Below, one piece after another: positions 1 through 64,000 of a DNA stretch of 64,000 nucleotides. Both the position numbers and the translations under genes were made by a program. The notes beneath the pieces are model-generated. The model ran no database searches. It saw only the letters and a program-made list of their open reading frames with translations, and was not told where the DNA came from. The stretch comes from Sphingomonas sp. SUN039 (GTDB lineage Bacteria; Pseudomonadota; Alphaproteobacteria; Sphingomonadales; Sphingomonadaceae), in the NCBI RefSeq assembly GCF_024758725.1, contig NZ_CP096972.1, positions 124,001 through 188,000 on the forward strand, read 5' to 3'. Each line of letters starts with the position of its first letter. Positions within the stretch are counted from its first letter, which is position 1.

Positions 1-257
1 TGGTCGACGACCTGCACGCGCATCCTCTAAAGACGATGCTGGATGCAGGATTGGCGGCGACGGTCAATTCGGACGACCCGGCGTATTTCGGGGGCTATGT
101 GAACGCGAATTTCATCGGCGTCGCCGACGCGCTCGACCTGTCGCGCGAAGAACTGCTCGCGCTCGCGCGTAACAGTTTTACGGGGTCGTTCTTGCCCGAC
201 AACGAGCAGGGCGCGCATCTCGCCGCTATCGATGCCTGGAACCGGGCACACCCGTGA
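1..257 (+). CDS. add: Adenosine deaminase, C-terminal fragment
   Basis: This is the last ~85 residues of a protein whose start lies before the window; the reading frame is open from base 3. The [12 protein letters not shown] stretch is the metal-binding Asp-Asp region near the C-terminus of adenosine/adenine deaminases, where the aspartates bind zinc and the substrate. The protein would hydrolyse adenosine to inosine (or adenine to hypoxanthine) in cytoplasmic purine salvage. The stop codon overlaps the GTG start of the next gene by four bases (GTGA), so the two are probably translationally coupled. The fragment cannot separate adenosine from adenine deaminase, and the symbol is given on the commoner assignment. 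Confidence 0.8.
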
Positions 258-1186
258 CCCTCGACTTGCAGTCAATCGTCGACGGGATCGTGTCGGAGGC
301 TGCGACGGCGCAGGATCGCGGCAAGGTCGCCGACTATATCCCCTCGCTCGGGTGTATCGACCCCGCGCAGTTCGGTATTGCCATCGTCACGCCCGACGGC
401 AGCGTCCATACCGGCGGCGATGCCGCAGTGCCGTTCTCGATCCAGTCGGTGTCGAAGGTGTTCGCGCTCACCCTCGCGTTGGGGAAGGTTGGCGGCGACT
501 TGTGGCAGCGCGTGGGGGTCGAGCCGTCGGGATCGGCGTTCAATTCGGTTGTCCAGCTTGAGGCGGAAAAGGGCATTCCGCGCAATCCGTTCATCAACGC
601 CGGGGCCATCGTGGTCAGCGATGTCGTGCTGGGCAGCGGCGAGTCGCGCGACGCCATCGGCGATATCCTGCGCTTCGTCCGCTTCGTCAGCGGCGACGGC
701 AGCGTCTTCATCGACAGCGCGGTCGCCAATTCGGAGGCCGATACCGGTTTCAGGAACGTGGCCCTCGCCAACTACATGCGCGCCTTCGGCAACATGGCGC
801 ACCGCGTGGACGACGCGCTCAAAGTCTATTTCCACCAATGCGCCATCGCCATGTCGTGTCGCCAGCTCGCGATGGCCGGACGCTATCTGATGATGGACGG
901 GATCAATCCCGATACCGGGCGCGCGGTCGTAACCCCGGTGCGCGCGCGGCGCATATTGTCGCTGATGCTGACCTGCGGCCATTACGACGGATCGGGCGAA
1001 TTCGCTTTCCGCGTCGGCATCCCCGGCAAGTCGGGCGTCGGCGGCGGCATCCTTGCGGTGGTGCCGGGCAAGGCGAGCATTGCGGTATGGTCGCCCGGCC
1101 TCAACGCGCGCGGCAATTCGAAGCTCGGCAGCGAGGCGCTCGAACGCCTTGCCGCGGCGACGAACTGGAATGTGTTTACGGCGTAG
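254..1186 (+). CDS. glsA: Glutaminase
   Basis: This 310-residue protein has the length and fold signature of the serine-dependent beta-lactamase-like glutaminases, which hydrolyse L-glutamine to glutamate and ammonia in the cytoplasm. The S-x-x-K catalytic motif is at about residues 65-68 (QSVSK), followed by the typical asparagine-rich [11 protein letters not shown] stretch and the glycine-rich SGVGGGI segment near the C-terminus. Translation starts at a GTG that overlaps the preceding deaminase stop codon, which fixes the start. Together the two genes release ammonia from purines and glutamine, which suggests a nitrogen-salvage unit, although no nitrogen-control site was seen. Confidence 0.93.
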
Positions 1187-1253
1187 GTTCATTGCCGGAA
1201 CATTCGATGGAACGACTCGTTCTGCGATTCACTAAATTAAACAGGAGGATCGC

Positions 1254-1595
1254 ATGACCGAAATTCGCAACCCTGACGGGACCACGACGCGCGTCGACAA
1301 CAACCAGCCTTATGTCGAACCGCGCCGCAGCAACGGCGGCACCATGATCGCCGTCGTGCTGATCGCGATTGTCGCTATCGTGGGAGTGCTGTTCGCTACC
1401 GGGTTCTGGAGCGCATCGGTCAAGGGCGGCAATCTGCCTACGGTCAGCGTCAAGGGCGGCGACCTTCCCGACGTCAACGTGAAGTCGAAGGAAATCGTGG
1501 TGGGAACGACGAAAACCAGCGTGACCGTCCCGAAGCTCGAGACCAAGAAAACGACGATCGACGTGCCGACGGTCGGGGTCAAGGACGACAAATAG
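1254..1595 (+). CDS. Small single-pass membrane protein, unknown function
   Basis: This 113-residue protein has a good Shine-Dalgarno sequence (AGGAGG) just before the ATG. A polar N-terminus of about 27 residues is followed by one hydrophobic helix (about residues 28-50, rich in Ile, Val and Ala). The remaining C-terminal segment is rich in Val, Lys, Asp and Thr. That segment carries a loose repeat of the form VKGG-(N/D)-LP-x-V-x-VK, suggesting an extended periplasmic beta-like domain. I do not recognise a family. It is transcribed away from glsA and ends just before a strong bidirectional terminator hairpin. The conserved look of the internal repeats and the good start signal make it likely to be a real gene. 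Confidence 0.7.
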   Translation: MTEIRNPDGTTTRVDNNQPYVEPRRSNGGTMIAVVLIAIVAIVGVLFATGFWSASVKGGNLPTVSVKGGDLPDVNVKSKEIVVGTTKTSVTVPKLETKKTTIDVPTVGVKDDK

Positions 1596-1620
1596 GCCGT
1601 CGTTCGACGAAACCCTATCA

Positions 1621-1653
1621 AAAGGCACCCTTCCCGCCGGGAAGGGTGCCTTT
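1621..1653. terminator. Bidirectional intrinsic terminator hairpin
   Basis: A perfect 15-bp stem (AAAGGCACCCTTCCC paired with GGGAAGGGTGCCTTT) closes a 3-base loop. The stem begins with AAA and ends with TTT, so either strand carries an A-tract before and a U-tract after a GC-rich stem. It lies between two convergent genes (ends at 1595 and 1668), exactly where a shared terminator is expected. Confidence 0.9.
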
Positions 1654-1667
1654 CTCACCTATGAGGC

Positions 1668-2507
1668 TCAGCTTTCGAAAGGTGCAGCCGCTGCTTCCTT
1701 CTGGTTGCCTAAGCGGCGGACGCCTAACCATGCCATGCCGCCGAGCAACGCTAAAGGCCATAGTGCGCCGAGCAGGTAAGCTAGCATGGATGCAATCGCG
1801 GCGCCCGACCCGGCACCGCTGCTAACGCCCTGTTTCCACGCATCGCCGAGCGCAGCAGGCGCGACTTCATAGTTGAAGCGGACGGGGGTGGTTGCGAGGC
1901 TCTCGACCTTGGCATCGCGCGTTTCGCCGAGTTCGCGGAGTTGTGCGCGCACTTCGCCCGAGCGCGCCACGAGTTGTCCCCGCGCATCCTTCGACAGGCC
2001 GGGAATACGCAGTTGCGCGTCGAGCTTGGCGAGTTCGGCGCCCATGCCATCTGCGGACTTGTCGCCCGCGACAATGGCCTTGCCTGCGTCCTCACCGGTC
2101 ACGCGGCTGGTCGCCAGCGATCCCTCGGCCTTTTCGACCAAGGCCGTCGCGTCGCGCGCGAAACCGAACGCGAGTGCAGGATCGAGCAGGAAAGTCATGT
2201 CGGCCTCGACATTACCGCCCCGCGCCTTGTCGAAATGCACGGCAGTGACACGGCAATGCGCCATGCCCAGCTGTCCGCACAGTGCCGCATGGCTCTCCTG
2301 TACCGTCGCAATCTGCCGCTCGGGCAGGGTGAAGCCGTAGGCGAAATCGAACGCCACGCCCGGCGCGACCGACGGGTCGATCCCGGGGGCTTGTTCGGCG
2401 GAGGCATCGGCGGAGGTGCCTGATCCCGCGCTCGTTTCGGTGGGGGCTTTGGAACACCCGGCGACGATCAGGCAACCGGACAGCAGCAACAGAGCAGTGG
2501 TACGCAT
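1668..2507 (-). CDS. DUF4349-type lipoprotein
   Basis: This 279-residue protein begins with a lipoprotein signal peptide ending in the lipobox LIVAGC, so the mature protein would be lipid-anchored at Cys18. A low-complexity Ser/Ala/Thr linker follows. The middle (about residues 60-215) is the DUF4349 type with a predicted coiled-coil-like helical hairpin around residues 165-205 (repeated Lys, Glu, Leu and Arg in heptad fashion). A single transmembrane helix near residues 235-262 is followed by a short basic tail. Function is unknown; DUF4349 proteins are envelope-associated. It shares the hairpin terminator with the convergent small membrane protein, and its promoter must lie in the 155-bp gap shared with the divergent sterol-desaturase-type gene. 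Confidence 0.8.
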   Translation of the reverse strand: MRTTALLLLSGCLIVAGCSKAPTETSAGSGTSADASAEQAPGIDPSVAPGVAFDFAYGFTLPERQIATVQESHAALCGQLGMAHCRVTAVHFDKARGGNVEADMTFLLDPALAFGFARDATALVEKAEGSLATSRVTGEDAGKAIVAGDKSADGMGAELAKLDAQLRIPGLSKDARGQLVARSGEVRAQLRELGETRDAKVESLATTPVRFNYEVAPAALGDAWKQGVSSGAGSGAAIASMLAYLLGALWPLALLGGMAWLGVRRLGNQKEAAAAPFES

Positions 2508-2662
2508 CGAACCTCTCCCGCGTTAAATCCGACTCGGACGATATGCTTTTGCGGGCAATGTGTAAATATGGCAAAAGTGTGGCATAATAAAGGCCGTATT
2601 AAGGCGAAGCGTGCTGCGGCCCCGTTGACCTCCGGTTTACCACGCGCGCGCTAAGACAAGGT

Positions 2663-3691
2663 GTGATCCGCGATTTCGCCTCGACCCTGGCCGACCGTAC
2701 GGCGCAGCTCCTGCTGTCGCCGGGGTCGTCGCTGTCGCTGTGGTCACTGCTCGCGGCGCTGGCGATTGCGGTAGCAGTCGCGCTGGCAAAACACTCGGGC
2801 CGCGCGGTGCCGCTGCGCGCGATGGCGCGTGCGATGTTCCCGCGCCACCGTGTCTTTGGTGCCTCCGCCCGCGCCGATATGGGCTTCACCCTGCTCGCGG
2901 TGTTCGTCAGCAGCGCGCTGTTCGGCTGGGCGGTGTTGTCGCATGTCGGGATTGCGGCTGCGGTCGCGGCGGTGCTTGGAGCGCCGCTCGACCTCGGTCT
3001 GCCGTCATGGCTTGCCGTCGCTGCTATGACCTTCACGCTCTGGCTCGCCTATGAGTTCGCCTATTGGTTCGATCACCTGCTCAGCCATAAAATCCCCACG
3101 CTCTGGGCATTCCACAAGGTTCACCACAGCGCCGAGACGCTGTCGCCGCTGACCGTGTTCCGCGTCCATCCGGTCGACAGCATCGTGTTCTACAATATCG
3201 TCGCGGTCGTCACCGGGGTGATGGCGGGCGTCATGCGCTGGCTGATCGGCGTGGGTGTGTCGCCGCTGACCGTGGCGGGGACCAATGCGGTGACGATTGC
3301 CGCGATCTTCACGATCAAGCACCTTCACCACTCGCACGTCTGGATTTCGTGGCGCGGAGCTTGGGGTCGGCTGATCCTCAGCCCCGCGCACCACCAGATC
3401 CATCATTCGGTCGCGCCCGAGCACCACGACCGCAATTTCGGCGATACGCTGGCGGTATTCGACTGGCTGGCGGGCACGCTCCACCAGCCCCACTCAAAGC
3501 GCGAGCCGCTCACCTTTGGCGTCGAGGGAATGAGTAATCCGCATGGCCTGCGCGGTGCGCTGATCGCACCGTTCGGGGATGCCATGCGATCTGGCTTGGC
3601 GAAAAGGGTGAATTCTCAAGCCGTTGCTAAAAGTCGGAAGGCGGCCCGCAAGGACCACAGAAAGGTGCACACACTTGCTTCCCTGCCATAG
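2663..3691 (+). CDS. Sterol desaturase / fatty acid hydroxylase family protein
   Basis: This 342-residue integral membrane protein has the eight-histidine signature of the fatty acid hydroxylase superfamily: HHLLSH near residue 139, HKVHH near 151, and HHxxHH motifs in the region SPAHHQIHH (about 241-249). These residues bind a di-iron centre, and family members hydroxylate or desaturate lipids, sterols or carotenoids at the membrane. Several hydrophobic helices surround the histidine clusters. The start is a GTG; no good Shine-Dalgarno sequence is visible, so the exact start is uncertain. The last ~35 residues are polar and basic. The substrate cannot be read from sequence. It sits one gene before a rhodopsin cassette, so a carotenoid substrate is possible but unproven. 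Confidence 0.85.
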   Translation: MIRDFASTLADRTAQLLLSPGSSLSLWSLLAALAIAVAVALAKHSGRAVPLRAMARAMFPRHRVFGASARADMGFTLLAVFVSSALFGWAVLSHVGIAAAVAAVLGAPLDLGLPSWLAVAAMTFTLWLAYEFAYWFDHLLSHKIPTLWAFHKVHHSAETLSPLTVFRVHPVDSIVFYNIVAVVTGVMAGVMRWLIGVGVSPLTVAGTNAVTIAAIFTIKHLHHSHVWISWRGAWGRLILSPAHHQIHHSVAPEHHDRNFGDTLAVFDWLAGTLHQPHSKREPLTFGVEGMSNPHGLRGALIAPFGDAMRSGLAKRVNSQAVAKSRKAARKDHRKVHTLASLP

Positions 3692-3763
3692 GTTGGGCGG
3701 CTGACCCTGCCCGCGCAATCATCGACTTGGACATGGCTGTGCGATGGGCGTAGGGCGCGCGGT

Positions 3764-4393
3764 ATGGAAGCGGTGCGCGGTTACGACCTCGACGCTGACG
3801 GCGAAAGCTTGCTGGCGTCCATCCGGATAAGCCCGATTGCGGCGGTTATTAGCGACCCACGTCTGCCAACGAACCCGATCGTCGCCGTTAACGACGCCTT
3901 TTGTCGGCTGACCGGCTACCCCGTCGATGAAATCATCGGCCGTAATTGCAAGTTTCTGGCTGGCCCCGCGACCGAGCCATGGCTGACCGAGCGGATCAGT
4001 GCAGGCGTGCGCGAGCGTCGCCCGGTGCTCGTCGAAATCCTGAACTACAAGCGTGATCAGACACCGTTTCGCAACGCCGTTCTGGTCGCCCCGGTATTCG
4101 ATGCCAACGGTGAACTCGAATATTTTCTGGGCTCGCAAGTCGAACTGCCCGACGATGCGGTAGGGCCACTATCTGCGCGCCACGCGCACGCAGTTGCCGT
4201 GGTCAAAACACTGTCGCCACGCCAGCGCGAAGTTTTGCAGCGGATTGCCGCTGGATACCGCAGCAAGCAGATCGCCTGGCAATTGTCGCTTAGCGAAAAA
4301 ACCGTGAAGATGCACCGGTCGCTGTTGTTCCAGAAACTGGGCACCAGCAACACTGCCGACGCGATCCGGATCGCGGTCGAAGCCGGGCTCTGA
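3764..4393 (+). CDS. LOV-domain blue-light-responsive LuxR-type regulator (EL222-like)
   Basis: This 209-residue protein has a LOV (PAS) domain at about residues 20-128 and a LuxR/FixJ-type helix-turn-helix at about 145-209. The flavin-binding signature GRNCKFLAG contains the photoactive cysteine at residue 62, which would form a flavin-cysteinyl adduct in blue light. The HTH carries the usual LSPRQREVL and LSEKTVKMHRS elements. The sequence closely tracks EL222 of Erythrobacter litoralis as I remember it, including VLVEILNYK and PFRNAVLVAP. In EL222, light releases the HTH from the LOV surface so that the protein dimerises and binds DNA. The gene lies 199 bp upstream of, and in the same direction as, a rhodopsin gene, so rhodopsin control is a natural hypothesis. 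The start codon is the first in-frame ATG; the Shine-Dalgarno is weak. Confidence 0.93.
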   Translation: MEAVRGYDLDADGESLLASIRISPIAAVISDPRLPTNPIVAVNDAFCRLTGYPVDEIIGRNCKFLAGPATEPWLTERISAGVRERRPVLVEILNYKRDQTPFRNAVLVAPVFDANGELEYFLGSQVELPDDAVGPLSARHAHAVAVVKTLSPRQREVLQRIAAGYRSKQIAWQLSLSEKTVKMHRSLLFQKLGTSNTADAIRIAVEAGL

Positions 4394-4495
4394 CTACCGC
4401 CTAAAGTCCGTATAGCTGTCACCGCTTTTCGGGCGCACTTGACTGCCTGTGAGCACCCCTGCGGACGTTCCGTCTCTCCGTCACCCTGCGCAGGG

Positions 4496-4535
4496 GGTGC
4501 TGGCCGGCTTGACCCCCCCTTGGCCGGCCAGCACC
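4496..4535. promoter_or_regulatory. 13-bp perfect inverted repeat upstream of rhodopsin gene
   Basis: GGTGCTGGCCGGC (4496-4508) is exactly complementary to GCCGGCCAGCACC (4523-4535), with a 14-base spacer that contains a run of seven C residues. It sits 57 bp before the rhodopsin start codon and after the LOV-HTH gene. No U-tract follows, so it is a poor intrinsic terminator. It could be an operator for a dimeric regulator such as the adjacent LOV-HTH protein, or a stable 5' leader hairpin in the rhodopsin mRNA. Confidence 0.6.
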
Positions 4536-4592
4536 GCTCACGATTTGTTTGCGGACGGCCGACTGCCGGAGCCGCTCTGACTGGAGTGACCG

Positions 4593-5357
4593 ATGACCCA
4601 ATTGACTGCCGGGCAGTTTTCGCTCGTGTACAATGCCTTTTCTTTCACCTTTGCCACGATGGCGGCGGCGACCCTGTTCCTGTGGCTCGGTCGGTCGCAA
4701 GTCGGCCCGGCCTACAAGACGGCCCTCACGATTTCGGGGCTGGTCTGCGCAATTGCCGCCTATCATTATTTCCGCATTTTCGAGAGCTGGAACGCCGCCT
4801 ACGGCCTTGCCGACGGTGTGGTTACGGCGACGAACGTCGCGTTCAACGATGCCTATCGCTATGTCGATTGGCTGCTGACGGTGCCGCTGCTGCTGATCGA
4901 ACTCGTGCTCGTCATGCGCCTGTCGCAGGACGAAACCATGTCGAAGTCGGTAAAGCTCGGCTCGGCGGCGGCGCTGATGGTGATCCTCGGCTATCCGGGC
5001 GAAATCGCGACCGACAACACGACCCGCGCGATCTGGGGCACGCTGTCGGCGATTCCATTCGCCTATGTCATGTTCCAGCTGTTCAAGGGATTGGGTGAGT
5101 CGATCGAGCGCCAGCCCGCCAATGTGCGTGAGCTGGTCAAGAAGGCCCGCCTGCTGACCTTCGCATCCTGGGGATTTTATCCCATCGTCTACATGATTCC
5201 CTACACCAACCTGAGCGGCGGCAACGTCGTGACGGGCGTGCAGGTCGGCTACACGATTGCCGACATCATCGCCAAGGCGGGTGTGGGCGTGCTCATCTAC
5301 ATCATCGCCGTGCGTAAGTCGGAAGCTGAATACGGCACGCCGGTCCGCGCAGGCTGA
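4593..5357 (+). CDS. Xanthorhodopsin-like light-driven proton pump
   Basis: This 254-residue seven-helix protein is a microbial rhodopsin. The helix C motif gives Asp92 (proton acceptor), Thr96 and Glu103 (proton donor), the DTE pattern of outward proton pumps. His58 in helix B is 34 residues before Asp92, the same spacing as His62/Asp96 in xanthorhodopsin. The retinal-binding lysine is Lys228 in helix G (ADIIAKAG), with Asp224 nearby. The position matching residue 105 of green proteorhodopsin is Leu, which predicts green absorption. Gly149 in helix E (IWGT) falls about where xanthorhodopsin-type pumps have the glycine that opens a side window for a carotenoid antenna; this is inferred from spacing. 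The Shine-Dalgarno sequence GGAG is 6 bases before the ATG. The retinal-synthesis gene follows after 5 bp. Confidence 0.96.
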   Translation: MTQLTAGQFSLVYNAFSFTFATMAAATLFLWLGRSQVGPAYKTALTISGLVCAIAAYHYFRIFESWNAAYGLADGVVTATNVAFNDAYRYVDWLLTVPLLLIELVLVMRLSQDETMSKSVKLGSAAALMVILGYPGEIATDNTTRAIWGTLSAIPFAYVMFQLFKGLGESIERQPANVRELVKKARLLTFASWGFYPIVYMIPYTNLSGGNVVTGVQVGYTIADIIAKAGVGVLIYIIAVRKSEAEYGTPVRAG

Positions 5358-5362
5358 GCAGA

Positions 5363-6298
5363 ATGGCGCTTCGGGTCGCACAATCGAACGCGCCAGAGAT
5401 CGGGCGGAGCCGCACGGCTTCGCTCGATCGTTTTTCATGGCGGCAAGCAGGGCTTGCTGCCATGCTTGCCCTTGCGCTCTGTCTGCATTTGGACGGCTAC
5501 CGCCTGAACGGTCCAGCCGCGACGACGATGGCGTGTCTCGCGCTGCTGCTCTTCGGTTTGCCGCATGGCAGCCTCGACATTTCGCTGTTGAACAACGCCG
5601 CCCGCACGGGGGTGCACCGGACGATTGCCGTCGTTTTGCTTTATCTCGGCTGCGCAGCCACGATGTATTTCGCGTGGCGTGCCGCGCCTGCACTCGCGCT
5701 CGGCGTGTTCCTCGTCCTTGCCTGCATCCATTTTGCCGAGGATTGGAACGATACGCTGCCTTCGTTTTTTGCCGTCGGTACGGCGGTCGCAATGCTAACG
5801 GCACCGGTTTTCCTGCATCGTGCCGAAGTCGGCGATATCTATGTCCGCCTGACGGGCGTTTCGGCATCGGCGATATGGATGGACGTCGGCATCCTCGTCG
5901 CGCCGATCTCTCTGGCCGCGGCGCTGGTCGGAATATACCTTGCGGATTGCCGTGCAAAAGCCGTTGAAACAGCGATGTCACTCCTCGCCATGATCCTGCT
6001 GCCACCGATTGTCGGGTTTGCGCTGTTCTTTTGCCTGTCGCATTCGCCGACGCAGCTCGTCGCCGGTCTAACAAGGACGAAAAACAGGTCGCATTTGCGC
6101 TGGACGCTGGAAATTGCAGCTGTCACTCTGGCAGCCCTCGGCATTGCGGCGCTCATTTTTGGGCACCGGGCATCGATAACGGCAAGCGATGGAGCGATTG
6201 TCGCCAGTTTTGTGACGCTGTCGATTCTCACGGTCCCCCATATGCTGATGCCTCATCTGGTTTCGGCATTCGACCGGCGACGGCACCCTATCGCCTAA
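5363..6298 (+). CDS. blh: Brp/Blh family beta-carotene 15,15'-dioxygenase
   Basis: This 311-residue polytopic membrane protein cleaves beta-carotene into two retinal molecules, supplying the chromophore for the rhodopsin encoded immediately upstream. The family's iron-binding histidines are visible as His68 (GLPHGSLD), His123 (CIHFAEDW), His227 (CLSHSPTQL) and His293/His298 (VPHMLMPH). Hydrophobic helices alternate with these motifs throughout. The N-terminal ~25 residues are polar. Only 5 bp separate it from the rhodopsin stop codon, so the two genes form an operon. The carotene precursor genes (crtE/B/I/Y) are not in this window and must lie elsewhere. Confidence 0.93.
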   Translation: MALRVAQSNAPEIGRSRTASLDRFSWRQAGLAAMLALALCLHLDGYRLNGPAATTMACLALLLFGLPHGSLDISLLNNAARTGVHRTIAVVLLYLGCAATMYFAWRAAPALALGVFLVLACIHFAEDWNDTLPSFFAVGTAVAMLTAPVFLHRAEVGDIYVRLTGVSASAIWMDVGILVAPISLAAALVGIYLADCRAKAVETAMSLLAMILLPPIVGFALFFCLSHSPTQLVAGLTRTKNRSHLRWTLEIAAVTLAALGIAALIFGHRASITASDGAIVASFVTLSILTVPHMLMPHLVSAFDRRRHPIA

Positions 6299-6326
6299 TC
6301 GAAAAGCCGCTGTTAGGTGGCGGGCA

Positions 6327-8579
6327 ATGACTAACACCCGCGACGACGCCGACCCCTTCGACCATATCGTCGATGCCCCGTTCGATACCGCGCTCAGCGA
6401 CCGGTATCTGGTCTATGCGCTGTCGACGATTACGGCGCGGTCGCTGCCCGATCTGCGCGACGGACTGAAGCCGGTTCACCGCCGCCTGCTTTGGGCAATG
6501 CGGTTGCTCAAGCTGGCTCCTAATGAAGCCTATAAGAAGTGCGCGCGCGTTGTCGGCGATACCATCGGCAAATATCATCCGCATGGCGACCAGTCGGTGT
6601 ACGACGCGATGGTTCGTCTCGCGCAGGATTTCGCGCTGCGTTATCCGCTCGTCGACGGGCAGGGCAATTTCGGCAATATCGACGGCGATAATGCCGCCGC
6701 CTATCGCTACACTGAAGCGCGGCTGACACAGGCGACCATCGACCTGATGGCTGGACTCGATGACGGCACCGTCGATTTCAAACCTACGTACAATGGCGAG
6801 GAGGAAGAGCCCGAAATCTTCCCCGGGCTGTTCCCGAACCTGCTGGCGAACGGCGCCAGCGGGATCGCGGTCGGCATGGCGACGAGTATTCCGCCGCACA
6901 ATGTGGCGGAGGTCATCGATGCCGCGACGCATCTGATCGACACCCCCCGCGCCGAGGATGCCGAGCTGCTGGAGTTCGTCCAGGGGCCGGACTTCCCGAC
7001 CGGCGGGATCGTCGTCGATCCGCCCGCGCTGATCGCGCAGGCCTATGCGACCGGTCGCGGCGGGTTCCGCGTCCGCGCACGCTGGTCGGTCGAGGATCAG
7101 GGTCGCGGCACCTGGATCGCGGTCGTCACCGAAATTCCCTACGGTGTGCAGAAGGGCAAGCTGATCGAGGCGCTGGCCGCGCTGGTCAACGACAAGAAGC
7201 TGCCGATTCTTGCCGATGTCCGCGACGAAAGTGCCGAGGATATCCGCCTCGTTATCGAGCCGCGCAGCCGCGCAGTCGACCCGCACGTCCTGATGGAAAG
7301 CCTGTTCCGCATGTCGGAGCTCGAGGTCCGTGTGCCGCTCAACATGAACGTGCTGGGAGCCGACCGTACGCCGCGTGTGATGAGCCTGAAGGCGGTGCTC
7401 GAGGCATGGCTGGTCCATCAGATCGAAGTGCTGGTCCGCCGCGCGCAGCACCGGGTGTCGAAGATCGACGACCGCACCGAATTGCTCGACGGTTACATCA
7501 TCGCTTTCCTCAACCTCGACCGCGTGATCGAGATCATTCGCACCGAGGATGAGCCCAAGCCCGTTATGATCGCCGAGTTCGCGCTCAACGACCGGCAGGC
7601 CGAGGCCATTCTCAACATGCGGCTGCGCTCGTTACGACGGCTCGAGGAAATGGAACTGAAGTCGGAACGCGAGAAGCTGGGGAAGGAACGCGCCGAGCTG
7701 ATTGCGCTGATCGAAAGCCCCGCGCGGCAGAAGACGCGGTTGAAGAAGGATTTGGCCGGTCTCCGCACGCGCTATGCGCCCGAGACGTCGCTGGGCAAAC
7801 GTCGCACGACGGTCGAGGAAGCAGCACCGCCGCGCGATATCCCGCTCGACGCGATGATCGAACGCGAGCCGATCACAGTGATCCTGTCGCAAAAGGGCTG
7901 GATCCGCGCGCTGAAGGGCCATGCCGATCTGGCCGGGGCCGACATGTCGAAATTCAAGGAAGGCGATGGCCCCGCTTTCGCGCTCCATGCCCAGACAACC
8001 GACAAGATCGTCGTGGCCGCCGCCGACGGGCGGTTCTACACGCTCGGCGGGGATAAATTGCCGGGCGGGCGCGGTTTCGGCGAGCCGGTGCGGCTGATGG
8101 TCGATCTGCCCGGCGAGATCGGGATTGTGCAATTGCTTGCCGCGCGGACCGACACCCGGCTGCTGCTCGCGGCGAGCGACGGGCGGGGGTTCATCGCGAA
8201 GGTCGCCGACGTCATCGCCGAGACGCGCAAAGGGCGACAGGTTGTCAATCTGCGCCCCGGTGCCACGCTCATCGTCGTCCGCCCGATCGGCGCGACCGAC
8301 GATGCGGTGGCAACTATCGGCAACAACCGACGATTGCTGATCTTCCCGCTGTCCGAACTCCCCGAAATGGGGCGGGGGCAGGGGGTACAGCTCCAGAAAT
8401 TCCGTGAAGGCAGCCTAACCGATGCCAAGACCATCGTGCTGTCGGAAGGACTGAGCTGGGCGATGGGCGGCGACAGCGGGCGGACCCGTTCCGAAACCGA
8501 CCTGATGCCGTGGCGCGCCGCACGCGGGGCCATCGGGCGTTCGCCACCGACGGGATTTCCGAGAGATAACAAATTCTGA
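6327..8579 (+). CDS. parC: DNA topoisomerase IV subunit A
   Basis: This 750-residue protein has the type IIA topoisomerase A-subunit layout: a breakage-reunion domain (about 1-480) and a C-terminal beta-pinwheel (about 500-740). The catalytic tyrosine lies in AAAYRYTEAR near residue 131, and the conserved LPDLRDGLKPVHRR and HPHGD motifs are intact. It acts with ParE to decatenate replicated chromosomes. Length, and the absence of the GyrA-box QRRGGKG in the C-terminus, favour ParC over GyrA. At the sites matching quinolone-determining residues 80 and 84 of E. coli ParC, this protein reads Gln and Asp (HPHGDQSVYD). It starts 28 bp after blh but is probably a separate housekeeping unit. Confidence 0.95.
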   Translation: MTNTRDDADPFDHIVDAPFDTALSDRYLVYALSTITARSLPDLRDGLKPVHRRLLWAMRLLKLAPNEAYKKCARVVGDTIGKYHPHGDQSVYDAMVRLAQDFALRYPLVDGQGNFGNIDGDNAAAYRYTEARLTQATIDLMAGLDDGTVDFKPTYNGEEEEPEIFPGLFPNLLANGASGIAVGMATSIPPHNVAEVIDAATHLIDTPRAEDAELLEFVQGPDFPTGGIVVDPPALIAQAYATGRGGFRVRARWSVEDQGRGTWIAVVTEIPYGVQKGKLIEALAALVNDKKLPILADVRDESAEDIRLVIEPRSRAVDPHVLMESLFRMSELEVRVPLNMNVLGADRTPRVMSLKAVLEAWLVHQIEVLVRRAQHRVSKIDDRTELLDGYIIAFLNLDRVIEIIRTEDEPKPVMIAEFALNDRQAEAILNMRLRSLRRLEEMELKSEREKLGKERAELIALIESPARQKTRLKKDLAGLRTRYAPETSLGKRRTTVEEAAPPRDIPLDAMIEREPITVILSQKGWIRALKGHADLAGADMSKFKEGDGPAFALHAQTTDKIVVAAADGRFYTLGGDKLPGGRGFGEPVRLMVDLPGEIGIVQLLAARTDTRLLLAASDGRGFIAKVADVIAETRKGRQVVNLRPGATLIVVRPIGATDDAVATIGNNRRLLIFPLSELPEMGRGQGVQLQKFREGSLTDAKTIVLSEGLSWAMGGDSGRTRSETDLMPWRAARGAIGRSPPTGFPRDNKF

Positions 8580-8631
8580 CTTGAATCCTGCTTTCAGCAC
8601 GATTTAACGCTTTGTCACATACAATCGGCGG

Positions 8632-10359
8632 GTGAAGGTCGCTCTACGTAAACCGGCGGAACAATCGCCCATGGCAACGCGCGCGCCTTCGGGACGTGAC
8701 CGGCCGCGCGATGTCGCCGAGCGACAAGCCTATATCGATGCGCTGCCTCTGCCTGCCGCCATCGTCGCGATGCGGGGCAGCCGGCTCGACATCCGTGCGT
8801 CGAACGCAGGTTTTGCCAAACTCGAAGCGACAGCATGCAAACGTGCCGACAAATTGTTGCGGCGTATCGGCGCAGCCGATGCCGTAGGACGCGTCCTGTC
8901 GGGAGAAAGCAGCAGCGAGCGTTTCCAGTGGCGCGACGGCGGGCTGATCGAGGGGCGGCATTTCACCGTGACGGTTTCGCCGGTGACGCCCGGTTCCGAA
9001 TTCGGACGGCGCGTACTGGTGACGTTGCTCGAGCGTACCGGCGAAGTCCGCGCGGGCGAATCGCTGCGCCGCCAGACGCTGACCGACCCGCTATCGGGTC
9101 TCGCCAACCGCGCGGGATTTGTCGAAGGACTCGACCTGCGGATTGCCGATGACGGCGCGGACGGCCAAGCGCTGGTGCTGGTCGATCTCGCCCGGTTCAG
9201 CCGGGTCAACGAATGCATGGGGTCGCTGGGCGGCGACGAGCTCATCATCACTGTCGCGCGCCGCCTGCTCGGCCAGTTGCGCGGCACCGACCTGCTCGGG
9301 CGCACCGGCGCCAATGAATTCGCCATCGCCGTGCGGATCGACGATGGACCCGGCGACGTCCTTCATGTCGCGCGACGGGTCGAGGCGGCCCTGTCGCAGC
9401 CGTTCCGCCTGTCGGACTTCGAGATCAAGATCGACTGCGCCATCGGTTGCGTGCTCGCCACCGACGGCGGCGCTACCGACGATGCGGAGGAATTGTTCCG
9501 CCATGCCCAGCTCGCGCTGAAAGCGGCCAAATTGTCGAAGCGGGTCGAGGTGTATCAGCCGGCCGCGCTCGACGCGGCGCGCCGCCGGTTCACGATGGAG
9601 ACCGAGCTGCGCCGCGCCATCGAGCGCGACGAACTGTCGCTCGCCTTCCAGCCGCTGTTTTCGCTGGCAACGGGGCAGATTTCGGGGTTCGAGGCATTGG
9701 CGCGCTGGGACCATCCCGACGGTGCTATTCCGCCCAGCGATTTCATTGCGGTTGCGGAGGATTGCGGGTTGATCGTGCCGCTGGGGCGCTGGGCGCTCGA
9801 CCGGGCGATGCGGACCTTGGCGGCGTGGGATGCGACGGCTGCCTACACCTTGCCACTCTACATGGGCGTCAACCTGTCGCCGATCCAGGTCGCGCGCGAC
9901 GATGTTGCAGCGATGGTTTCAGGTGCGCTCGCCGCGCACCGGATGAGCGGCCACCGGCTGTCGATCGAACTGACCGAGGGTGTCATCGTCAGCGACCCGG
10001 ACCGCGCCTCGCGGATGCTCGATGCGCTGAAGGCGTGCGATGCGCAGGTGGCGATGGACGATTTCGGTACGGGCTTCTCCAACCTCGCGTCCTTGCAAAA
10101 ACTGCCCATCGACGTGCTCAAGATCGACCGGAGTTTCGTGACCGACATGCTCGGCGACCCCGACCGCATCGCGATTGTTCGCGCCATCCTCAGCCTGGCC
10201 CAGGCGCTCGGCATGTCGACGACCGCGGAGGGGATCGAGACGCCGGAAACCGCGCGGTTGCTGGCGGCGCTCGGGTGCACGACGGGGCAGGGCTATCATT
10301 TCAGCCGCCCGCTCGGCGGCGACGCCGCGCTGGCGTTTGCGCTCAGCGCGCTCGGCTGA
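8632..10359 (+). CDS. PAS-GGDEF(degenerate)-EAL signalling protein, likely c-di-GMP phosphodiesterase
   Basis: This 575-residue soluble protein has a PAS-like N-terminal region (about 30-140), a GGDEF domain (about 145-305) and an EAL domain (about 315-570). The GGDEF active-site loop reads RTGANEF instead of GGDEF, so cyclase activity is unlikely. The EAL domain is intact: EAL at about residues 354-356 (GFEALARW), the conserved asparagine in MGVNLSP, the DDFGTG loop and the KIDRSF motif. It should therefore hydrolyse cyclic-di-GMP, perhaps with the dead GGDEF domain sensing GTP and the PAS domain sensing an unknown signal. A GTG start is used here; an in-frame ATG at 8671 is an alternative. 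Its last 17 bases overlap the convergent tRNA nucleotidyltransferase gene. Confidence 0.9.
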   Translation: MKVALRKPAEQSPMATRAPSGRDRPRDVAERQAYIDALPLPAAIVAMRGSRLDIRASNAGFAKLEATACKRADKLLRRIGAADAVGRVLSGESSSERFQWRDGGLIEGRHFTVTVSPVTPGSEFGRRVLVTLLERTGEVRAGESLRRQTLTDPLSGLANRAGFVEGLDLRIADDGADGQALVLVDLARFSRVNECMGSLGGDELIITVARRLLGQLRGTDLLGRTGANEFAIAVRIDDGPGDVLHVARRVEAALSQPFRLSDFEIKIDCAIGCVLATDGGATDDAEELFRHAQLALKAAKLSKRVEVYQPAALDAARRRFTMETELRRAIERDELSLAFQPLFSLATGQISGFEALARWDHPDGAIPPSDFIAVAEDCGLIVPLGRWALDRAMRTLAAWDATAAYTLPLYMGVNLSPIQVARDDVAAMVSGALAAHRMSGHRLSIELTEGVIVSDPDRASRMLDALKACDAQVAMDDFGTGFSNLASLQKLPIDVLKIDRSFVTDMLGDPDRIAIVRAILSLAQALGMSTTAEGIETPETARLLAALGCTTGQGYHFSRPLGGDAALAFALSALG

Positions 10360-11521
10360 GTTCTTCGGTGACGATGGCCTCGAGCACGCGGCCGTCGGGA
10401 AAGCCAGCTTCGACCCAGCGGTCTTCGATCCTGCCCAGGGTGCGCGCGACGATGGGGCCGGGGGCCAAACCGCGCGCAATCAGGGTGCCGCCGCCGAGCG
10501 GGAGCTGCGGGCGTTGCCAAGCGTCGAGCTTGCGCGCTTCCGCCTCTGGTCCGTTGCCGAGCAGGACGAGATCGACCGCGCTTTCAGGTCCATATCGATA
10601 GGCGAGCGCATCGGGACGGTCATCGTGGCGTGCGGCGGCTGTCGCGAGACGCTTCGCAACATGGTTCGACAATTTCAGCCGCGCGGCGATGTCGCGGGCG
10701 AGCGCCGGATCGGGCGCAATCAACGCCGATAGCCGCCGAACCGGATCGCCCGCCACCCCGGCCGCTGCCTCGCGCGCGACCAGCACGGCGAGCGGTGCGG
10801 CATCGACGATTTCGGGCAGGACGGGTACGAAAATGCCCTGTTCGATCATCACGCGCACGTCGGGCACGGGATCGTCCGCCGCGAGCAGCTTGAGCAGTTC
10901 GGCGGCAATCCGTTCGCGGCTCAGCGCCATCAGGTCGTTCGCGCGTGCCGTGCAGGCCGCCAGCGCCGCCGCGTCCGGAGCACCCGCCCCGAAGCGCGCA
11001 TGAAAGCGAAAGAAGCGCAGGATGCGGAGGTGGTCCTCGGCAATGCGGGTCAGCGGATCGCCGATGAAACGCACCCGCCGCGCGTCGAGATCGGCCAGCC
11101 CGCCGAACCAGTCGAACACCGCGCCCGTCACCGGATCGGCATAAAGCGCGTTGATCGTGAAGTCGCGGCGGCTGGCGTCCTCCTGCCAGTCGTCGCTGAA
11201 TGCGACCGTCGCGTGGCGGCCGTCGGTCGACACATCGCGGCGCAAGGTCGTCACTTCGACCGGCCCGCCGTCGGTCACTGCCGTGACCGTGCCGTGCGCG
11301 AGGCCGGTCGGCACCGCCTTGATCCCCGCCGCCTTCAGCCGCGCCATCACGTCGTCGGGCCGCAACCGTGTCGCCACGTCCACATCGCTGACCGGCAGCC
11401 CCAGCAAGCTGTCGCGCACTGCGCCGCCGACGAAGCGCGCGTCGTCCGGCCCGCCCAGCGCCGCGATCAGTGCCGCCATCCCGGCGCGCGTCCGCCAACC
11501 GGCTTCAGGCAGCACTACCAT
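10343..11521 (-). CDS. cca: CCA tRNA nucleotidyltransferase / poly(A) polymerase family
   Basis: This 392-residue class II nucleotidyltransferase carries the nucleotide-binding head motif RFVGGAVRDSLLG and the DVDVAT metal-binding motif near the N-terminus. The RRDFTINAL motif and the ED-H-RILRFFRF motif follow. Members add or repair the 3' CCA end of tRNAs, or polyadenylate RNA; in alphaproteobacteria the CCA-adding role is the usual one. I chose the ATG at 11521, which overlaps the stop of the upstream Nudix gene (AAATGGTAG), rather than a longer in-frame extension. It is the last gene of a four-gene leftward operon. Confidence 0.88.
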   Translation of the reverse strand: MVVLPEAGWRTRAGMAALIAALGGPDDARFVGGAVRDSLLGLPVSDVDVATRLRPDDVMARLKAAGIKAVPTGLAHGTVTAVTDGGPVEVTTLRRDVSTDGRHATVAFSDDWQEDASRRDFTINALYADPVTGAVFDWFGGLADLDARRVRFIGDPLTRIAEDHLRILRFFRFHARFGAGAPDAAALAACTARANDLMALSRERIAAELLKLLAADDPVPDVRVMIEQGIFVPVLPEIVDAAPLAVLVAREAAAGVAGDPVRRLSALIAPDPALARDIAARLKLSNHVAKRLATAAARHDDRPDALAYRYGPESAVDLVLLGNGPEAEARKLDAWQRPQLPLGGGTLIARGLAPGPIVARTLGRIEDRWVEAGFPDGRVLEAIVTEELSRAR

Positions 11522-12099
11522 TTCAGGCGCGCCCCCAGATTGACCAGCATCGCCGCTGTCGCGCCCCAGATGCGTCGCTGCCCCCACATGATCTCGATAT
11601 AGGTCCGCTGGCTGCCCTCGAACATCACTGTTTGCGTACCGTGGTTCGCGGTGTCGAGGACGTGCGCCAGGGGCACCTCGAACACATCGGCCACTTCGCG
11701 GACATGCGGGACCAGCGGCAGGTCGGGCGCGATCACGCCCAGCACCGGCACGATGTCATAGCCGGTGATCGTGCGATACGGGTCGAGACTGCCCACGATT
11801 TCGACCGCAGACCGGGCCAGCTCGACCTCCTCCTCCGCCTCGCGCAGGGCCGCTGCGACTGCATCGGCATCGCCCGGATCGACCCGCCCGCCGGGAAACG
11901 CGACCTGCCCCGCGTGATGGCGCATCGTGTCAGGCCGCTGCGTCAGGATCAGCCCCGGCTCGGGCCGGTCGGTGACGGCGATCAGCACGGCGGCGGGCGT
12001 CCCCGGCCCCGCCACCGCGCGGCGCATGTCGTTGGCGAAGGGCACGGCATGCCCCTCGGTCGCGGACAGGCTGGCGCGCAGCCGCTCGGCCAGACTCAT
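11515..12099 (-). CDS. Nudix hydrolase, CoA pyrophosphatase-like
   Basis: This 194-residue protein has a Nudix box beginning FPGGRVDPGD and ending LREAEEEVEL, with the catalytic REAxEE core present. The preceding LTQRPDTMRHHAGQ motif is typical of the NudL/CoAse branch, which hydrolyses CoA and its derivatives to phosphopantetheine and 3',5'-ADP. The ATG at 12099 overlaps the stop codon of the DUF1285 gene (ATGA), so that start is preferred over an upstream in-frame GTG/ATG. Its own stop overlaps the tRNA nucleotidyltransferase start, making the three genes translationally coupled. Confidence 0.87.
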   Translation of the reverse strand: MSLAERLRASLSATEGHAVPFANDMRRAVAGPGTPAAVLIAVTDRPEPGLILTQRPDTMRHHAGQVAFPGGRVDPGDADAVAAALREAEEEVELARSAVEIVGSLDPYRTITGYDIVPVLGVIAPDLPLVPHVREVADVFEVPLAHVLDTANHGTQTVMFEGSQRTYIEIMWGQRRIWGATAAMLVNLGARLKW

Positions 12100-12656
12100 G
12101 CGACCATCGGGAAGAATGCGCCACCGCTCCACACGCCAAGCGGGTCGGCCCCGTCATCGAGCGCCATTTCGGCGAGCTCGTAATAGACCGACCGGGCGAC
12201 CAACGCCTCCAGCCCGCCCCGCACATGCAAATAAGGATGCGGCCCGTCCTCGCGGTCTTCGAATCGCAAGCCGTGTTCTGGCCCCGCGACCACGAGATCG
12301 CCCGTGTTGAGCCGGAAGGCCAGCGACCTGCCGGTCCCCGCGCCCTCATTTTTCACCTCGACTGCAATGAACGGCGCATCCTCGACCGCGATGTCGAGCT
12401 TCTCGCCCGGCGTCACCAGCACATGGCCGCCATCGGGTTCGCGACGAAGGATCGTCGAAAACAGCCGCACCATCTCTACGCGCCCGATCGGCGACCCCTG
12501 ATGAAACCAGGTGCCGTCGCGCGCGATCCGCATTTCGCTGTCGCCGCAATGCGTCGGGTTCCATTTTTCGACCGGGGGCAGGCGCTTTTCGGCAACCGCG
12601 CGCGCGACCTCGGCGAGCGACATCGTCGTCAGGTCGGGCGGGGCATCCATCGGCAT
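12096..12656 (-). CDS. DUF1285 family protein
   Basis: This 186-residue cytoplasmic protein matches the DUF1285 type. Recognisable features are KWNPTHCGDSEMRI, the DGTWFHQGSPIGR segment (about residues 47-59) and the FIAVEV motif. The family has a small beta-rich fold and no established biochemical role. It is very often found upstream of a CoA-pyrophosphatase Nudix gene and a tRNA nucleotidyltransferase gene in alphaproteobacteria, exactly as here. It overlaps the Nudix start by 4 bp and follows the GNAT gene by 9 bp. Confidence 0.85.
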   Translation of the reverse strand: MPMDAPPDLTTMSLAEVARAVAEKRLPPVEKWNPTHCGDSEMRIARDGTWFHQGSPIGRVEMVRLFSTILRREPDGGHVLVTPGEKLDIAVEDAPFIAVEVKNEGAGTGRSLAFRLNTGDLVVAGPEHGLRFEDREDGPHPYLHVRGGLEALVARSVYYELAEMALDDGADPLGVWSGGAFFPMVA

Positions 12657-12665
12657 GGACGCGGC

Positions 12666-13166
12666 TTAGGCGTTGACTTCGCCCAGCGCAAAGGTGCGCG
12701 GCCCGAGCGTGCCGGTGCGCGGCAGGCCCTCCGCATTGCGGGCCAGCAAGCGCCGCCGCTCGACCGGCCCGGGCACGGCCCAACCCCCCGTCGCCTCCGC
12801 CGTAAAGCCGAAGAACCGCCCATAATATTCGGGGTCGCCGATCATCGCCATCGGTGCTTCCGGCGCGGTTTCGATCAACCGCTCCATCAGCTTACGCCCG
12901 ACGCCTGCGCGTTGCCGGTCGGGCGCGACGGCGACAGGGCCGACCAGCACGACGGCGGCGTCGCCGAGTGCGACCGGCCAGCTCTGGATCGAGCCGACCA
13001 GCACATCCTCGGCAAATGCCGCAAAGCTCAGCGCGTCGATTACCGGCATCCCCTCGCGGATCCGGTATGCCGTGCGTGAATGGCGGTCGATCCCGAACGC
13101 CGCATCGAGCAGGTTTTCGACCGCCTGTGGATCGGCATCGGACAAGGGAGCAAGTCGAATCGTCAT
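12666..13166 (-). CDS. GNAT family N-acetyltransferase
   Basis: This 166-residue protein has a GNAT fold. The acetyl-CoA-binding motif RQRAGVGRKLM (pattern Q/R-x-x-G-x-G) lies at about residues 80-90, preceded by the VGPVAVAPD strand. A later GDPEYYGRFGF-like stretch is typical of the subgroup once annotated as predicted N-acetyltransferase YhbS. It would transfer an acetyl group to an unknown small molecule or protein amine. The ATG at 13166 is the sensible start; a longer frame upstream runs antisense through folB. It is the first gene of the leftward GNAT-DUF1285-Nudix-cca operon and is divergent from folB, with a 61-bp gap that must hold both promoters. Confidence 0.85.
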   Translation of the reverse strand: MTIRLAPLSDADPQAVENLLDAAFGIDRHSRTAYRIREGMPVIDALSFAAFAEDVLVGSIQSWPVALGDAAVVLVGPVAVAPDRQRAGVGRKLMERLIETAPEAPMAMIGDPEYYGRFFGFTAEATGGWAVPGPVERRRLLARNAEGLPRTGTLGPRTFALGEVNA

Positions 13167-13227
13167 GGGACGCGCGCCTCTAACGGCCTTTGCGCGAATT
13201 GAAAGCGGCGCTAGGGGGGCGCCCGAC

Positions 13228-13599
13228 ATGAACGACCTTCTCCAGCTTTGCGTCCACGACCTCGAAGTCCCGGTGCTGACCGGGATTTTCTCCGAGGAAA
13301 CGCACCTGCCGCAACCTTTGCGAATCTCCATCACGGTCGATCTCGACGCGCCCGAGCGGTTCGACCCGGACACCCCGCTGAGCGCGTCCAAGAATTACAT
13401 GGACCTGAAACACGCCGCGACCGCCGCGCTGCCCCCGGGCGTGCATTTCAAGCTGGTCGAGGCGGTCGCCGACCATATCGCCGAAACCCTGATGTACGGC
13501 GACACCCGCGTGGCGCGGGTCGAAGTGTCGATCGTCAAGCTGGCACTCAGCGAAAACGGCGAGGCCATCGGCATCCGCCGCGTGCGTTATCGCAAATGA
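13228..13599 (+). CDS. folB: Dihydroneopterin aldolase family protein
   Basis: This 123-residue protein matches the FolB/FolX fold. It begins with the strand-rich VHDLEVPVLTGIFSEE segment, has the middle Y-x-D-L-K stretch (KNYMDLKHAA) and ends with VARVEVSIVKLAL, as in family members. FolB converts 7,8-dihydroneopterin to 6-hydroxymethyl-dihydropterin and glycolaldehyde in folate synthesis. The usual V-x-x-GIGxxxxE start motif is altered, which fits the divergent sphingomonad type and leaves FolX-like epimerase activity possible. The stop overlaps the ATG of the next gene (ATGA), so the two are coupled. Confidence 0.8.
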   Translation: MNDLLQLCVHDLEVPVLTGIFSEETHLPQPLRISITVDLDAPERFDPDTPLSASKNYMDLKHAATAALPPGVHFKLVEAVADHIAETLMYGDTRVARVEVSIVKLALSENGEAIGIRRVRYRK

Positions 13600-14336
13600 A
13601 GCTGGCACTCGTCACCGGCGGCCATCGTCGCCTCGGCGCGATGATTTCGGCGCGGTTGGCGGCGGACGGCTGGGCGCTGGCGATCCACGGCGCGCACGAT
13701 GCTGAACCCGACGCGATACTGGCGGCGGCCTTCGCGAAATATGGCACTGCATGGCATGGGTTCGTCGCCGATCTCGCAGATAGTTCGGCCGTCGAGGGGC
13801 TGATCCCGGTGGTTACGGCGCATTTCGGTCGCGCACCCGACCTGCTCGTCAATAACGCCTCGCGCTTTGTCGATGACACGGCCGCGACCGCGACCGCTGC
13901 GAGAATCGCGGCGCATCACGCGGTCAATGCGGCGGCCCCGGTGGCACTGGCGCTGGCGCTGCACCGGTCGGGCGGGACGGGGAGCGTCGTCAACATTATC
14001 GACCAACGCATCCGTAATCCTGTCCCGGACCAGTTCGGCTATGGCCTGTCGAAGGCGGCGCTGGCGTCCGCCACGCGCACACTGGCGGTGTCGCTCGCCC
14101 CGCATATCCGGGTAAATGCCGTTGCCCCGGGGCTCACCCTGCCGACTGCCGATTACGATGCCGCGCAGATGGCCCGCATCGCCGCCGCCATGCCGCTCGG
14201 TGTGCTGCCGTCACCCGGCGATATCGCCGATACCGTCGCTTTCCTTGCCGGGGCGCAGAGCATGACCGGCCAGACCTTGTTCGTGGACGGCGGGGCAAGC
14301 CTGAAGAGTTTCGACCGGGATTTTGTGCATCTTTAG
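13596..14336 (+). CDS. Short-chain dehydrogenase, FolM / pteridine reductase-like
   Basis: This 246-residue SDR has its nucleotide-binding motif written as TGGHRRLG. That matches the TGxxxRxG form seen in pteridine reductases and FolM (dihydromonapterin reductase) rather than the classical TGxxxGIG. The NNAS motif (LVNNASRF) and the Y-x-x-x-K pair (YGLSKAAL) are present, and the C-terminus ends in the usual FVDGG segment. It probably uses NADPH to reduce a pterin or dihydrofolate in the cytoplasm. The 4-bp overlap with folB strongly supports a pterin substrate. No folA or thyX is visible here, so whether it backs up folate reduction cannot be judged. Confidence 0.82.
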   Translation: MKLALVTGGHRRLGAMISARLAADGWALAIHGAHDAEPDAILAAAFAKYGTAWHGFVADLADSSAVEGLIPVVTAHFGRAPDLLVNNASRFVDDTAATATAARIAAHHAVNAAAPVALALALHRSGGTGSVVNIIDQRIRNPVPDQFGYGLSKAALASATRTLAVSLAPHIRVNAVAPGLTLPTADYDAAQMARIAAAMPLGVLPSPGDIADTVAFLAGAQSMTGQTLFVDGGASLKSFDRDFVHL

Positions 14337-14351
14337 CCTGCAGGGGCAAAT

Positions 14352-15236
14352 CTACCCCCGCGTCCGCGTACACGCCCCCATCGCCCCGATCACGAACGCA
14401 TAGTCCACCCGCGATGCCGCAGCGTCGCTTTCCGACAGTTCGGCAACCGCTGCCGCCGGCAACACGCGCGGCAGGAAGCACGCGAGGCGATACCAGCCCA
14501 GCGTGTCGCGTGCCGGGGCCTGGGCTGCCTCGTCGACGATTTCGCCCAGCGAGACCGCCCATGCCGTCGCCTGTCCCGGTCGCCGCAGCACGTTGATCGA
14601 TACCGGTTGGGCAATGTCGGTCGTCAGGAAAATCTGCGTCTCGCCTTCGCCCGGCAAATTGCCGGGGCTGTGAAAGGCGCTGGCGATGCCGGTCACGCGC
14701 GGCGGGGCGTCGGCGGCAAGGCCGCTGGCGACGATGCGGCGGACGCGCGTTTCGAGCGCAGCACTCCACGGTACCATAGCGTCGCGCGCGGCGAGGCGCA
14801 GCTCGGCAGGGCGGCCGACGACGGGCAGTGCCGCGAGCAGCATTTGCTGCTTTTTGAGCTTGGGCGTTTTGCCGCGCGAATCGGGCGCGACATCGGCAAT
14901 CCAGCTGACCCGTGGCGGCACCCCGCCGGTGCCGCGAATCAGGGCCGTGACATCGGCAACCAGATAGTAACGAATCATGGCAGGGCGGCCGGGTGTATTA
15001 GCGGGCTGTGGCACCGGAATGGCATCGACGATGCGGGCGGAGACGACGACGGGCGCTGCCAGAAACAGATCCGCGACATCGGCATAGCTCCAGCGGTCGG
15101 CAGGCGAGGCGACCGGCGGAGGCGCAGAAACCGCCGCTTTTCCGCCATTTATCGAAGGGATACCGAAAACGATTGCAAACAGGACGGCGCGAATTGCCGA
15201 TAGGATGGACCGTGTCTGTGAACGGAATCGCATCAT
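14352..15236 (-). CDS. Exported protein of unknown function
   Basis: This ~294-residue protein begins MMRFRSQTR and continues into a hydrophobic signal segment (about residues 10-35, rich in Ile, Leu, Val and Ala), so it is probably secreted to the periplasm. The mature part starts with an alanine/proline-rich linker, then a domain containing SYADVADLFLAAPVVV and later repeated short beta-strands. I do not recognise a named family; similar hypothetical proteins are common in sphingomonads. Two adjacent ATGs at 15236 and 15233 are possible starts, and a longer in-frame ATG at 15266 is less likely because it would put charged residues before the signal. It converges with the FolM-like gene and diverges from tonB. 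Confidence 0.7.
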   Translation of the reverse strand: MMRFRSQTRSILSAIRAVLFAIVFGIPSINGGKAAVSAPPPVASPADRWSYADVADLFLAAPVVVSARIVDAIPVPQPANTPGRPAMIRYYLVADVTALIRGTGGVPPRVSWIADVAPDSRGKTPKLKKQQMLLAALPVVGRPAELRLAARDAMVPWSAALETRVRRIVASGLAADAPPRVTGIASAFHSPGNLPGEGETQIFLTTDIAQPVSINVLRRPGQATAWAVSLGEIVDEAAQAPARDTLGWYRLACFLPRVLPAAAVAELSESDAAASRVDYAFVIGAMGACTRTRG

Positions 15237-15443
15237 TGAAACCTCGTTACCATGAGGTCGTGGCACCTAAGCGAATGCGGGGGAAAAGGCGATTGCGCCG
15301 CGCACGGCTCGTCGATAGACTTTGCCCGTTCATCCGGAAGCAGGGTCGCTTTCCGGCGGAGCGCAGGGTTCCAGGCGCATGCGGTAAAAAGCCGGTGCGC
15401 GTATGTCCCTCGGGAATATTGTTGGAGGGAGTTTAAGAGCTGA

Positions 15444-16097
15444 ATGGCCTACACTGACCCGAGACCGATGACGCCGGCGCGCGTTTGGTCGATCATCCTT
15501 GTCGTGGCGATCCACGTGCTTGGCCTTTATGCCATGCTCAACGGTGGATATTCGGTCATCAAGAAAAAGCTGACCGAGCTTGAGGTCATCGACGTCAAGA
15601 CACCGCCGCCCCCGCCGAAACCCTTGCCGCCGCCGCCGCCGCCGGACACGAAGTTGCCGCCGCCGCCGGTCGTGCCGCCGCCATTGGTTCAGACCAATAC
15701 GCCGCCGCCGCCGTCGGTGATCGTGTCGCAGCCGACACCGCCGCCGGTCTATGTGCCGGCGCCCGCTGCGCCCGTCATTACGCCGCCCGCACCGCCGCAG
15801 GTTGCCGTTAAGGGCACGCCGCGCGGTAGCCCACAAAGCTGGGTTTCGAACGACGACTATCCGCCGTCGGCCATGCGAGATGGTGTCGAAGGTACAACCG
15901 GGTTTGCAATTCAGGTCGGTGCTGACGGCAAGGTTCAATCGTGCTCGGTCACAGCATCGAGCGGATCGTCTCTGCTAGACGATACGGTCTGTCGGCTCTT
16001 GACCCGCCGCGCGAGGTTCAACGCGGCCAAGGATGCGGCCGGTAATGCAATACCCTTCACCTACGCCAGCCGGTTTAAGTGGGTGATTCCGAAATAG
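15444..16097 (+). CDS. tonB: TonB energy-transducing protein
   Basis: This 217-residue protein has the TonB plan: a short cytoplasmic end, one N-terminal transmembrane anchor (about residues 14-35), and a long proline-rich periplasmic spacer (about 50-115, dominated by PPP runs with Lys and Val). A C-terminal TonB domain (about 125-217) contains YPPSAMRDGVEG and the terminal strand region. It carries proton-motive force from ExbB/ExbD to TonB-dependent outer-membrane receptors. A strong Shine-Dalgarno (GGAGGGAG) is 12 bases before the ATG. It heads a five-gene cluster, tonB-exbB-exbD-exbD-exbD. Confidence 0.93.
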   Translation: MAYTDPRPMTPARVWSIILVVAIHVLGLYAMLNGGYSVIKKKLTELEVIDVKTPPPPPKPLPPPPPPDTKLPPPPVVPPPLVQTNTPPPPSVIVSQPTPPPVYVPAPAAPVITPPAPPQVAVKGTPRGSPQSWVSNDDYPPSAMRDGVEGTTGFAIQVGADGKVQSCSVTASSGSSLLDDTVCRLLTRRARFNAAKDAAGNAIPFTYASRFKWVIPK

Positions 16098-16164
16098 GCT
16101 GAACCTAACGGGCCCCTGCGGCCCCCAACAACCAACGCAAACTTTTTACTAGGGAAGAAAACAC

Positions 16165-16929
16165 ATGCTCATCCAGATCGCTGCTGCCGCCGCAGGTGCC
16201 GCGCCCAAAGGGGCGGAATACGGCCTCCTCCCCGCCCTTCGCGACGGTGGTGCTGTCACTATCGCCACGTTCAGCATCATGGTGCTGATGTCGATCGGTA
16301 CGCTCTTCATCTTTTTCGTGAAGCTTTACGAACAGCAGAAAGTGCTGTCGCAGGGTCAGAAGATTCGCGCTTCGTTCTGGAACCATTCGTCGCTCGCCGA
16401 GGCTGCGGCCAAGGTCGAAAAGGACACGCCGTACCGCCAGATCGTCGATGACGGCCTGCGCGCGCAGGAGCAGCACACGCTGCTCGGCGATGCCCAGGAC
16501 CAGCATGACTGGACGCTGATCGTCATGACCCGTGCCAAGGCCGCGATCGAATCGAAGCTGAAGGGCGGCCTGTCGTTCCTTGCCACCGTCGGCTCGACCG
16601 CGCCGTTCGTCGGACTGTTCGGGACCGTCATGGGCATTCTGTCGGCGCTCGTGAAGATCGGTGCCGCCGGTCAGGCGTCGATCGACACCGTCGCAGGTCC
16701 GGTCGGTGAGGCGCTCTACATGACGGCCATCGGTCTGGGCGTCGCGGTTCCCGCCGTGCTTGCGTTCAACTGGCTGCAGGCGCGCAACAAGCAGATCTCG
16801 GAAGAGATGACGACCTTCGTCAACAGCGTTCAGGCGTGGATGTCGTCGAACGGCGCCGTCAAGCCGGTGATCGCTCGCGCCGGTGCCGCCAAGCCTGCTG
16901 CTGCGAAGCCCGCACCTGCCAAGGCCTGA
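16165..16929 (+). CDS. exbB: ExbB / TolQ / MotA-family proton channel protein
   Basis: This 254-residue protein has three transmembrane helices: about residues 28-52, 125-150 and 170-198. The diagnostic segment LSFLATVGSTAPFVGLFGTV and the following GILSAL and AVPAVLAFNW stretches are those of ExbB/TolQ, and contain the conserved Thr and small residues lining the channel. It forms a pentamer around an ExbD dimer and powers TonB. The C-terminus is a low-complexity Ala/Lys/Pro tail (about 20 residues), an unusual extension. A perfect hairpin follows the stop codon before exbD. Confidence 0.93.
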   Translation: MLIQIAAAAAGAAPKGAEYGLLPALRDGGAVTIATFSIMVLMSIGTLFIFFVKLYEQQKVLSQGQKIRASFWNHSSLAEAAAKVEKDTPYRQIVDDGLRAQEQHTLLGDAQDQHDWTLIVMTRAKAAIESKLKGGLSFLATVGSTAPFVGLFGTVMGILSALVKIGAAGQASIDTVAGPVGEALYMTAIGLGVAVPAVLAFNWLQARNKQISEEMTTFVNSVQAWMSSNGAVKPVIARAGAAKPAAAKPAPAKA

Positions 16930-16941
16930 TCGGCCCGATAT

Positions 16942-16966
16942 CGGGCGGCGGTAACTCCGCCGCCCG
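16942..16966 (+). promoter_or_regulatory. Intergenic hairpin between exbB and first exbD
   Basis: A perfect 10-bp GC-only stem (CGGGCGGCGG paired with CCGCCGCCCG) closes a TAACT loop, starting 12 bases after the exbB stop codon. No U-tract follows, so it is unlikely to end transcription fully. Its position suggests protection of the exbB message from 3' decay, or partial attenuation, giving more ExbB than ExbD. Confidence 0.65.
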
Positions 16967-16993
16967 CGCTCCTTACCGACAGGAATCCAGATT

Positions 16994-17479
16994 ATGTCAA
17001 TGAGTGTAGGCGGTGACGACGACGGCGAAGAAAAGCCGATGTCGGACATCAACACCACGCCGCTGGTGGACATCATGCTCGTGCTGCTGATCATCTTCCT
17101 GATCACGGTTCCGGTCGTGGTTCAGGCGGTGAAGCTCCAGCTGCCCAACGTGCGGTTCGATCCGACGACGACCAAGCCGGAGAACGTCTCGTTGTCGGTC
17201 CGTGGCGGGCCGAACAACACGTGCGAGGTCTACTGGAATCTCACCCGTGTCGATTCGACCGAATTGCTCGATCGCGCGGTCAACAAGCTGAAGCTGGAGA
17301 TCGACAAGCAGGGCGGCCCCAATGCGCCCGGCATCGAACTGCCCGAAGCGCATATCCGCGGCGACGTGAACACGCCGTACATGTGCATCGGCGGCGCGAT
17401 CTATAACATGCAGCTGGCCGGTTTCCAGAAGGTCGGCTTCATTTCCGAGCCTCCCGCGGGCGGCACGACCCGCCTCTAG
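16994..17479 (+). CDS. exbD: ExbD / TolR biopolymer transport protein (copy 1)
   Basis: This 161-residue protein has one transmembrane helix (about residues 20-43) with the TTPLVDIMLVLLIIF signature, where the membrane aspartate is the proton-carrying residue of ExbD. The periplasmic domain (about 45-161) is longer than in the other two copies and contains two Cys residues that the other copies lack (near NNTCEVY and YMCIGGA), so a disulfide is possible. It is the most divergent of the three ExbD proteins here. It lies 30 bp before the second copy in the same operon. Confidence 0.92.
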   Translation: MSMSVGGDDDGEEKPMSDINTTPLVDIMLVLLIIFLITVPVVVQAVKLQLPNVRFDPTTTKPENVSLSVRGGPNNTCEVYWNLTRVDSTELLDRAVNKLKLEIDKQGGPNAPGIELPEAHIRGDVNTPYMCIGGAIYNMQLAGFQKVGFISEPPAGGTTRL

Positions 17480-17509
17480 GCGCGTCTTTTTGAAGAAAGA
17501 CCATATGTT

Positions 17510-17941
17510 ATGGCAATGAGCTCAGGCGGTGCCGAAGGCGAACCGATTATGGAAATGAACACGACGCCGTTGATCGACGTCATGCTCGTTCTCATCATCA
17601 TGTTCATCATCACCATCCCGATCCAGACCCACGCGGTGAAGATCAACCTGCCCGTGAACAACCCGAACCCGCCGCCGGTGATTATCAAGCCGGACTTCAA
17701 CACGGTGTCGGTCGATACGCAGAACAACATCACGTGGAACGGCTCGCCGATCGACCTGGAAACGCTGCGGACCTATCTCGACCAGACCAAGGCGCTGCCG
17801 GTCGAGCCGGAGTTGCACATCCAGCCCGACCCCTATTCGCGCTACGCCCGCGTCGACGAGATGCTGGCCGTCGTGAAGAAGTCGGAAGTGACCAAGGTCG
17901 GCTTCGTCGACAACGAGAAATACGCCCGTTTCAACAAATAG
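17510..17941 (+). CDS. exbD: ExbD biopolymer transport protein (copy 2)
   Basis: This 143-residue ExbD has the membrane motif NTTPLIDVMLVL with its proton-carrying aspartate, followed by a short proline-rich neck and a periplasmic domain. It shares long identical stretches with the third copy (for example RYARVDEMLAVVK and TKVGFVD), so the two arose by tandem duplication. It starts 30 bp after copy 1. Its stop codon is followed within 6 bp by a hairpin and then a dispersed repeat element, which may separate its expression from that of copy 3. Confidence 0.92.
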   Translation: MAMSSGGAEGEPIMEMNTTPLIDVMLVLIIMFIITIPIQTHAVKINLPVNNPNPPPVIIKPDFNTVSVDTQNNITWNGSPIDLETLRTYLDQTKALPVEPELHIQPDPYSRYARVDEMLAVVKKSEVTKVGFVDNEKYARFNK

Positions 17942-17947
17942 GGTGAC

Positions 17948-18054
17948 GCCGCGCACACGGAATAGCATTGCTATTCCGGCACGCGGCTAGCCCGGACGGC
18001 CTCGCTTGCGAGGACCGACGACGGCGCGGCTTTGCCGCGCCGTTTGCGTTTCGG
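17948..18054. repeat. Modular hairpin repeat, copy A
   Basis: This element has three parts. First is a two-storey hairpin (17948-17987): inner stem CGGAATAGC with GCTATTCCG, outer stem GCCGCG with CGCGGC. Second is a small stem CCTCGC/GCGAGG (about 17999-18013) followed by ACCGACGAC. Third is a stem around GGCTTTGCC (about 18024-18041) and a tail CGTTTGCG. Related copies with the same order of parts lie at 60668-60768 and, more weakly, at 41171-41252. It lies between exbD copies 2 and 3. Confidence 0.7.
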
Positions 18055-18159
18055 GCGGACTCCTCCCCCGCGCTTCGCTCGGGAAGAATATTATTTCCGC
18101 TTGCTGGGTTGGATATAATGATACAACATCTCCTACGTTTATGCGACAGGAGACAGATC

Positions 18160-18585
18160 ATGGCGATGACCGCAACCACCGACTCTGACGTTCCCATCGG
18201 CAGCCTGAACACGACGCCGCTGATCGACATCATGCTTGTCCTCCTCGTCATGTTCATCATCACCATCCCGCTGCAAACCCATGCCGTGAAGGTCGCGCTG
18301 CCGACACCTGGACCGCAGCTCCCGCACCCGAATTCCGACTTCAACACCCTCAGCGTCGCGCCGTCGGGACAGATCGGCTGGAACGGCGCGCCCGTCGATC
18401 TGGTGACGCTCCGCACCTATCTCGATCTGACCCGCACAATGACGCCCGAACCCGAACTGCACATCGCCGCCGATCCCTACGCACGCTATGCGCGCGTCGA
18501 CGAAATGCTCGCGGTGGTGAAGCGGTCGGCCGTCACCAAGGTCGGCTTCGTCGATAACGAGCGTTACGCGCATTTCACCAGATAA
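18160..18585 (+). CDS. exbD: ExbD biopolymer transport protein (copy 3)
   Basis: This 141-residue ExbD is closely similar to copy 2 over its whole length, including the membrane motif NTTPLIDIMLVLLVMF. The ATG at 18160 is preceded by AGGAGA at a good distance, so the longer upstream frame running through the repeat is rejected. Most differences from copy 2 are in the first 12 residues and in the neck after the transmembrane helix. A 218-bp gap with hairpins separates it from copy 2, so it may have its own promoter or a different expression level. Confidence 0.9.
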   Translation: MAMTATTDSDVPIGSLNTTPLIDIMLVLLVMFIITIPLQTHAVKVALPTPGPQLPHPNSDFNTLSVAPSGQIGWNGAPVDLVTLRTYLDLTRTMTPEPELHIAADPYARYARVDEMLAVVKRSAVTKVGFVDNERYAHFTR

Positions 18586-18627
18586 CACCGCTTGCCATCG
18601 GTCCCCGCGCGGGCGCACGGTTGAGCT

Positions 18628-20076
18628 ATGGCCATGCTGCGCGAAGGAGATAATTGCTGGCGGATCGCGCACACGGATCGCATGGCGGTGATCGTCGATT
18701 CCGATGATTATTTCCGGCTGGCGCGCGATGCCTTTCTAAAGGCCGAACGCCGTATCATGCTCGTCGGCTGGGATTTCGATGCCCGCATCCGGTTGACCAA
18801 CGGGGATCGCCTGCCCGGCGAGCCCGAGGCACTGGGCGATTTCCTCTACTGGCTGGTCGAGCAGCGGCCGGACCTCGAGCTTTACCTGCTGCGCTGGGAT
18901 GTCGGCGCGCTCAAGACGCTGGGACGAGGATCGACCGTGTTCACGGTGCTCAAATGGATGCGGCATCCGCGTATTCATACCAAACTCGATGGTGCCCACC
19001 CGACCGGCGGCTCGCACCACCAGAAGATCGTTTCGATCGACGACCGTTTTGCCGTGTGCGGCGGCATCGACATGACCAGCGAGCGTTGGGACACCCGCGC
19101 GCACCGCGATGACGACCCCGGACGACGACGTCCCGGCGGCCAGCCCTATGGGCCGTGGCATGACGCCACCTCGGCGCTGTCGGGGGATGCCGCTGCCACT
19201 CTGGCCGAGGGATGTCGCGACCGCTGGTACCGCGCGACGGGCGACGAACTGGGCGCAGTTGTCGGCGGCGTCGATGCCTGGCCCGAGGCGCTCGAGCCCC
19301 AGTTCCGCGATATCGATGTCGGGATCGCCCGCACCTTGCCCGTGCTCGATGATACTACCGTTACCCATGAGATCGAGGCGCTGTTCGTCGCCCAGATCGC
19401 GGCAGCCCGCGATAGCATCTACATGGAGAGCCAGTATTTCGCGTCGCGTAAAGTCGCCGAAGCCATCGCCCACCGGCTCGACGAAGCGAACGGACCCGAA
19501 ATCGTGATCGTCAATCCCGTGACCGCGCAAGGGTGGCTGGAGCCCGTCGCGATGGATTCGGCACGGGGTCGCTTGATGGAGGCGCTACGCCGCCGTGACA
19601 GACACGGGCGGCTGCGGATGTATCACCCCGTCACACAGGCGGGCGAACCGATTTACGTCCATGCCAAGATTACGTTCATAGATGACCGGCAACTGCGGAT
19701 CGGCTCGGCAAATCTGAACAACCGGTCGATGCGTCTCGACTCCGAATGCGACGTGATCGTGGATGCAGGCCCCGATGGCGACAGCCGGCTGACTACAGCC
19801 ATCTCGACGCTTCGCGACGATCTGTTGGCCGAGCACCTCGGCGTTCCTCTATCTAAGGTAACTGCGACTCTGGCCGAGACGGGTTCGCTGATCGCCACGG
19901 TCGAGCGATTGCGCGGTTCGGGACGCACGCTGGTGCCGTTTTGCGAGCCGAACCTGTCAGCGGTCGAGGCCTGGCTCGCCGACCATGAAGTGCTCGATCC
20001 GGAAGGACCCGAAGAAATGTTCGAGGCGCTCAGCGCGCGCGGCCTGTTCCGCCGTTTGCGCAAACCCAAAACTTAG
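18628..20076 (+). CDS. Phospholipase D-superfamily protein (cardiolipin synthase-like)
   Basis: This 482-residue protein has two complete HxKxxxxD catalytic motifs: HQKIVSID near residue 132 (followed by the GG-x-D-x-x-x-x-R-W-D pattern) and HAKITFID near residue 345 (followed by GSANLNNRS). The two together form one phosphatidyl-transferring active site. There is no obvious N-terminal membrane helix, unlike canonical cardiolipin synthase A, so it is closer to the bacterial PLD proteins that resemble eukaryotic PLD and may hydrolyse or transfer phospholipid head groups. It follows the tonB cluster but is likely separate. Its stop overlaps the end of the convergent ABC exporter gene by 4 bp. 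Confidence 0.87.
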   Translation: MAMLREGDNCWRIAHTDRMAVIVDSDDYFRLARDAFLKAERRIMLVGWDFDARIRLTNGDRLPGEPEALGDFLYWLVEQRPDLELYLLRWDVGALKTLGRGSTVFTVLKWMRHPRIHTKLDGAHPTGGSHHQKIVSIDDRFAVCGGIDMTSERWDTRAHRDDDPGRRRPGGQPYGPWHDATSALSGDAAATLAEGCRDRWYRATGDELGAVVGGVDAWPEALEPQFRDIDVGIARTLPVLDDTTVTHEIEALFVAQIAAARDSIYMESQYFASRKVAEAIAHRLDEANGPEIVIVNPVTAQGWLEPVAMDSARGRLMEALRRRDRHGRLRMYHPVTQAGEPIYVHAKITFIDDRQLRIGSANLNNRSMRLDSECDVIVDAGPDGDSRLTTAISTLRDDLLAEHLGVPLSKVTATLAETGSLIATVERLRGSGRTLVPFCEPNLSAVEAWLADHEVLDPEGPEEMFEALSARGLFRRLRKPKT

Positions 20077-21860
20077 GCTGCCAGCCCTTCGAACTGGAGC
20101 CGTGCCAGCCGCTCGTAAAGCCCGCCCGCGCGCGCCAGCCGGTCGTGGGTGCCCTGCTCGACGATGCGACCATGGTCCATCACGATAATGCGATCTGCGG
20201 CACGCACCGTGGCGAGACGATGGGCAATGACGATCGTCGTGCGCGAATGCATCAGCCGGTCGAACGCGTCCTGCACCAGCCGCTCGCTCTCGGCATCGAG
20301 CGCCGAGGTCGCCTCGTCGAGCAGCAGGATCGGCGCGTCGCGCAGAATCGCGCGGGCAATCGCCATGCGCTGCCGCTGCCCGCCCGACAATCGCGCGCCG
20401 CCCTCTCCCATGAAGGTGTCGAGCCCGGCAGGAAGCCTTTTGAGAAACTCCGCCGCATTGGCCGCTTCTGCGGCAGCCCATAACTCCTCGTCGTTCGCAT
20501 CCCACCGCCCGTAGCGCAGATTATCGCGGGCAGACGCTGCGAAGATCACCGTTTCCTGCGGGACCATCGCGATCCGCGCGCGCGCCCAGGCCGGATCGGT
20601 CGTGGGGAGCGCAACGCCGTCGATGCTGACACTGCCCGACTCTGGATCGTAGAAGCGCTGGATCAACTGGAACAAGGTGGTCTTGCCTGCCCCCGACGGA
20701 CCGACGACGGCAACGGTTTCGCCCGGTGCAATGTCGAGCGAGAAATCGTCGAGCGCGCTGACTTCCTGCCGGGTCGGGTAGCGAAAGGTGACATGGTCGA
20801 ACGTCACCCGGCCCTGCGGCGGTTCGGGCAAACAGACGGGGTTCGGCGGTGCGACGATGCCGGGCTGCTCCGACAGCAACTCACCCAGCCGCCCCGCCGC
20901 GCCTGCCGCGCGCAACACATCGCCCCAGGTTTCGGTCAGCGATCCGGCTGCGCCGGCCAGCAGCCCGCCCGACAGCACGAAAGCGGCAATCGACCCGCCG
21001 GTCATCCGCCCTGCCGCGACATCGATTGCCCCTTGCCAGATGACCAGCGTGATCGCGCCGAAAACCAGAAACATGCCCATGGCGGTCATGATCGCCCGCA
21101 GCCGGATGCGACGCTGGGCAGCAGCCACGACAACTTCGGCGGCCCCGGCAAAACGCGTTGCTTCGCGCCCTTCCTGCCCGAATGCCTGGACGATCTTGAT
21201 TGCACCCAAAACTTCGCTGGAAATAACGCCGACATCGGCAATTCGGTCCTGGCTGGCGCGCGATGCGGAGCGCAGACGGCGACCGAAGATCGCGATTGGC
21301 CCGATAACGAGCGGCAAGCCGAGCACCAGCATGCCTGCCAGCTTTGGCGACAGGGTGATCAACACGACCAGACAGATGATTGCCATGATGAGGTTGCGGA
21401 GCGCCATCGATGCGGTCGTGCCGACGACCTGTTCGATCACCGTCGTATCCGCCGTCAACCGTGCAGAGATTTCCGCCGGACGGTTTTCCTCGAAATAGCT
21501 GGGGGACAGGCGCACCAGATTGCGGAGCAGCGCGACGCGAAGGTCGGCGACGACGCGCTCGCCGAGCCACGAGACGAAATAGAAACGGAACGCCGTCGCA
21601 ATCGCCATCGTCCCGATAAGCAACAGCAAATAGGTGAACCAGCGGCCGATATCGCCGCCGCCGATGAAGCCCTTGTCGATGATCGCCCGAAAACTGACCG
21701 GGATTGCGGCGGTCGCCGATGCGGCAACGACCAGCGCCACTGTCGCAGCCGTGATCTGCCCCGGATAGTGCCGCGCGAAACTCCAGATGAGACGCAAATT
21801 GCCGATCTTGCGGCTGGATTGAGGTTCGGGCGTGCGGGCAACGGCGACGGGTTCGGTCAT
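20073..21860 (-). CDS. ABC exporter, fused permease-ATPase (MsbA-like)
   Basis: This 595-residue half-transporter has an N-terminal membrane domain with six helices (about 25-315) and a C-terminal ATPase (about 350-590). The ATPase has Walker A GPSGAGKTT, signature LSGGQRQRMAIAR, Walker B ILLLDEATSALD and the H-loop IVIAHRLATV. It should work as a homodimer exporting a lipid or hydrophobic molecule; the type is close to the MsbA-related exporters common in alphaproteobacteria. The gene is alone, with no partner. It diverges from phaZ across a 117-bp gap holding both promoters. Confidence 0.9.
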   Translation of the reverse strand: MTEPVAVARTPEPQSSRKIGNLRLIWSFARHYPGQITAATVALVVAASATAAIPVSFRAIIDKGFIGGGDIGRWFTYLLLLIGTMAIATAFRFYFVSWLGERVVADLRVALLRNLVRLSPSYFEENRPAEISARLTADTTVIEQVVGTTASMALRNLIMAIICLVVLITLSPKLAGMLVLGLPLVIGPIAIFGRRLRSASRASQDRIADVGVISSEVLGAIKIVQAFGQEGREATRFAGAAEVVVAAAQRRIRLRAIMTAMGMFLVFGAITLVIWQGAIDVAAGRMTGGSIAAFVLSGGLLAGAAGSLTETWGDVLRAAGAAGRLGELLSEQPGIVAPPNPVCLPEPPQGRVTFDHVTFRYPTRQEVSALDDFSLDIAPGETVAVVGPSGAGKTTLFQLIQRFYDPESGSVSIDGVALPTTDPAWARARIAMVPQETVIFAASARDNLRYGRWDANDEELWAAAEAANAAEFLKRLPAGLDTFMGEGGARLSGGQRQRMAIARAILRDAPILLLDEATSALDAESERLVQDAFDRLMHSRTTIVIAHRLATVRAADRIIVMDHGRIVEQGTHDRLARAGGLYERLARLQFEGLAA

Positions 21861-21977
21861 CCATGCCGCCTAGCAGCGTTAGGGGTACGTCTCAATCCGC
21901 ACCGCAAGCGTATAAATTGTGCGTTGCACAATGCGACGGATGCGGCATAACCCGCCTCCCCGGGGATCGAAATCGAT

Positions 21978-23192
21978 ATGCTCTACAACACCTACGAAAT
22001 GCAGAAGAACTGGCTGGCGGGCGCGTCGGCAATGGCCGGGATGTCGGCGGAACTGCTGCAAAGCCCCGGCAATCCTTTTGCGATGATGGGCGGGCAGGTG
22101 ATGGCGTCCGCGCTCGAAGTGTTCGCGCATGCCTCCGCCCCGCGTGGCAAGCCCGCATTCGGGCTGACGTCGATGGTCGTCGATGGCCGCGAAGTGGCAG
22201 TCCACGAAGAAATCGTCCTGCAACTGCCTTTCGGCCAGCTCAAGCGCTTTGTGAAAACGGGCGTCGAGGGTGCGCCGCGCTTGCTGATCGTCGCCCCGAT
22301 GTCGGGCCATTTCGCGACGCTTTTGCGGGGCACCGTGGAGCGGATGCTGCCCAAGCACGACGTCTATATCACCGACTGGCGCGACGCGCGACAAGTGCCG
22401 TTGCGCGACGGGTGCTTCGATCTCGACGACTATATCGACTATCTGTCGGCGTTTCTCGACCACATCGGACCCGGCGCGCACATGCTCGCGGTGTGCCAGC
22501 CCTCGGTCCCTTGTTATGCCTTGGCCTGTCTGATGTCGGCAGACAAAAATCCGAACCGGCCGAAAACGCTGACCATGATGGGCGGCCCTATCGACACGCG
22601 CGAGGCCCCGACGGCGGTCAACGACGTCGCGACCGAGCGCCCGCACGCGTGGTTCCAGCAGAACGCGATCCAGACCGTGCCGGTCATATATCCGGGTGCG
22701 GGACGGCGGGTCTATCCCGGCTTCCTTCAGCTCACCGGGTTTTTGTCGATGAATCTGGGCAGCCACATGGAATCGCATTTCGCCATGTTCAAAGACCTGG
22801 TGAAGGGCGATGACGACGCAGCTGACGGGACCAAGGCGTTCTACGAGGAATATCGCAGCGTCTGCGACATGACGGCGGAATTCTATCTCCAGACCATCGA
22901 GACCGTGTTCCAGAGCCATTCGCTGCCGAAGGGCGAAATGATGCATCGCGGTACCCGTGTCGATCCGGCGGCGATCACCGATATCGCCATCCTCGCCATC
23001 GAGGGCGAGCGCGACGACATCTCGGGACTGGGCCAGACCAAGGCCGCGCTGAAGATTTCGACCGGCCTGCCCGATGCCATGAAGAAATATCACATGGCAC
23101 CGGGCGCGGGACATTACGGCATTTTCAACGGCTCACGCTGGCGCACGCTGATCGCGCCGGTAGTCGAGGAATGGATCGCCGCGCACGACTAA
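21978..23192 (+). CDS. phaZ: Intracellular polyhydroxybutyrate depolymerase
   Basis: This 404-residue protein has the short-chain PHB depolymerase plan. The catalytic nucleophile is Cys173 in AVCQPSVP, the cysteine-containing lipase-like box of PhaZa1-type enzymes. The N-terminus (LYNTYEMQKNW) is typical of the family, and the C-terminal GAGHYGIFNGSRW holds the catalytic histidine. The enzyme breaks down stored polyhydroxyalkanoate granules to 3-hydroxyacids. The thiolase, MaoC and CMD genes on the opposite strand are consistent with acyl-CoA use nearby, but no phaC or phaB is present. The stop overlaps the convergent PNPOx-family gene by 4 bp. Confidence 0.93.
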   Translation: MLYNTYEMQKNWLAGASAMAGMSAELLQSPGNPFAMMGGQVMASALEVFAHASAPRGKPAFGLTSMVVDGREVAVHEEIVLQLPFGQLKRFVKTGVEGAPRLLIVAPMSGHFATLLRGTVERMLPKHDVYITDWRDARQVPLRDGCFDLDDYIDYLSAFLDHIGPGAHMLAVCQPSVPCYALACLMSADKNPNRPKTLTMMGGPIDTREAPTAVNDVATERPHAWFQQNAIQTVPVIYPGAGRRVYPGFLQLTGFLSMNLGSHMESHFAMFKDLVKGDDDAADGTKAFYEEYRSVCDMTAEFYLQTIETVFQSHSLPKGEMMHRGTRVDPAAITDIAILAIEGERDDISGLGQTKAALKISTGLPDAMKKYHMAPGAGHYGIFNGSRWRTLIAPVVEEWIAAHD

Positions 23193-23707
23193 AGCGCGAC
23201 TTCCGCGACCTTGTCCTTGTAGTCCTGCTTCGGATCGATCCCGATCAGCATCTTGATGCCGACGACAATGCTCGACGCGTCGATCCAGATCTGCGCGTGT
23301 TCGGCATCGAGGCGGATCAAAGCAATCTTAGGGTCGTCCTTGCTCTCGTACCACGCCGCAACGAACGGGTTCCACAGGCGGTCGATTGTCGCCCTGTCCT
23401 GTGTCGTCGACAGGTTGCCGTGGACGGTCGCCCAGACGTCGTGCCCCTTCGACACGAAATGCGCCATTGCGCGGGTGCGCGACGTGCCGACGGCACCTCC
23501 GTGGCCGATCTGTCCGTAGAGCGCGTTGTCGGTCGAGGTGAAGAACCAGATCGGACCGGCGGTTTCGCCGTCCTCGGGATCGCCCTCGACCTGCGCGGTC
23601 ATCGGCCGTGCATGGCCGTCATCACCCTCGGCCAGACCCAGCATCATCGTGCGGTCGGACTTCAGGGCTTTCCAGAATTTCGCTTTGATTTCGGCGTTGT
23701 CAGGCAT
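23189..23707 (-). CDS. Pyridoxamine 5'-phosphate oxidase-family (general stress protein 26-like)
   Basis: This 172-residue protein has a split-barrel flavin-binding fold. WFFTSTDNALYGQI and the later DVWATVHGNLSTTQD and WIDASS segments match the general stress protein 26 branch of the PNPOx superfamily. These proteins bind FMN or F420-like cofactors, but their substrate is usually unknown. The start ATG at 23707 and its Shine-Dalgarno (GGAGAC) lie inside one arm of a perfect 16-bp inverted repeat, so translation may be limited by mRNA folding. It is 57 bp downstream of the thiolase gene on the same strand. Confidence 0.85.
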   Translation of the reverse strand: MPDNAEIKAKFWKALKSDRTMMLGLAEGDDGHARPMTAQVEGDPEDGETAGPIWFFTSTDNALYGQIGHGGAVGTSRTRAMAHFVSKGHDVWATVHGNLSTTQDRATIDRLWNPFVAAWYESKDDPKIALIRLDAEHAQIWIDASSIVVGIKMLIGIDPKQDYKDKVAEVAL

Positions 23708-23743
23708 GTTTCGTCTCCACAATCAGGGTGGAGACGAAACATG
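23705..23743 (-). promoter_or_regulatory. 16-bp perfect inverted repeat covering ribosome binding site and start codon
   Basis: CATGTTTCGTCTCCAC (23705-23720) and GTGGAGACGAAACATG (23728-23743) are exact complements with a 7-base spacer. Read on the minus strand, the downstream arm holds the Shine-Dalgarno GGAGAC and the ATG of the PNPOx-family gene. The mRNA hairpin would hide both. There is no U-tract, so it is not a standard terminator for the thiolase gene upstream. Confidence 0.75.
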
Positions 23744-23763
23744 TGACCGCTTGTCGAGTTCCC

Positions 23764-24945
23764 TTAGAGAACCTCGAACAGCCCCGCCGCGCCCTGACCG
23801 CCGCCGACGCACATCGTCACGACGACATATTTCACGCCGCGCCGCTTGCCCTCGATCAGCGCATGGCCGGTGCAGCGCGCGCCGGTCATTCCGAAGGGGT
23901 GTCCGATCGAGATCGAGCCGCCATTGACGTTCAAACGGTCCATCGGAATGCCGAGCCGGTCGGCGCAATAGAGCACCTGCACAGCGAACGCTTCGTTCAA
24001 TTCCCACAGGCCGATATCGTCCATCTTCAGACCGAAGCGTTCGAGAAGCTTCGGGATGGCGAAAACCGGGCCGATGCCCATTTCATCGGGCTCGGTGCCC
24101 GCGACCGCCATCCCGACATAGCGACCGAGCGGGGTCAGCCCGCGCTTCGCCGCCACGCTGGCTTCCATGACGACGCTGGCCGACGATCCATCGCTGAGCT
24201 GCGACGCATTGCCCGCCGTAATGGTGTGGCCCTCGCCCATCACGGGCTTCAGCGACGCAAGGCCCTCCAGCGTCGTGTCGGGGCGGTTGCAATCGTCCTT
24301 GGTCGCGGTGACGTCCTGGTAGGTGACCTCCTTGGTCTCCTTGTTCACCACCGCCATCGTTGCGTCGCACGCCACGATCTCGTCGTCGAACTTGCCCGCC
24401 GCCTGCGCCGCCGCCGTCCGCTGCTGCGACTGCAGCGAATATTCGTCCTGGCGCTCGCGGCTGATGCCGTAACGCTTGGCGACCACCTCTGCCGTGCCGA
24501 TCATCGGCATATAGGTGTCGGCGTGCATCTTCAGCAGTTCGGCATCGGGTTCGATGAACAGCTTGCCCGACATCTGCACCTTCGAGACCGACTCGACGCC
24601 GCCCGCGACGACGATGTCCATGCGGTCGACGATCACCTGCTTGGCCGCCGTCGCGATCGTCATCAGGCCCGAAGAGCATTGCCGGTCCATCGACATGCCC
24701 GCAACCGTGACGGGGAGGCCCGCCCGCAGTGCGACGAGCCGCGCGATGTTCGGGAAGGCCGACCCCTGCTGGAGCGCCGCGCCGATCAGTACATCGTCGA
24801 TCTCGCCGCCTTCGAGGCCTGCGCGCTCGACGGCGGCTTTGACCGAATAGGCGCCCAGTGTCGGCGCAGTGGTGTTGTTGAACGCCCCGCGCGCAGCCTT
24901 GACCAGCGGCGTACGGGCAGTGGAAACGATAACGGCGTCGCGCAT
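23764..24945 (-). CDS. Acetyl-CoA C-acyltransferase (thiolase)
   Basis: This 393-residue thiolase has the acyl-accepting cysteine at residue 90 (MDRQCSSG), the [10 protein letters not shown] motif with the catalytic histidine, and the C-terminal [15 protein letters not shown] with the second catalytic cysteine. It either cleaves 3-ketoacyl-CoA or condenses two acetyl-CoA units. The neighbours (a MaoC hydratase and a CMD-family protein, same strand, small gaps) favour a degradative role in fatty acid or related acyl-CoA breakdown over PHB synthesis. The start ATG at 24945 has GGAGAAT just upstream. Confidence 0.93.
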
Positions 24946-24973
24946 GGGAATTCTCCTGTTCGGGTGAAAGAAG

Positions 24974-25516
24974 TCAGACGGGAATATGGGGTGTGCCGGG
25001 TTCGGGTTCTATGTCGAACGCGCCGACGATCAGCGCGACGCCCTGATAAAAGCCGACGAGCTGGACGATTTCGAGCTGCTGCTCGGGGGTGAAATGGGCA
25101 GCCATACGGGCGTGTTGGGCATCGCTCAGGTGGCGGTCGTCGATCAGCGCATCGACGGTGGCGATGAGCGCCGCATCGGCCTCGCTCCAGCCGCCGTCGT
25201 CGGCCTTGAGTTTGGCCAGCGCGTTCAACTGTGTGTCGTCGATCCCGCAGCGTTCGGCGTAGAGCGCGCAGTGCATGCCCCATTCGTAGTCCGCGCAGAT
25301 CCGCGCCGCCGTGCGAAATATCGTCAGTTCGCGTTCCCGCATCGGCAGCGGCCCTTTGTCGAGCAGCGACCCGGCGGCGAATTTGTCCCACGCGCGCTGG
25401 CTGGTCCCGATGATGCGGAACAGCATCGGTGCCTCGCCGCCAGCCGGGGTCATCCGGCCGAGCGTTGCCGCTATCGGTTCGGGGTAGGGCTGCGAGAGCG
25501 GCGTGATGCGCGTCAT
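24974..25516 (-). CDS. Carboxymuconolactone decarboxylase family protein
   Basis: This 180-residue protein has the CMD/AhpD helical fold. The core [24 protein letters not shown] lies at about residues 68-91 and keeps the E-x-x-x-H pattern of the family. It lacks the CxxC redox pair of true AhpD peroxidase partners, so a non-redox role is likely, either decarboxylase-like or a lactone/ketone reaction. The ATG at 25516 overlaps the stop of the MaoC gene (ATGA). A longer frame reading into the MaoC gene is a shadow. It ends 28 bp before the thiolase start, giving a MaoC-CMD-thiolase operon. Confidence 0.82.
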
Positions 25517-25971
25517 ACGAAGAACTGGCTGATCCACTCGGCGATCAGCGCAGGCTTGTCCTCGCTTTCGATCTCGAGCGTATATTCGACGGTCTGCTGC
25601 CACTGGCCGGGGCGCTTTTCCTCGATCTCGAGCAGCTTGAAATGCCCGCGCACGCGCTTGCCCGAGCGGACAGGAGCCAGAAACCGCGTCTTGTTGCCCC
25701 CGTAATTGACGCCCATCTTGATGCCGTCGAGGCGCGGCATGTCCGTCATCGCGGTCAGCACAGGCATGATCGACAGCGACAGGAATCCGTGTGCGATGGT
25801 GCCGCCGAATGGCGTCAGCTTGGCCTTTTCGACATCGACATGGATGAACTGGTGATCGCCGGTCGCTTCGGCGAATTTGTCGATCATGGCCTGATCGACG
25901 GTCAGCCAGTCGGACGTGCCGATGTTGCTGCCGACCAGTGCCTTTAATTCGTCCTGCGTTACGACGCCCAT
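25513..25971 (-). CDS. MaoC-family (R)-specific enoyl-CoA hydratase
   Basis: This 152-residue hot-dog-fold protein carries the hydratase-2 motif FAEATGDHQFIHVD, in which the Asp and His activate water. It would hydrate trans-2-enoyl-CoA, typically giving (R)-3-hydroxyacyl-CoA. The downstream GTIAHGFLSLS stretch is also typical of the family. It is the first gene of a leftward operon with a CMD-family protein and thiolase. An (R)-specific product could connect to the PHB pool handled by the nearby phaZ, but this is inference. It diverges from putA with an 85-bp gap. Confidence 0.9.
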   Translation of the reverse strand: MGVVTQDELKALVGSNIGTSDWLTVDQAMIDKFAEATGDHQFIHVDVEKAKLTPFGGTIAHGFLSLSIMPVLTAMTDMPRLDGIKMGVNYGGNKTRFLAPVRSGKRVRGHFKLLEIEEKRPGQWQQTVEYTLEIESEDKPALIAEWISQFFV

Positions 25972-26056
25972 GGTGCATTCCTCGCGTAATTTTATTACAA
26001 GACGTCGAGTCCTGTTGCGGCGCTTTACGTCCGCGTAAACCTAAGAGTCAAAAGCC

Positions 26057-29000
26057 ATGGATGCCGTTACGTCGGATTTTGCCGCGCAGATGCGCCACCT
26101 GCACCGCGCGCCCGAACCGGAAGTGCTCGCCTCGTTGCTGGACCGGGCGAAACTCGGTGAGACGGAACGGCAGGGCGTGGTCGCACGGGCATCGGGCCTG
26201 CTTGCCGACCTGCGCGCGGCGCAATCGACCGGGTGGGTGAACCAGTTCCTTCAGGAATACCGGTTGAACACGTCTGAAGGGGTGGCGTTGCTGTCGCTCG
26301 CCGAAGCATTCCTGCGCGTGCCCGACCCCGAGACTGCCGACGCGCTGATTGCCGACAAGCTGGGCGATGCCGACTGGCGGGCGCATACGGGCAAGTCGGC
26401 ATCGGCCCTCGTCAATGTCGGCACCTGGGGGCTGGTCGTCGGCCGCGCGCTGGTGAGCGAGAAAGAAGAGGCGGGCGTCCTGCGTCGCCTGATCTCCCGC
26501 GCGGGCGAACCGTTCGTCCGCCAGGCCGTCGGCGCGGCCATGAAGATGATGGGCGAAATCTTCGTCATGGGTCGCACCATCGACGAAGCGACCAAGCGGA
26601 TGGCGAAGCCGGAGAACAAGGGGTTCACCGCAAGTTTCGACATGCTGGGGGAGGCCGCACGGACTTATCCCGACGGGCAGCGCTATCTGAAATCCTATGC
26701 CGACGCGATTGCCGCTGTGGGCGCGAACCCGGCGGCGGGGCATTCGATCTCGGTCAAGCTGTCCGCACTGCATCCGCGCTATGAGGTCGCGCATTGGGAC
26801 ACGTGCGTGCCTGCGCTGACCGAAATGCTCGAAGGGCTGGCCGTGCAGGCATCAAATGCCGGGATCGCGCTGACGGTCGATGCGGAGGAGTCCGAGCGGC
26901 TGGAGATGAGCCTCGCGATCATCGAAAACATTGCGACGTTACCGACCCTGAAAGGCTGGGACGGGTTCGGCATGGCGGTGCAAGCGTACGGCAAGCGCGC
27001 GCGCTCGGTAATTGGCTGGGCCGATGATCTCGGCGCGCGCACCGGGCGGCGGGTCGCCGCGCGGCTGGTTAAGGGTGCCTATTGGGATAGCGAGATCAAG
27101 CGGACGCAAGAGGCGGGCTTGAGCGATTATCCGCTGTTCACGCGCAAGGCCGCGACCGATGTGTCCTACATGGCGGTGGCGCGCGACATGCTCGATGCGA
27201 AGCACATCTATCCCGCATTCGCGACGCACAATGCGCTAACCGTGGCGACGATCCTCGAATGGGCGGGGGATTCGCGCGATTTCGAGTTCCAGCGGCTGCA
27301 CGGCATGGGCGAGGGGCTGTACGAGCGTCTGGTCCGGGAAGAGGGCTATCACTGCCGCATCTACGCGCCGGTCGGCGGGCATCGCGATTTGCTAGCGTAT
27401 CTGGTGCGGCGGTTGCTGGAGAATGGTGCGAATTCCAGTTTCGTCCATCAGCTCGCGGACGAAAACCTGACCGATGCCGATATCCTCGCCGATCCGGTTG
27501 CGAAGATCGCCGCAGTCGGCGGCGCGCGGCATCCGAGCATCCCATTGCCGCAAGACCTGTTCGGCGAACGCCGGAACTCGTTCGGAATCGACCTGCAGGA
27601 CCGGTCGATCCTTGCTGAAACACTGCAATCCCTTCGCGTCTTCGCGGCATCGCGTGAAAAAGAAGGTGATTTCACGCAAAGCCGCGAAGACGCGAAGGGG
27701 GCCGTCCTCGCCGCCGCATCGAGCTTCGACGCGTGGTCCGCTCAGTCGTTGGAAAGCCGCTGTGCGGCGCTGGAGCGGCTTGCCGATTTGCTCGAAACGC
27801 ATCGCCTCGACCTCATGTCGATTCTTGTCGACGAGGCGAAGAAGACCCTGCCCGATGCACTCGGCGAGGTGCGTGAGGCAGTCGATTTCTGTCGATACTA
27901 TGCCGCGCAAGCCCGTGACGGTCTCAAACCCATCGAACTCCCCGGCCCGACGGGCGAACGCAATGTGCTCCGCATGGAGGGACGCGGGGTGTGGGCGTGC
28001 ATCGCGCCATGGAACTTCCCGCTGGCGATCTTTCTCGGACAGGTCGCGGCGGCGCTGGTCGCCGGTAACACTGTTGTGGCCAAGCCTGCCCCGCAGACCC
28101 CGCGTATTGGCGCGCGCGCCGTCGAACTGGCGCATGAGGCCGGGATTCCTGAAGGTGCGTTGGTCCTGCTGACCGGCGGTCCGGACGTCGGGGCGGAGCT
28201 TGTCGCCGACCCGCGCGTGGTCGGTGTCGCCTTCACCGGATCGACGGCGACCGCCAAGCGCATCGCGCGAAGTCTGCTCGACGACGACACGCGGCCCATC
28301 GTTCCGCTGATCGCCGAGACCGGCGGTATCAACGCGATGATCGTCGATTCGACCGCGCTGACCGAACAGGTGGTGCAGGACGTCGTGACCAGCGCGTTCC
28401 GTTCGGCGGGGCAGCGCTGCTCGGCGCTGCGGCTGCTGCTGGTGCAGGAGGATGTCGCCGAACGGACGCTCGAAATGTTGGCAGGGGCGATGGATTCCCT
28501 GATCGTCGGTGACCCGTCGGACCCGGCGACCGATGTCGGGCCGGTGATCGACGACGCCGCGCACCAACGGCTGATGGACCACCGCGCCCGCCAGAAGGCA
28601 AACTGGATTCACACGGTCGCTGCGCCGACCAAGGGGCATTTCGTACCGCCGACTGCAATCCGCCTCGCCGCCCTCCACGATCTGACCCAGGAATGGTTCG
28701 GCCCACTCCTCCACGTCGCGACTTGGAAAGCAGGCGAGCTCGAAGCCACAGTAGCGCGCATCAACGCCAAAGGTTTCGGCCTGACGATGGGCCTGCACAG
28801 CCGCATCGCCCGCAATGCCGAGACGGTCGAGGCGCTGGCGAAGGTCGGCAATCTCTATGTCAACCGCAGCATGATCGGCGCCATTGTCGGGTCGCAACCC
28901 TTCGGTGGCGAAGGGCTGTCCGGCACCGGACCCAAGGCGGGCGGGCCGCACTACCTCCACCGCTTCACTGCCGAGCGCGTTACCTCGACCGACACGACGT

Positions 29001-29068
29001 CGGCAGGGGGCAATGCGACCTTGCTCTCGCTCGACGATGTCGCTGGCCCGGCCGTTACGGTCGGTTAG
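26057..29068 (+). CDS. putA: Bifunctional proline dehydrogenase / P5C dehydrogenase (short PutA)
   Basis: This 1003-residue enzyme oxidises proline to glutamate in two steps. The N-terminal FAD-dependent proline dehydrogenase barrel (about 60-470) has the RLVKGAYWDSEIKR motif. The aldehyde dehydrogenase domain (about 560-985) has the Rossmann and substrate segments APWNFPLAIF and FTGSTATAKRI. Its catalytic cysteine is in SAGQRCSALR near residue 793. No ribbon-helix-helix DNA-binding domain is present at the N-terminus, so it is the non-repressor PutA type. Residues about 525-548, in the linker between the two domains, are encoded by a 70-bp palindromic element. It has its own promoter region, divergent from the MaoC operon. 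Confidence 0.95.
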   Translation: MDAVTSDFAAQMRHLHRAPEPEVLASLLDRAKLGETERQGVVARASGLLADLRAAQSTGWVNQFLQEYRLNTSEGVALLSLAEAFLRVPDPETADALIADKLGDADWRAHTGKSASALVNVGTWGLVVGRALVSEKEEAGVLRRLISRAGEPFVRQAVGAAMKMMGEIFVMGRTIDEATKRMAKPENKGFTASFDMLGEAARTYPDGQRYLKSYADAIAAVGANPAAGHSISVKLSALHPRYEVAHWDTCVPALTEMLEGLAVQASNAGIALTVDAEESERLEMSLAIIENIATLPTLKGWDGFGMAVQAYGKRARSVIGWADDLGARTGRRVAARLVKGAYWDSEIKRTQEAGLSDYPLFTRKAATDVSYMAVARDMLDAKHIYPAFATHNALTVATILEWAGDSRDFEFQRLHGMGEGLYERLVREEGYHCRIYAPVGGHRDLLAYLVRRLLENGANSSFVHQLADENLTDADILADPVAKIAAVGGARHPSIPLPQDLFGERRNSFGIDLQDRSILAETLQSLRVFAASREKEGDFTQSREDAKGAVLAAASSFDAWSAQSLESRCAALERLADLLETHRLDLMSILVDEAKKTLPDALGEVREAVDFCRYYAAQARDGLKPIELPGPTGERNVLRMEGRGVWACIAPWNFPLAIFLGQVAAALVAGNTVVAKPAPQTPRIGARAVELAHEAGIPEGALVLLTGGPDVGAELVADPRVVGVAFTGSTATAKRIARSLLDDDTRPIVPLIAETGGINAMIVDSTALTEQVVQDVVTSAFRSAGQRCSALRLLLVQEDVAERTLEMLAGAMDSLIVGDPSDPATDVGPVIDDAAHQRLMDHRARQKANWIHTVAAPTKGHFVPPTAIRLAALHDLTQEWFGPLLHVATWKAGELEATVARINAKGFGLTMGLHSRIARNAETVEALAKVGNLYVNRSMIGAIVGSQPFGGEGLSGTGPKAGGPHYLHRFTAERVTSTDTTSAGGNATLLSLDDVAGPAVTVG
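27630..27699. repeat. In-frame palindromic element inside putA
   Basis: A perfect 19-bp inverted repeat (27630-27648 with 27681-27699; arm CCCTTCGCGTCTTCGCGGC) encloses a second inner stem GCGTGAAA/TTTCACGC (27652-27659 and 27670-27677) with a 10-base loop. The whole 70-bp unit is read through in frame and encodes a charged peptide between the two enzyme domains. It resembles a mobile palindromic repeat rather than ordinary coding sequence. Confidence 0.8.
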
Positions 29069-29073
29069 CTCGG

Positions 29074-30582
29074 TCAGGCGATCCAGTCGGGATTGAAATC
29101 GCCCAGGTGGGAATGTCCCCACAATGGGGTGAAATACTCCCTCATGATCCTTTCGTGCGAGACAGCGTCTGACATGATCACACCATATTCGGCAAGATGT
29201 GCCGTCAATAAGCCGGTTCTGGCCGCTGAGGGGTAGACGTTGTGGCTTCCAACATAACAGGTTTCGTCGACGCTCCAGAATTTGGCATGATTGCTCTTGT
29301 TCAAATGGGGCGCGCTAGTCCATGGAATCGTCCCATGCGTCATGATGACTTTGACTTTGAGATGGTTCCTGATTGTTGCGACAGCGTCGGTCTTGTTGCC
29401 GAATTTCATTAGGCAATAGCCGATCGCCCGGTAAATGGAATCAGGCCCGTCGCCCTCGAAGTCGCCGACATTCTGGGAATTCGAGATGACGATATTGACG
29501 TTCGTCTTGCGGAGCAGCGCCATCGCGATGAACAACATCAGGTTGTAATCATAGTATCTTGAGTATTTATCGGTCGGCGATTTGACGTTGAATAGCTCGA
29601 CGCCGCCGCACGAAAAGGATCGGGCGAACTCCATCGATAAGGGTTCGCACCGTGGCGAGCCGATCGACATCTGCGACAGGTTGATCTCGCGTGTGGCGCG
29701 ACGGAACGCCCAATGCATCGCGTCGAGGCTGGGGTTGGTCTTGTGCGCGCCGCCCAGATTGCCGAGTTGCGCCACCGACAGAACATCGACGCTGCCCGTT
29801 TGCGTGGGTGGGGGAACGAACGGTTCGATGAACGGATTGAGATCGTCGCCGATCTTGCCGTCTTTCATCATCTTGAAGGGCGGAATCCCGCCTTTCATGG
29901 CCTCCTTGATCAGGAAATTGGTGAATTGATGCGCGTCCTGGGCAACCGGCCCCTCCAGCTGCACCGAAAGATCGAAAACGGGTTGCTGGCCCAGATAGAC
30001 ATCCCACCAATTGTGCCCACCGGTCATCAAGTGCTGGCCATCGGCGGCAACGAACTTTCCGTGGTTCCATGTCGAGCCTTGCACGGGCACTGTGCGCGAC
30101 GGCAACGAGAAATTATGATACAACACACAAGCCGATAATTTTCCCGGGGCGCCAACCCCTGCGATCAAGCGCCTGATAAAGGCTTCGGGATCGAACGGTT
30201 CGCTCGACCCCGGCGGCAATCCCAGCACGATCCGGACGAACAGACGATCGGTCACGGGGTGGACACCGGTCGCCAGCGCGTCCTTGATGCCGAGGAACAG
30301 CTCTCTTTCGAACTGGTCGGTCGGGCCTGAGCCCTTCATCGACAGGTGAACGTAATCGAGGATTGCCTTTCCGCGCTGTGCCACGCCGCGAACCGCTTGC
30401 GTCAGTGCAGCGCTAGGGTGGGGCGGCAGATGATCGGTTGCCTGGCTGAAAATGCCCGTCGGTGTCGACAGCACGGCATTGTCGAGCTGCGCGAACTTGT
30501 TGCCGCGGGTCAGCGCGTATCCTCGATAGCCGTGCACATGCTTTGCATCGAGTACGGCGGCAATTTGTTCGAGAACGGTCAT
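29074..30582 (-). CDS. Phospholipase D-like protein, probably horizontally acquired
   Basis: This 502-residue protein has two HxKxxxxD motifs: HGKFVAAD near residue 177 (followed by GGHNWWDVY) and HAKFWSVD near residue 434 (followed by GSHNVYPS). It is therefore a two-motif PLD-superfamily enzyme. The asparagine-rich surroundings differ from cardiolipin synthase. It is also unlike the PLD protein at 18628 and belongs to another branch. Its base composition is visibly more AT-rich than that of its neighbours and it uses codons such as ATA and TTA, both signs of transfer. The ATG at 30582 has GGGGGG at a proper distance, whereas the longer frame would need a TTG. No signal peptide is obvious. 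It converges with putA. Confidence 0.8.
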   Translation of the reverse strand: MTVLEQIAAVLDAKHVHGYRGYALTRGNKFAQLDNAVLSTPTGIFSQATDHLPPHPSAALTQAVRGVAQRGKAILDYVHLSMKGSGPTDQFERELFLGIKDALATGVHPVTDRLFVRIVLGLPPGSSEPFDPEAFIRRLIAGVGAPGKLSACVLYHNFSLPSRTVPVQGSTWNHGKFVAADGQHLMTGGHNWWDVYLGQQPVFDLSVQLEGPVAQDAHQFTNFLIKEAMKGGIPPFKMMKDGKIGDDLNPFIEPFVPPPTQTGSVDVLSVAQLGNLGGAHKTNPSLDAMHWAFRRATREINLSQMSIGSPRCEPLSMEFARSFSCGGVELFNVKSPTDKYSRYYDYNLMLFIAMALLRKTNVNIVISNSQNVGDFEGDGPDSIYRAIGYCLMKFGNKTDAVATIRNHLKVKVIMTHGTIPWTSAPHLNKSNHAKFWSVDETCYVGSHNVYPSAARTGLLTAHLAEYGVIMSDAVSHERIMREYFTPLWGHSHLGDFNPDWIA

Positions 30583-30747
30583 CCAGATGCCCCCCAAATG
30601 GAATTGTGCGCGGCGACCATGCGCGCGACAGCACCATCGTCGAGCAAATCATATCGTTACGCAACCGGAATAACAACGCTGCGGTGCGTGCCGTACATCC
30701 ATCGGGTCGAACGAAGTTTCGACTCGAATGGTCGGCAACGATCGGAC

Positions 30748-31845
30748 CTATTTCCGCTCGACGATGTCGGCCTTTGATCTCGGCATGTCGGTCGACTGAT
30801 AGCTAAGGCCGATCCCCTCGCGCTCGAGCCAGGCGAGCGTGGCGCACATCGCCTCGTGACGGACGCGGTCGCGCACATCGGCGGCACCCTTGGTCGAATG
30901 GAGCATCAGCTCAAGCGTCACCGCATTGTCTTTGAATTCGGTGAGCAGTGCGTGGTCGAAGCTGCTGTCGGAGATGTCGGCGACGACGGCCTTTAGCGCA
31001 TCGGGAATTTCCGCGAACTTGGCGGCGGCATTGGCATAGTGCAGCGGCAGGCTGAGCACGATGCGGCGCTGCTCGATGCCGTGGAAATTGCGGATCTGCT
31101 GGTCAAGCAGCTTGTCGTTCGACATGATCACTTCTTCGCCCTCGACCGATCGCACGCGTGTGGTCTTCAGGCCGATGGTCTGGACCTTGCCGGTGACGTC
31201 GCCGAATTTGATCGTATCGCCGACGACGAACGGCCGGTCGAACAGGATCGACAATGCGGCGAACAGGTCGCGGAAGATACCCTGCGCGGCAAGGCCGATG
31301 GCAATGCCGCCGACACCGAGGCCCGCGATCAGCCCCGTGACGTTCACGCCGAGGTTCGACAGGATCAGAATCGCGGCAATCGAGAACAACGCAAAGGTGA
31401 CGAGCAGCCGGATGATGTTGAGCGCGCTGCCCAGCCCCTGATGCCCGCTCGCGCGAAACTCGATGATGCCGAGAACCACCTCCCGGGCGAACACGGCCGC
31501 CTGTAAGGTGAAGGCGATGACGAACAGGAAGTAGATCGTACCGGCGAGGTCCGAAGGCGCATGTGCATAGGTCGCGACGACCTGCGCGACGACGGCGGCG
31601 ACGAACCACAGGCGAATCTTGCCCAATGACTTGCCGATAATGTGGTACCAGTGGTTACCGTCCGCGTGTCGCCGTGCGAGCCGCTTGCCGAGCCATTTGA
31701 GGCCGAGCAGCACCAGGGCAATGACCGCGCCGAGCACTGTCGCAACGACAATTTGCACGGTGTGCTGCGTTACCCAGATGAAGGTATCGCGCCACATGGC
31801 CTCGGCACCGAAATCGGCGAATTGATCGGCAATGCTGTTGTTCAT
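30748..31845 (-). CDS. MscS-family mechanosensitive ion channel
   Basis: This 365-residue inner-membrane protein has four or more hydrophobic helices in the first ~180 residues. The pore-helix signature follows, with alternating Gly/Ala (GVNVTGLIAGLGVGGIAIGLAAQ), then the MscS beta domain (RPFVVGDTIKFGDVTGKV) and a C-terminal alpha/beta region. Such channels open on hypo-osmotic stress to release solutes. The ATG at 31845 overlaps the stop of the topoisomerase gene (TGATG), so the two are coupled. Confidence 0.9.
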   Translation of the reverse strand: MNNSIADQFADFGAEAMWRDTFIWVTQHTVQIVVATVLGAVIALVLLGLKWLGKRLARRHADGNHWYHIIGKSLGKIRLWFVAAVVAQVVATYAHAPSDLAGTIYFLFVIAFTLQAAVFAREVVLGIIEFRASGHQGLGSALNIIRLLVTFALFSIAAILILSNLGVNVTGLIAGLGVGGIAIGLAAQGIFRDLFAALSILFDRPFVVGDTIKFGDVTGKVQTIGLKTTRVRSVEGEEVIMSNDKLLDQQIRNFHGIEQRRIVLSLPLHYANAAAKFAEIPDALKAVVADISDSSFDHALLTEFKDNAVTLELMLHSTKGAADVRDRVRHEAMCATLAWLEREGIGLSYQSTDMPRSKADIVERK

Positions 31846-32837
31846 CACGCGGCCTTGGACAGGTCCGCAGGCGTATCGTCAAGCAGCGCGATCAATGCGC
31901 GTTCGGCCGGCGCCAGCCAGCGTGTCGAGCGCGGCAGCTTTTCCGGCGAGGGTCCCGCTTCGCACAGTCCCAGTACGCGGGGGTGGACATAGGACTTGCG
32001 CGCAATCGCAGGTGTATTGCCGAGCGCTTCCGCCACGGGCAGCAGCACATCGACGAGCTTGGGGCGGATCCCTGATTTACAACTCGCGATCACTTGTTCG
32101 AGGGCGATAACGCTCGCACTCCAGGTGCGGAAATGCTTCGCGGTAAAATCGTCGCCAGTGGCTTCCTTGATATAGGCATTCACATCGGCCGAGCCGACCG
32201 GGCAGGGCGCGCCATCGTCGTCCAGATACTGGAACAGATTTTGTCCCGGCAAATCCTGCACCCGGCGGACGACACGCAACAGCCCCCTGTCGGTCAGGGT
32301 CAGTTTGCGGAGCACGCCTGACTTGGCGCGGTATTGCAGGCTCAGCTTGCTCCCCTTGACCGAGGCATGGCGGCTGCGAAGTGTCGTCGCCCCGAAGCTC
32401 CGGTTGGACCGGGCGTATGCCTCATTCCCCACCCGCACGCGTCCGATATCGAGCAGGCGCACGATGGCCGCGAGAACCGTCTCGCGCGCCGTCGGTCGAC
32501 CCGACAGATCGTGTTCGACCCGCGCACGGAGTAGCGGCAGCGCGCGGCCGAAATCGCTGCACCGGTCGTATTTTTCGGCCTCGCGGGTGGCGCGGAAATC
32601 GGGGTGATAGCGGTATTGCCGACGCCCCTTCGCGTCATAACCGATTGCCTGGATATGGCCGTGCGGACTGGGGCAAAACCACGCATCAACATAGGCCGGG
32701 GGCAAAGCGATGCGGTTGAGCCGGTCGATCTCGTCGCGGTCGGCAATCCGGCTGCCTTTAGCGTCGGTATAGGCCCAGCCATGCTTCAGCTTGCGGCGCG
32801 TTATGCCGGGCATTTCGGGGTCGACATAAACGATCAT
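31845..32837 (-). CDS. DNA topoisomerase IB
   Basis: This 330-residue enzyme is the poxvirus-like bacterial type IB topoisomerase. Recognisable segments are the N-terminal AKGRRQYRYHPDF, the RVGNEAYAR motif (catalytic Arg region), KHFRTWSASV (catalytic Lys/His region) and the active-site tyrosine in ARKSYVHP near residue 284. It relaxes supercoils of both signs by a 3'-phosphotyrosyl intermediate without ATP. Such genes are patchily distributed among bacteria. It overlaps the MscS gene. Confidence 0.92.
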   Translation of the reverse strand: MIVYVDPEMPGITRRKLKHGWAYTDAKGSRIADRDEIDRLNRIALPPAYVDAWFCPSPHGHIQAIGYDAKGRRQYRYHPDFRATREAEKYDRCSDFGRALPLLRARVEHDLSGRPTARETVLAAIVRLLDIGRVRVGNEAYARSNRSFGATTLRSRHASVKGSKLSLQYRAKSGVLRKLTLTDRGLLRVVRRVQDLPGQNLFQYLDDDGAPCPVGSADVNAYIKEATGDDFTAKHFRTWSASVIALEQVIASCKSGIRPKLVDVLLPVAEALGNTPAIARKSYVHPRVLGLCEAGPSPEKLPRSTRWLAPAERALIALLDDTPADLSKAA

Positions 32838-32852
32838 GCCACCGCCAATGCT

Positions 32853-33944
32853 TCAGGGCGTGGCAGGGTTCCCTGACAGCGCTCCGGCGATCCGGTCGGC
32901 GGTGCCCAGCCAGCGGCGCGCGGGCACCTCGATGAAACGGTACAGGACGAATGAAGCAGCGAGAGTGAGCGCCAGATAGAGCGCGGCAACCTCCAGCGGC
33001 ACCGCGCGCGGATCGCCGACGAAGACGATCTTGAATACCGTCCACAACAGGAAGTGCGCGAGATAGGTCGAATAGCTGATCTCGCCCAGTGCCACCGCAA
33101 TCCGCGATGACAAGGGATTATATTTTTGCGGCGAAGTTGCCGCGAGCCATGGCACCAGCGCAGTAAAGGCGAGTGGGATGGCGAAAGTCTCCCGCAGCAG
33201 ACCGGTCGTCCAGAGCGCGAGCGCGGTCGCACTGGCGAGCGCCGTGACAGCGACCATTCGCCGGTTCTGCCATTGCTGCCACAAGAGGCACATCGCGACC
33301 CCGCAACCGAATTGCGTGAGGCAGCGCCACAGGCCGAGACCGGCAATATCATGCCCCAGCAGCGCGCTGCCGCGCGACGCGAACAGCCGGTCGAGCGCGA
33401 CGATCAGTGCGAGCGCAATCCCGGTCGCAACGACAGGTGAGGGCCTTAACCGTGCGAGCGCGATCGCCGCGAAGGGAAACAGCAGATAGGCCGCCATCTC
33501 GGTCGAGATCGACCAGCTCGGGTCGTTCCACGCGATATCGCGGGTGAAGCCCCAGTTCTGGATCAACAGGACGTGCAGCGGCAATTCGTCCCAGCGATAG
33601 TGAGGTGGTACCGGCCTACCGGTCGCCTGCACGACGAGCGCGAACGCGACGGTCGCGGTTAAGATAACAACATGCAGCGGCCATACCCGCGCCACCCGCT
33701 TGCGCCAGAAATCGGGCGCAGCACCCAGTCCGTCGCGGGCAAAGCGTCCGCCCCAGGTGAGCCACAAAACGAAACCCGACAGGACGAAGAACAGGTCGAC
33801 TGCGAGATAGCCCTTGGCGAACACCGCGATCACTGGTGCGGGCAGGGCATGCGCCACGCCTTCGCGGATGTGATAGAGCACGACCAGCCAGGCCGCGATG
33901 CCGCGCACGCCGGTCAGGGCGTCGAGCTGGCGCGTCCCGCTCAT
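32853..33944 (-). CDS. Acyltransferase 3 (OafA/YrhL-type) membrane protein
   Basis: This 363-residue protein has about ten transmembrane helices. The family signature is at the N-terminus: LDALTGVRGIAAWLVVLYH, with Arg and His in the positions used for acyl transfer, then FFVLSGFVL. Members O-acetylate or acylate polysaccharides, lipids or antibiotics at the membrane. The ATG at 33944 overlaps the stop of the O-ligase gene (ATGA), so it is co-translated with the exosortase-A-associated glycan genes and probably decorates that glycan. Confidence 0.9.
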   Translation of the reverse strand: MSGTRQLDALTGVRGIAAWLVVLYHIREGVAHALPAPVIAVFAKGYLAVDLFFVLSGFVLWLTWGGRFARDGLGAAPDFWRKRVARVWPLHVVILTATVAFALVVQATGRPVPPHYRWDELPLHVLLIQNWGFTRDIAWNDPSWSISTEMAAYLLFPFAAIALARLRPSPVVATGIALALIVALDRLFASRGSALLGHDIAGLGLWRCLTQFGCGVAMCLLWQQWQNRRMVAVTALASATALALWTTGLLRETFAIPLAFTALVPWLAATSPQKYNPLSSRIAVALGEISYSTYLAHFLLWTVFKIVFVGDPRAVPLEVAALYLALTLAASFVLYRFIEVPARRWLGTADRIAGALSGNPATP

Positions 33945-35287
33945 TGCGCGGCAGCCCATCCTCCGGCCCGATGAGTCGGCGCGGGGGCCACGACATAGCG
34001 CCGCGCGTAGGTCGACAGGCCGATCTGCAAGCCGATCAGCATGAAGACGAACGGCTGGAATGCAATGCCGATGAACAGCGCCCCGACAAGGTAGATGACA
34101 TGCGCCTGGAACAATGCACCCGCGAGGCCCGACACCCATTCGGCCTCAGCCATTTTCTTCGTCCGTGCGCGCAGCCGCTCCATGCTGAAAAGTCCGCCCA
34201 GGTGTATGGCTAGCCAGATCAGCAGCCCTGGATAGCCTTGCTCGCCGAGCATTTCGAAATAGGCGCTGTGATAGGCGCGGGCCTGGTCGTACTCGACCGA
34301 CTGCGTCACATCGGTCTGCCCGCCGACGCTTTCGGTGCTGGTCTTGTCGATCCGCAACTTGTTGCCGCGGAATGCATCGAAGCCGCCACCCCAGGGGTGA
34401 TCGCGGGCATAGTCGATGGTCCATTTCCAGACCGCGATACGCGTCGAGGCCGAGCTGTCGGCCTTGTACCCCTGAATCGTGTCCATGCGCTTGGTATAGC
34501 TTTCGGGCAGGTTGGGGATGGCGATGGCGAGCCCTGCCGCGACCAGCCCGAGATACAGCATCCGCCGCTTCGTATGGCGCAGCATCAGCACGCCGAGCAC
34601 GCCGATGCAGATCAATCCGGTGCGCGCCTGCGTCCCGACCGGGATCAGCAGGCAGGCAAAGATCAGCGCACCCGCAAACACCCGCACCCGCCAGTCGGGC
34701 GGATAGATCGTGCCGTATCTGGTCAACCACAGGATGACCGGTACGATAGCGACGGCGATGCAGGCGAGCGTGCTGCCCTCGTACAGGCCGTTGTTTTGCG
34801 ACACCATCAGGTTGAGCACGCCATAGCCACCGCCGGACGCCAGCGTCTTGATCCCGCCGACGATGATGATCGACGCGGCGCACAACACCATGAACAGCGC
34901 GAGCGCCTCGATCCGCAACTTGGTGCGGAGTGTCAGTGGCAGGAAGATTGCAAAGATCAGCGCCTTCCACACCCAGTCCCATTTGGCGAGAGCCTCGAGT
35001 GGGAAATCGGCGACACTGGTCGTGACGCCGCAGTAGATCAGCAACAGGAACAGCAGCGCCTGGCGCGGCGCAATCGTCAGGCCGCGCTTGTCGTCTGCGG
35101 CCGCCCAGCCGAGGAAGGCAAGGAGGAAAGCGATCAGCGACACCTGCACGCTGTTGAGCAGCCAATAGGTCAGGCGCTGTGGCGAGACGATATCGACATA
35201 GGCATAGACCAGCACGAACAGGAACGGCCGCCGGAACCCGAGACCGATGAACGCAAGCAGAAACGCGACAAAGGCGAGGTCGCGCAT
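33941..35287 (-). CDS. O-antigen ligase-like protein, exosortase A-associated type
   Basis: This 448-residue polytopic membrane protein has about twelve helices and the Wzy/WaaL-type large periplasmic loop in the second half (YARDHPWGGGFDAFRGN through YHSAYFEMLGEQGYPG). The overall sequence looks like the putative O-glycosylation ligase linked to exosortase A / PEP-CTERM systems. It would attach or polymerise glycan on the periplasmic side. Its ATG follows the stop of a 46-codon ORF with no gap (TAGATG), and its own stop overlaps the acyltransferase start. Exosortase itself is not in the window. Confidence 0.85.
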   Translation of the reverse strand: MRDLAFVAFLLAFIGLGFRRPFLFVLVYAYVDIVSPQRLTYWLLNSVQVSLIAFLLAFLGWAAADDKRGLTIAPRQALLFLLLIYCGVTTSVADFPLEALAKWDWVWKALIFAIFLPLTLRTKLRIEALALFMVLCAASIIIVGGIKTLASGGGYGVLNLMVSQNNGLYEGSTLACIAVAIVPVILWLTRYGTIYPPDWRVRVFAGALIFACLLIPVGTQARTGLICIGVLGVLMLRHTKRRMLYLGLVAAGLAIAIPNLPESYTKRMDTIQGYKADSSASTRIAVWKWTIDYARDHPWGGGFDAFRGNKLRIDKTSTESVGGQTDVTQSVEYDQARAYHSAYFEMLGEQGYPGLLIWLAIHLGGLFSMERLRARTKKMAEAEWVSGLAGALFQAHVIYLVGALFIGIAFQPFVFMLIGLQIGLSTYARRYVVAPAPTHRAGGWAAAQ

Positions 35288-35428
35288 CTATTTGTCGCTC
35301 TTGTTTCTGGCCCAGCCGCGCTTTTCGGTCTGCCCGTCCTCGCGGTCGAGGTCGGGGCGGTTGTAAAGCCGCCACGCCGCGTAGAACAGCAGGGCATGCG
35401 TCAGGGCCAGCGAGAAAGTGTCGATCAT
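35288..35428 (-). CDS. Small single-helix membrane protein in exosortase-A glycan operon
   Basis: This 46-residue ORF starts MIDTFSLALTHALLFYAAWR and ends in a highly charged tail rich in Asp, Arg, Glu and Lys. The first ~20 residues form one short hydrophobic helix, so it is probably a small bitopic inner-membrane protein. Its TAG stop directly abuts the ATG of the O-ligase gene, which suggests translational coupling and a shared function. I know of no named family. Support comes from position, the helix-plus-charged-tail design and GC-rich codon choice; no clear Shine-Dalgarno is visible. Confidence 0.6.
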   Translation of the reverse strand: MIDTFSLALTHALLFYAAWRLYNRPDLDREDGQTEKRGWARNKSDK

Positions 35429-35511
35429 TGTTGCGTCTTGCCTTGTCTGGCCCTGTCCTAGCCGAATGCGGTTGACGCCACATTAAGTTTGGGTGTGGCA
35501 GGGAAATTGCG

Positions 35512-36714
35512 ATGCGTATCCTCCACGTTCTCGACCACAGCCTGCCGCTACACAGCGGCTACACCTTCCGCACCCGCGCGATCCTGAAGGCGCAGGTCGC
35601 GCGCGGATGGGACGTGATGGGGGTTACGGGCTGGCGGCATTTCGCCGAGGGGCCGGACCCCGAAACCGCCGACGGCCTGACTTTCGGGCGGACGGCGAAA
35701 GGGCGGGGTGCACCTGCGCCGCTGGGAGAGCTGCTGGAGGTCAATAGTTTTTCGCGGCGGATCGCCACCGCCATCGAGAGCTTCAAGCCCGATATCGTCC
35801 ATGCCCATTCGCCGGTGCTCGATGCGCTGGCGGCGCTCAATGCGGTCAAGGCGTGGAAGCTGCCGCTGGTTTATGAAATCCGCGCTTTCTGGGAGGACGC
35901 GGCGGTCGGCAATGGCACCGGGACCGAGGGCAGCGTACGCTATCGTGCGACCAAAGCGCTCGAAACCTGGGCAGTGAAACGCGCCGATGCGGTGGCGGTG
36001 ATCTGCGAGGGCCTGCGTGGCGATCTGATCGAGCGGGGAATCGCTGCCGACAAGATCGTGGTGTCGCCCAACGGCGTCGACCTGACTCTGTTCGGCGCGC
36101 CCGTCCCGCCCGATCCCGCGCTCGCTGCCGAACTCGGTCTGACCGGGGCCGAAGTGGTCGGCTATATCGGCAGCTTCTACGATTATGAGGGGATCGACGA
36201 CCTGATCGCGGCGATGCCCGCGCTGGTGACGCAGCGGCCGCTCGCCAAGCTGTTGCTGGTCGGCGGCGGGCCGATGGAGGCCGCGTTGCGCGCACAGGCC
36301 GCCGCGTCGCCGGTTGCCGACCGCATCGTTTTCGTCGGGCGCGTGTCGCATGAGCGGGTCGAGGATTATTACGCGCTCACCGATGTCCTCGCCTATCCGC
36401 GCAAGAAGATGCGGCTGACCGATCTCGTTACCCCGCTGAAACCGCTCGAAGCGATGGCGCAGCGGCGGCTGGTCGCGGCGTCGGACGTCGGCGGTCACCG
36501 CGAACTCATCGAGGACGGGGTTACCGGTACGTTGTTTACGGCGGACGAGCCGGCGGCAGCGGCAGCAGCGCTGGCGGCCGTCTTTGCCGACCGCCCGAAC
36601 TGGGAAGCGCGGCGTGATCGCGCGCGGGCGTTCGTTGAAGCCAAACGCAACTGGGCCTCGAACATTTCGCGTTACGAACCTGTTTACCAAAAGCTATTAG
36701 CACGGCGCGGGTAA
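35512..36714 (+). CDS. Glycosyltransferase, exosortase A-associated (GT4)
   Basis: This 400-residue cytoplasmic glycosyltransferase begins with MRILHVLDHSLPLHSGYTFR, the start typical of the PEP-CTERM/exosortase A-associated glycosyltransferase family. The GT-B fold is complete, with a C-terminal nucleotide-sugar-binding half containing VGGGPME and the E-x7-E-like segment around PLKPLEAMA. It adds a sugar to the lipid-linked glycan. It is divergent from the O-ligase unit across 83 bp, so the two may be co-regulated from one intergenic region. Confidence 0.88.
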   Translation: MRILHVLDHSLPLHSGYTFRTRAILKAQVARGWDVMGVTGWRHFAEGPDPETADGLTFGRTAKGRGAPAPLGELLEVNSFSRRIATAIESFKPDIVHAHSPVLDALAALNAVKAWKLPLVYEIRAFWEDAAVGNGTGTEGSVRYRATKALETWAVKRADAVAVICEGLRGDLIERGIAADKIVVSPNGVDLTLFGAPVPPDPALAAELGLTGAEVVGYIGSFYDYEGIDDLIAAMPALVTQRPLAKLLLVGGGPMEAALRAQAAASPVADRIVFVGRVSHERVEDYYALTDVLAYPRKKMRLTDLVTPLKPLEAMAQRRLVAASDVGGHRELIEDGVTGTLFTADEPAAAAAALAAVFADRPNWEARRDRARAFVEAKRNWASNISRYEPVYQKLLARRG

Positions 36715-36728
36715 CAAGGACCGCGTCT

Positions 36729-37616
36729 ATGGCCAAACGCCGCAATTTCATCGACCGTCTGCCGCTCGCGCCGGTGTTCGCGCTCCTTTTCGGGACGGCG
36801 GTCGCCATCGTCATCGCCGCGATGCCGCAGTGGCGGTTCGAACAGGCCGTGGGCGCGACGGGCCTCGGTTCGGTGCTGTCGGTCGCGGTGCCGCCGCTCG
36901 GGCTGAAGGCGCGGCTGCTTGCGGTCATGCTCGGCTTTGCGCTGGTCGCGACGCTGGTCTGGCTGGCGGCAACGCTCGTCCAGCGCCTGATCGACGGGCC
37001 GAAGCCGCGTGTCGATGACGATGCGGATGACGAGCTCGATCTCGGTGCCTATATCGATACCCTACCGCCGGTCGATGCGCCGCGTCGCCCGATTTTTGCC
37101 GACCGCGAACTCGGTGCGCCGTTCATGTCGGACGAGGCGCTAGCGACGGCGCCCGCGCTGCCGCTGGTTCTGACGCCACCCGAACCGGTAACCGAACCGG
37201 AACAGGAATTGGCACTCGAAGCGCCTGAAGTCGAACCCGAGCCTGCACTTGTTCTCGATGCACCCGAAGAGACTGTCCCGGTCGCTCCCGAACCCGCCGT
37301 GCCGCAGATGGACGTCGACCCCGCACTCGAAGCGCCGCTCGACATCGCCGAATTCGACTTGCCGCCGGTCGCCGACGCACGCGAGCCGATTTCGGACGAA
37401 AGCAGCATCGATACGCTGATCCGCCGTCTGGAAGCCGGGATGGCGCGTCGCGCGGGACCGCCGCCGCCCAATCCGCCGGCCGCTGCGGCCAACCCGCTGA
37501 GCGCGATGCGCGACATGATGGGCATTGCCCGCGAGCCCGAAGCGCAGAACGACATAGGCTCGGCCCGTGCGCTCGACACGCTTCAACGCCTTGCCGCGCG
37601 CCGCATGGCGGGTTGA
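36729..37616 (+). CDS. Membrane protein with acidic proline-rich cytoplasmic tail, unknown function
   Basis: This 295-residue protein has two transmembrane helices (about residues 11-32 and 57-82). A long acidic stretch (about 95-225) is full of Glu, Pro, Ala and Val, including repeated E-P-E units, and the C-terminal ~70 residues contain SIDTLIRRLEAGMARR. The acidic region is probably disordered. No family was recognised, though proteins of this shape occur in sphingomonads. It follows the exosortase-associated glycosyltransferase by 14 bp and may be in the same operon. It abuts the end of the convergent small gene at 37617. Confidence 0.7.
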   Translation: MAKRRNFIDRLPLAPVFALLFGTAVAIVIAAMPQWRFEQAVGATGLGSVLSVAVPPLGLKARLLAVMLGFALVATLVWLAATLVQRLIDGPKPRVDDDADDELDLGAYIDTLPPVDAPRRPIFADRELGAPFMSDEALATAPALPLVLTPPEPVTEPEQELALEAPEVEPEPALVLDAPEETVPVAPEPAVPQMDVDPALEAPLDIAEFDLPPVADAREPISDESSIDTLIRRLEAGMARRAGPPPPNPPAAAANPLSAMRDMMGIAREPEAQNDIGSARALDTLQRLAARRMAG

Positions 37617-37901
37617 TCAGGCGTCGATCGTCAGCGCTTCGACGCTAATCCGTCGCGGGTCTTCGTCCCCGGCTTCGACCACCGCCACATCGGCGACAAA
37701 GCCGCGCGGCAGGGAAATCTCCACCTCGCCGATTCGGCGCGCGAACGCCGCGATATCGGGGGATGCCTCGGTCTCCACCCGCAAGCGATGGCGCTCGCCC
37801 GAAAAGGTCGCACTGAACCACGGCGTTGCGGTGTGCGACACGAGATATATAGGCCCGAGCTGCACCGCGAAGGCCGCCAGCAATGCGCTCTCAACGCTCA
37901 T
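37617..37901 (-). CDS. Small protein of unknown function
   Basis: This 94-residue protein starts MSVESALLAAFAVQLGP. It is a soluble alpha/beta-looking sequence without motifs I recognise. The ATG at 37901 overlaps the stop of the 57-codon ORF upstream (ATGA), with AGAAGGA about 9 bases before it; an in-frame ATG at 37910 lacks spacing for a ribosome site. It shares a tiny operon with that ORF and diverges from an S24-family repressor. Confidence 0.7.
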   Translation of the reverse strand: MSVESALLAAFAVQLGPIYLVSHTATPWFSATFSGERHRLRVETEASPDIAAFARRIGEVEISLPRGFVADVAVVEAGDEDPRRISVEALTIDA

Positions 37902-38071
37902 CGCCCGCATCCTTCTATATACGCCGTCACCCGCCGCAACAGCCGGTCGCCGACCGTGCGCCCGCGCCGCAGGTCGTGCACGAAGCGGGGATCGCGCGCG
38001 GCCTCGCGCCCGAAACGGGTCGGGGGCGTGCCGGTGCGACGCAAATGGGTTTCGACAAGAGTCAGCAACAT
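37898..38071 (-). CDS. Small basic protein, divergent partner of S24 repressor
   Basis: This 57-residue ORF starts MLLTLVETHLRRTGTPPTRF and contains GREAARDPRFVHDLRRGR, a basic helix-rich pattern that could fold as a small helix-turn-helix. Very similar short proteins are familiar from sphingomonad genomes next to S24-type regulators, although I cannot name a family. It overlaps the next gene by 4 bp (ATGA), which supports translation. Its promoter must lie within the divergent 94-bp region that carries three repeat operators. Confidence 0.7.
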   Translation of the reverse strand: MLLTLVETHLRRTGTPPTRFGREAARDPRFVHDLRRGRTVGDRLLRRVTAYIEGCGR

Positions 38072-38103
38072 CGGGGTGCTCCAAAGTTTGATTCGCTAGG
38101 CAC

Positions 38104-38160
38104 TTTCCTATTTCAAAGGGATTTTCCTACTTGTCTAGGGGTTTTCCTATCACTATAGGA
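38104..38160. promoter_or_regulatory. Triple operator-like repeats upstream of S24 repressor
   Basis: TTTCCTA occurs at 38104-38110, 38123-38129 and 38143-38149, spaced 19 and 20 bp apart, about two helical turns. Each is followed by a partial dyad partner; the third is a clean TCCTAT-CACT-ATAGGA, and the second reads TCCTAC-TTGT-CTAGGG. The last dyad includes the Shine-Dalgarno of the repressor gene. The pattern fits an autoregulatory operator for the adjacent dimeric repressor. Confidence 0.7.
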
Positions 38161-38165
38161 GATTC

Positions 38166-38822
38166 ATGACCGATGCCCGTACCGCGCTCGACCAGCTGAT
38201 CCGCGACCGGGGCGAGGACTATGCCTCGCTATCGCGGCTGCTCGGGCGCAACGCTGCCTATATCCAGCAGTTCATCCGGCGCGGCACGCCGCGCAAGCTC
38301 GACGAGGAGGACCGGCGGACGCTCGCGCGCTACTTTCGCGTCGACGAGGCGGTGTTGGGCGGGCCGCGCACCCCTGTCATCGCCAAGCCGCAATCACGGC
38401 GCGGGGCCGATTTCGTCCGTATCCCCCGCCTTGCTATCGGTGCATCGGCAGGGCCGGGTGCGCTCGATACCGAGGATGCCGCGGCCGGCGAATTCGTCCT
38501 CGACGCCCGTTCGGTCCGGGCACTGGGCGATGCGGGCATGCTCTCGATGATCCAGGTCAGCGGCGATTCGATGGAGCCGACCCTGGGCGACAGCGACGAC
38601 ATTTTGGTCGACCGCAGCGATGCCGCCGAGCGGGTGCGCGACGGCATCTACGTCCTGCGCTTCGACGATGCGCTCAATGTGAAGCGCATCGCGATGAACC
38701 CCGAAGGTCGCCGCTTCACCGTCCGCAGCGACAATCCCGCCTATCCGTCATGGCCCGATTGCGATCCGGCGCGGATCGACATCATCGGGCGGGTGGTATG
38801 GGTCGGGAGAAGGGTGCGTTAG
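38166..38822 (+). CDS. S24-family (LexA/CI-like) repressor with N-terminal HTH
   Basis: This 218-residue protein combines an N-terminal helix-turn-helix-like region (about residues 5-62, with SLSRLLGRNAAYIQQFI) and a C-terminal S24 peptidase domain (about 95-218). The serine-lysine dyad is Ser135 (VSGDSMEP) and Lys173 (NVKRIA). A possible self-cleavage region is around residues 90-97 (AIGASAGP), but there is no textbook Ala-Gly site in the usual place. Related proteins respond to DNA damage or to metabolic stress. It is divergent from the 57-codon ORF with a triple repeat operator between. AGGAG is just before the ATG. Confidence 0.87.
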   Translation: MTDARTALDQLIRDRGEDYASLSRLLGRNAAYIQQFIRRGTPRKLDEEDRRTLARYFRVDEAVLGGPRTPVIAKPQSRRGADFVRIPRLAIGASAGPGALDTEDAAAGEFVLDARSVRALGDAGMLSMIQVSGDSMEPTLGDSDDILVDRSDAAERVRDGIYVLRFDDALNVKRIAMNPEGRRFTVRSDNPAYPSWPDCDPARIDIIGRVVWVGRRVR

Positions 38823-38823
38823 C

Positions 38824-40011
38824 CTATTCTCTCGCCAGCCCTTCGACTTTCGCCAGATCGACCCCCGCGACCGCCGCTTTCAGCACATCGATGGACGCTG
38901 CGTGTCCTTCGGCCTGGACCATTACCCGGTCGCCGACGATGGTGCCGTAGCTGCCGCGCTTGTCGGCGGTGTCGAACTTTTCGGTCGTCATCCGCCCGTC
39001 GACCTTGCCGACCTTTTCGTAGCTGGTGCCTTCCTGTTTCGACGACTGGACGTTGAGCGCCCCGCCAAGCGCGGCAAGGCCGCCCATGGCGCCCATGTCG
39101 GTCACCGACAGCTTGATCTCGCTGTCGCCCGATCCGTAGCGCGCCTCGGCATTCGACCCGGCAATCCCTGCCGCGCCGCCCGACTGGCTTTCGATCGAGG
39201 TGCGCGCCAAGCCGTTGAGTGTCGCCGGGAGCAAGCCTTGCAGCACATCGGGCGCGATAGCGGGCGCGGCCTGGCCCGACTTCATGCGTTCGGCCGCCGC
39301 TTCCATTTTCTTGGTCGCTTCGTCGAGCTTGCCCATGTCGAGCGATCCTCCGCCCGGCATGTTGACCGTACCCGATACCGTGCCCGCACTCGACACCAGC
39401 CCGCCGCCGCCGAACAGCAGCGCAACGGGCGCGGTGATCAGGCCGACCGCGAGCGAGGCGACGACCAGGCACAGCACGACCACCGCCGTATAGCCGACCG
39501 CCTTGTCCTCGGGTGCCTTCATCAGCACCGGCAGCCCGAGATAGATCAGGTAGAGCGAGTAAAGTCCGCCGATGATGCCGAGCAGACCCAGCATCGGCAT
39601 CAACCCGAAGATACCCGCAACCCAGCTCGCCGTTGCGCCATAGGCCGCGACCTTGAACGCAGAGAGCCGGTTCTTGGTGCCGCCGAACTGCGGCGCGAGC
39701 GCCTCGATCACCAGGGCCATGACATAGACCATGACCAGAGTCAGCGCGTAGCCGACGAGCGCCGTCACGATGCTGCTGAGCAATGTCGGGCGATAGACGA
39801 TGCCGAACGCGCCATGCCCGAACATTTGCCCGCCGATCAGCGAGGCAACCGGGCCGATGGCCGCGAGCGGAATGACATGGCTTTTGTAGATATCGGCAAT
39901 CGTCGACGGCTCGGCGTCGATGCGCGGCCATTCGGTCTTCGGCGTCAGCAGGATGTTCTTCACCCGCCCGATAAGGCTGTTGCCCGCCGGTCCCGGTCCT
40001 AAATCGCTCAT
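38824..40011 (-). CDS. Yip1-domain membrane protein
   Basis: This 395-residue protein has a short N-terminus (GRVKNILLTPKTEWPRI) typical of bacterial Yip1-family proteins, followed by five hydrophobic helices (about residues 45-245). A C-terminal soluble part rich in Met, Gly, Ser and Lys carries amphipathic helices (about 260-395). The last 60 residues form a beta-like domain with repeated Asp/Gly turns. The cellular role of bacterial Yip1 proteins is not established. It converges with the S24 repressor gene with only 1 bp between them. Confidence 0.82.
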   Translation of the reverse strand: MSDLGPGPAGNSLIGRVKNILLTPKTEWPRIDAEPSTIADIYKSHVIPLAAIGPVASLIGGQMFGHGAFGIVYRPTLLSSIVTALVGYALTLVMVYVMALVIEALAPQFGGTKNRLSAFKVAAYGATASWVAGIFGLMPMLGLLGIIGGLYSLYLIYLGLPVLMKAPEDKAVGYTAVVVLCLVVASLAVGLITAPVALLFGGGGLVSSAGTVSGTVNMPGGGSLDMGKLDEATKKMEAAAERMKSGQAAPAIAPDVLQGLLPATLNGLARTSIESQSGGAAGIAGSNAEARYGSGDSEIKLSVTDMGAMGGLAALGGALNVQSSKQEGTSYEKVGKVDGRMTTEKFDTADKRGSYGTIVGDRVMVQAEGHAASIDVLKAAVAGVDLAKVEGLARE

Positions 40012-40070
40012 GATCTTTCCCCTCTTGACGAGAATCGGGGCCGGGTCCGTTCCAGCAGGGCGCGACCCCC

Positions 40071-40484
40071 TTATTTCTCGAACCCCCGGGCCTTACCCCA
40101 GCTCCGCGCCGCTGTGTAGCCCAGATAGCCGGTACCGAAGAGCGCCCACATCGATTCGGGGATTGCGGCGAGGTAGGCAGTCATGCCCGCCGCGACGTTC
40201 GTTGCCATTTTCGGCTGGACCGCCGCGATCAGGCCCATCGGGATCGCCCACAGGATCATCGCGTACATGACATAGAGGAACGAGGGGCGCGCGCGGCTCG
40301 TCCAGGGGTCGGGGCTTTCGGCCTCGGCCACGATGGCGGACAACTGCGTGCGGAGCGTTTCCATGTCCTGCGACCCCTGCATCTTGAGCAGTTCGAGCTT
40401 GGCCGCATCGCGGGCGCGGGGATCGGGAATGATCTTGTCGATCAGGCCCGCAATCGGGGCGAACAGCGATTCGATGATGGGCAT
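40071..40484 (-). CDS. Holin of the 3-TM, gene-transfer-release type
   Basis: This 137-residue protein has an amphipathic N-terminus (SLFAPIAGLIDKIIPDP), a helical linker with a regular Leu/Lys/Glu pattern, and three hydrophobic segments (about residues 70-90, 95-112 and 112-130). The DPWTSRARPSF-LYVMY and GTGYLGYTAARSWGK segments are those of the holin family associated with gene transfer agents. It would open the inner membrane to let an endolysin out. It lies 66 bp downstream of a GH108 lysozyme gene on the same strand, forming a lysis pair without any capsid genes nearby. Confidence 0.83.
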   Translation of the reverse strand: MPIIESLFAPIAGLIDKIIPDPRARDAAKLELLKMQGSQDMETLRTQLSAIVAEAESPDPWTSRARPSFLYVMYAMILWAIPMGLIAAVQPKMATNVAAGMTAYLAAIPESMWALFGTGYLGYTAARSWGKARGFEK

Positions 40485-40550
40485 GTCTTTTCTCCAAAGG
40501 TCACAAAGGTCACACTTAAAACGGCGCGGCGCCCCGTTCGGGAGGGGGCG

Positions 40551-41090
40551 TCAGCCGAGGCGATTGGCCAGCCAGCCGTACAGAAACGCCTCATTGGCGG
40601 GTCGGCGTTCGGCGAGGTCGAGGTAGCGTTCGCCCTGCAATGCCTCGAGCGCCTTCATCAGCACGCTTTCGCCGTGCGGTTTACGGCGCGCGAGGAAGGC
40701 AGTGAGAGCCGCCTGGGTTGCATCGTCGATGCGCGGACCCGGCACGATGTCGGGGTAGTCCGCCGCGCCGCGATTGAGTGCGTTGAGCGCGCGCTGCAGG
40801 AACGACACCGCGACTGCCGGTCCCATGTTGACGCCGGTGTCGAACAATTCCGCCGCGACATCGGGGGCCGCGTCAGCAATGCGGTCGAAGCCGGGGCGCA
40901 CCCAATAAATGCGGCGATAGATCGCGACCGCCTCGTCGCGGGGAAAGACGCGCATCTCGCCGTGATAGCCATGTGCGCGGGCAACCGCCTCGGTAATCCC
41001 CCAGCGTGTCGCGCCGCCGCGGTCGGCGGGGTGGTCGCTAAAGCCGCCCTCGCGACCGATGACGGCGTCGATGAGCTCGTCGATATCCAT
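40551..41090 (-). CDS. GH108 lysozyme (phage/GTA-type endolysin)
   Basis: This 179-residue protein begins with IGREGGFSDHPADRGGATRWGIT, which contains the EGG catalytic motif and DxGGxTxxGI stretch of glycoside hydrolase family 108 muramidases. A peptidoglycan-binding-like C-terminal half follows (about residues 110-179). It cuts the glycan strands of peptidoglycan. There is no signal peptide, so it needs the downstream holin. The ATG at 41090 is the sensible start; a longer frame runs into the intergenic repeat. It lies 225 bp from a tRNA-Pro gene. Confidence 0.87.
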   Translation of the reverse strand: MDIDELIDAVIGREGGFSDHPADRGGATRWGITEAVARAHGYHGEMRVFPRDEAVAIYRRIYWVRPGFDRIADAAPDVAAELFDTGVNMGPAVAVSFLQRALNALNRGAADYPDIVPGPRIDDATQAALTAFLARRKPHGESVLMKALEALQGERYLDLAERRPANEAFLYGWLANRLG

Positions 41091-41170
41091 GGCAACTAAC
41101 CTTCTGCTTTGCCGAGTCGTTCGGAACATAACCAGAACGGTTAGGTGTAGGAAAGAGGCAAGGCGCAATA

Positions 41171-41252
41171 ATTTTGGCGAAACTAAAATTGGGCGCACCG
41201 CGAGGCCTCCGACGGCCTCGCGCGGGCGAGGACGGACGGCGTGGCATTGCCA
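41171..41252. repeat. Modular hairpin repeat, copy B (degenerate)
   Basis: An AT-rich stem ATTTT/AAAAT (about 41171-41190) is followed by CGGCCTCGC-GCGGGCGAGGAC (about 41213-41232), ACGGACGGC and a GTGGCATTGCCAC hairpin (41240-41252). The order of parts matches copies A and C, but the spacing and several bases differ. It lies between the GH108 lysozyme gene and tRNA-Pro. Confidence 0.5.
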
Positions 41253-41314
41253 CGATGAAGACGAGACTCGCTGTTGCCAATCCTTGCGTGCTTGCCTAAA
41301 CGCCGCGCCTCGGT

Positions 41315-41391
41315 CGGGACGTAGCGCAGCCTGGTAGCGCATCACACTGGGGGTGTGGGGGTCGCAGGTTCGAATCCTGTCGTCCCGACCA
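41315..41391 (+). tRNA. tRNA-Pro (anticodon GGG)
   Basis: The 77-nt gene folds as a normal cloverleaf. The acceptor stem is CGGGACG with CGTCCCG, the D-arm GCGC with GCGC, the anticodon stem TCACA with TGTGG around loop CTGGGGG (anticodon GGG), and the T-arm CAGG/CCTG with loop TTCGAAT. The discriminator A is followed by an encoded CCA. Confidence 0.97.
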
Positions 41392-41694
41392 AGATAGCAA
41401 AGATTTCTTAAGGTATTGATTTGTGAGATATAAACGTCTCACGGCGACCCACGTTAACTTGTTACCGTTTCGTGTCTGCGAGCGATCCCTGGGAATATCC
41501 GCACATTGTGCATTCGTGCGTGAGGCAGGCTTGTTCAGGGCTTTGTCGAGATTGCAGCCGTTCGCTCATAGCCTGTAAGCCCTGATCGTTGCTGTCGTCG
41601 TTTTTGTCATATGGACGGCAAAGGTGCTGGCAGCGCCAAGGAATGCACGTGACGATCCTCGTTTTTTTGGACGAACCGTGCCCCTGCCCGTGCC
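41392..41694. other. Intergenic region without a supported gene
   Basis: These 303 bp are less GC-rich than their surroundings. A 35-codon minus-strand ORF (41462-41569) with three cysteines is possible but has no supporting Shine-Dalgarno. No terminator hairpin, repeat copy of the tRNA 3' end or transposase remnant was seen. It separates tRNA-Pro from the end of the exopolysaccharide locus. Confidence 0.6.
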
Positions 41695-43095
41695 TCAATA
41701 AGCGCCTCTCCCGCCAACTACGGCGGGAATTGTGCGCGCGAGCAGCGCAAGGTCCTGCCGCAGCGAGGGCTTGTCGAGATAAGCTATGTCCATCGCCACC
41801 TGTTCCTCGAAAGGGATTTCAGCACGGCCCGAGACTTGCCATGTGCAGGTAATTCCGGGCTTGCCCGCCAGCCGCGGCCAGACACGGTCGTGATAACTGA
41901 TAACCTCCTTGGGCAGTGCCGGGCGCGGGCCGACCAGCGCCATCGAGCCACCGACCACATTCAACAATTGCGGCAATTCATCGATCGAGAAGCGACGAAT
42001 GAAACGTCCGACGCGCGTGATACGCGGGTCGTGACGCATTTTGAAACAGGTCGCGTCGCGCTCCGACTGGGCGCGCAGTGCTTCGAGCCGCGCCTCGGCA
42101 TCGACCGCCATCGAGCGGAACTTGAGCATCAAAAAGGGCTTGCCGTCACGCCCGATCCGCGTTTGCCGGAAAAGAACGGGGCCGCCGTCCTCGAGGCGGA
42201 TCGCGACGGCGACCGCCGTGAGCAGCGGTGCGAGGATGACCAGCGCTGCTGTGCCTGCCGCAACGTCGAGCCCGCGCTTGATCATCCGGCGGCCCAGCCC
42301 GGCAAGGTCGCGCACGGCAAGGGCATGGGCGCAAGCACGGGCGAGGAACACCCCGTTGCCGGCGAGGTAGCGCCGTGCCATCCGGCGCGGTTCCTGCGCC
42401 AGCCGCCATACCCATTCGAGACCCGTCTGGCGCAGCGCCAGCGGTGCGCGAGGAATGCGCCCGGCATAATAGTCGAACAGCCCCCCGACGCCCATGACAA
42501 CGGGTGCCGCGAGTGCATCGGCGAAGTGCGCGATCCAGCGCTCCTGCCTGGGCACGCCAAAGCCGACGAGAACGATCTTCGCGCCGGACGCGTTGATCGC
42601 ATCGAGCACCGCTTCCTCCGCCTCGGGCGCGTAAAAGCCGTGCATCGCTCCGGCGACCTTGAGGTCCGGGAAGCGCGCCCGCATCGCCGAGCCCGCCGCG
42701 TGGGCAACGCCGGGCTGGCCACCAAGCAGGAAAATCGGCACGCCGGTATCAGTGGCGCGCGCGCATAGCTCGGGAAACAGGTCGGTGCCGTTGAGGTTCT
42801 CGCCAAGGCGGACGCCCGCAAGCCCGGCGGCGATCCGTATCCCGATCCCGTCGGGCAGCAGCATGTCCGATTTCTTGAGGGCGCGCCGGTAACGCGGATC
42901 GCGCGCGGCGATATTGACGCAATGCGCGTTGACGAAACTGACGACGGTAGGTGTGCCGATCAGCGCGCGCAGCACAAGATCGTCGGCCACGTCGGCGCGC
43001 GTTCGCGCGGCAAGCTTCAGGCCGAAGAGGGTGGCGGCAGGCCGCGCGATGCGCGGGGCGAAACTGACGGGCGAAGGCATGGTGAAAGCGGTCAT
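41695..43095 (-). CDS. WecG/TagA-type glycosyltransferase fused to phosphoglycosyl transferase
   Basis: This 466-residue protein joins two enzymes. Residues about 20-240 are a WecG/TagA/CpsF glycosyltransferase: VSFVNAHCVNIA, LLPDGIGI and the GVPRQERWI motif. Residues about 271-466 are a bacterial sugar transferase of the WcaJ/polyprenyl-phosphate glycosyl-1-phosphate type, with one membrane helix (about 276-298), KFRSM, the catalytic Asp372-Glu373 pair (IDELPQ) and GPRP. The C-terminal part would start the glycan by loading sugar phosphate on undecaprenyl phosphate, and the N-terminal part would add the next sugar. A sigma-54-like promoter lies 40 bp before the ATG. The longer frame reaching past 44 kb is antisense to the flippase and is not real. 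Confidence 0.9.
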   Translation of the reverse strand: MTAFTMPSPVSFAPRIARPAATLFGLKLAARTRADVADDLVLRALIGTPTVVSFVNAHCVNIAARDPRYRRALKKSDMLLPDGIGIRIAAGLAGVRLGENLNGTDLFPELCARATDTGVPIFLLGGQPGVAHAAGSAMRARFPDLKVAGAMHGFYAPEAEEAVLDAINASGAKIVLVGFGVPRQERWIAHFADALAAPVVMGVGGLFDYYAGRIPRAPLALRQTGLEWVWRLAQEPRRMARRYLAGNGVFLARACAHALAVRDLAGLGRRMIKRGLDVAAGTAALVILAPLLTAVAVAIRLEDGGPVLFRQTRIGRDGKPFLMLKFRSMAVDAEARLEALRAQSERDATCFKMRHDPRITRVGRFIRRFSIDELPQLLNVVGGSMALVGPRPALPKEVISYHDRVWPRLAGKPGITCTWQVSGRAEIPFEEQVAMDIAYLDKPSLRQDLALLARTIPAVVGGRGAY

Positions 43096-43134
43096 GGAGC
43101 AACAAGTCCCTGTGACGATTGACGCGGGTGCCAG

Positions 43135-43151
43135 TTCAGGGGACGTGCCAG
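43135..43151 (-). promoter_or_regulatory. Sigma-54-like -24/-12 box for WecG-PGT fusion gene
   Basis: On the minus strand the sequence is CTGGCACGTCCCCTGAA, which matches the sigma-54 pattern TGGCAC-N5-TTGC except for C in place of the first T and A in place of the last C. It shares TGGCACG-N4-YTGAA with the box at 51338. Transcription would begin about 25-30 bp before the ATG at 43095. The identical upstream dyad is centred 103 bp upstream. Confidence 0.6.
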
Positions 43152-43247
43152 AAATGCGGATTTGAGGCGTTCGGCGCGCCTCGATGGTTAACCGACCGGG
43201 AGCGTTGCAGTCCGCGATTGCATTGCGCATGCCAAACGCAGCCGTTT

Positions 43248-43260
43248 TTGCAAAATGCAA
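43248..43260. promoter_or_regulatory. Putative upstream activator site TTGCAAAATGCAA
   Basis: TTGCAAAATGCAA is a dyad of half-sites TTGCA and TGCAA around AAA. The same 13 bases recur at 51452-51464, upstream of the other sigma-54-like box. A weaker relative (TTGCA-TTG-CGCAT) lies at 43218-43230, 30 bp away. It sits between the fusion gene and the flippase gene and could serve both directions. Confidence 0.6.
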
Positions 43261-43294
43261 GAGCGGCGCCGGATGGATGCCCCGTGCGACAGGC

Positions 43295-43311
43295 TTGGCA
43301 CGGAATTTGGA
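43295..43311 (+). promoter_or_regulatory. Sigma-54-like box before the flippase gene
   Basis: TTGGCACGGAATTTGGA has a perfect -24 part and a -12 part with G instead of C. The predicted start of transcription would fall near the start codon and past the Shine-Dalgarno AGGAG (43313-43317), which argues against normal use. It is listed because it resembles the two other boxes of the locus. Confidence 0.4.
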
Positions 43312-43323
43312 TAGGAGCTCGTG

Positions 43324-44607
43324 ATGATCGCGCTCCTCACCCGCCCATACGCCGATTTCGCGCGGCGTTCCCCTGATCTGGCCGTGCTCGCGCGCGGTCT
43401 CGCCGCCTATGGTGGCGGCGAGATCGCGACGCGGGCGGTGCGCATCGTCGCGATCGTAGTCATCGCGCGCCATGTCGATGCGGTCGAACTCGGCACAGCG
43501 GCGCTCGCGCTCTCGCTGTTCGAGCTGGTGCGCGTGCTCGCCAATGCGGGGATCGGCCAGCGTATTATCGCGGCAGCGGATGCCGAGCTCGACGCAGTCT
43601 GCGTCCGTGCGGCCCAATTGTTCTGGTTTTGGTGTGCGGCGGTCGCCGGCGTCCAGTTGTCGGTGGCAGGCGTGCTGTGGGCAGGCTTTGCCCTGCCGGT
43701 GCCCGCCGCGATGCTCGCGGTGCTCGCGCTTGTTTATCTGATCATGCCACCCGGACTCGTTCAGGTCTTCCTCCTGATGCGCGACGGGCGGCTTGCAGTC
43801 ACTGCGCGCAACGCGACCGCGCAGACGATCTGCGACCATATCCTGACGATGCTGCTCGCCGCCTTGTGGCCGAGTGCCTGGGCGATTGTGCTGCCCAAGC
43901 TGATGACCGCGCCGCTCTGGACGATCCTGACCCGGCGGGCGCGGCCGTGGCGCTGTCCCACGGGGATCGAACCGGCACCCCTCGCCAGCTTTATGCGCTA
44001 TGGCGCGGGCGTCCTCGGCAGCGAGCTGGGGGCCGCCGCCCGCGCGCAACTTGGCAATCTGGTCGTGGGCGCAACGCTCGGCATCAAAGCTCTCGGCCTC
44101 TTCTACTTCGCGTTCGGGGCCGGGCTCGGCATTACGGCCTCGTTCGTGTCGGCATTCACGATCGTTCTTTTCCCGCATTTGTGCGCGGCGCGCGGTCCCG
44201 ACGAAATCGCGCGGCGTACGCGACGAGGTATGGCGTTCGGACTCGCGGCGATGCTGCCCGTCATCCTCGCCCAGGTGCTGCTCGCACCATTCTACGTGCC
44301 GATCCTTTTCGGCGCTCATTGGGCGGAGGCGGCACCGCTGGTTTCGCTGCTTGGTCTCGGCGCGCTTCCGCTGGTCGCGGGCGCGGCGATGACGGCGGCG
44401 CTGCGCGCGTCACGGCGGACCGGGCTTGACGCCGCGATCAGCCTTGCCAGCGCGGCGGCGGCGATCGGCGGGCTGTGGCTGGGCAGTGGACATGGCCTTG
44501 ATGGTGCGGCGATGGGCTATGTCGCGGGCCTCGCGCTTGTCGTTGTGCCGGCGGCCTTGATACTCGCCTGGCCGCGCCGTCCGGTACCGGCGGAGGCGGC
44601 GGTATGA
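43324..44607 (+). CDS. Oligosaccharide flippase (Wzx/MATE-like)
   Basis: This 427-residue protein has about twelve transmembrane helices with scattered Arg and Pro, the layout of polysaccharide flippases of the Wzx/RfbX group. An N-terminal GLAAYGGGEIATRAVRIVAIVVIAR segment is typical. It would move the undecaprenyl-linked repeat unit across the inner membrane. I chose the ATG at 43324, which has AGGAG 6 bases upstream; a GTG directly before it is in frame. It begins a four-gene rightward unit whose stop and start codons mostly overlap. Confidence 0.88.
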   Translation: MIALLTRPYADFARRSPDLAVLARGLAAYGGGEIATRAVRIVAIVVIARHVDAVELGTAALALSLFELVRVLANAGIGQRIIAAADAELDAVCVRAAQLFWFWCAAVAGVQLSVAGVLWAGFALPVPAAMLAVLALVYLIMPPGLVQVFLLMRDGRLAVTARNATAQTICDHILTMLLAALWPSAWAIVLPKLMTAPLWTILTRRARPWRCPTGIEPAPLASFMRYGAGVLGSELGAAARAQLGNLVVGATLGIKALGLFYFAFGAGLGITASFVSAFTIVLFPHLCAARGPDEIARRTRRGMAFGLAAMLPVILAQVLLAPFYVPILFGAHWAEAAPLVSLLGLGALPLVAGAAMTAALRASRRTGLDAAISLASAAAAIGGLWLGSGHGLDGAAMGYVAGLALVVVPAALILAWPRRPVPAEAAV

Positions 44608-45527
44608 GCGGTCCGCGCTTCTCGGTGATCATCCCGGCCTATAATGCGGCGCGGACAATCGGCGCGTCGATCGCCACTGTTCGCGCGCAAAGCTTCCACG
44701 ATTTGGAGTTGATCGTCATCGACGACGGCTCGACTGACGCGACCGTCGCCGCCGCGCGCGCAGCCATCGGCGACGATATCCGCTGTCGAGTGATTTCCAA
44801 GGGCAATGGCGGCGTTTCGGCCGCGCGTAACCTCGGCGCGGACATGGCGGCGGGGCAATTGCTCGCCTTCCTCGACGCCGACGACCTGTGGCATGAAGAC
44901 AAGCTCTCGACGCACGCCGCCTTCCACGCCGGGCAACTCGACCTTGCGGCGAGCTTCGCGCGCGTGGCGTTCGTCGACGGCACTGCGCGCACGCTCGATG
45001 CGCGCTCGCATTCGACTGTGCCGGAGGGGGGGCTGACCGTGGCGGCGCTACTGGGCGAAAATCCGGTTTGCACGACCTCGAACCTCGTCGTCGATCGCGC
45101 GGCCTTTGCAGTCATCGGGGGATTCGACTCCGAAATGCGCCATGCCGAGGATCAGGAATGGCAATTGCGTGCCGTTACGCACGGCCATCGGATCGAGGGG
45201 ATCGATCAAATCCTCGTCGGCTATCGCAACAGCGAGGACGGGCTTTCGGTCGATCTTGCCGCGATGCACCGAGGTTGGATGGCGCTGGCCGCGCGCTATG
45301 GCGGGCGCGAATACGCGGGCGCGCAGGCGGTGTTCTGCCGCTATCTCGCGCGCCGCACGCTGAGGAGCGGGGCGCCAGGAACGGTCGCGCTCGGCTACGC
45401 CTGGTCGGGCCTGCGCGCACACGGCACTGCATATTTCGATTCCCCCGCGCGTGGCCTGCTGACCTTTGTCGCTGCGCTTGCCAGTCCCCTCCTCCCCGCC
45501 GCGCTGCGCGCGCGCCTTTTTGCCTGA
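44604..45527 (+). CDS. Family 2 glycosyltransferase
   Basis: This 307-residue GT-A glycosyltransferase begins with FSVIIPAYNAARTI and has the nucleotide-sugar and metal motifs VIDDGSTDAT and AFLDADDLWH (the DxD-like DADD). The C-terminal half contains the conserved E-D-x-W-like HAEDQEWQLR. It adds one sugar of the exopolysaccharide repeat on the cytoplasmic face. It overlaps the flippase stop by 4 bp (ATGA). A second family 2 glycosyltransferase gene follows after 11 bp. Confidence 0.92.
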   Translation: MSGPRFSVIIPAYNAARTIGASIATVRAQSFHDLELIVIDDGSTDATVAAARAAIGDDIRCRVISKGNGGVSAARNLGADMAAGQLLAFLDADDLWHEDKLSTHAAFHAGQLDLAASFARVAFVDGTARTLDARSHSTVPEGGLTVAALLGENPVCTTSNLVVDRAAFAVIGGFDSEMRHAEDQEWQLRAVTHGHRIEGIDQILVGYRNSEDGLSVDLAAMHRGWMALAARYGGREYAGAQAVFCRYLARRTLRSGAPGTVALGYAWSGLRAHGTAYFDSPARGLLTFVAALASPLLPAALRARLFA

Positions 45528-45538
45528 AGGATAAGCCG

Positions 45539-46528
45539 ATGACGAACGCGCCAATGGTTTCGGTGGTGATGCCGGTCTACCATGTTGCGGCATTTGTGGG
45601 CGAGGCCGTCGCCTCCGTGCTCGCTCAGCGCTATGACGATTTCGAGCTTATCATCGTCGACGATGGCGGTGACGACGAAAGCGTTGCACTCTGCCGGGCG
45701 TTCGGCGATCCGCGGATCCGCGTCGTTTCGCAGGCAAACCGGGGCTTGGCGGGCGCACGCAACACCGGAATCGCGGAGGCGCGTGGGCGATACATTGCGC
45801 TCCTCGACGGCGATGACCGCTGGCATCCGGACAAATTGATGCTCCACGTTATCCATCTCGAGGCGGATCGCACGGTTGACGTTAGCTATGCGGGATCGCG
45901 AATGATCGATGCGGCAGGACGGCCGCTCCGTGTCGCAATGCGGCCCCGCCTTGCCGACGTCACAGCGGCGCATTTCCTGACGCGCAATCCGGTCGGCAAC
46001 GGATCGGCGGCGGTGCTGCGGCGGACCGCGCTCCACCGGGTCGCGTTCGCGCACCCCGACACGCCGGAACGGCGCTGCTGGTTCGACGAAAGCTTCCGGC
46101 AGTCGGAGGATATCGAGCTGTGGCTGCGTATGGCGGCAGGACATGGCTGCCGTTTCGAGGGGATCGCCGGCCTCCTGACCGATTATCGCATCGTCAGGGG
46201 CGGCCTGTCGGCGAACATCGTTCGCCAGTTCGAAAGCTGGCAGCGCGCGGTCGACAAGCTGGCGGGCTATGCGCCTGACCTTGTCGCGCGGCACGGCAAC
46301 CGGGCGGCCGCGTACCAGCTCCGTTATCTCGCCCGCCGCGCGGTCCAGCTGGGCGATGGCCCCTTTGCTGCCGCGCTCGTACGCCAGGCGCTCATGCGCG
46401 ATCCGGCGATCCTGATCGCCGAGCCGGTCAAGACCGCAATTACCGCGCTCGCTGCCTTTGCTTTGCGCTACATGCCAGCGCCCGCGTTCCGCGCGCTCGG
46501 CACACTTTATCTGGGGGCTGCAGCATGA
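45539..46528 (+). CDS. Family 2 glycosyltransferase
   Basis: This 329-residue GT-A enzyme starts with VSVVMPVYHVAAFVGEAVASVLAQ and carries VDDGGDDES and LLDGDDRWHPDK as its metal and donor motifs. It resembles its upstream neighbour in the first 110 residues and differs in the acceptor half, which contains QSEDIELWLRMA. The ATG at 45539 is preceded by AAGGATAAG. A longer frame that runs back into the preceding gene is a shadow. Its stop overlaps the start of the next glycosyltransferase by 4 bp. Confidence 0.9.
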   Translation: MTNAPMVSVVMPVYHVAAFVGEAVASVLAQRYDDFELIIVDDGGDDESVALCRAFGDPRIRVVSQANRGLAGARNTGIAEARGRYIALLDGDDRWHPDKLMLHVIHLEADRTVDVSYAGSRMIDAAGRPLRVAMRPRLADVTAAHFLTRNPVGNGSAAVLRRTALHRVAFAHPDTPERRCWFDESFRQSEDIELWLRMAAGHGCRFEGIAGLLTDYRIVRGGLSANIVRQFESWQRAVDKLAGYAPDLVARHGNRAAAYQLRYLARRAVQLGDGPFAAALVRQALMRDPAILIAEPVKTAITALAAFALRYMPAPAFRALGTLYLGAAA

Positions 46529-47577
46529 CTTCGATCCGCGTCACCCATCTGATCGACGACACCAATTTCGGCGGGGTGATGCGCGGCCTGCGCATGTTCG
46601 ACCGTCCCGAATTCGCCAGAATCGGCACGATCGAGACGATCCGGGTCGAACCGCGCCGACGGCTGTCGCCCCGCTATCCTGCCGACCTCATTGTCACTCA
46701 TTTTGCGCCGTGCTGGGCAATGATCCCCTTTTTGTGGTCGCTCAAGCTGCGCCATCCGCGCGCGCGGCTCGTTCATGTCGAGCACAGTTACATCGGCTGT
46801 TTCGAAGCCGCGCAGGTGCCGAACCGCACACGCTTCCGGACGATGCTTGCGCTGGCGCTGGCGCCGTTCGATGAAGTCGTCTGCGTGTCGGACGCCCAGG
46901 CCGGCTGGATGCGCGCCGCCGTGCCCTCGGTCGCAGCGCGTACCCATGTGATCAACCCCTGGGGAAGCGTCTCCGGGCTCGATGCCGTAGCCCCGGTCGC
47001 GCACGCAACCGCCGGGCCGCTCGTGCTCGCGGCCTACGGCCGGTTTGATCCGATCAAGCGGTTCGACGTGCTGATCGCAGCCATGCGTCGCCTGCCGCCC
47101 GACCGCTTCCGGCTCGTGCTCGGCGGCTTCGGGCCTGAGGATGCGGCGCTGCGTGCTGCCGCCGAAGGGTTGTCGCATGTCACGTTCGCCGGGAGAGTCG
47201 AGGACGTGCCGGGATTCCTCGGTGGGTGCGACGCGGTGGTCATCCCGTCACGCTGGGAGACGTTCGGCCAGGTCGCCGAGGAGGCAAAGGCGGCGGCGCG
47301 TCCGATCGTCGTCGCAGATGGGCCTGCGCTCGCGGCGCACATCGGACAGGCGGGCCTCGTCGTCGACTGCAGCGATCCCGCCACTCTGGCCCGTACGCTC
47401 GCCCTGCTGCCCACGCTGCCGCTGCGCCGCATGGGGGAGGCGGGGCGCGCGAGCCTTGCCACCGCCGCCGCAGACCGTGTCGCGCAGTGGCTCGCGCTTT
47501 ACGAACGCGCCGTGCCCCGCTTGGCATCGCTGCGCGCCGCTGTGCCGATCAGGATGAGCCCCGGCCAGATCAGATAG
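46525..47577 (+). CDS. Family 4-type glycosyltransferase
   Basis: This 350-residue GT-B enzyme has its acceptor half first (VTHLIDDTNFGGVMRGL) and a donor-binding C-terminal half with AYGRFDPIKRFDVLI, VLGGFGPED and the VIPSRWETFGQVAEEAKAAARP motif, including the conserved E-x7-E. It adds another sugar of the exopolysaccharide repeat. Its last 79 bases overlap the end of the convergent ligase gene, an unusually long 3' overlap. Both readings are supported by good reading frames and sensible protein ends. Confidence 0.9.
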   Translation: MTSIRVTHLIDDTNFGGVMRGLRMFDRPEFARIGTIETIRVEPRRRLSPRYPADLIVTHFAPCWAMIPFLWSLKLRHPRARLVHVEHSYIGCFEAAQVPNRTRFRTMLALALAPFDEVVCVSDAQAGWMRAAVPSVAARTHVINPWGSVSGLDAVAPVAHATAGPLVLAAYGRFDPIKRFDVLIAAMRRLPPDRFRLVLGGFGPEDAALRAAAEGLSHVTFAGRVEDVPGFLGGCDAVVIPSRWETFGQVAEEAKAAARPIVVADGPALAAHIGQAGLVVDCSDPATLARTLALLPTLPLRRMGEAGRASLATAAADRVAQWLALYERAVPRLASLRAAVPIRMSPGQIR

Positions 47578-48761
47578 CCGAGTACTTCGAGGTTTTCTCC
47601 GAAGGAATAAAGCAACAGCACAAACAGCAACGCGAGCGCCCGCCGTGCTTCGTGCAACCGGCCGGCCTCTACGGCCGTCAGGATCAGCGATCCGAACAGC
47701 GGCACGGCGAGTGCGAGCACACCCACCAGCCCCTTGACGAACAACAGGCCGAACCAGCTGTGATGGCTGCCGATCGGCATATATTCGACAAGATGAGGTC
47801 CGCGTTCGACAATGCCATGGCCAAACCATGGCGCTTCGTTGCGCCACCTCTCGACCGCGATCCGGCCCAGCGTCGCGCGCACTCGGCTTGAGGCCGCCCT
47901 TGCGCCGTTGAAATCGCTCGTAGCCTGTTGGGCGAGCGCGAGAAGGCTTTGAGCAAAGAACCCGGCGAGCAGCGCGCCCGGCGCTGCCGCGAACCAGGTC
48001 GAAGGACGGGCGAAGCGCGCGACCAGCCAGGCCGTCGGCCAGGCGAGCACGATCGCGACGAGGGCCAGCCGCGATTGCGACATCAGCGCCATGGCAAGTG
48101 CGGCGGCAATGCCGATCGCCCGCCACCCGCGGTGCCGCTCTTCGCCCGCGATCAGCGCGGAGATGGCCGCGACGAACCCGATCGCGGGGGACCAGGGCGC
48201 GAAAAACTGCCAACGGGGCGCGCTCGTTCCCGGCTCAAAGGTGTACAGAATTGTCGAGAAATATTCGGGGCCCGAACCCCCGAGCACGACCAGGGGCGAG
48301 ACCCAGAGCGTTTTGGGCAGGCCGACATAGGGCGCGACCGCAAAGATCGGAATCAGCGCGAGCGACTGCGCGCCGAGGCGGCAGGTTGCGCGCACGATGA
48401 CGCTGCTACGGATCGGCAGTACCGCCCCCGCGAGCGGGAACAGCGCGAGCAGTGCCCAGCCCTTGGCCCAGCCCGCAACCGATTTGAGCGTCTGCGCCGC
48501 GCCGAGATCGTTTTCGATGTGGCCGACGAGCAGGGCGACGAGCATCACTGCCATCCCGCCGAGCCATAGCATGACGAGCGCGCCGGGCGGGCGCGCGTGA
48601 CCGAGGTAAAGCCGCGCGCATGCCATTGCCCCGAGCGTCCACCCGAGCAGCGGCCCGGCAAAGTAAAGCCCGCCGATCAGCCACAAGACCCAGGTCGCGG
48701 CGATCGTGCCCGCGATCAGGCGTTCGGCAAGAGACGCTGGATGATCGGTTGGCGAAGCCAT
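47499..48761 (-). CDS. O-antigen ligase / Wzy-like polymerase
   Basis: This 420-residue membrane protein has ten or more helices and the ligase/polymerase loop (WRNEAPWFGHGIVERGPHLVEYMPIGSHHSW), with the His and Arg residues typical of Wzy/WaaL proteins. It would join repeat units or ligate them to a carrier on the periplasmic side. It overlaps the end of the preceding leftward gene by 46 bp and the end of the convergent glycosyltransferase by 79 bp. Its role as polymerase rather than ligase is inferred from the chain-length and export genes beside it. Confidence 0.85.
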   Translation of the reverse strand: MASPTDHPASLAERLIAGTIAATWVLWLIGGLYFAGPLLGWTLGAMACARLYLGHARPPGALVMLWLGGMAVMLVALLVGHIENDLGAAQTLKSVAGWAKGWALLALFPLAGAVLPIRSSVIVRATCRLGAQSLALIPIFAVAPYVGLPKTLWVSPLVVLGGSGPEYFSTILYTFEPGTSAPRWQFFAPWSPAIGFVAAISALIAGEERHRGWRAIGIAAALAMALMSQSRLALVAIVLAWPTAWLVARFARPSTWFAAAPGALLAGFFAQSLLALAQQATSDFNGARAASSRVRATLGRIAVERWRNEAPWFGHGIVERGPHLVEYMPIGSHHSWFGLLFVKGLVGVLALAVPLFGSLILTAVEAGRLHEARRALALLFVLLLYSFGENLEVLGYLIWPGLILIGTAARSDAKRGTARS

Positions 48762-50152
48762 AGCAGCAGGAATCCGACGATGAGGAGGACCGATGCGCCG
48801 ATCGCGCCGGCGAGCGCGAGGAGCAACGAGGGCGAGGACGGCTTGATCGGCAGCGACGGCGCCTCGAGCGTTTGGACGAGCGGGTATGACGCGAACGGAT
48901 CGGCTTTGTTGGTGTCGAGCCGCGCCAGCGCCGACGAAAAAACGGCTTCGGCGACACGCTGTTCGCGGACGAGGTCGGCGAGTTGCGCGGCGGTGCCGGC
49001 GAGTGCAGTCGTCTCGGCATTCTGCTGGCCGATCTGCGCGCGGATCTCGGCGGTGGCGGCGCGCGCGCCCGCGCTGTCGCCAAGACGCGACACAAGCGCC
49101 TCGAACAGCCGCTCGCGGCCGTCGCTGACTGACAGATCGGCGAACGTCATCAGCGTGCGCCCGTCGAGACCGGTCAGCGCACGGCCGCGCGCGATGAGCG
49201 CATCGCGCACGCCCGACTTGCGTGCGTCGAGCTCTTCGACCGTCGCGTGCTGCGGGCCGAGCACCGACCCCTTGTCGGTCGCCGTCGTCGCCACCTCGGC
49301 ATAACGATCGAGCAGTGAGCGGAAGAGTGGATCGGCTTTCAGGATCATTGCGCGCCGCGCCTCGGCCGGACCGATCTGGAGAGCGCCGGACAGTTGGCTC
49401 GTGGTCGCCGCTTGGGCGCGCTGCGTCGTACGCGCGACGCGCTCTCGGTCGCGCAGCGTGTCGAGCGCGGAGATGCGGCTGTTGAACTGGTCGAGCGAGA
49501 CGAGGCCGGTGCGCCCCTGAAAGGCAAGCACACGCTGCTGCGCGTCGCGGGCTTTGCCCTGGAGCGCGGCGATCTGGCGGCGGTCATTGGCCTCGCGCGT
49601 CGCCGCCTCGTCCTGGCGGAGTGCATCGAGCCCGGCAAGGAACGCGCGGCGCAGTGCTTCGGCGCGGGCATGCGCCTTGGCAGCGGTATGCCCGCTTAAG
49701 GTGACCTCGATCAGATTGGTCTGATCGGTGAGGGTGACGACCGGCTTGGGGAAAGCGAACGGATCGTCGCCCGCAAGCCGGGCCGCCGCGCGCAGCGTGA
49801 CGTCGGCGGCAAGCAGGCGCTTGTAGCTTTCGGTCGGGCTGAGCGTCGATCCGCTGAACGGCGAGGCGGTCGTCGTCGTCGCCTGCCCGATCGTTTCGAC
49901 GTTGATCGATCCGCCGACGCCGGTTCCGGGCAGGATAAACGTCATCCGGCTGGTGTAGCGCGGCGGTGTCGCGACAACATAGAGTGCGGCGAGCGCCCAG
50001 ATTACGGCGAGCGAGGGGCCGAGCGTAAGCGCATAGCGGCGGTAGCGGCCAAACGAGGGCAGCCCGTCGCGAACCAGCCGCCAACCGCGTACCAGCCGCC
50101 GAGTCGTATCGGGCGCAGGTGGCGCGGGCGGCGAAAGCGGCTCGTGCTTCAT
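48716..50152 (-). CDS. Polysaccharide chain-length determinant (Wzz/GumC-like)
   Basis: This 478-residue protein has two transmembrane helices, one near residues 45-67 and one near 437-462, with a long periplasmic coiled-coil region between them. The N-terminal periplasmic segment after the first helix (YTSRMTFILPG and later TESYKRLLAADVTLRAAARL) follows the Wzz pattern. There is no C-terminal tyrosine kinase domain, so it is a plain Wzz/GumC-type copolymerase. It controls chain length with the polymerase. The ATG overlaps the stop of the export gene (ATGA). Confidence 0.87.
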   Translation of the reverse strand: MKHEPLSPPAPPAPDTTRRLVRGWRLVRDGLPSFGRYRRYALTLGPSLAVIWALAALYVVATPPRYTSRMTFILPGTGVGGSINVETIGQATTTTASPFSGSTLSPTESYKRLLAADVTLRAAARLAGDDPFAFPKPVVTLTDQTNLIEVTLSGHTAAKAHARAEALRRAFLAGLDALRQDEAATREANDRRQIAALQGKARDAQQRVLAFQGRTGLVSLDQFNSRISALDTLRDRERVARTTQRAQAATTSQLSGALQIGPAEARRAMILKADPLFRSLLDRYAEVATTATDKGSVLGPQHATVEELDARKSGVRDALIARGRALTGLDGRTLMTFADLSVSDGRERLFEALVSRLGDSAGARAATAEIRAQIGQQNAETTALAGTAAQLADLVREQRVAEAVFSSALARLDTNKADPFASYPLVQTLEAPSLPIKPSSPSLLLALAGAIGASVLLIVGFLLLWLRQPIIQRLLPNA

Positions 50153-51303
50153 CGCGCGGCCCGGCTCAGCACGATTGCGGGTGTAATGGCGCCGGCTGTA
50201 CTGCCCACGAAGCCGACCGCATCGGCGAAGTTCATCCAGCGGCTGTCGTAGCAGGCGATGGCATCGTTGGGCATCAGATAGGGGTCGAGCGCGTCTCGAT
50301 CGGCGCTGCGTACCAGTTCCTCGACGCGCCGTTCGACGACAATGCTCTGGCCGTTGAGCGGATTGCGCGAGATCAGCACCGCGCGCCGCCCGGCGTTCAT
50401 CGCCGAACCGCCGACGCAATTCATGCTGGCGAGACCCTGAAGCAGCCGGGTGCCATAGGGCAGGCTCGTACTCTGCGCGTCGACAGCGCCGCCGGCGTTG
50501 TTGTTGGCCGGGCGTGACAGGTTCGACATATAAATGCGCACGCCGCCTAGCGTGACCGAAGAAGGGCGGACGAGTGCCGCATCGAAACAGCCGCGTGACG
50601 GCACGGTGATCCGGTCGCCAGCCGCCAGCTCGACATCGTCGACCGGTGCGCCGTCGAGAGCGCCCGAAACATCGATGGTATAGACCATGGTGCCACGTTC
50701 GAGGTGTATCCGGCGCAAATCGGCGTCGGGGCGTACCCCACCCGCCGCACGCAGCGCCGCCGTCAGCGTACGACCGCCGTTCATGTCGCCATTGGCATCG
50801 CGCAAGCCCATACGCTGCACCTCGCTGCGCTCACCGACCGCGACGATGCCGCTGGCGAAGACCGCACCCGCGACGGGCAGCTTGATCGCGGTCGCCTCGA
50901 CAAGGCGCAGTGCAACAGCGTTGCGCAGCGCCCGGACCTGTCCTGCCGCCAGCAAGGCGTCGGAGAGCCGATGTTGCGCCGCTTCCGGGGCGAGTCCCAC
51001 GACGGCGACGGGACCAAGCCCCGGAAGCGTAACCTGCCCGTCGGCGGCGATGACATAATTGCCCGTCACGCGATCCGCATCTCCCAGCAGCTCGATCCGG
51101 AGGCGGTCACCGGGTGCGAGCCGTGCACCGCTCGGCAGGCCATTTGCTGCGGGGGCCGGCATGGGCTGGGCAGGAGAGCAAAGTGCAGTCGGTCCCTGCG
51201 GCGCTTGCCACGCGCTTGCTGGGCGGTTCTCCGGGAGACGCCCTGTGGTACAACCGCCGAGCGAAGCCAATGCGGCCAGCGTCGCTGTTCGTGAAATTCG
51301 CAT
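50149..51303 (-). CDS. Polysaccharide export outer-membrane lipoprotein (Wza-like)
   Basis: This 384-residue protein begins with a lipoprotein signal ending LASLGGC. A polysaccharide-export (Poly_export) domain follows (about residues 60-140), with LAPGDRLRIELLGD and GNYVIAADGQVTLPGLG, and then repeated SLBB-like domains, including LTAALRAAGGV and DDVELAAGDRITVPSRG. It would form the outer-membrane portal for the polymer. The ATG at 51303 gives the signal peptide a proper start; a longer in-frame extension does not. A sigma-54-like box lies 35 bp upstream. Confidence 0.9.
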   Translation of the reverse strand: MRISRTATLAALASLGGCTTGRLPENRPASAWQAPQGPTALCSPAQPMPAPAANGLPSGARLAPGDRLRIELLGDADRVTGNYVIAADGQVTLPGLGPVAVVGLAPEAAQHRLSDALLAAGQVRALRNAVALRLVEATAIKLPVAGAVFASGIVAVGERSEVQRMGLRDANGDMNGGRTLTAALRAAGGVRPDADLRRIHLERGTMVYTIDVSGALDGAPVDDVELAAGDRITVPSRGCFDAALVRPSSVTLGGVRIYMSNLSRPANNNAGGAVDAQSTSLPYGTRLLQGLASMNCVGGSAMNAGRRAVLISRNPLNGQSIVVERRVEELVRSADRDALDPYLMPNDAIACYDSRWMNFADAVGFVGSTAGAITPAIVLSRAAR

Positions 51304-51337
51304 TTTGCAGTCCCCAAGCCAGTCCTGGAACCTCCGG

Positions 51338-51354
51338 TTCAAGCTTCGTGCCAA
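51338..51354 (-). promoter_or_regulatory. Sigma-54-like -24/-12 box for polysaccharide export operon
   Basis: On the minus strand the sequence is TTGGCACGAAGCTTGAA, matching sigma-54 consensus TTGGCACG-N4-TTGCA at all but one position (A for C in the -12 part). Transcription would start about 20-25 bp before the ATG at 51303. The dyad TTGCAAAATGCAA lies 104 bp upstream from the 5' end of the box to the dyad centre. Confidence 0.65.
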
Positions 51355-51451
51355 TTCAGGCCGGCCTTTGCGTTCTGCCCGGCGAAACCTCCATATCGGC
51401 ACAATTCCATGGCAGATCGCAGTCGGAACGGACGCAAGCGCAAGGCTCGCT

Positions 51452-51464
51452 TTGCAAAATGCAA
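51452..51464. promoter_or_regulatory. Putative upstream activator site TTGCAAAATGCAA (second copy)
   Basis: This 13-bp dyad is identical to 43248-43260. It lies between the leftward export operon and the rightward enhancer-binding-protein gene, 38 bp before the start codon of the latter, so it could also serve autoregulation. A near copy on the minus strand (CTGCAAAATGCGA) covers the export gene's start codon. Confidence 0.6.
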
Positions 51465-51502
51465 ATAGTCAACACACCCGTAACCAAAGTGCGGGGCAGG
51501 AC

Positions 51503-52867
51503 ATGACGGGCAAGGGACGGATCCTAATTATCGACGATTGTGCGGCCGATGCGGCCGAAATGGTGGCGGCGCTTGAGCGGGCCCGCTTCGATGTTCATCG
51601 AACGCCGTCGAGCGCACAGGCGGTGGCGCTGCTCGACAAGGGCTGGGATGCTATCCTGATTGCGCTGACGACGGTGGGCGGCGACGCTCTCTCATTACTC
51701 GCTTCTGTCGTGCAGGCGGGCGATCAGGCAAGCGTGATCGCGATCGACGGCAAGGGCGCGGTCGAGAATGCGGTCGATGCGATGCGGCGCGGCGCCCATG
51801 ATTTCCTGGTGAAGCCGGTGACGCGGGACAGGCTGGTCGAGGTCTGTGCCCACGCGGTCGCCGAAGCGGTCCAGCGCCGCAATACCCGCTCGGGCCGACG
51901 GGCGAACGATCGCAAGGGGTTTCAGGGTTTCATTGGCAGCTCGATCCCGATGCAATCGGTCTATAAGGTGATCGACGGCATAGCGCGGTCATCGGCGACG
52001 GTCTTCATCACCGGCGAGAGCGGGACGGGCAAGGAAGTCGCCGCTGAAGCGCTGCACAATGCGAGCGATCGCCGAGCCAGGCCCTTTGTCGCAATAAATT
52101 GCGGGGCGATTCCTGAAAATTTGCTCGAATCGGAAATCTTCGGCCACGCCAAGGGCGCGTTCACCGGCGCGACCGAGAATCGTATCGGCGCGGCACGGAT
52201 GGCCGACGGCGGTACGCTTTTCCTCGACGAAATCTGCGAACTCGACATCAAACTCCAGGTCAAGCTGCTGCGCTTCCTGCAAACAGGCATGATCCAGCGC
52301 GTCGGCAGCAGCACAGCGGAAAAGGTCGACGTGCGCGTCGTCTGCGCAACTAACCGCGATCCCGTCGTCGAAATTCTGGAGGGGCGGTTCCGCGAAGACT
52401 TGTTCTATCGGCTCGCAGTGATGCCGCTGCACCTGCCGCCGCTGCGCGAACGTGGCACCGACGTGCTGCTAATCGCCGAAGCCTTTGCTGAGCGGTTTGC
52501 GAAGGAAGAGCAGCGCGCGCGCACCGGTTTCAGCGAGGCGGCGCGTACCTATCTGCGCCAGCATGACTGGCCCGGCAATGTTCGCGAGTTGCAGAATGCG
52601 GTGCGCCGCGCCGTCATCCTGTCAAGCGGAAGCCCGATCGACGCGGCCGACCTGCGCCCCGCTTTTCCACGCGCCCGACCCGAAGGGGCCACGCTGCCCG
52701 CCGTTGTCGATGATGCGCCGCAGACACTCGACAATATCGAACGGCTGGCGATTGAACGTGCGGTCGCGCGTGCCGATGGCAGCCTGACGATCGCGGCGCG
52801 TGAATTGGGGGTCAGTGCCTCGACGCTCTACCGCAAGCGCGAACGTTGGCAGGCCCGTGCGGCTTGA
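51503..52867 (+). CDS. Sigma-54 enhancer-binding protein with degenerate receiver domain
   Basis: This 454-residue NtrC-type activator has an N-terminal receiver-like domain (about 1-120), an AAA+ domain (about 145-370) and a Fis-type HTH at the C-terminus (about 412-450). The AAA+ part is complete: Walker A GESGTGKE, the sigma-54-contact loop GAFTGA, Walker B GGTLFLDEI and the R-finger region. The receiver keeps the acidic pair (IIDD) and the conserved Lys (FLVKPV). The phosphoacceptor position reads Ala (DAILIALTT, where Asp is expected), and the usual Thr/Ser is Asp (VIAIDG). It should therefore act without phosphorylation. The ATG at 51503 is supported by GGGGCAGG upstream. The gene diverges from the export operon, and no sensor kinase is nearby. 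Confidence 0.93.
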   Translation: MTGKGRILIIDDCAADAAEMVAALERARFDVHRTPSSAQAVALLDKGWDAILIALTTVGGDALSLLASVVQAGDQASVIAIDGKGAVENAVDAMRRGAHDFLVKPVTRDRLVEVCAHAVAEAVQRRNTRSGRRANDRKGFQGFIGSSIPMQSVYKVIDGIARSSATVFITGESGTGKEVAAEALHNASDRRARPFVAINCGAIPENLLESEIFGHAKGAFTGATENRIGAARMADGGTLFLDEICELDIKLQVKLLRFLQTGMIQRVGSSTAEKVDVRVVCATNRDPVVEILEGRFREDLFYRLAVMPLHLPPLRERGTDVLLIAEAFAERFAKEEQRARTGFSEAARTYLRQHDWPGNVRELQNAVRRAVILSSGSPIDAADLRPAFPRARPEGATLPAVVDDAPQTLDNIERLAIERAVARADGSLTIAARELGVSASTLYRKRERWQARAA

Positions 52868-53001
52868 GCGCTCGCGGTCGCCATTCACGTGCATAGGGTT
52901 GGGACAGCCTATACCGGGCGCTACGCACTTTGCGAGGGGTACGGGGGACCGGAAAGGGATTGCTGGTGACGATTGGAGGCTTGGACGAGGGCTATGCCCA
53001 G

Positions 53002-53976
53002 TCAAAGCGCAGAAATTGTTACGATCGCGTCGGCGGGCTGGCGGGCCAGAGGGTTGCGCACGGCAAAGCTGAAGGCGTCCGCCTCGATCTCGAAGATGTC
53101 GCCTGCCTGTGGCGCGATCCCGTCGGCGAATGAGAGCGTCGCCGTGCCGAAGAAATGAACGTGAACGTCGCCGGGTCGGCGAAACACCGGATTCTTGAAG
53201 TGGTGATGTTCAAGATTGGCGATGCTGTGCGACATATTGCTTTCGCCGGTCAGGAAGGGCCGCTCCCAAAGCACGGTGCCGTCGCGCAAGATGCGCGAGA
53301 TGCCGCGCACGTCCGACGGCAACTCTCCAAGCAGAAGTTCGGGCCCGAGGGCCGCCTGTCGCAGTTTGGAATGCGCGAGCCAAAGGTAGTTGTGACGCTC
53401 GGTCATATGATCCGAAAATTCGTTGCCCAAGGCGAATCCCAAACGGCACGGTCGTCCGTCGGCATCAATTACATAGATACCCGCAATCTCCGGTTCTTCT
53501 CCGCCGTCATTGGCAAAGCCGGGCATCGTGAGCGCCGCGTTCGGCGCGACCAGGATCGAGCCATCGCCCTTGTAGAACCATTCGGGCTGCTGGCCGATTT
53601 GGCCTCGTGCAGGCTTTCCGCCCTCCAGGCCTTCGAGAAACATGCGCATCGAGTCGGTCGCGCCGCCCGCTTCTGCGGCCCTGTGCATCTTGTCGCGTCC
53701 TTCGGCGGATCCGAGGTGGGTCAGGCCAGTCCCGGTCACGAGAAGATGTGCCGTGTCGTCATGGTCGATGGCACACAGCAGCTCGACCTCGGTCAAATCG
53801 ATCGCGTTGGATCGGCGTGCCATGGCGATCTCGCCAAGCGTCGCGCGTTGAGATAATGCCTCTTGGGCCAGTTCCAGTGTCGTTCTGGAACCGGCGACCC
53901 GCCATGCGTCGCCGCTGTCGTCTAGGGCAGCAACGCCCCGCGTGCCATTTTGACGGAATTGAACCAGGGACCGCAT
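53002..53976 (-). CDS. Fumarylacetoacetate hydrolase-family protein (AraD1-like)
   Basis: This 324-residue protein has the FAH-superfamily fold in its C-terminal part. GTGLTHLGSAEGRDKMH (about residues 83-99) and the later EPEIAGIYVIDADG segment match the AraD1 branch, which handles sugar-acid intermediates such as 2-keto-3-deoxy acids. The metal-binding acidic residues (E-x-E near EEPEIAG) are present. Its substrate cannot be set from sequence. The ATG at 53976 has GGAG eight bases upstream; an ATG two codons earlier is too close to it. It converges with the enhancer-binding protein gene and follows the ABM-domain gene. Confidence 0.83.
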   Translation of the reverse strand: MRSLVQFRQNGTRGVAALDDSGDAWRVAGSRTTLELAQEALSQRATLGEIAMARRSNAIDLTEVELLCAIDHDDTAHLLVTGTGLTHLGSAEGRDKMHRAAEAGGATDSMRMFLEGLEGGKPARGQIGQQPEWFYKGDGSILVAPNAALTMPGFANDGGEEPEIAGIYVIDADGRPCRLGFALGNEFSDHMTERHNYLWLAHSKLRQAALGPELLLGELPSDVRGISRILRDGTVLWERPFLTGESNMSHSIANLEHHHFKNPVFRRPGDVHVHFFGTATLSFADGIAPQAGDIFEIEADAFSFAVRNPLARQPADAIVTISAL

Positions 53977-54046
53977 CGGCATCGCTCCATATTGCCTTCA
54001 ACACGGCGCAAACCGCACCGTGGGTTCTCGCTATTAAGCTACAACC

Positions 54047-54700
54047 TTACCGCTCCACCAGCACGCGTTCCCCCTCCGCATCATAGGCCTTGACGCTCAT
54101 GCTCACGACCTTTGCCGCCCCAAGCTCGGCATTGAACACCGCCATGTGCGGCGTGGCGAAATGCGCGGTCAGCGCCGCGTGGTCGCGCCATTTTTCGGCG
54201 ATGTGCAGCACCTCGGGGTCGAGCACATCGCGCGAAAAAGCGTAGAGTTCGCAGCCGTCCTCGGCGCGCGTCGCCCTTACCTGGGTGTCTATCGCTTCCT
54301 GCATCCGGTCGATCTCGCCGCTGGCGCAGCGGACGTCGCCCAGGACCACAACCGTGTTCCTGTCCTCATATTCGGGGCGAAAGCTGGTCGCGGGAATTTG
54401 CAGCAAACGCCGCACGATGCCACTTTCATAGCTTTCGATCGCTGTCGCGACGACGCTTGCCGCGCGCATGCCGATGTTGAATTCGACCATATGATCGCCG
54501 ACCATGTGCGCCGCCTGTGCCGCACGGGTGCGCCAGCGTTCGGCCACGCGAAGCAGATCGGGTTCGAGCACGTCACGGCCGATGCTGTAATGCTCGCAAC
54601 CATGGAATTCGCGGACGGCGGCTACCTGTCTTTCGATGGGCAAATGCAGCCGCGCGATGTCGGCGTTGCGGACCCTCAAATACCCCATGACCAATAACAC
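54047..54700 (-). CDS. Tandem antibiotic biosynthesis monooxygenase (ABM)-domain protein
   Basis: This 217-residue protein consists of two copies of one ~100-residue dimeric alpha+beta barrel domain. The repeats align at CEHYSIGRDVLEPDLLRVAERW (first) and CELYAFSRDVLDPEVLHIAEKW (second), and again at HMVEFN versus HMAVFN. Single ABM domains normally dimerise, so this is a fused dimer. Members include quinol and heme-degrading monooxygenases, but many are of unknown role. The GTG at 54700 has GGAG at a proper distance. It is 70 bp upstream of the FAH-family gene on the same strand and diverges from yajC. Confidence 0.83.
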   Translation of the reverse strand: MLLVMGYLRVRNADIARLHLPIERQVAAVREFHGCEHYSIGRDVLEPDLLRVAERWRTRAAQAAHMVGDHMVEFNIGMRAASVVATAIESYESGIVRRLLQIPATSFRPEYEDRNTVVVLGDVRCASGEIDRMQEAIDTQVRATRAEDGCELYAFSRDVLDPEVLHIAEKWRDHAALTAHFATPHMAVFNAELGAAKVVSMSVKAYDAEGERVLVER

Positions 54701-54817
54701 GGTCTCAACTCCATTCCGACCCCGACCCCTTTGCGCGCTGGGTTAACGTCCGGTTGCGCGGGGCTGCCCCCTCTGTTAGTCGCGCGCCTTCCCCGATTAC
54801 AGGCTTAATTTACACCG

Positions 54818-55159
54818 ATGTTCACATCCCCCGCCTATGCCCAAGCCGCCGGTGCTGCTGCGCCTGACGGCATGTCGGCCTTCTTCGTCCAGATGATGCC
54901 GCTGTTGCTCATCTTCGTCGTATTCTGGTTCCTGATCTTTCGCCCGCAGCAACAGCGCGCCAAGGATCAGCGGGCCAAGCTGGAAGCGGTGAAGAAGGGC
55001 GATCAGGTCGTCACCGGTGGCGGATTGATGGGGAAGGTGACCAAGGTCGATGCCGACACGGTCGAAGTCGAGATCGCGCCGAATGTCCGCGTGAAAGCGG
55101 TCAAGGCGACGCTGGCGGATGTTGTGACCAACACGCCGGGCAAGGCAGCGAACGACTGA
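54818..55159 (+). CDS. yajC: Preprotein translocase subunit YajC
   Basis: This 113-residue protein has a short N-terminus, one transmembrane helix (about residues 22-42, with LLLIFVVFWFLIFRPQQ, the family signature) and a soluble basic tail with VKKGDQVVTGGGLMGKV. It joins SecD and SecF in the accessory complex of the Sec translocon. It is 1 bp before secD, so the three genes are one operon. Confidence 0.95.
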   Translation: MFTSPAYAQAAGAAAPDGMSAFFVQMMPLLLIFVVFWFLIFRPQQQRAKDQRAKLEAVKKGDQVVTGGGLMGKVTKVDADTVEVEIAPNVRVKAVKATLADVVTNTPGKAAND

Positions 55160-55160
55160 G

Positions 55161-56756
55161 ATGCTCGATTTCCCGCGCTGGAAAGTCTGGTCGATCACGC
55201 TGATCCTGATCGTGGGCGTGTTGCTCGCGATTCCCAGTCTCATGCCTGAAGCAACCGCGAAGCAGCTGGGCATCGGCAGCGCGCCGCGTATCAATCTGGG
55301 CCTCGACCTTTCGGGTGGCAGCCATTTGTTGCTCGAGGCGGAAACCGGCGACGTCGCCAAGCAGCGGCTCGACCTGATGGAAGATGCGGCCCGCACCGAA
55401 TTGCGGCGCGCGACGCCCGAAATCGAGATCGGCGATATTTCGACGTCGGACGGCGCGCTGAGTTTCTTCGTGCGTAACCCGACGCAGGTCGATGCGGCGG
55501 TCGAGAAAGTTCGCACGCTGACCAGCCCCGTGGGCGTCACCGGTCAGCGCGATTTCGATGTGCGTGTCGTCGATTCGACGCGCGTTACGATGACGCCGAC
55601 GCAGGCTGGCCTGAGCGCGGCGGTCGAAAGCGCGATGCAGGTTGCAACCGAAGTCGTGCGCCGCCGCATCGACGAGCTGGGCACGCGCGAACCGACGATC
55701 ATTCGTCAGGGATCTGACCGCATCATCGTGCAGGTGCCAGGCTTGCAGGATCCGCAGGCGCTGAAATCACTGCTCGGCAAGACCGCCAAGCTCGAGTTCA
55801 AGCTGGTCGACCTGACCGCCGACCCCGCCGAAATCGCCAAGGGCAATTCGCCTCCGGGAAGCCAGATACTGCCTTATCCGGAAAGTGCAGGAGGCGTTAT
55901 CGCGGTCAAAAGGCGTGTGATCATCAACGGCGATGAGCTGTCGGATGCGACGCAGGGTTTTAACCCGGAGAACAACGCGCCGGTGGTGAACATCAAGTTC
56001 AACAGCCAGGGATCGCGGAAATTCGCGCGCGTCACGCAGGAGAACGTCGGCAAGCCGTTTGCAATGATCCTCGACGGCAGTGTTTTGTCAGCGCCCCGCA
56101 TCGAGACTCCGATTCTGGGCGGCTCGGCGCAGATTACGGGCAACTACACGGTAGAATCTGCCAATTTCATGGCGATCCAGCTGCGCTCGGGCAAATTGCC
56201 GGTGCCATTGAAAGTGATCGAGGAACGCACCGTCGGGCCGCAGCTGGGGGCGGATTCGATCCGCGCGGGTGTGATTGCCTCGGCCATTGCAACGCTCGCG
56301 GTCATCGTCTTCATGCTCGTCACCTACGGCCGCTTCGGCGTCTACGCGAACCTTGCGGTCATCGTGAACGTGTTCATCATCCTTGCCGTGATGGCGTTCC
56401 TCAGCGCGACACTCACCCTGCCGGGCATCGCCGGTTTCGTGCTGACCATCGGCACCGCGGTGGATGCGAACGTCCTGATCAACGAGCGCATCCGCGAGGA
56501 ACAGCGGCGCGGGCGCAACCCGATGCAGGCTGTGGAACTCGGCTATAAGGAAGCGAGCCGCACGATCTTCGAGGCGAACACCGTCCACTTCATCTCGGGC
56601 GTGGTCATGCTGCTGCTCGGCTCGGGCCCGGTCAAGGGCTTTGCCGTGGTGTTGTTGATCGGGATATTCGTATCCTATTTTACAGCCGTTTTCTTCACAA
56701 GGATGCTCGCCGCGCGCTACCTGCGCCGCAGCCGTCCGACTGTCCTCCATATCTGA
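55161..56756 (+). CDS. secD: Protein translocase subunit SecD
   Basis: This 531-residue protein has an N-terminal transmembrane helix, a large periplasmic P1 domain (about 35-330) and five more helices at the C-terminus. The segment GLDLSGGSHLLLE is the family signature, followed by the D5 region and then GFVLTIGTAVDANVLINERIREE in the membrane part, with the proton-pathway Asp. It pulls preproteins through the membrane using proton-motive force. It lies between yajC and secF with 1- and 12-bp gaps. Confidence 0.96.
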   Translation: MLDFPRWKVWSITLILIVGVLLAIPSLMPEATAKQLGIGSAPRINLGLDLSGGSHLLLEAETGDVAKQRLDLMEDAARTELRRATPEIEIGDISTSDGALSFFVRNPTQVDAAVEKVRTLTSPVGVTGQRDFDVRVVDSTRVTMTPTQAGLSAAVESAMQVATEVVRRRIDELGTREPTIIRQGSDRIIVQVPGLQDPQALKSLLGKTAKLEFKLVDLTADPAEIAKGNSPPGSQILPYPESAGGVIAVKRRVIINGDELSDATQGFNPENNAPVVNIKFNSQGSRKFARVTQENVGKPFAMILDGSVLSAPRIETPILGGSAQITGNYTVESANFMAIQLRSGKLPVPLKVIEERTVGPQLGADSIRAGVIASAIATLAVIVFMLVTYGRFGVYANLAVIVNVFIILAVMAFLSATLTLPGIAGFVLTIGTAVDANVLINERIREEQRRGRNPMQAVELGYKEASRTIFEANTVHFISGVVMLLLGSGPVKGFAVVLLIGIFVSYFTAVFFTRMLAARYLRRSRPTVLHI

Positions 56757-56768
56757 TCGGGCCCGCCC

Positions 56769-57749
56769 ATGCGTTTGCTCAAACTCGTTCCCGACAACAC
56801 CAATATCGGCTTCGTCCGGCTGAAAAGCTGGGCGTTCGGGCTGACCCTGCTGCTGTCGATCCTGTCGGTCGCGGCGGTCGCCTATAAGGGTCTCAACCTC
56901 GGCGTCGATTTCGTCGGCGGGCTGATGATCGAGGAGACGTTCACCGCGCCGCCCTCGCTCGACAAGGTCCGCGAAGTGGTCGACCGGTTGGGCGTCGGCG
57001 AGGCATCTTTGCAGCAGTTCGGCGACCCCAAGACCGTGTCGATCAAGCTGCCGCCGCCGACTTCGACCGATGCTGGCGCGACCAATGCCGTTGTCGCCAA
57101 GGTGAACGCGGCGCTGGCAGCGGAGTTTCCGGGAGCTAAATTCTCCAAGCAGGACTCGGTGTCCGGCAAGGTTTCGGACGAGTTGATCCGCAATGGCATC
57201 CTGGCCGTGCTGATCGCGGTGTTCGCCATCGCGGTGTTCAGCTGGCTGCGCTATGAATGGCAGTTCGGCGTGTCGACCTTTGTCGCCATCGGGCATGACC
57301 TGTTGATGACGCTTGGGTTCTTCGCGATCACCCAGCTCGAATTCGACCTGAACATCGTGGCAGCGGTCCTCACGATCATCGGCTATTCGATCAACGACAA
57401 GATCGTCATCGACGACCGTATTCGCGAGAACATGCGGAAATACCGCAAGATGGACATGGGCGCGCTGATCGACCTGTCGGTCAACGAGACGCTGCCCCGG
57501 ACGGTGATGACCTCTCTGACGGTGTTGCTGGCGCTCACGTCGCTGCTGGTCTTCGGCGGCCATGTGCTGCGCGGGTTCACGGCGGCGATGATGCTGGGAA
57601 TCGTCGTCGGCACCTATTCGTCGATCTATGTTTCGTCGTCGTTGCTGGTGGCGCTCGGCCTGAAGCCCGAAAATTTCGACCGCAAGATCGAGGCCAAGGC
57701 AGCCAGCGGTGCCGAACGGATGACGCGCCGCGACGAGGGGCAGGTCTAG
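56769..57749 (+). CDS. secF: Protein translocase subunit SecF
   Basis: This 326-residue protein has six helices and a periplasmic domain (about residues 45-140). The signature GLNLGVDFVGGLMIE is near the start, and the membrane part contains TIIGYSINDKIVIDDRIREN with the conserved Asp. It works with SecD and YajC. A polar tail of about 25 residues ends the protein. Its stop overlaps the end of the convergent glycosyltransferase by 4 bp. Confidence 0.96.
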   Translation: MRLLKLVPDNTNIGFVRLKSWAFGLTLLLSILSVAAVAYKGLNLGVDFVGGLMIEETFTAPPSLDKVREVVDRLGVGEASLQQFGDPKTVSIKLPPPTSTDAGATNAVVAKVNAALAAEFPGAKFSKQDSVSGKVSDELIRNGILAVLIAVFAIAVFSWLRYEWQFGVSTFVAIGHDLLMTLGFFAITQLEFDLNIVAAVLTIIGYSINDKIVIDDRIRENMRKYRKMDMGALIDLSVNETLPRTVMTSLTVLLALTSLLVFGGHVLRGFTAAMMLGIVVGTYSSIYVSSSLLVALGLKPENFDRKIEAKAASGAERMTRRDEGQV

Positions 57750-58912
57750 CTTCGACGTTCGACGAGGCTGCGGAGGTGCGCGTAGAGCGCCGCCGTATTC
57801 GCTTCCCAGCTGAAACGGTCGACCGTCGCCGCCGCCGCAGCGCGTTCGGGCGGATTGGCGAGTAGCTCCTCGACGGCTGCTGCAATTTGAGCTGCGTCGC
57901 GGGCCACCAGCCGCCCCGCTTCGGGCCGGTCGATCAGTTCGCGCGCGCCGCCGACGTCGCATGTCACGACCGGTGTGCCCGACGCCAGCGCTTCGACCCA
58001 GGCATTGGCGAGACCCTCCGACGCGGACGGCAGCGCCATCACGTCCGCCGCCGCTAGCCAGTCGGCGATGACGGCTTGAGGCAATGCGCCGGTGAAGCGC
58101 ACACGGTCGGCCACGCCCAGCGCGATTGCCTTCGCCCCGAGCGCAGCCTCGTCCTCACCCTTGCCGATCAAGACCAGTGTGGCGCCGGGAAGAGCGGGCA
58201 GGGCGTCGATGACAAATCCCTGTCCCTTGCGCGCGATCAACGCGCCGACGCTGACGATCAGCGGCCCCGCCACGCCTAGCGCCGCCTTTGCCGCCGCGCG
58301 GTCGCGCACATCGAACACGGTCTTGTCGATGCCGGTGTAATGCACTGCGATGCTATCGCCGGGCATCCCGAGCGCGACCATATCCGCCTTCATCGCGGCG
58401 GACACCGCAAGCATCCCGTCTGCCGCTTGCCCCGCCGCGATCACCTGTGCGCCGGTCGCCGGGTTGCTGCCCCAATGATGGATATCCGCGCCGCGTGCCT
58501 TGATCGATAGCGGTACGCCGAACTCTTTGCCGAGCGCGACCGCCGCAGGGCCGTCGGGCCAGAAGAACTGTGCGTCGATCACGTCGAAAGGAAAGGTCGT
58601 GCGCAAATCGGTGAGCGGTCGCCTCAACGCGCTGGCCAGCGCCTTGGCATCGCGTCCGCCAAGTCCGGGCAGATGGGTGAAGCGCGGACGGTGGACGCTC
58701 AGCCCTTTCCAGGTCTCGGTTTGCGGCAGTCCCGCAAGCGCGCGGTAGCGCGGGTGCAAGCGGCCCAGCGGCGGCAAACCTATCGGCGCGACGACCTGCA
58801 ACTCGACGTCGGGATGCGCGGCGAGGCCCAGCGTTTGCCGTTCGACGAAGGGCCCGAAGGTGGGTCGCGTCGCGTCGGGGAATAGCGTGGACAGGGTCAG
58901 GACGCGGAGCAT
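57746..58912 (-). CDS. Family 4 glycosyltransferase
   Basis: This 388-residue GT-B enzyme has the acceptor half first (RVLTLSTLFPDATRPTFGPFVERQT) and a donor-binding half with VSVGALIARKGQGFVIDAL, LIGKGEDEA and the E-x7-E region in ALPSASEGLANAWVEALASG. This pattern resembles the teichuronic-acid/amylovoran-type glycosyltransferases. It adds a sugar to an unknown glycan. Mannose-6-phosphate isomerase, a supplier of GDP-mannose precursors, lies upstream on the same strand, so a mannose-type donor is possible. Confidence 0.87.
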   Translation of the reverse strand: MLRVLTLSTLFPDATRPTFGPFVERQTLGLAAHPDVELQVVAPIGLPPLGRLHPRYRALAGLPQTETWKGLSVHRPRFTHLPGLGGRDAKALASALRRPLTDLRTTFPFDVIDAQFFWPDGPAAVALGKEFGVPLSIKARGADIHHWGSNPATGAQVIAAGQAADGMLAVSAAMKADMVALGMPGDSIAVHYTGIDKTVFDVRDRAAAKAALGVAGPLIVSVGALIARKGQGFVIDALPALPGATLVLIGKGEDEAALGAKAIALGVADRVRFTGALPQAVIADWLAAADVMALPSASEGLANAWVEALASGTPVVTCDVGGARELIDRPEAGRLVARDAAQIAAAVEELLANPPERAAAAATVDRFSWEANTAALYAHLRSLVERRS

Positions 58913-58959
58913 TGTCGCGACTTAGCCCGAAGAGCGTAAAAATTGCACCTCGGTGCGTG

Positions 58960-59799
58960 TCAGGCGAACAAATCCACCCGGTCCTTGAGCGGATAGGCGA
59001 ACAGTATATCGCTCCCCGCGTCGGGTGCGATTTCCACCGACCCGTCAGCCATCCAGCACTCGCCCGCCGCAAACGCCGCGCCGTCGACCGTACCGCCGCC
59101 GGTCACCGGCACCAGCCAGCCCGACACGCCGTCCGGCAAGGTCACCGTCCGCGCGCCGTCCCACGACCAGCGTTCGAGCACGAACTTGCCGCCCTCGCAC
59201 AGGATCGTTCGCCCCGGGGCGATCTCGCCCGGCACCGGCGGGGCCACGAACGGTACCGGATTGCTTACCGCAATCCCTGCCTCCAGATGCAGTGCGCGCG
59301 GGCGGCCGTAATCGTACAGCCGATAGGTCAGATCGACATTCTGCTGCACCTCGATCAGCGTGATCCCCGCGCCGATGGCATGCACCGCCCCTGCGGCCGA
59401 ATAGATGACGTCCCCTGCCTTCACCGGCTTCCAGTCGACCATATCGACAATTGCGCCGTCGAGTGCGCCCGCCGCCAGCGCCTCGCGGCTGGTGACCTCG
59501 CGCGTACCCAAAGCGATTGTCGAATCGGGTTCGGCAGCGAGCACCAGCCACGCCTCGTCCTTGCCGCGCTTGTATCCGGCGGCGCGAGCGGTTGCATCGT
59601 CGGGGTGAACCTGGATCGACAGCCGCTCGCTGGTGAAGAGGTATTTGACCATCAACTCGGGGTCGGCGACGTCTTTGGCGTCGAACCAGATTTCGCCGAC
59701 CGCCGCACCGCCATCGGGCACATCGCCGAATCCCGGCCACAGCTTGTGGCGTCCCCAGGGTTTTTCGACACGAAGCGTGGTCAGGCGTTTGGCAGGCAT
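58960..59799 (-). CDS. manA: Mannose-6-phosphate isomerase, class I
   Basis: This 279-residue cupin enzyme converts fructose-6-phosphate and mannose-6-phosphate. The zinc ligands are visible in SIQVHPDD (His), KDEAWLVL (Glu) and the VHAIGAG segment (His). The N-terminus KPWGRHKLW is typical. It is short, like the Bacillus/alphaproteobacterial class I enzymes. It lies 47 bp upstream of the glycosyltransferase and probably shares its transcript. It diverges from bamD with an 87-bp gap. Confidence 0.92.
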   Translation of the reverse strand: MPAKRLTTLRVEKPWGRHKLWPGFGDVPDGGAAVGEIWFDAKDVADPELMVKYLFTSERLSIQVHPDDATARAAGYKRGKDEAWLVLAAEPDSTIALGTREVTSREALAAGALDGAIVDMVDWKPVKAGDVIYSAAGAVHAIGAGITLIEVQQNVDLTYRLYDYGRPRALHLEAGIAVSNPVPFVAPPVPGEIAPGRTILCEGGKFVLERWSWDGARTVTLPDGVSGWLVPVTGGGTVDGAAFAAGECWMADGSVEIAPDAGSDILFAYPLKDRVDLFA

Positions 59800-59886
59800 A
59801 GTCCGGTCAATAGCCGCGACGGGCGTTCGGTTCCACTGTTGGCTTAGCGCTTGGCGTCGTCCGCCAACCCCGCTAAGACCCCGCTA

Positions 59887-60660
59887 ATGCGTAACCCCCT
59901 CCGCCGTACCGCCACCCTTGCCGCGCTTGCCGCAATCGTCTTCACCGCCGGTTGCGCGACCAACCGCAAGAAGGGCGACATCGGCTATGTCGCCCGCGAC
60001 GTCGACACGCTCTATTCGGCGGCGAAGGACCGGCTCGACCGCAGCCAGTACACGACGGCGGCGATCCTGTTCGACGAGGTCGAACGCCAGCATCCCTATT
60101 CGGTGTGGGCGCGCCGCGCGCAGCTGATGAGCGCGTTCAGCTATTACATGGGTGGCGATTACCAGAAGTCGATCGAATCGTCGCAGCGCTTCCTGTCGAT
60201 CCATCCGGGCAACAAGGATGCGCCCTACGCCTATTATCTGATCGCGCTCGATTATTACGAGCAGATCAGCGACGTGACGCGCGACCAGAAGATCACCCAG
60301 CAAGCGCTCGATTCGATGAACGACATCATCCGGCGTTACCCCGACTCGCGTTATGCGGCGGACGCGCGGCTGAAGATCGACCTCATCCGCGATCACCTTG
60401 CCGGCAAGGAAATGGAGATCGGGCGTTTTTACGAGCGGCGCGGGCAATGGCTGGCGGCAGTGGTTCGTTTCCGCAAGGTCGTCGACGAATACGACACGAC
60501 CTCGCACACGCCCGAGGCGCTGCAGCGTCTGACCGAAAGCTATCTCGCGCTCGGCATCCCCGAGGAAGCGAAGAAGGCGGCGGCAGTGCTGGGCGCGAAC
60601 TATCCGGGCAGCAAATGGTATCAGCGGTCGTTCGAACTGATGCAGAAGCATCCGTCGTGA
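59887..60660 (+). CDS. bamD: Outer-membrane assembly lipoprotein BamD
   Basis: This 257-residue lipoprotein has a signal peptide ending in the lipobox FTAGC (Cys23) and then five tetratricopeptide-like repeats (about 40-250). The stretch YSVWARRAQLMSAFSYYMGGDY and the later RYPDSRYAADARLKIDLIRDHLAGKEM match BamD/ComL. It is a core part of the BAM complex, which inserts beta-barrel proteins. The ATG at 59887 gives a proper signal peptide. A repeat element follows the stop codon. Confidence 0.95.
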   Translation: MRNPLRRTATLAALAAIVFTAGCATNRKKGDIGYVARDVDTLYSAAKDRLDRSQYTTAAILFDEVERQHPYSVWARRAQLMSAFSYYMGGDYQKSIESSQRFLSIHPGNKDAPYAYYLIALDYYEQISDVTRDQKITQQALDSMNDIIRRYPDSRYAADARLKIDLIRDHLAGKEMEIGRFYERRGQWLAAVVRFRKVVDEYDTTSHTPEALQRLTESYLALGIPEEAKKAAAVLGANYPGSKWYQRSFELMQKHPS

Positions 60661-60667
60661 CGCGCTA

Positions 60668-60768
60668 GGATTTAGCGGAGCTAAATCCAGCATTCGCGAC
60701 ACGACCGGCCGGCCTCGCCGACGCGAGGACCGACGACTTGGCTTTGCCAAGTCGCCTTTGCGGTCCGG
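60668..60768. repeat. Modular hairpin repeat, copy C
   Basis: A perfect 9-bp stem GGATTTAGC/GCTAAATCC (60668-60676 and 60680-60688, loop GGA) comes first. A GGCCTCGC/GCGAGG stem (about 60711-60728) with ACCGACGAC follows, then a TTGGCTTTGCCAA hairpin (60739-60751), GTCGCCTTTGCGGTCCGG and the tail. The order and core words are the same as in copy A. It fills the gap between bamD and recN. Confidence 0.7.
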
Positions 60769-60792
60769 ATTTTGTTCGCTAAACGTGCCGCG

Positions 60793-62432
60793 ATGCTTTT
60801 GGCGCTTTCCATTCGCGATGTCGTGCTGATCGAGGCGCTCGACCTCGATTTCGCCGATGGGCTGACCGTCATTACTGGCGAGACGGGCGCGGGGAAATCT
60901 ATCCTGCTCGATGCGCTCGGGCTGGCGCTCGGGTCGCGCGCCGCGAGCGGACTGGTGCGGCAGGGGGCGGGTGCGGCGAGCGTGACCGCGACGTTCGAGC
61001 GCGACGCCGTCACCGACGTATTGCTCACTGAAAACGGCATCGGTCCCGAACCCGACGAACCGCTGATCGTCCGCCGCACGGTCAAGGCCGACGGCGGCAG
61101 CCGCGCGTTCGTCAACGATGTCGCGGTGTCGGGCGCGCTGTTGCGGACCTTGGGCGAGGGACTGGTCGAAATCCATGGCCAGCATGACGACCGGGGATTG
61201 CTCGCGCCTGCCGGACACCGCGCGCTGATCGATGCTTTTGCGCGGGTAGATTTGACGCCCGTCCGCACCAGTTTTGCCGCAATGCGCGCCGCCGATGCCG
61301 CGCTGGCGGAGGCGCAGGATGCGCTTGCCAATGCCGAGGCCGACCGCGACTGGCTGACCCATGCGGTCGCCGAACTCGATGCGCTGGGGCCGGAAGCGGG
61401 CGAGGAAGAGGCGCTCGCCACTTCGCGCGCGGCGATGCAAAAGGGCGCGAAGATCGCCGACGATCTGGAGGCCATCGACACGCTGGTCGCCGCCGCCGAC
61501 GGGGGGCTGTCGAAGCTGCGTCAGGCGGCGCGCGCGCTCGACCGGATTGCGGGCGACCATCCGCAACTCGCCGAGGCGCTGGGCGCGGTCGACCGCGCGA
61601 TCATCGAGGGGTCGTTCGCCGAGGACTATCTGCGCGCTGCGTCGGAGGCGCTGTCGTTCGACCCCGCGCGGCTGGATGCGGAGGAAACCCGGCTGTTCGA
61701 TCTGCGTGCCATGGCGCGCAAGCACCGTGTCCAGCCCGACGATCTGGCGGCGCTGGCGGCGGAGTTGCGGGGGAAATTGTCGGCCATCGAAGCGGGCGGC
61801 GAGGGCCTGGCGGCGCTGGAACGCGATGCGAAGGTCGCGCGAACGGCATATCGCGCGGCGGCGGACGCCCTGTCCGAGGCGCGCCGGACAGCAGCGCTTC
61901 GGCTCGACGCGGCAGTGGCGGGCGAACTCGTGCCGCTGAAGCTCGATGCGGCGCGGTTCAAAACCGTTGTCGCGGGCGGGCCGGAGAGCGAGAACGGGGC
62001 CGACCGCGTCGAGTTCGAAGTCTCGACCAACCCCGGCGCACCGTTCGGGCCGCTGCTCAAGATCGCGTCGGGCGGCGAACTGTCGCGCTTCATCCTCGCG
62101 CTGAAGGTGGCACTTGCCGAGGAAGGCGCGGCGGCCACGATGATCTTCGACGAAATCGACCGCGGCGTCGGCGGCGCTGTGGCGAGCGCCATCGGCGAAC
62201 GCCTGTCGCGGCTGGCTGCAAAGACGCAGCTGCTGGTGGTGACACACAGCCCGCAAGTCGCAGCGCGCGGCGACCATCATTTGCTGATCGCGAAGAACTC
62301 AGACGGGTTGGTGACACGTACGAACCTCCGCACCCTTGACGCCAGCGAACGCCGCGAGGAAATCGCCCGGATGCTGTCGGGGGCCGAGGTGACCGACGAG
62401 GCAAGGGCGCAGGCGGCGCGGCTGGTGGCGGC

Positions 62433-62436
<4 letters not shown>
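60793..62436 (+). CDS. recN: DNA repair protein RecN
   Basis: This 547-residue SMC-like ATPase has Walker A GETGAGKS near residue 29, a central coiled-coil region (about 160-370), the ABC signature ASGGELSRF and Walker B TMIFDEIDRGVGG at the C-terminus. It holds DNA ends together in double-strand break repair. I chose the ATG at 60793 (MLLALSIRDVV), since this start fits other RecN proteins; an in-frame codon at 60772 adds seven residues. The final GTGA overlaps the GTG start of the next gene. Confidence 0.95.

Positions 62437-64000
<1,564 letters not shown>

Follow-up and report, generated by a model that had tools for sequence, protein, structure and literature searches.

A predicted LuxO-type sigma-54 regulon in a sphingomonad polysaccharide locus

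Background

A 64,000-nt stretch of Sphingomonas sp. SUN039 (NZ_CP096972.1, positions 124,001-188,000, forward strand), hereafter the window, whose positions serve as coordinates, raises the question of which protein reads two identical dyads lying upstream of candidate sigma-54 promoters in a polysaccharide locus, and whether it does so under a signal. According to the cited passages of PMC10162802, the Vibrio LuxO operator (UAS) is TTGCAWWWTGCAA; the dyads match this known operator, and therefore a system close in motif and mechanism has already been described. In Vibrio fischeri the LuxO paralog SypG activates the syp polysaccharide locus under an H-NOX/nitric-oxide-controlled kinase input (passages of PMC12369376, PMC8738867 and PMC10162802), and in V. 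harveyi nitric oxide is reported to act on LuxU/LuxO through H-NOX and its kinase HqsK (passages of PMC3759921). In this study we propose, with a probability of roughly three in four, that the window holds a LuxO-type sigma-54 polysaccharide regulon in which a LuxO-like activator acts at the dyads of two promoter regions, most likely independently of phosphorylation.

Results

Two promoter regions are considered, P1 between the export gene and the activator gene and P2 between the WecG-transferase and flippase genes; GT1, GT2 and GT3 are labels coined in this analysis.

41695..43095, minus strand: WecB/TagA/CpsF glycosyltransferase fused to a polyprenyl glycosylphosphotransferase, i.e. the WecG-transferase (profile matches)
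43135..43150, minus strand: -24/-12 box TGGCACGTCCCCTGAA of the WecG-transferase gene, with a weaker -12 half (comparable places in relatives)
43248..43260, no strand: predicted activator dyad TTGCAAAATGCAA of P2 (sequence and relatives)
43296..43311, plus strand: tentative -24/-12 box TGGCACGGAATTTGGA, oriented towards the flippase gene; its distance of 49.5 bp from the dyad does not fit the ladder phase
43324..44607, plus strand: MOP-type flippase (Wzx-like; under the curated cut-off; profile and synteny)
44604..45527, plus strand: glycosyltransferase GT1 (profile and synteny)
45536..46528, plus strand: glycosyltransferase GT2 (profile and synteny)
46525..47577, plus strand: glycosyltransferase GT3 (profile and synteny)
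47499..48761, minus strand: putative polymerase-like membrane protein (no family match; position and synteny)
48716..50149, minus strand: chain-length determinant-like protein (weak TIGR03017 EpsF match, no Pfam match; profile and synteny)
50149..51303, minus strand: polysaccharide export protein (Poly_export; weak EpsE match; profile matches)
51338..51353, minus strand: -24/-12 sigma-54 box TGGCACGAAGCTTGAA of the export gene (box search and relatives)
51452..51464, no strand: predicted activator dyad TTGCAAAATGCAA of P1, exact LuxO operator consensus (sequence and relatives)
51503..52867, plus strand: LuxO-like sigma-54 activator, 454 aa, with degenerate receiver, AAA+ domain and Fis-type HTH (profile and PDB matches)

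The boxes stand 40 bp (box 43135-43150, ATG 43095) and 35 bp (box 51338-51353, ATG 51303) before the start codons. Each dyad centre lies 103 bp (P2) or 104 bp (P1) from the end of the 17-mer box, corresponding to 111.5 bp (P2) and 112.5 bp (P1) to the centre of the 16-mer box, with dyad-box gaps of 97 and 98 nt; the 111.5 bp was computed by hand, the script having chosen another, nearer box. The sequences, coordinates and distances of the original prediction were reproduced for both promoters, and the third box, which lies across the 43248 dyad from the WecG-transferase box, had been overlooked there. The window and many relatives share a -12 element reading GA instead of GC, the window's P1 and P2 each carry one dyad rather than an array, and a box search of P1 found no plus-strand box before the activator gene.

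Exact TTGCAAAATGCAA occurs in the 3.53 Mb genome only at 43248 and 51452. With at most one mismatch, TTGCAWWWTGCAA is found at 8 places, 6 of them outside the two promoters; among the 4 of these 6 that were inspected by hand-set criteria, three had no box within 200 bp and the remaining one had a three-mismatch box only, and a wider regulon in this genome was rejected, no convincing box being present at any of the four. Dinucleotide shuffling of the window gave no exact dyad in 30 shuffles (one strand), and TGGCACG-N5-TGAA occurred exactly twice in another 30 shuffles searched on both strands. The box alone shows no excess over chance (18 found at up to two mismatches vs 20.4 expected). Conservation is a strong test of the dyads: 17 P1 regions, the window included, hold 25 dyads with at most one mismatch vs 0.33 expected from shuffles, a count for which region ends were set by hand and to which two near-duplicate genomes contribute 6 (L077 being kept). 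The original observation was confirmed.

Among 397 family genomes, 36, our own counted, encode an ortholog of the activator. In the relatives the polysaccharide locus is syntenic, and at two of its intergenic regions divergent sigma-54 boxes surround one to three dyads. Dyads with at most one mismatch are present in 15 of 17 P1 regions including the window, and a P1 box, often ending TTGAA, stands at the orthologous place in 15 of 16 relatives, the exception being L081, where the script found no box though another display shows one. P2 is less uniform, with dyads at up to one mismatch in 14 of 25 regions including our own and none in 11; at up to two mismatches the figure is 23 of 25, a threshold at which chance dyads are not negligible (one, in L092, lies 255 bp from its box) and for which the shuffle control covered P1 only. 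Thresholds and the limits of promoter regions were chosen manually. The -24 GG/-12 GC-type box is conserved across orthologs and RpoN is encoded in the genome, which supports the predicted assignment of both sites as sigma-54 promoters with activator dyads.

The dyads follow the activator gene. They occur (at most one mismatch) at 25 of 29 ortholog loci, with four lacking them, compared with none at 29 loci encoding other sigma-54 activators, all from the window's own genus. A dyad-plus-box pattern with a gap of 30-60, scanned with 28 of 30 relatives included (G088 and G163 left out), was matched in 7 of 29 ortholog genomes, in 0 of 16 others and, when reversed, in 0 of 45; the match in our own genome is the out-of-phase flippase box, because both reported boxes fall outside this gap. 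Since at least seven further proteins with a matching AAA+ activator domain are encoded in the genome, another protein, activator or repressor, might bind the dyads, the neighbouring LuxO-like gene being incidental; however, the tracking of the ortholog gene by the dyads, together with their identity to the operator word of the closest characterised homologue, makes this very unlikely. The locus-encoded activator is therefore the probable binder, as had been predicted. Among distant LuxO-like loci, use of this operator is not general, since a dyad with at most one mismatch was found at 3 of 74 and a dyad plus box at 1 of 74. Suggestive sites were seen at two of the five plasmid loci among them (L215, L216).

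Dyad-to-box distances in the relatives form a roughly 11-bp ladder (R 0.65, n=68), the best R being reached by 0 of 2000 uniform controls, which covered half the number of periods scanned for the data and carried no correction for kinship, related genomes being treated as independent. The window, its own P2 (L084) and L077, a near-duplicate of L076, were left out of this test, and P1 and P2 of the window deviate from the mean phase by 0.85 and -0.15 bp. Phasing was weaker in held-out loci (R 0.48, n=14, of which 8 lie within 2 bp and 10 within 2.75 bp), using a looser pattern with one dyad per promoter side and 7 of 8 loci, as L112 failed and L114, seemingly the same species as L223, had been removed. 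An earlier held-out set gave R 0.68 (n=14, 9 within 2 bp) from 4 of 9 loci, the other five being unoriented by the pattern; here a promoter could contribute more than one dyad, and one species seems to have entered twice. A fixed geometry of 103-104 bp, regarded in the original prediction as the signature, was rejected: because the relatives' distances step by about 11 bp and both window sites share a rung, the "fixed distance" is one rung of the ladder.

The best NCBIfam model for the window activator is LuxO (NF041946, 472.9 bits, under the curated equivalog cut-off of 800), followed by TIGR02915 (408.6 bits); the LuxO model matches all 16 aligned orthologs with the lowest best E-value among all models, and the best PDB match is LuxO 5ep0 (363 bits, vs 285 for the best non-LuxO chain). 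The second-best model is that of PrsR, and we examined the reading that equates the activator with PrsR and the dyad with motif 1 of the PEP-CTERM-box regulon, whose NtrC-type response regulator likewise acts with a sigma-54 box and an upstream site near polysaccharide genes; the genome also has an exosortase gene (TIGR02602, 192.5 bits), outside this locus. This identity was rejected as barely credible, since the score is below the PrsR cut-off of 502.6 bits, the exosortase lies about 0.6 Mb away, PEP-CTERM sorting-signal models were matched by none of the ten locus proteins scanned, and operator, spacing and target genes all differ: in the cited passages of PMC1569441 (Haft 2006) motif 1 has TTTACA at its end and lies on average 63 nt from its box, vs TTGCAAAATGCAA dyads of the TTGCAWWWTGCAA type with 97- and 98-nt gaps here.

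The domains of the activator have diverged unequally. Its receiver carries D54A and T82D and has lost the LPD loop, with A54 in place of the phospho-Asp found at all 35 relatives' loci inspected (28 + 7), and its identity to the relatives is 34.7% vs a minimum of 50.3 among themselves. The AAA+ domain stands at 64.4 vs their minimum of 64.6, the most divergent of 16 by 0.2 points only, and the HTH at 54.4 vs a median of 54.9. Seven of the 11 HTH residues critical in LuxO by alanine scanning (as given in passages of PMC11407668) are kept in a hand alignment.

H-NOX, the nitric-oxide sensor, was found in 30 of 30 ortholog-bearing genomes other than our own, usually beside the regulator, and neither in 20 ortholog-less genomes (four of them less than 90% complete) nor in our own. 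In most relatives inspected its gene directly precedes the activator gene, downstream of the same operators, and some carry a hybrid kinase nearby, once with an HPt protein; in G020 the H-NOX, hybrid kinase, HPt and LuxO-like genes form one run. The N-terminus of the G020 kinase matched 3 of 45 genomes, G020 itself counted and the same two relatives left out, and the G246 kinase 7 of 13, G246 itself counted: six matches lie at the wecG end of the locus, two of these with an H-NOX gene, and that of G237 elsewhere. Its lack of a match in our own genome says little, because 5 of 12 relatives also have none. The likely input side, H-NOX and phosphorelay, is absent from the window and hence invisible from it.

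These losses could also mean that the locus is a relic, with the regulator locked off like unphosphorylated LuxO, the operators vestigial and the polysaccharide genes silent or otherwise expressed. The receiver changes, the missing H-NOX, the single dyads and the lack of a plus-strand box at P1 agree with this, as does G142, which we equate with the autoinhibitory linker Gly141 of LuxO and whose retention makes a permanently off state possible after loss of phosphorylation. We nevertheless consider it unlikely, since the reading frame, Walker A, GAFTGA and Walker B are intact, conservation of AAA+ and HTH is close to that among relatives, and both window dyads match the consensus exactly, more closely than many dyads of the relatives do. 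With H-NOX and the phospho-Asp lost but the output domains conserved, an activator working independently of phosphorylation appears most likely.

Discussion

We propose that the LuxO-like activator (51503-52867) would bind the TTGCAAAATGCAA dyads at P1 (51452) and P2 (43248), loop to RNA polymerase-sigma-54 on -24/-12 boxes about ten helical turns off, and through its AAA+ ATPase open the promoters of the export operon and the WecG-transferase gene, possibly of the flippase operon too, putatively switching polysaccharide assembly and export on. Such a regulon would be small and local, ancestrally controlled by a phosphorelay and cut loose from its input in this genome; in relatives the activator would be a normal-looking phospho-response regulator working from tandem dyads between divergent promoters.

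With Vibrio LuxO/qrr the locus shares the operator word, with predicted TTGCAWWWTGCAA sites upstream of sigma-54 boxes, the REC-AAA-HTH architecture and the best family and structure match. It differs in that the likely targets are polysaccharide operons, an Rfam search of 36000-56000 up to E 0.1 gave one tRNA only and no qrr-like RNA, and the window copy lacks the phospho-Asp and scores under the equivalog cut-off. The V. fischeri HnoX-HahK-SypF/LuxU-SypG system, as described in the passages cited, has a LuxO-type regulator, a polysaccharide locus and an H-NOX link in common with the relatives, but here the hosts are Alphaproteobacteria, the H-NOX gene mostly lies directly before the activator, and no H-NOX was found in the window's genome. 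G020 resembles V. harveyi H-NOX/HqsK-LuxU-LuxO in its gene set, whereas the outputs studied there, in the passages cited, were luminescence, flagella and biofilm via LuxR rather than a polysaccharide locus with shared operators. As to the claim that the regulon was undescribed, no LuxO-type regulon in sphingomonads was found among the open-access literature matches listed, but the motif itself is the published LuxO operator.

We lean slightly towards a broader scenario, in which a switch from nitric oxide to polysaccharide recurs among sphingomonads, made up of H-NOX, a phosphorelay, a LuxO-type activator and divergent sigma-54 promoters with helically phased LuxO operators and parallel across classes to Vibrio H-NOX/LuxO/SypG, and at least one lineage dropped sensor and phospho-Asp, kept activator, operators and promoters, and became phosphorylation-independent. 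That nitric oxide may act on the activator at all is suggested by gene association in relatives. The LuxO operator code of Vibrio quorum sensing would thus extend into Alphaproteobacteria, tied to polysaccharide assembly, as a directly testable regulon in named species such as Aurantiacibacter marinus with a predicted spacing rule of about 11-bp steps, and the window would offer a natural case of a response regulator without its input whose output is seemingly still under selection.

Polysaccharide locus and its two promoter regions

The polysaccharide locus encodes a WecG-type glycosyltransferase fused to a polyprenyl glycosylphosphotransferase (wecG), a MOP flippase, three glycosyltransferases, a polymerase-like membrane protein, a chain-length protein, an export protein and a sigma-54 activator. 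Its features in the window are as follows:

41695-52867, polysaccharide locus
51304-51502, P1, between the export gene (leftward) and the activator gene (rightward)
43096-43323, P2, between the WecG-transferase gene (leftward) and the flippase gene (rightward)

The original prediction placed identical activator-site palindromes (dyads) and matching -24/-12 sigma-54 boxes at fixed distance before two leftward genes, and its dyads, boxes and distances were all reproduced as written by a sequence check; the sigma-54 activator that it reported in the same locus is present, divergent from the export gene. The ATG at 51303 is backed as export gene start by the plausible lipoprotein signal, read by eye, that comes after it. 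The exact dyad occurs only twice in the SUN039 genome, both times within the polysaccharide locus, and not at all in 30 shuffles of the window, more than expected by chance; with at most one mismatch, TTGCAWWWTGCAA is found at 8 places in the genome. The exact box pattern TGGCACG-N5-TGAA occurred twice in 30 shuffles, and boxes alone, at two mismatches, are as numerous in the window as in background. Three window boxes (34937, 43296 and 51338) differ from TGGCACGNNNNTTGCW at one position, those at 43296 and 51338 flanking dyads, and the wecG box differs at two.

Two further dyad-like words were observed. A two-mismatch copy (CTGCAAAATGCGA, - strand) lies at 51298-51310 over the export gene start codon, about 41 bp downstream of the export gene box, and is possibly a chance match. 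A three-mismatch word (ATGCGCAATGCAA, - strand), spotted by eye and not significant alone, lies at 43218-43230, on the wecG side of the P2 dyad at a distance of 30 bp, a place often taken by a second dyad in relatives.

Operator type and conservation among relatives

The published upstream activating sequence of LuxO is TTGCAWWWTGCAA (PMC10162802), so the window dyads share the operator word of Vibrio LuxO. The V. fischeri qrr1 promoter has two perfect TTGCAWWWTGCAA matches, used by LuxO and its paralog SypG (PMC10162802), and LuxO is reported to bind cooperatively at two sites, about 100 bp ahead of its sigma-54 site (PMC11407668). LuxO was also the best match of the activator in NCBIfam (472.9 bits; PrsR 408.6, NtrC 358.3) and in PDB (5ep0, 363 bits; top chain other than LuxO 285). 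Since its score is under the LuxO equivalog cut-off of 800, we call it LuxO-like rather than LuxO.

Activator orthologs, at 49-57% identity, are present in 31 of 298 Sphingomonadaceae genomes at E <= 1e-95 and, in a larger draw, in 36 of 397 at E <= 1e-115, spanning 22 of 96 genera, SUN039 being included in both counts; none was found in the six other genomes of its own genus. A dyad with at most one mismatch is present in 25 of 29 ortholog loci and in none of 29 comparison loci, which encode other sigma-54 activators and all come from the genus of SUN039. Synteny of the polysaccharide block holds in 16 of the 18 compared regions of 18 kb. In P1 of the 16 syntenic relatives and the window, 25 such dyads were observed vs 0.33 expected from shuffles, distributed over 15 of the 17 regions. 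P2 in relatives is of the same design, with raw counts, the shuffle expectation having been computed for P1 only, of 14/25 regions at one mismatch or fewer (SUN039 included) and 23/25 at two or fewer. Divergent boxes in the relatives often enclose two or three dyads spaced at 19-23 bp. In the 21-kb locus of Aurantiacibacter marinus (L114), dyads occur together with divergent boxes twice, once immediately before an H-NOX gene. In Altericroceibacterium indicum (L110) no dyad with at most one mismatch was found, nor H-NOX by pattern search; genome G038, probably the same genome, has dyads at two mismatches and an H-NOX.

Some observations concern neighbouring or distant loci. Genome G246 has a further exact dyad with divergent boxes downstream of the activator (L076, 10470-10673), preceding a leftward reading frame (9678-10388) that is a possible extra regulon member. 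On a Paroceanicella profunda plasmid, an exact TTGCATTTTGCAA (L215, 4889-4901) lies 75 bp before a molybdopterin oxidoreductase gene, directly followed by a kinase, response regulator and LuxO-like activator run, a hint at further use of LuxO-type operators within Alphaproteobacteria. In the window, tRNA-Pro(ggg) (41315-41391) adjoins the wecG end of the locus, near a GH108 endolysin-like gene (40551-41345) and an S24 peptidase gene (38166-38822); because six other genomes of the genus are without the activator, this region is a possible island border. An exosortase EpsH homologue is encoded far from the locus (G000:C1:778628-779314, 192.5 bits), thus a PEP-CTERM system may coexist in SUN039.

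The single parts of the system are of known kinds. Their combination in sphingomonads was not found among the matches listed in the open-access literature, to which the search was confined; the main text of a sigma-54 regulon survey (PMC12316311) contains no word that starts with LuxO, H-NOX or Sphingo. The literature covered also included work on polysaccharide of Sphingomonas LM7 (PMC11340318) as well as PMC1569441, PMC9850573 and PMC2726435.

Dyad-to-box geometry

Measured between centres, the distances that separate each box from the best dyad cluster near 57, 67, 78, 89, 100, 111 and 122 bp, with a period of 11-11.25 bp (R 0.65, n=68) whose best R was reached by none of 2000 uniform controls. 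Held-out loci phase more weakly (R 0.48, n=14; 10/14 within 2.75 bp), those on the leftward-box side falling 7/7 within 2.2 bp. The window distances, 112.5 and 111.5 bp, deviate from the mean phase at 11 bp by 0.85 and -0.15 bp. Therefore the matching distance of the original prediction holds, as one rung of a ladder of about 11 bp rather than as a fixed spacing; such a ladder fits looping on one DNA face. The box at 43296, the third one, faces the flippase and lies 49.5 bp from its dyad, out of phase by about 4 bp with a period of 11 bp and by about 2 bp with one of 10.5 bp. Only 12 bp separate the end of this box from the ATG; it may work as a promoter or may be idle.

Putative signal input in relatives and in the window

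Of the 16 syntenic relatives, 14 have an H-NOX gene (Pfam HNOB; one copy scored 99 bits) in the interval from P1 to the activator, oriented like the latter. Genome-wide, H-NOX was found in all 30 ortholog-bearing relatives searched, in none of 20 genomes without the ortholog, and not in SUN039. The gene order in G020 is H-NOX, hybrid kinase (HisKA-HATPase-REC), HPt protein and activator, and G009 likewise has a hybrid kinase ahead of H-NOX and activator. Six of 13 genomes, that of the query (G246) counted, have a related hybrid kinase at the wecG end of the locus, with no match at E <= 1e-55 in SUN039 or in 5 of the 12 relatives; G136, G202 and G237 have another sensor kinase within about five reading frames of wecG. 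This association parallels H-NOX/HqsK-LuxU-LuxO of V. harveyi (PMC3759921) and HnoX-HahK-SypF/LuxU-SypG-syp of V. fischeri (PMC12369376; PMC8738867), and from gene association only we infer that nitric oxide reaches the activator.

The phospho-Asp is present in all 35 relatives' loci inspected (28 and 7 in two sets; L058 and L112, unreadable by scripts, are left out). In the window receiver A54 replaces it, D82 replaces the conserved Thr and V58-G59 replaces Pro-Asp; the acidic D11-D12 and K104 are kept. Mean receiver identity of the window to 15 relatives is 34.7% vs 50.3-60.4% among the relatives, that of the AAA+ domain 64.4% vs 64.6-70.1%, lowest by a hair, and that of the HTH 54.4% vs 49.2-58.6% (median 54.9%). 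Walker A, GAFTGA and Walker B are intact. Loss of selection seems confined to the input domain. LuxO has its ATPase blocked by the unphosphorylated receiver together with a linker that contains Gly141 (PMC4878744); by our count the window and 13 of 15 relatives retain the corresponding glycine, G142. Given this LuxO-type block and the retained G142, two outcomes are possible, in which the window activator would be either locked off or active independently of phosphorylation. Because its output domains and operators are kept, we prefer that the activator of SUN039 works independently of phosphorylation.
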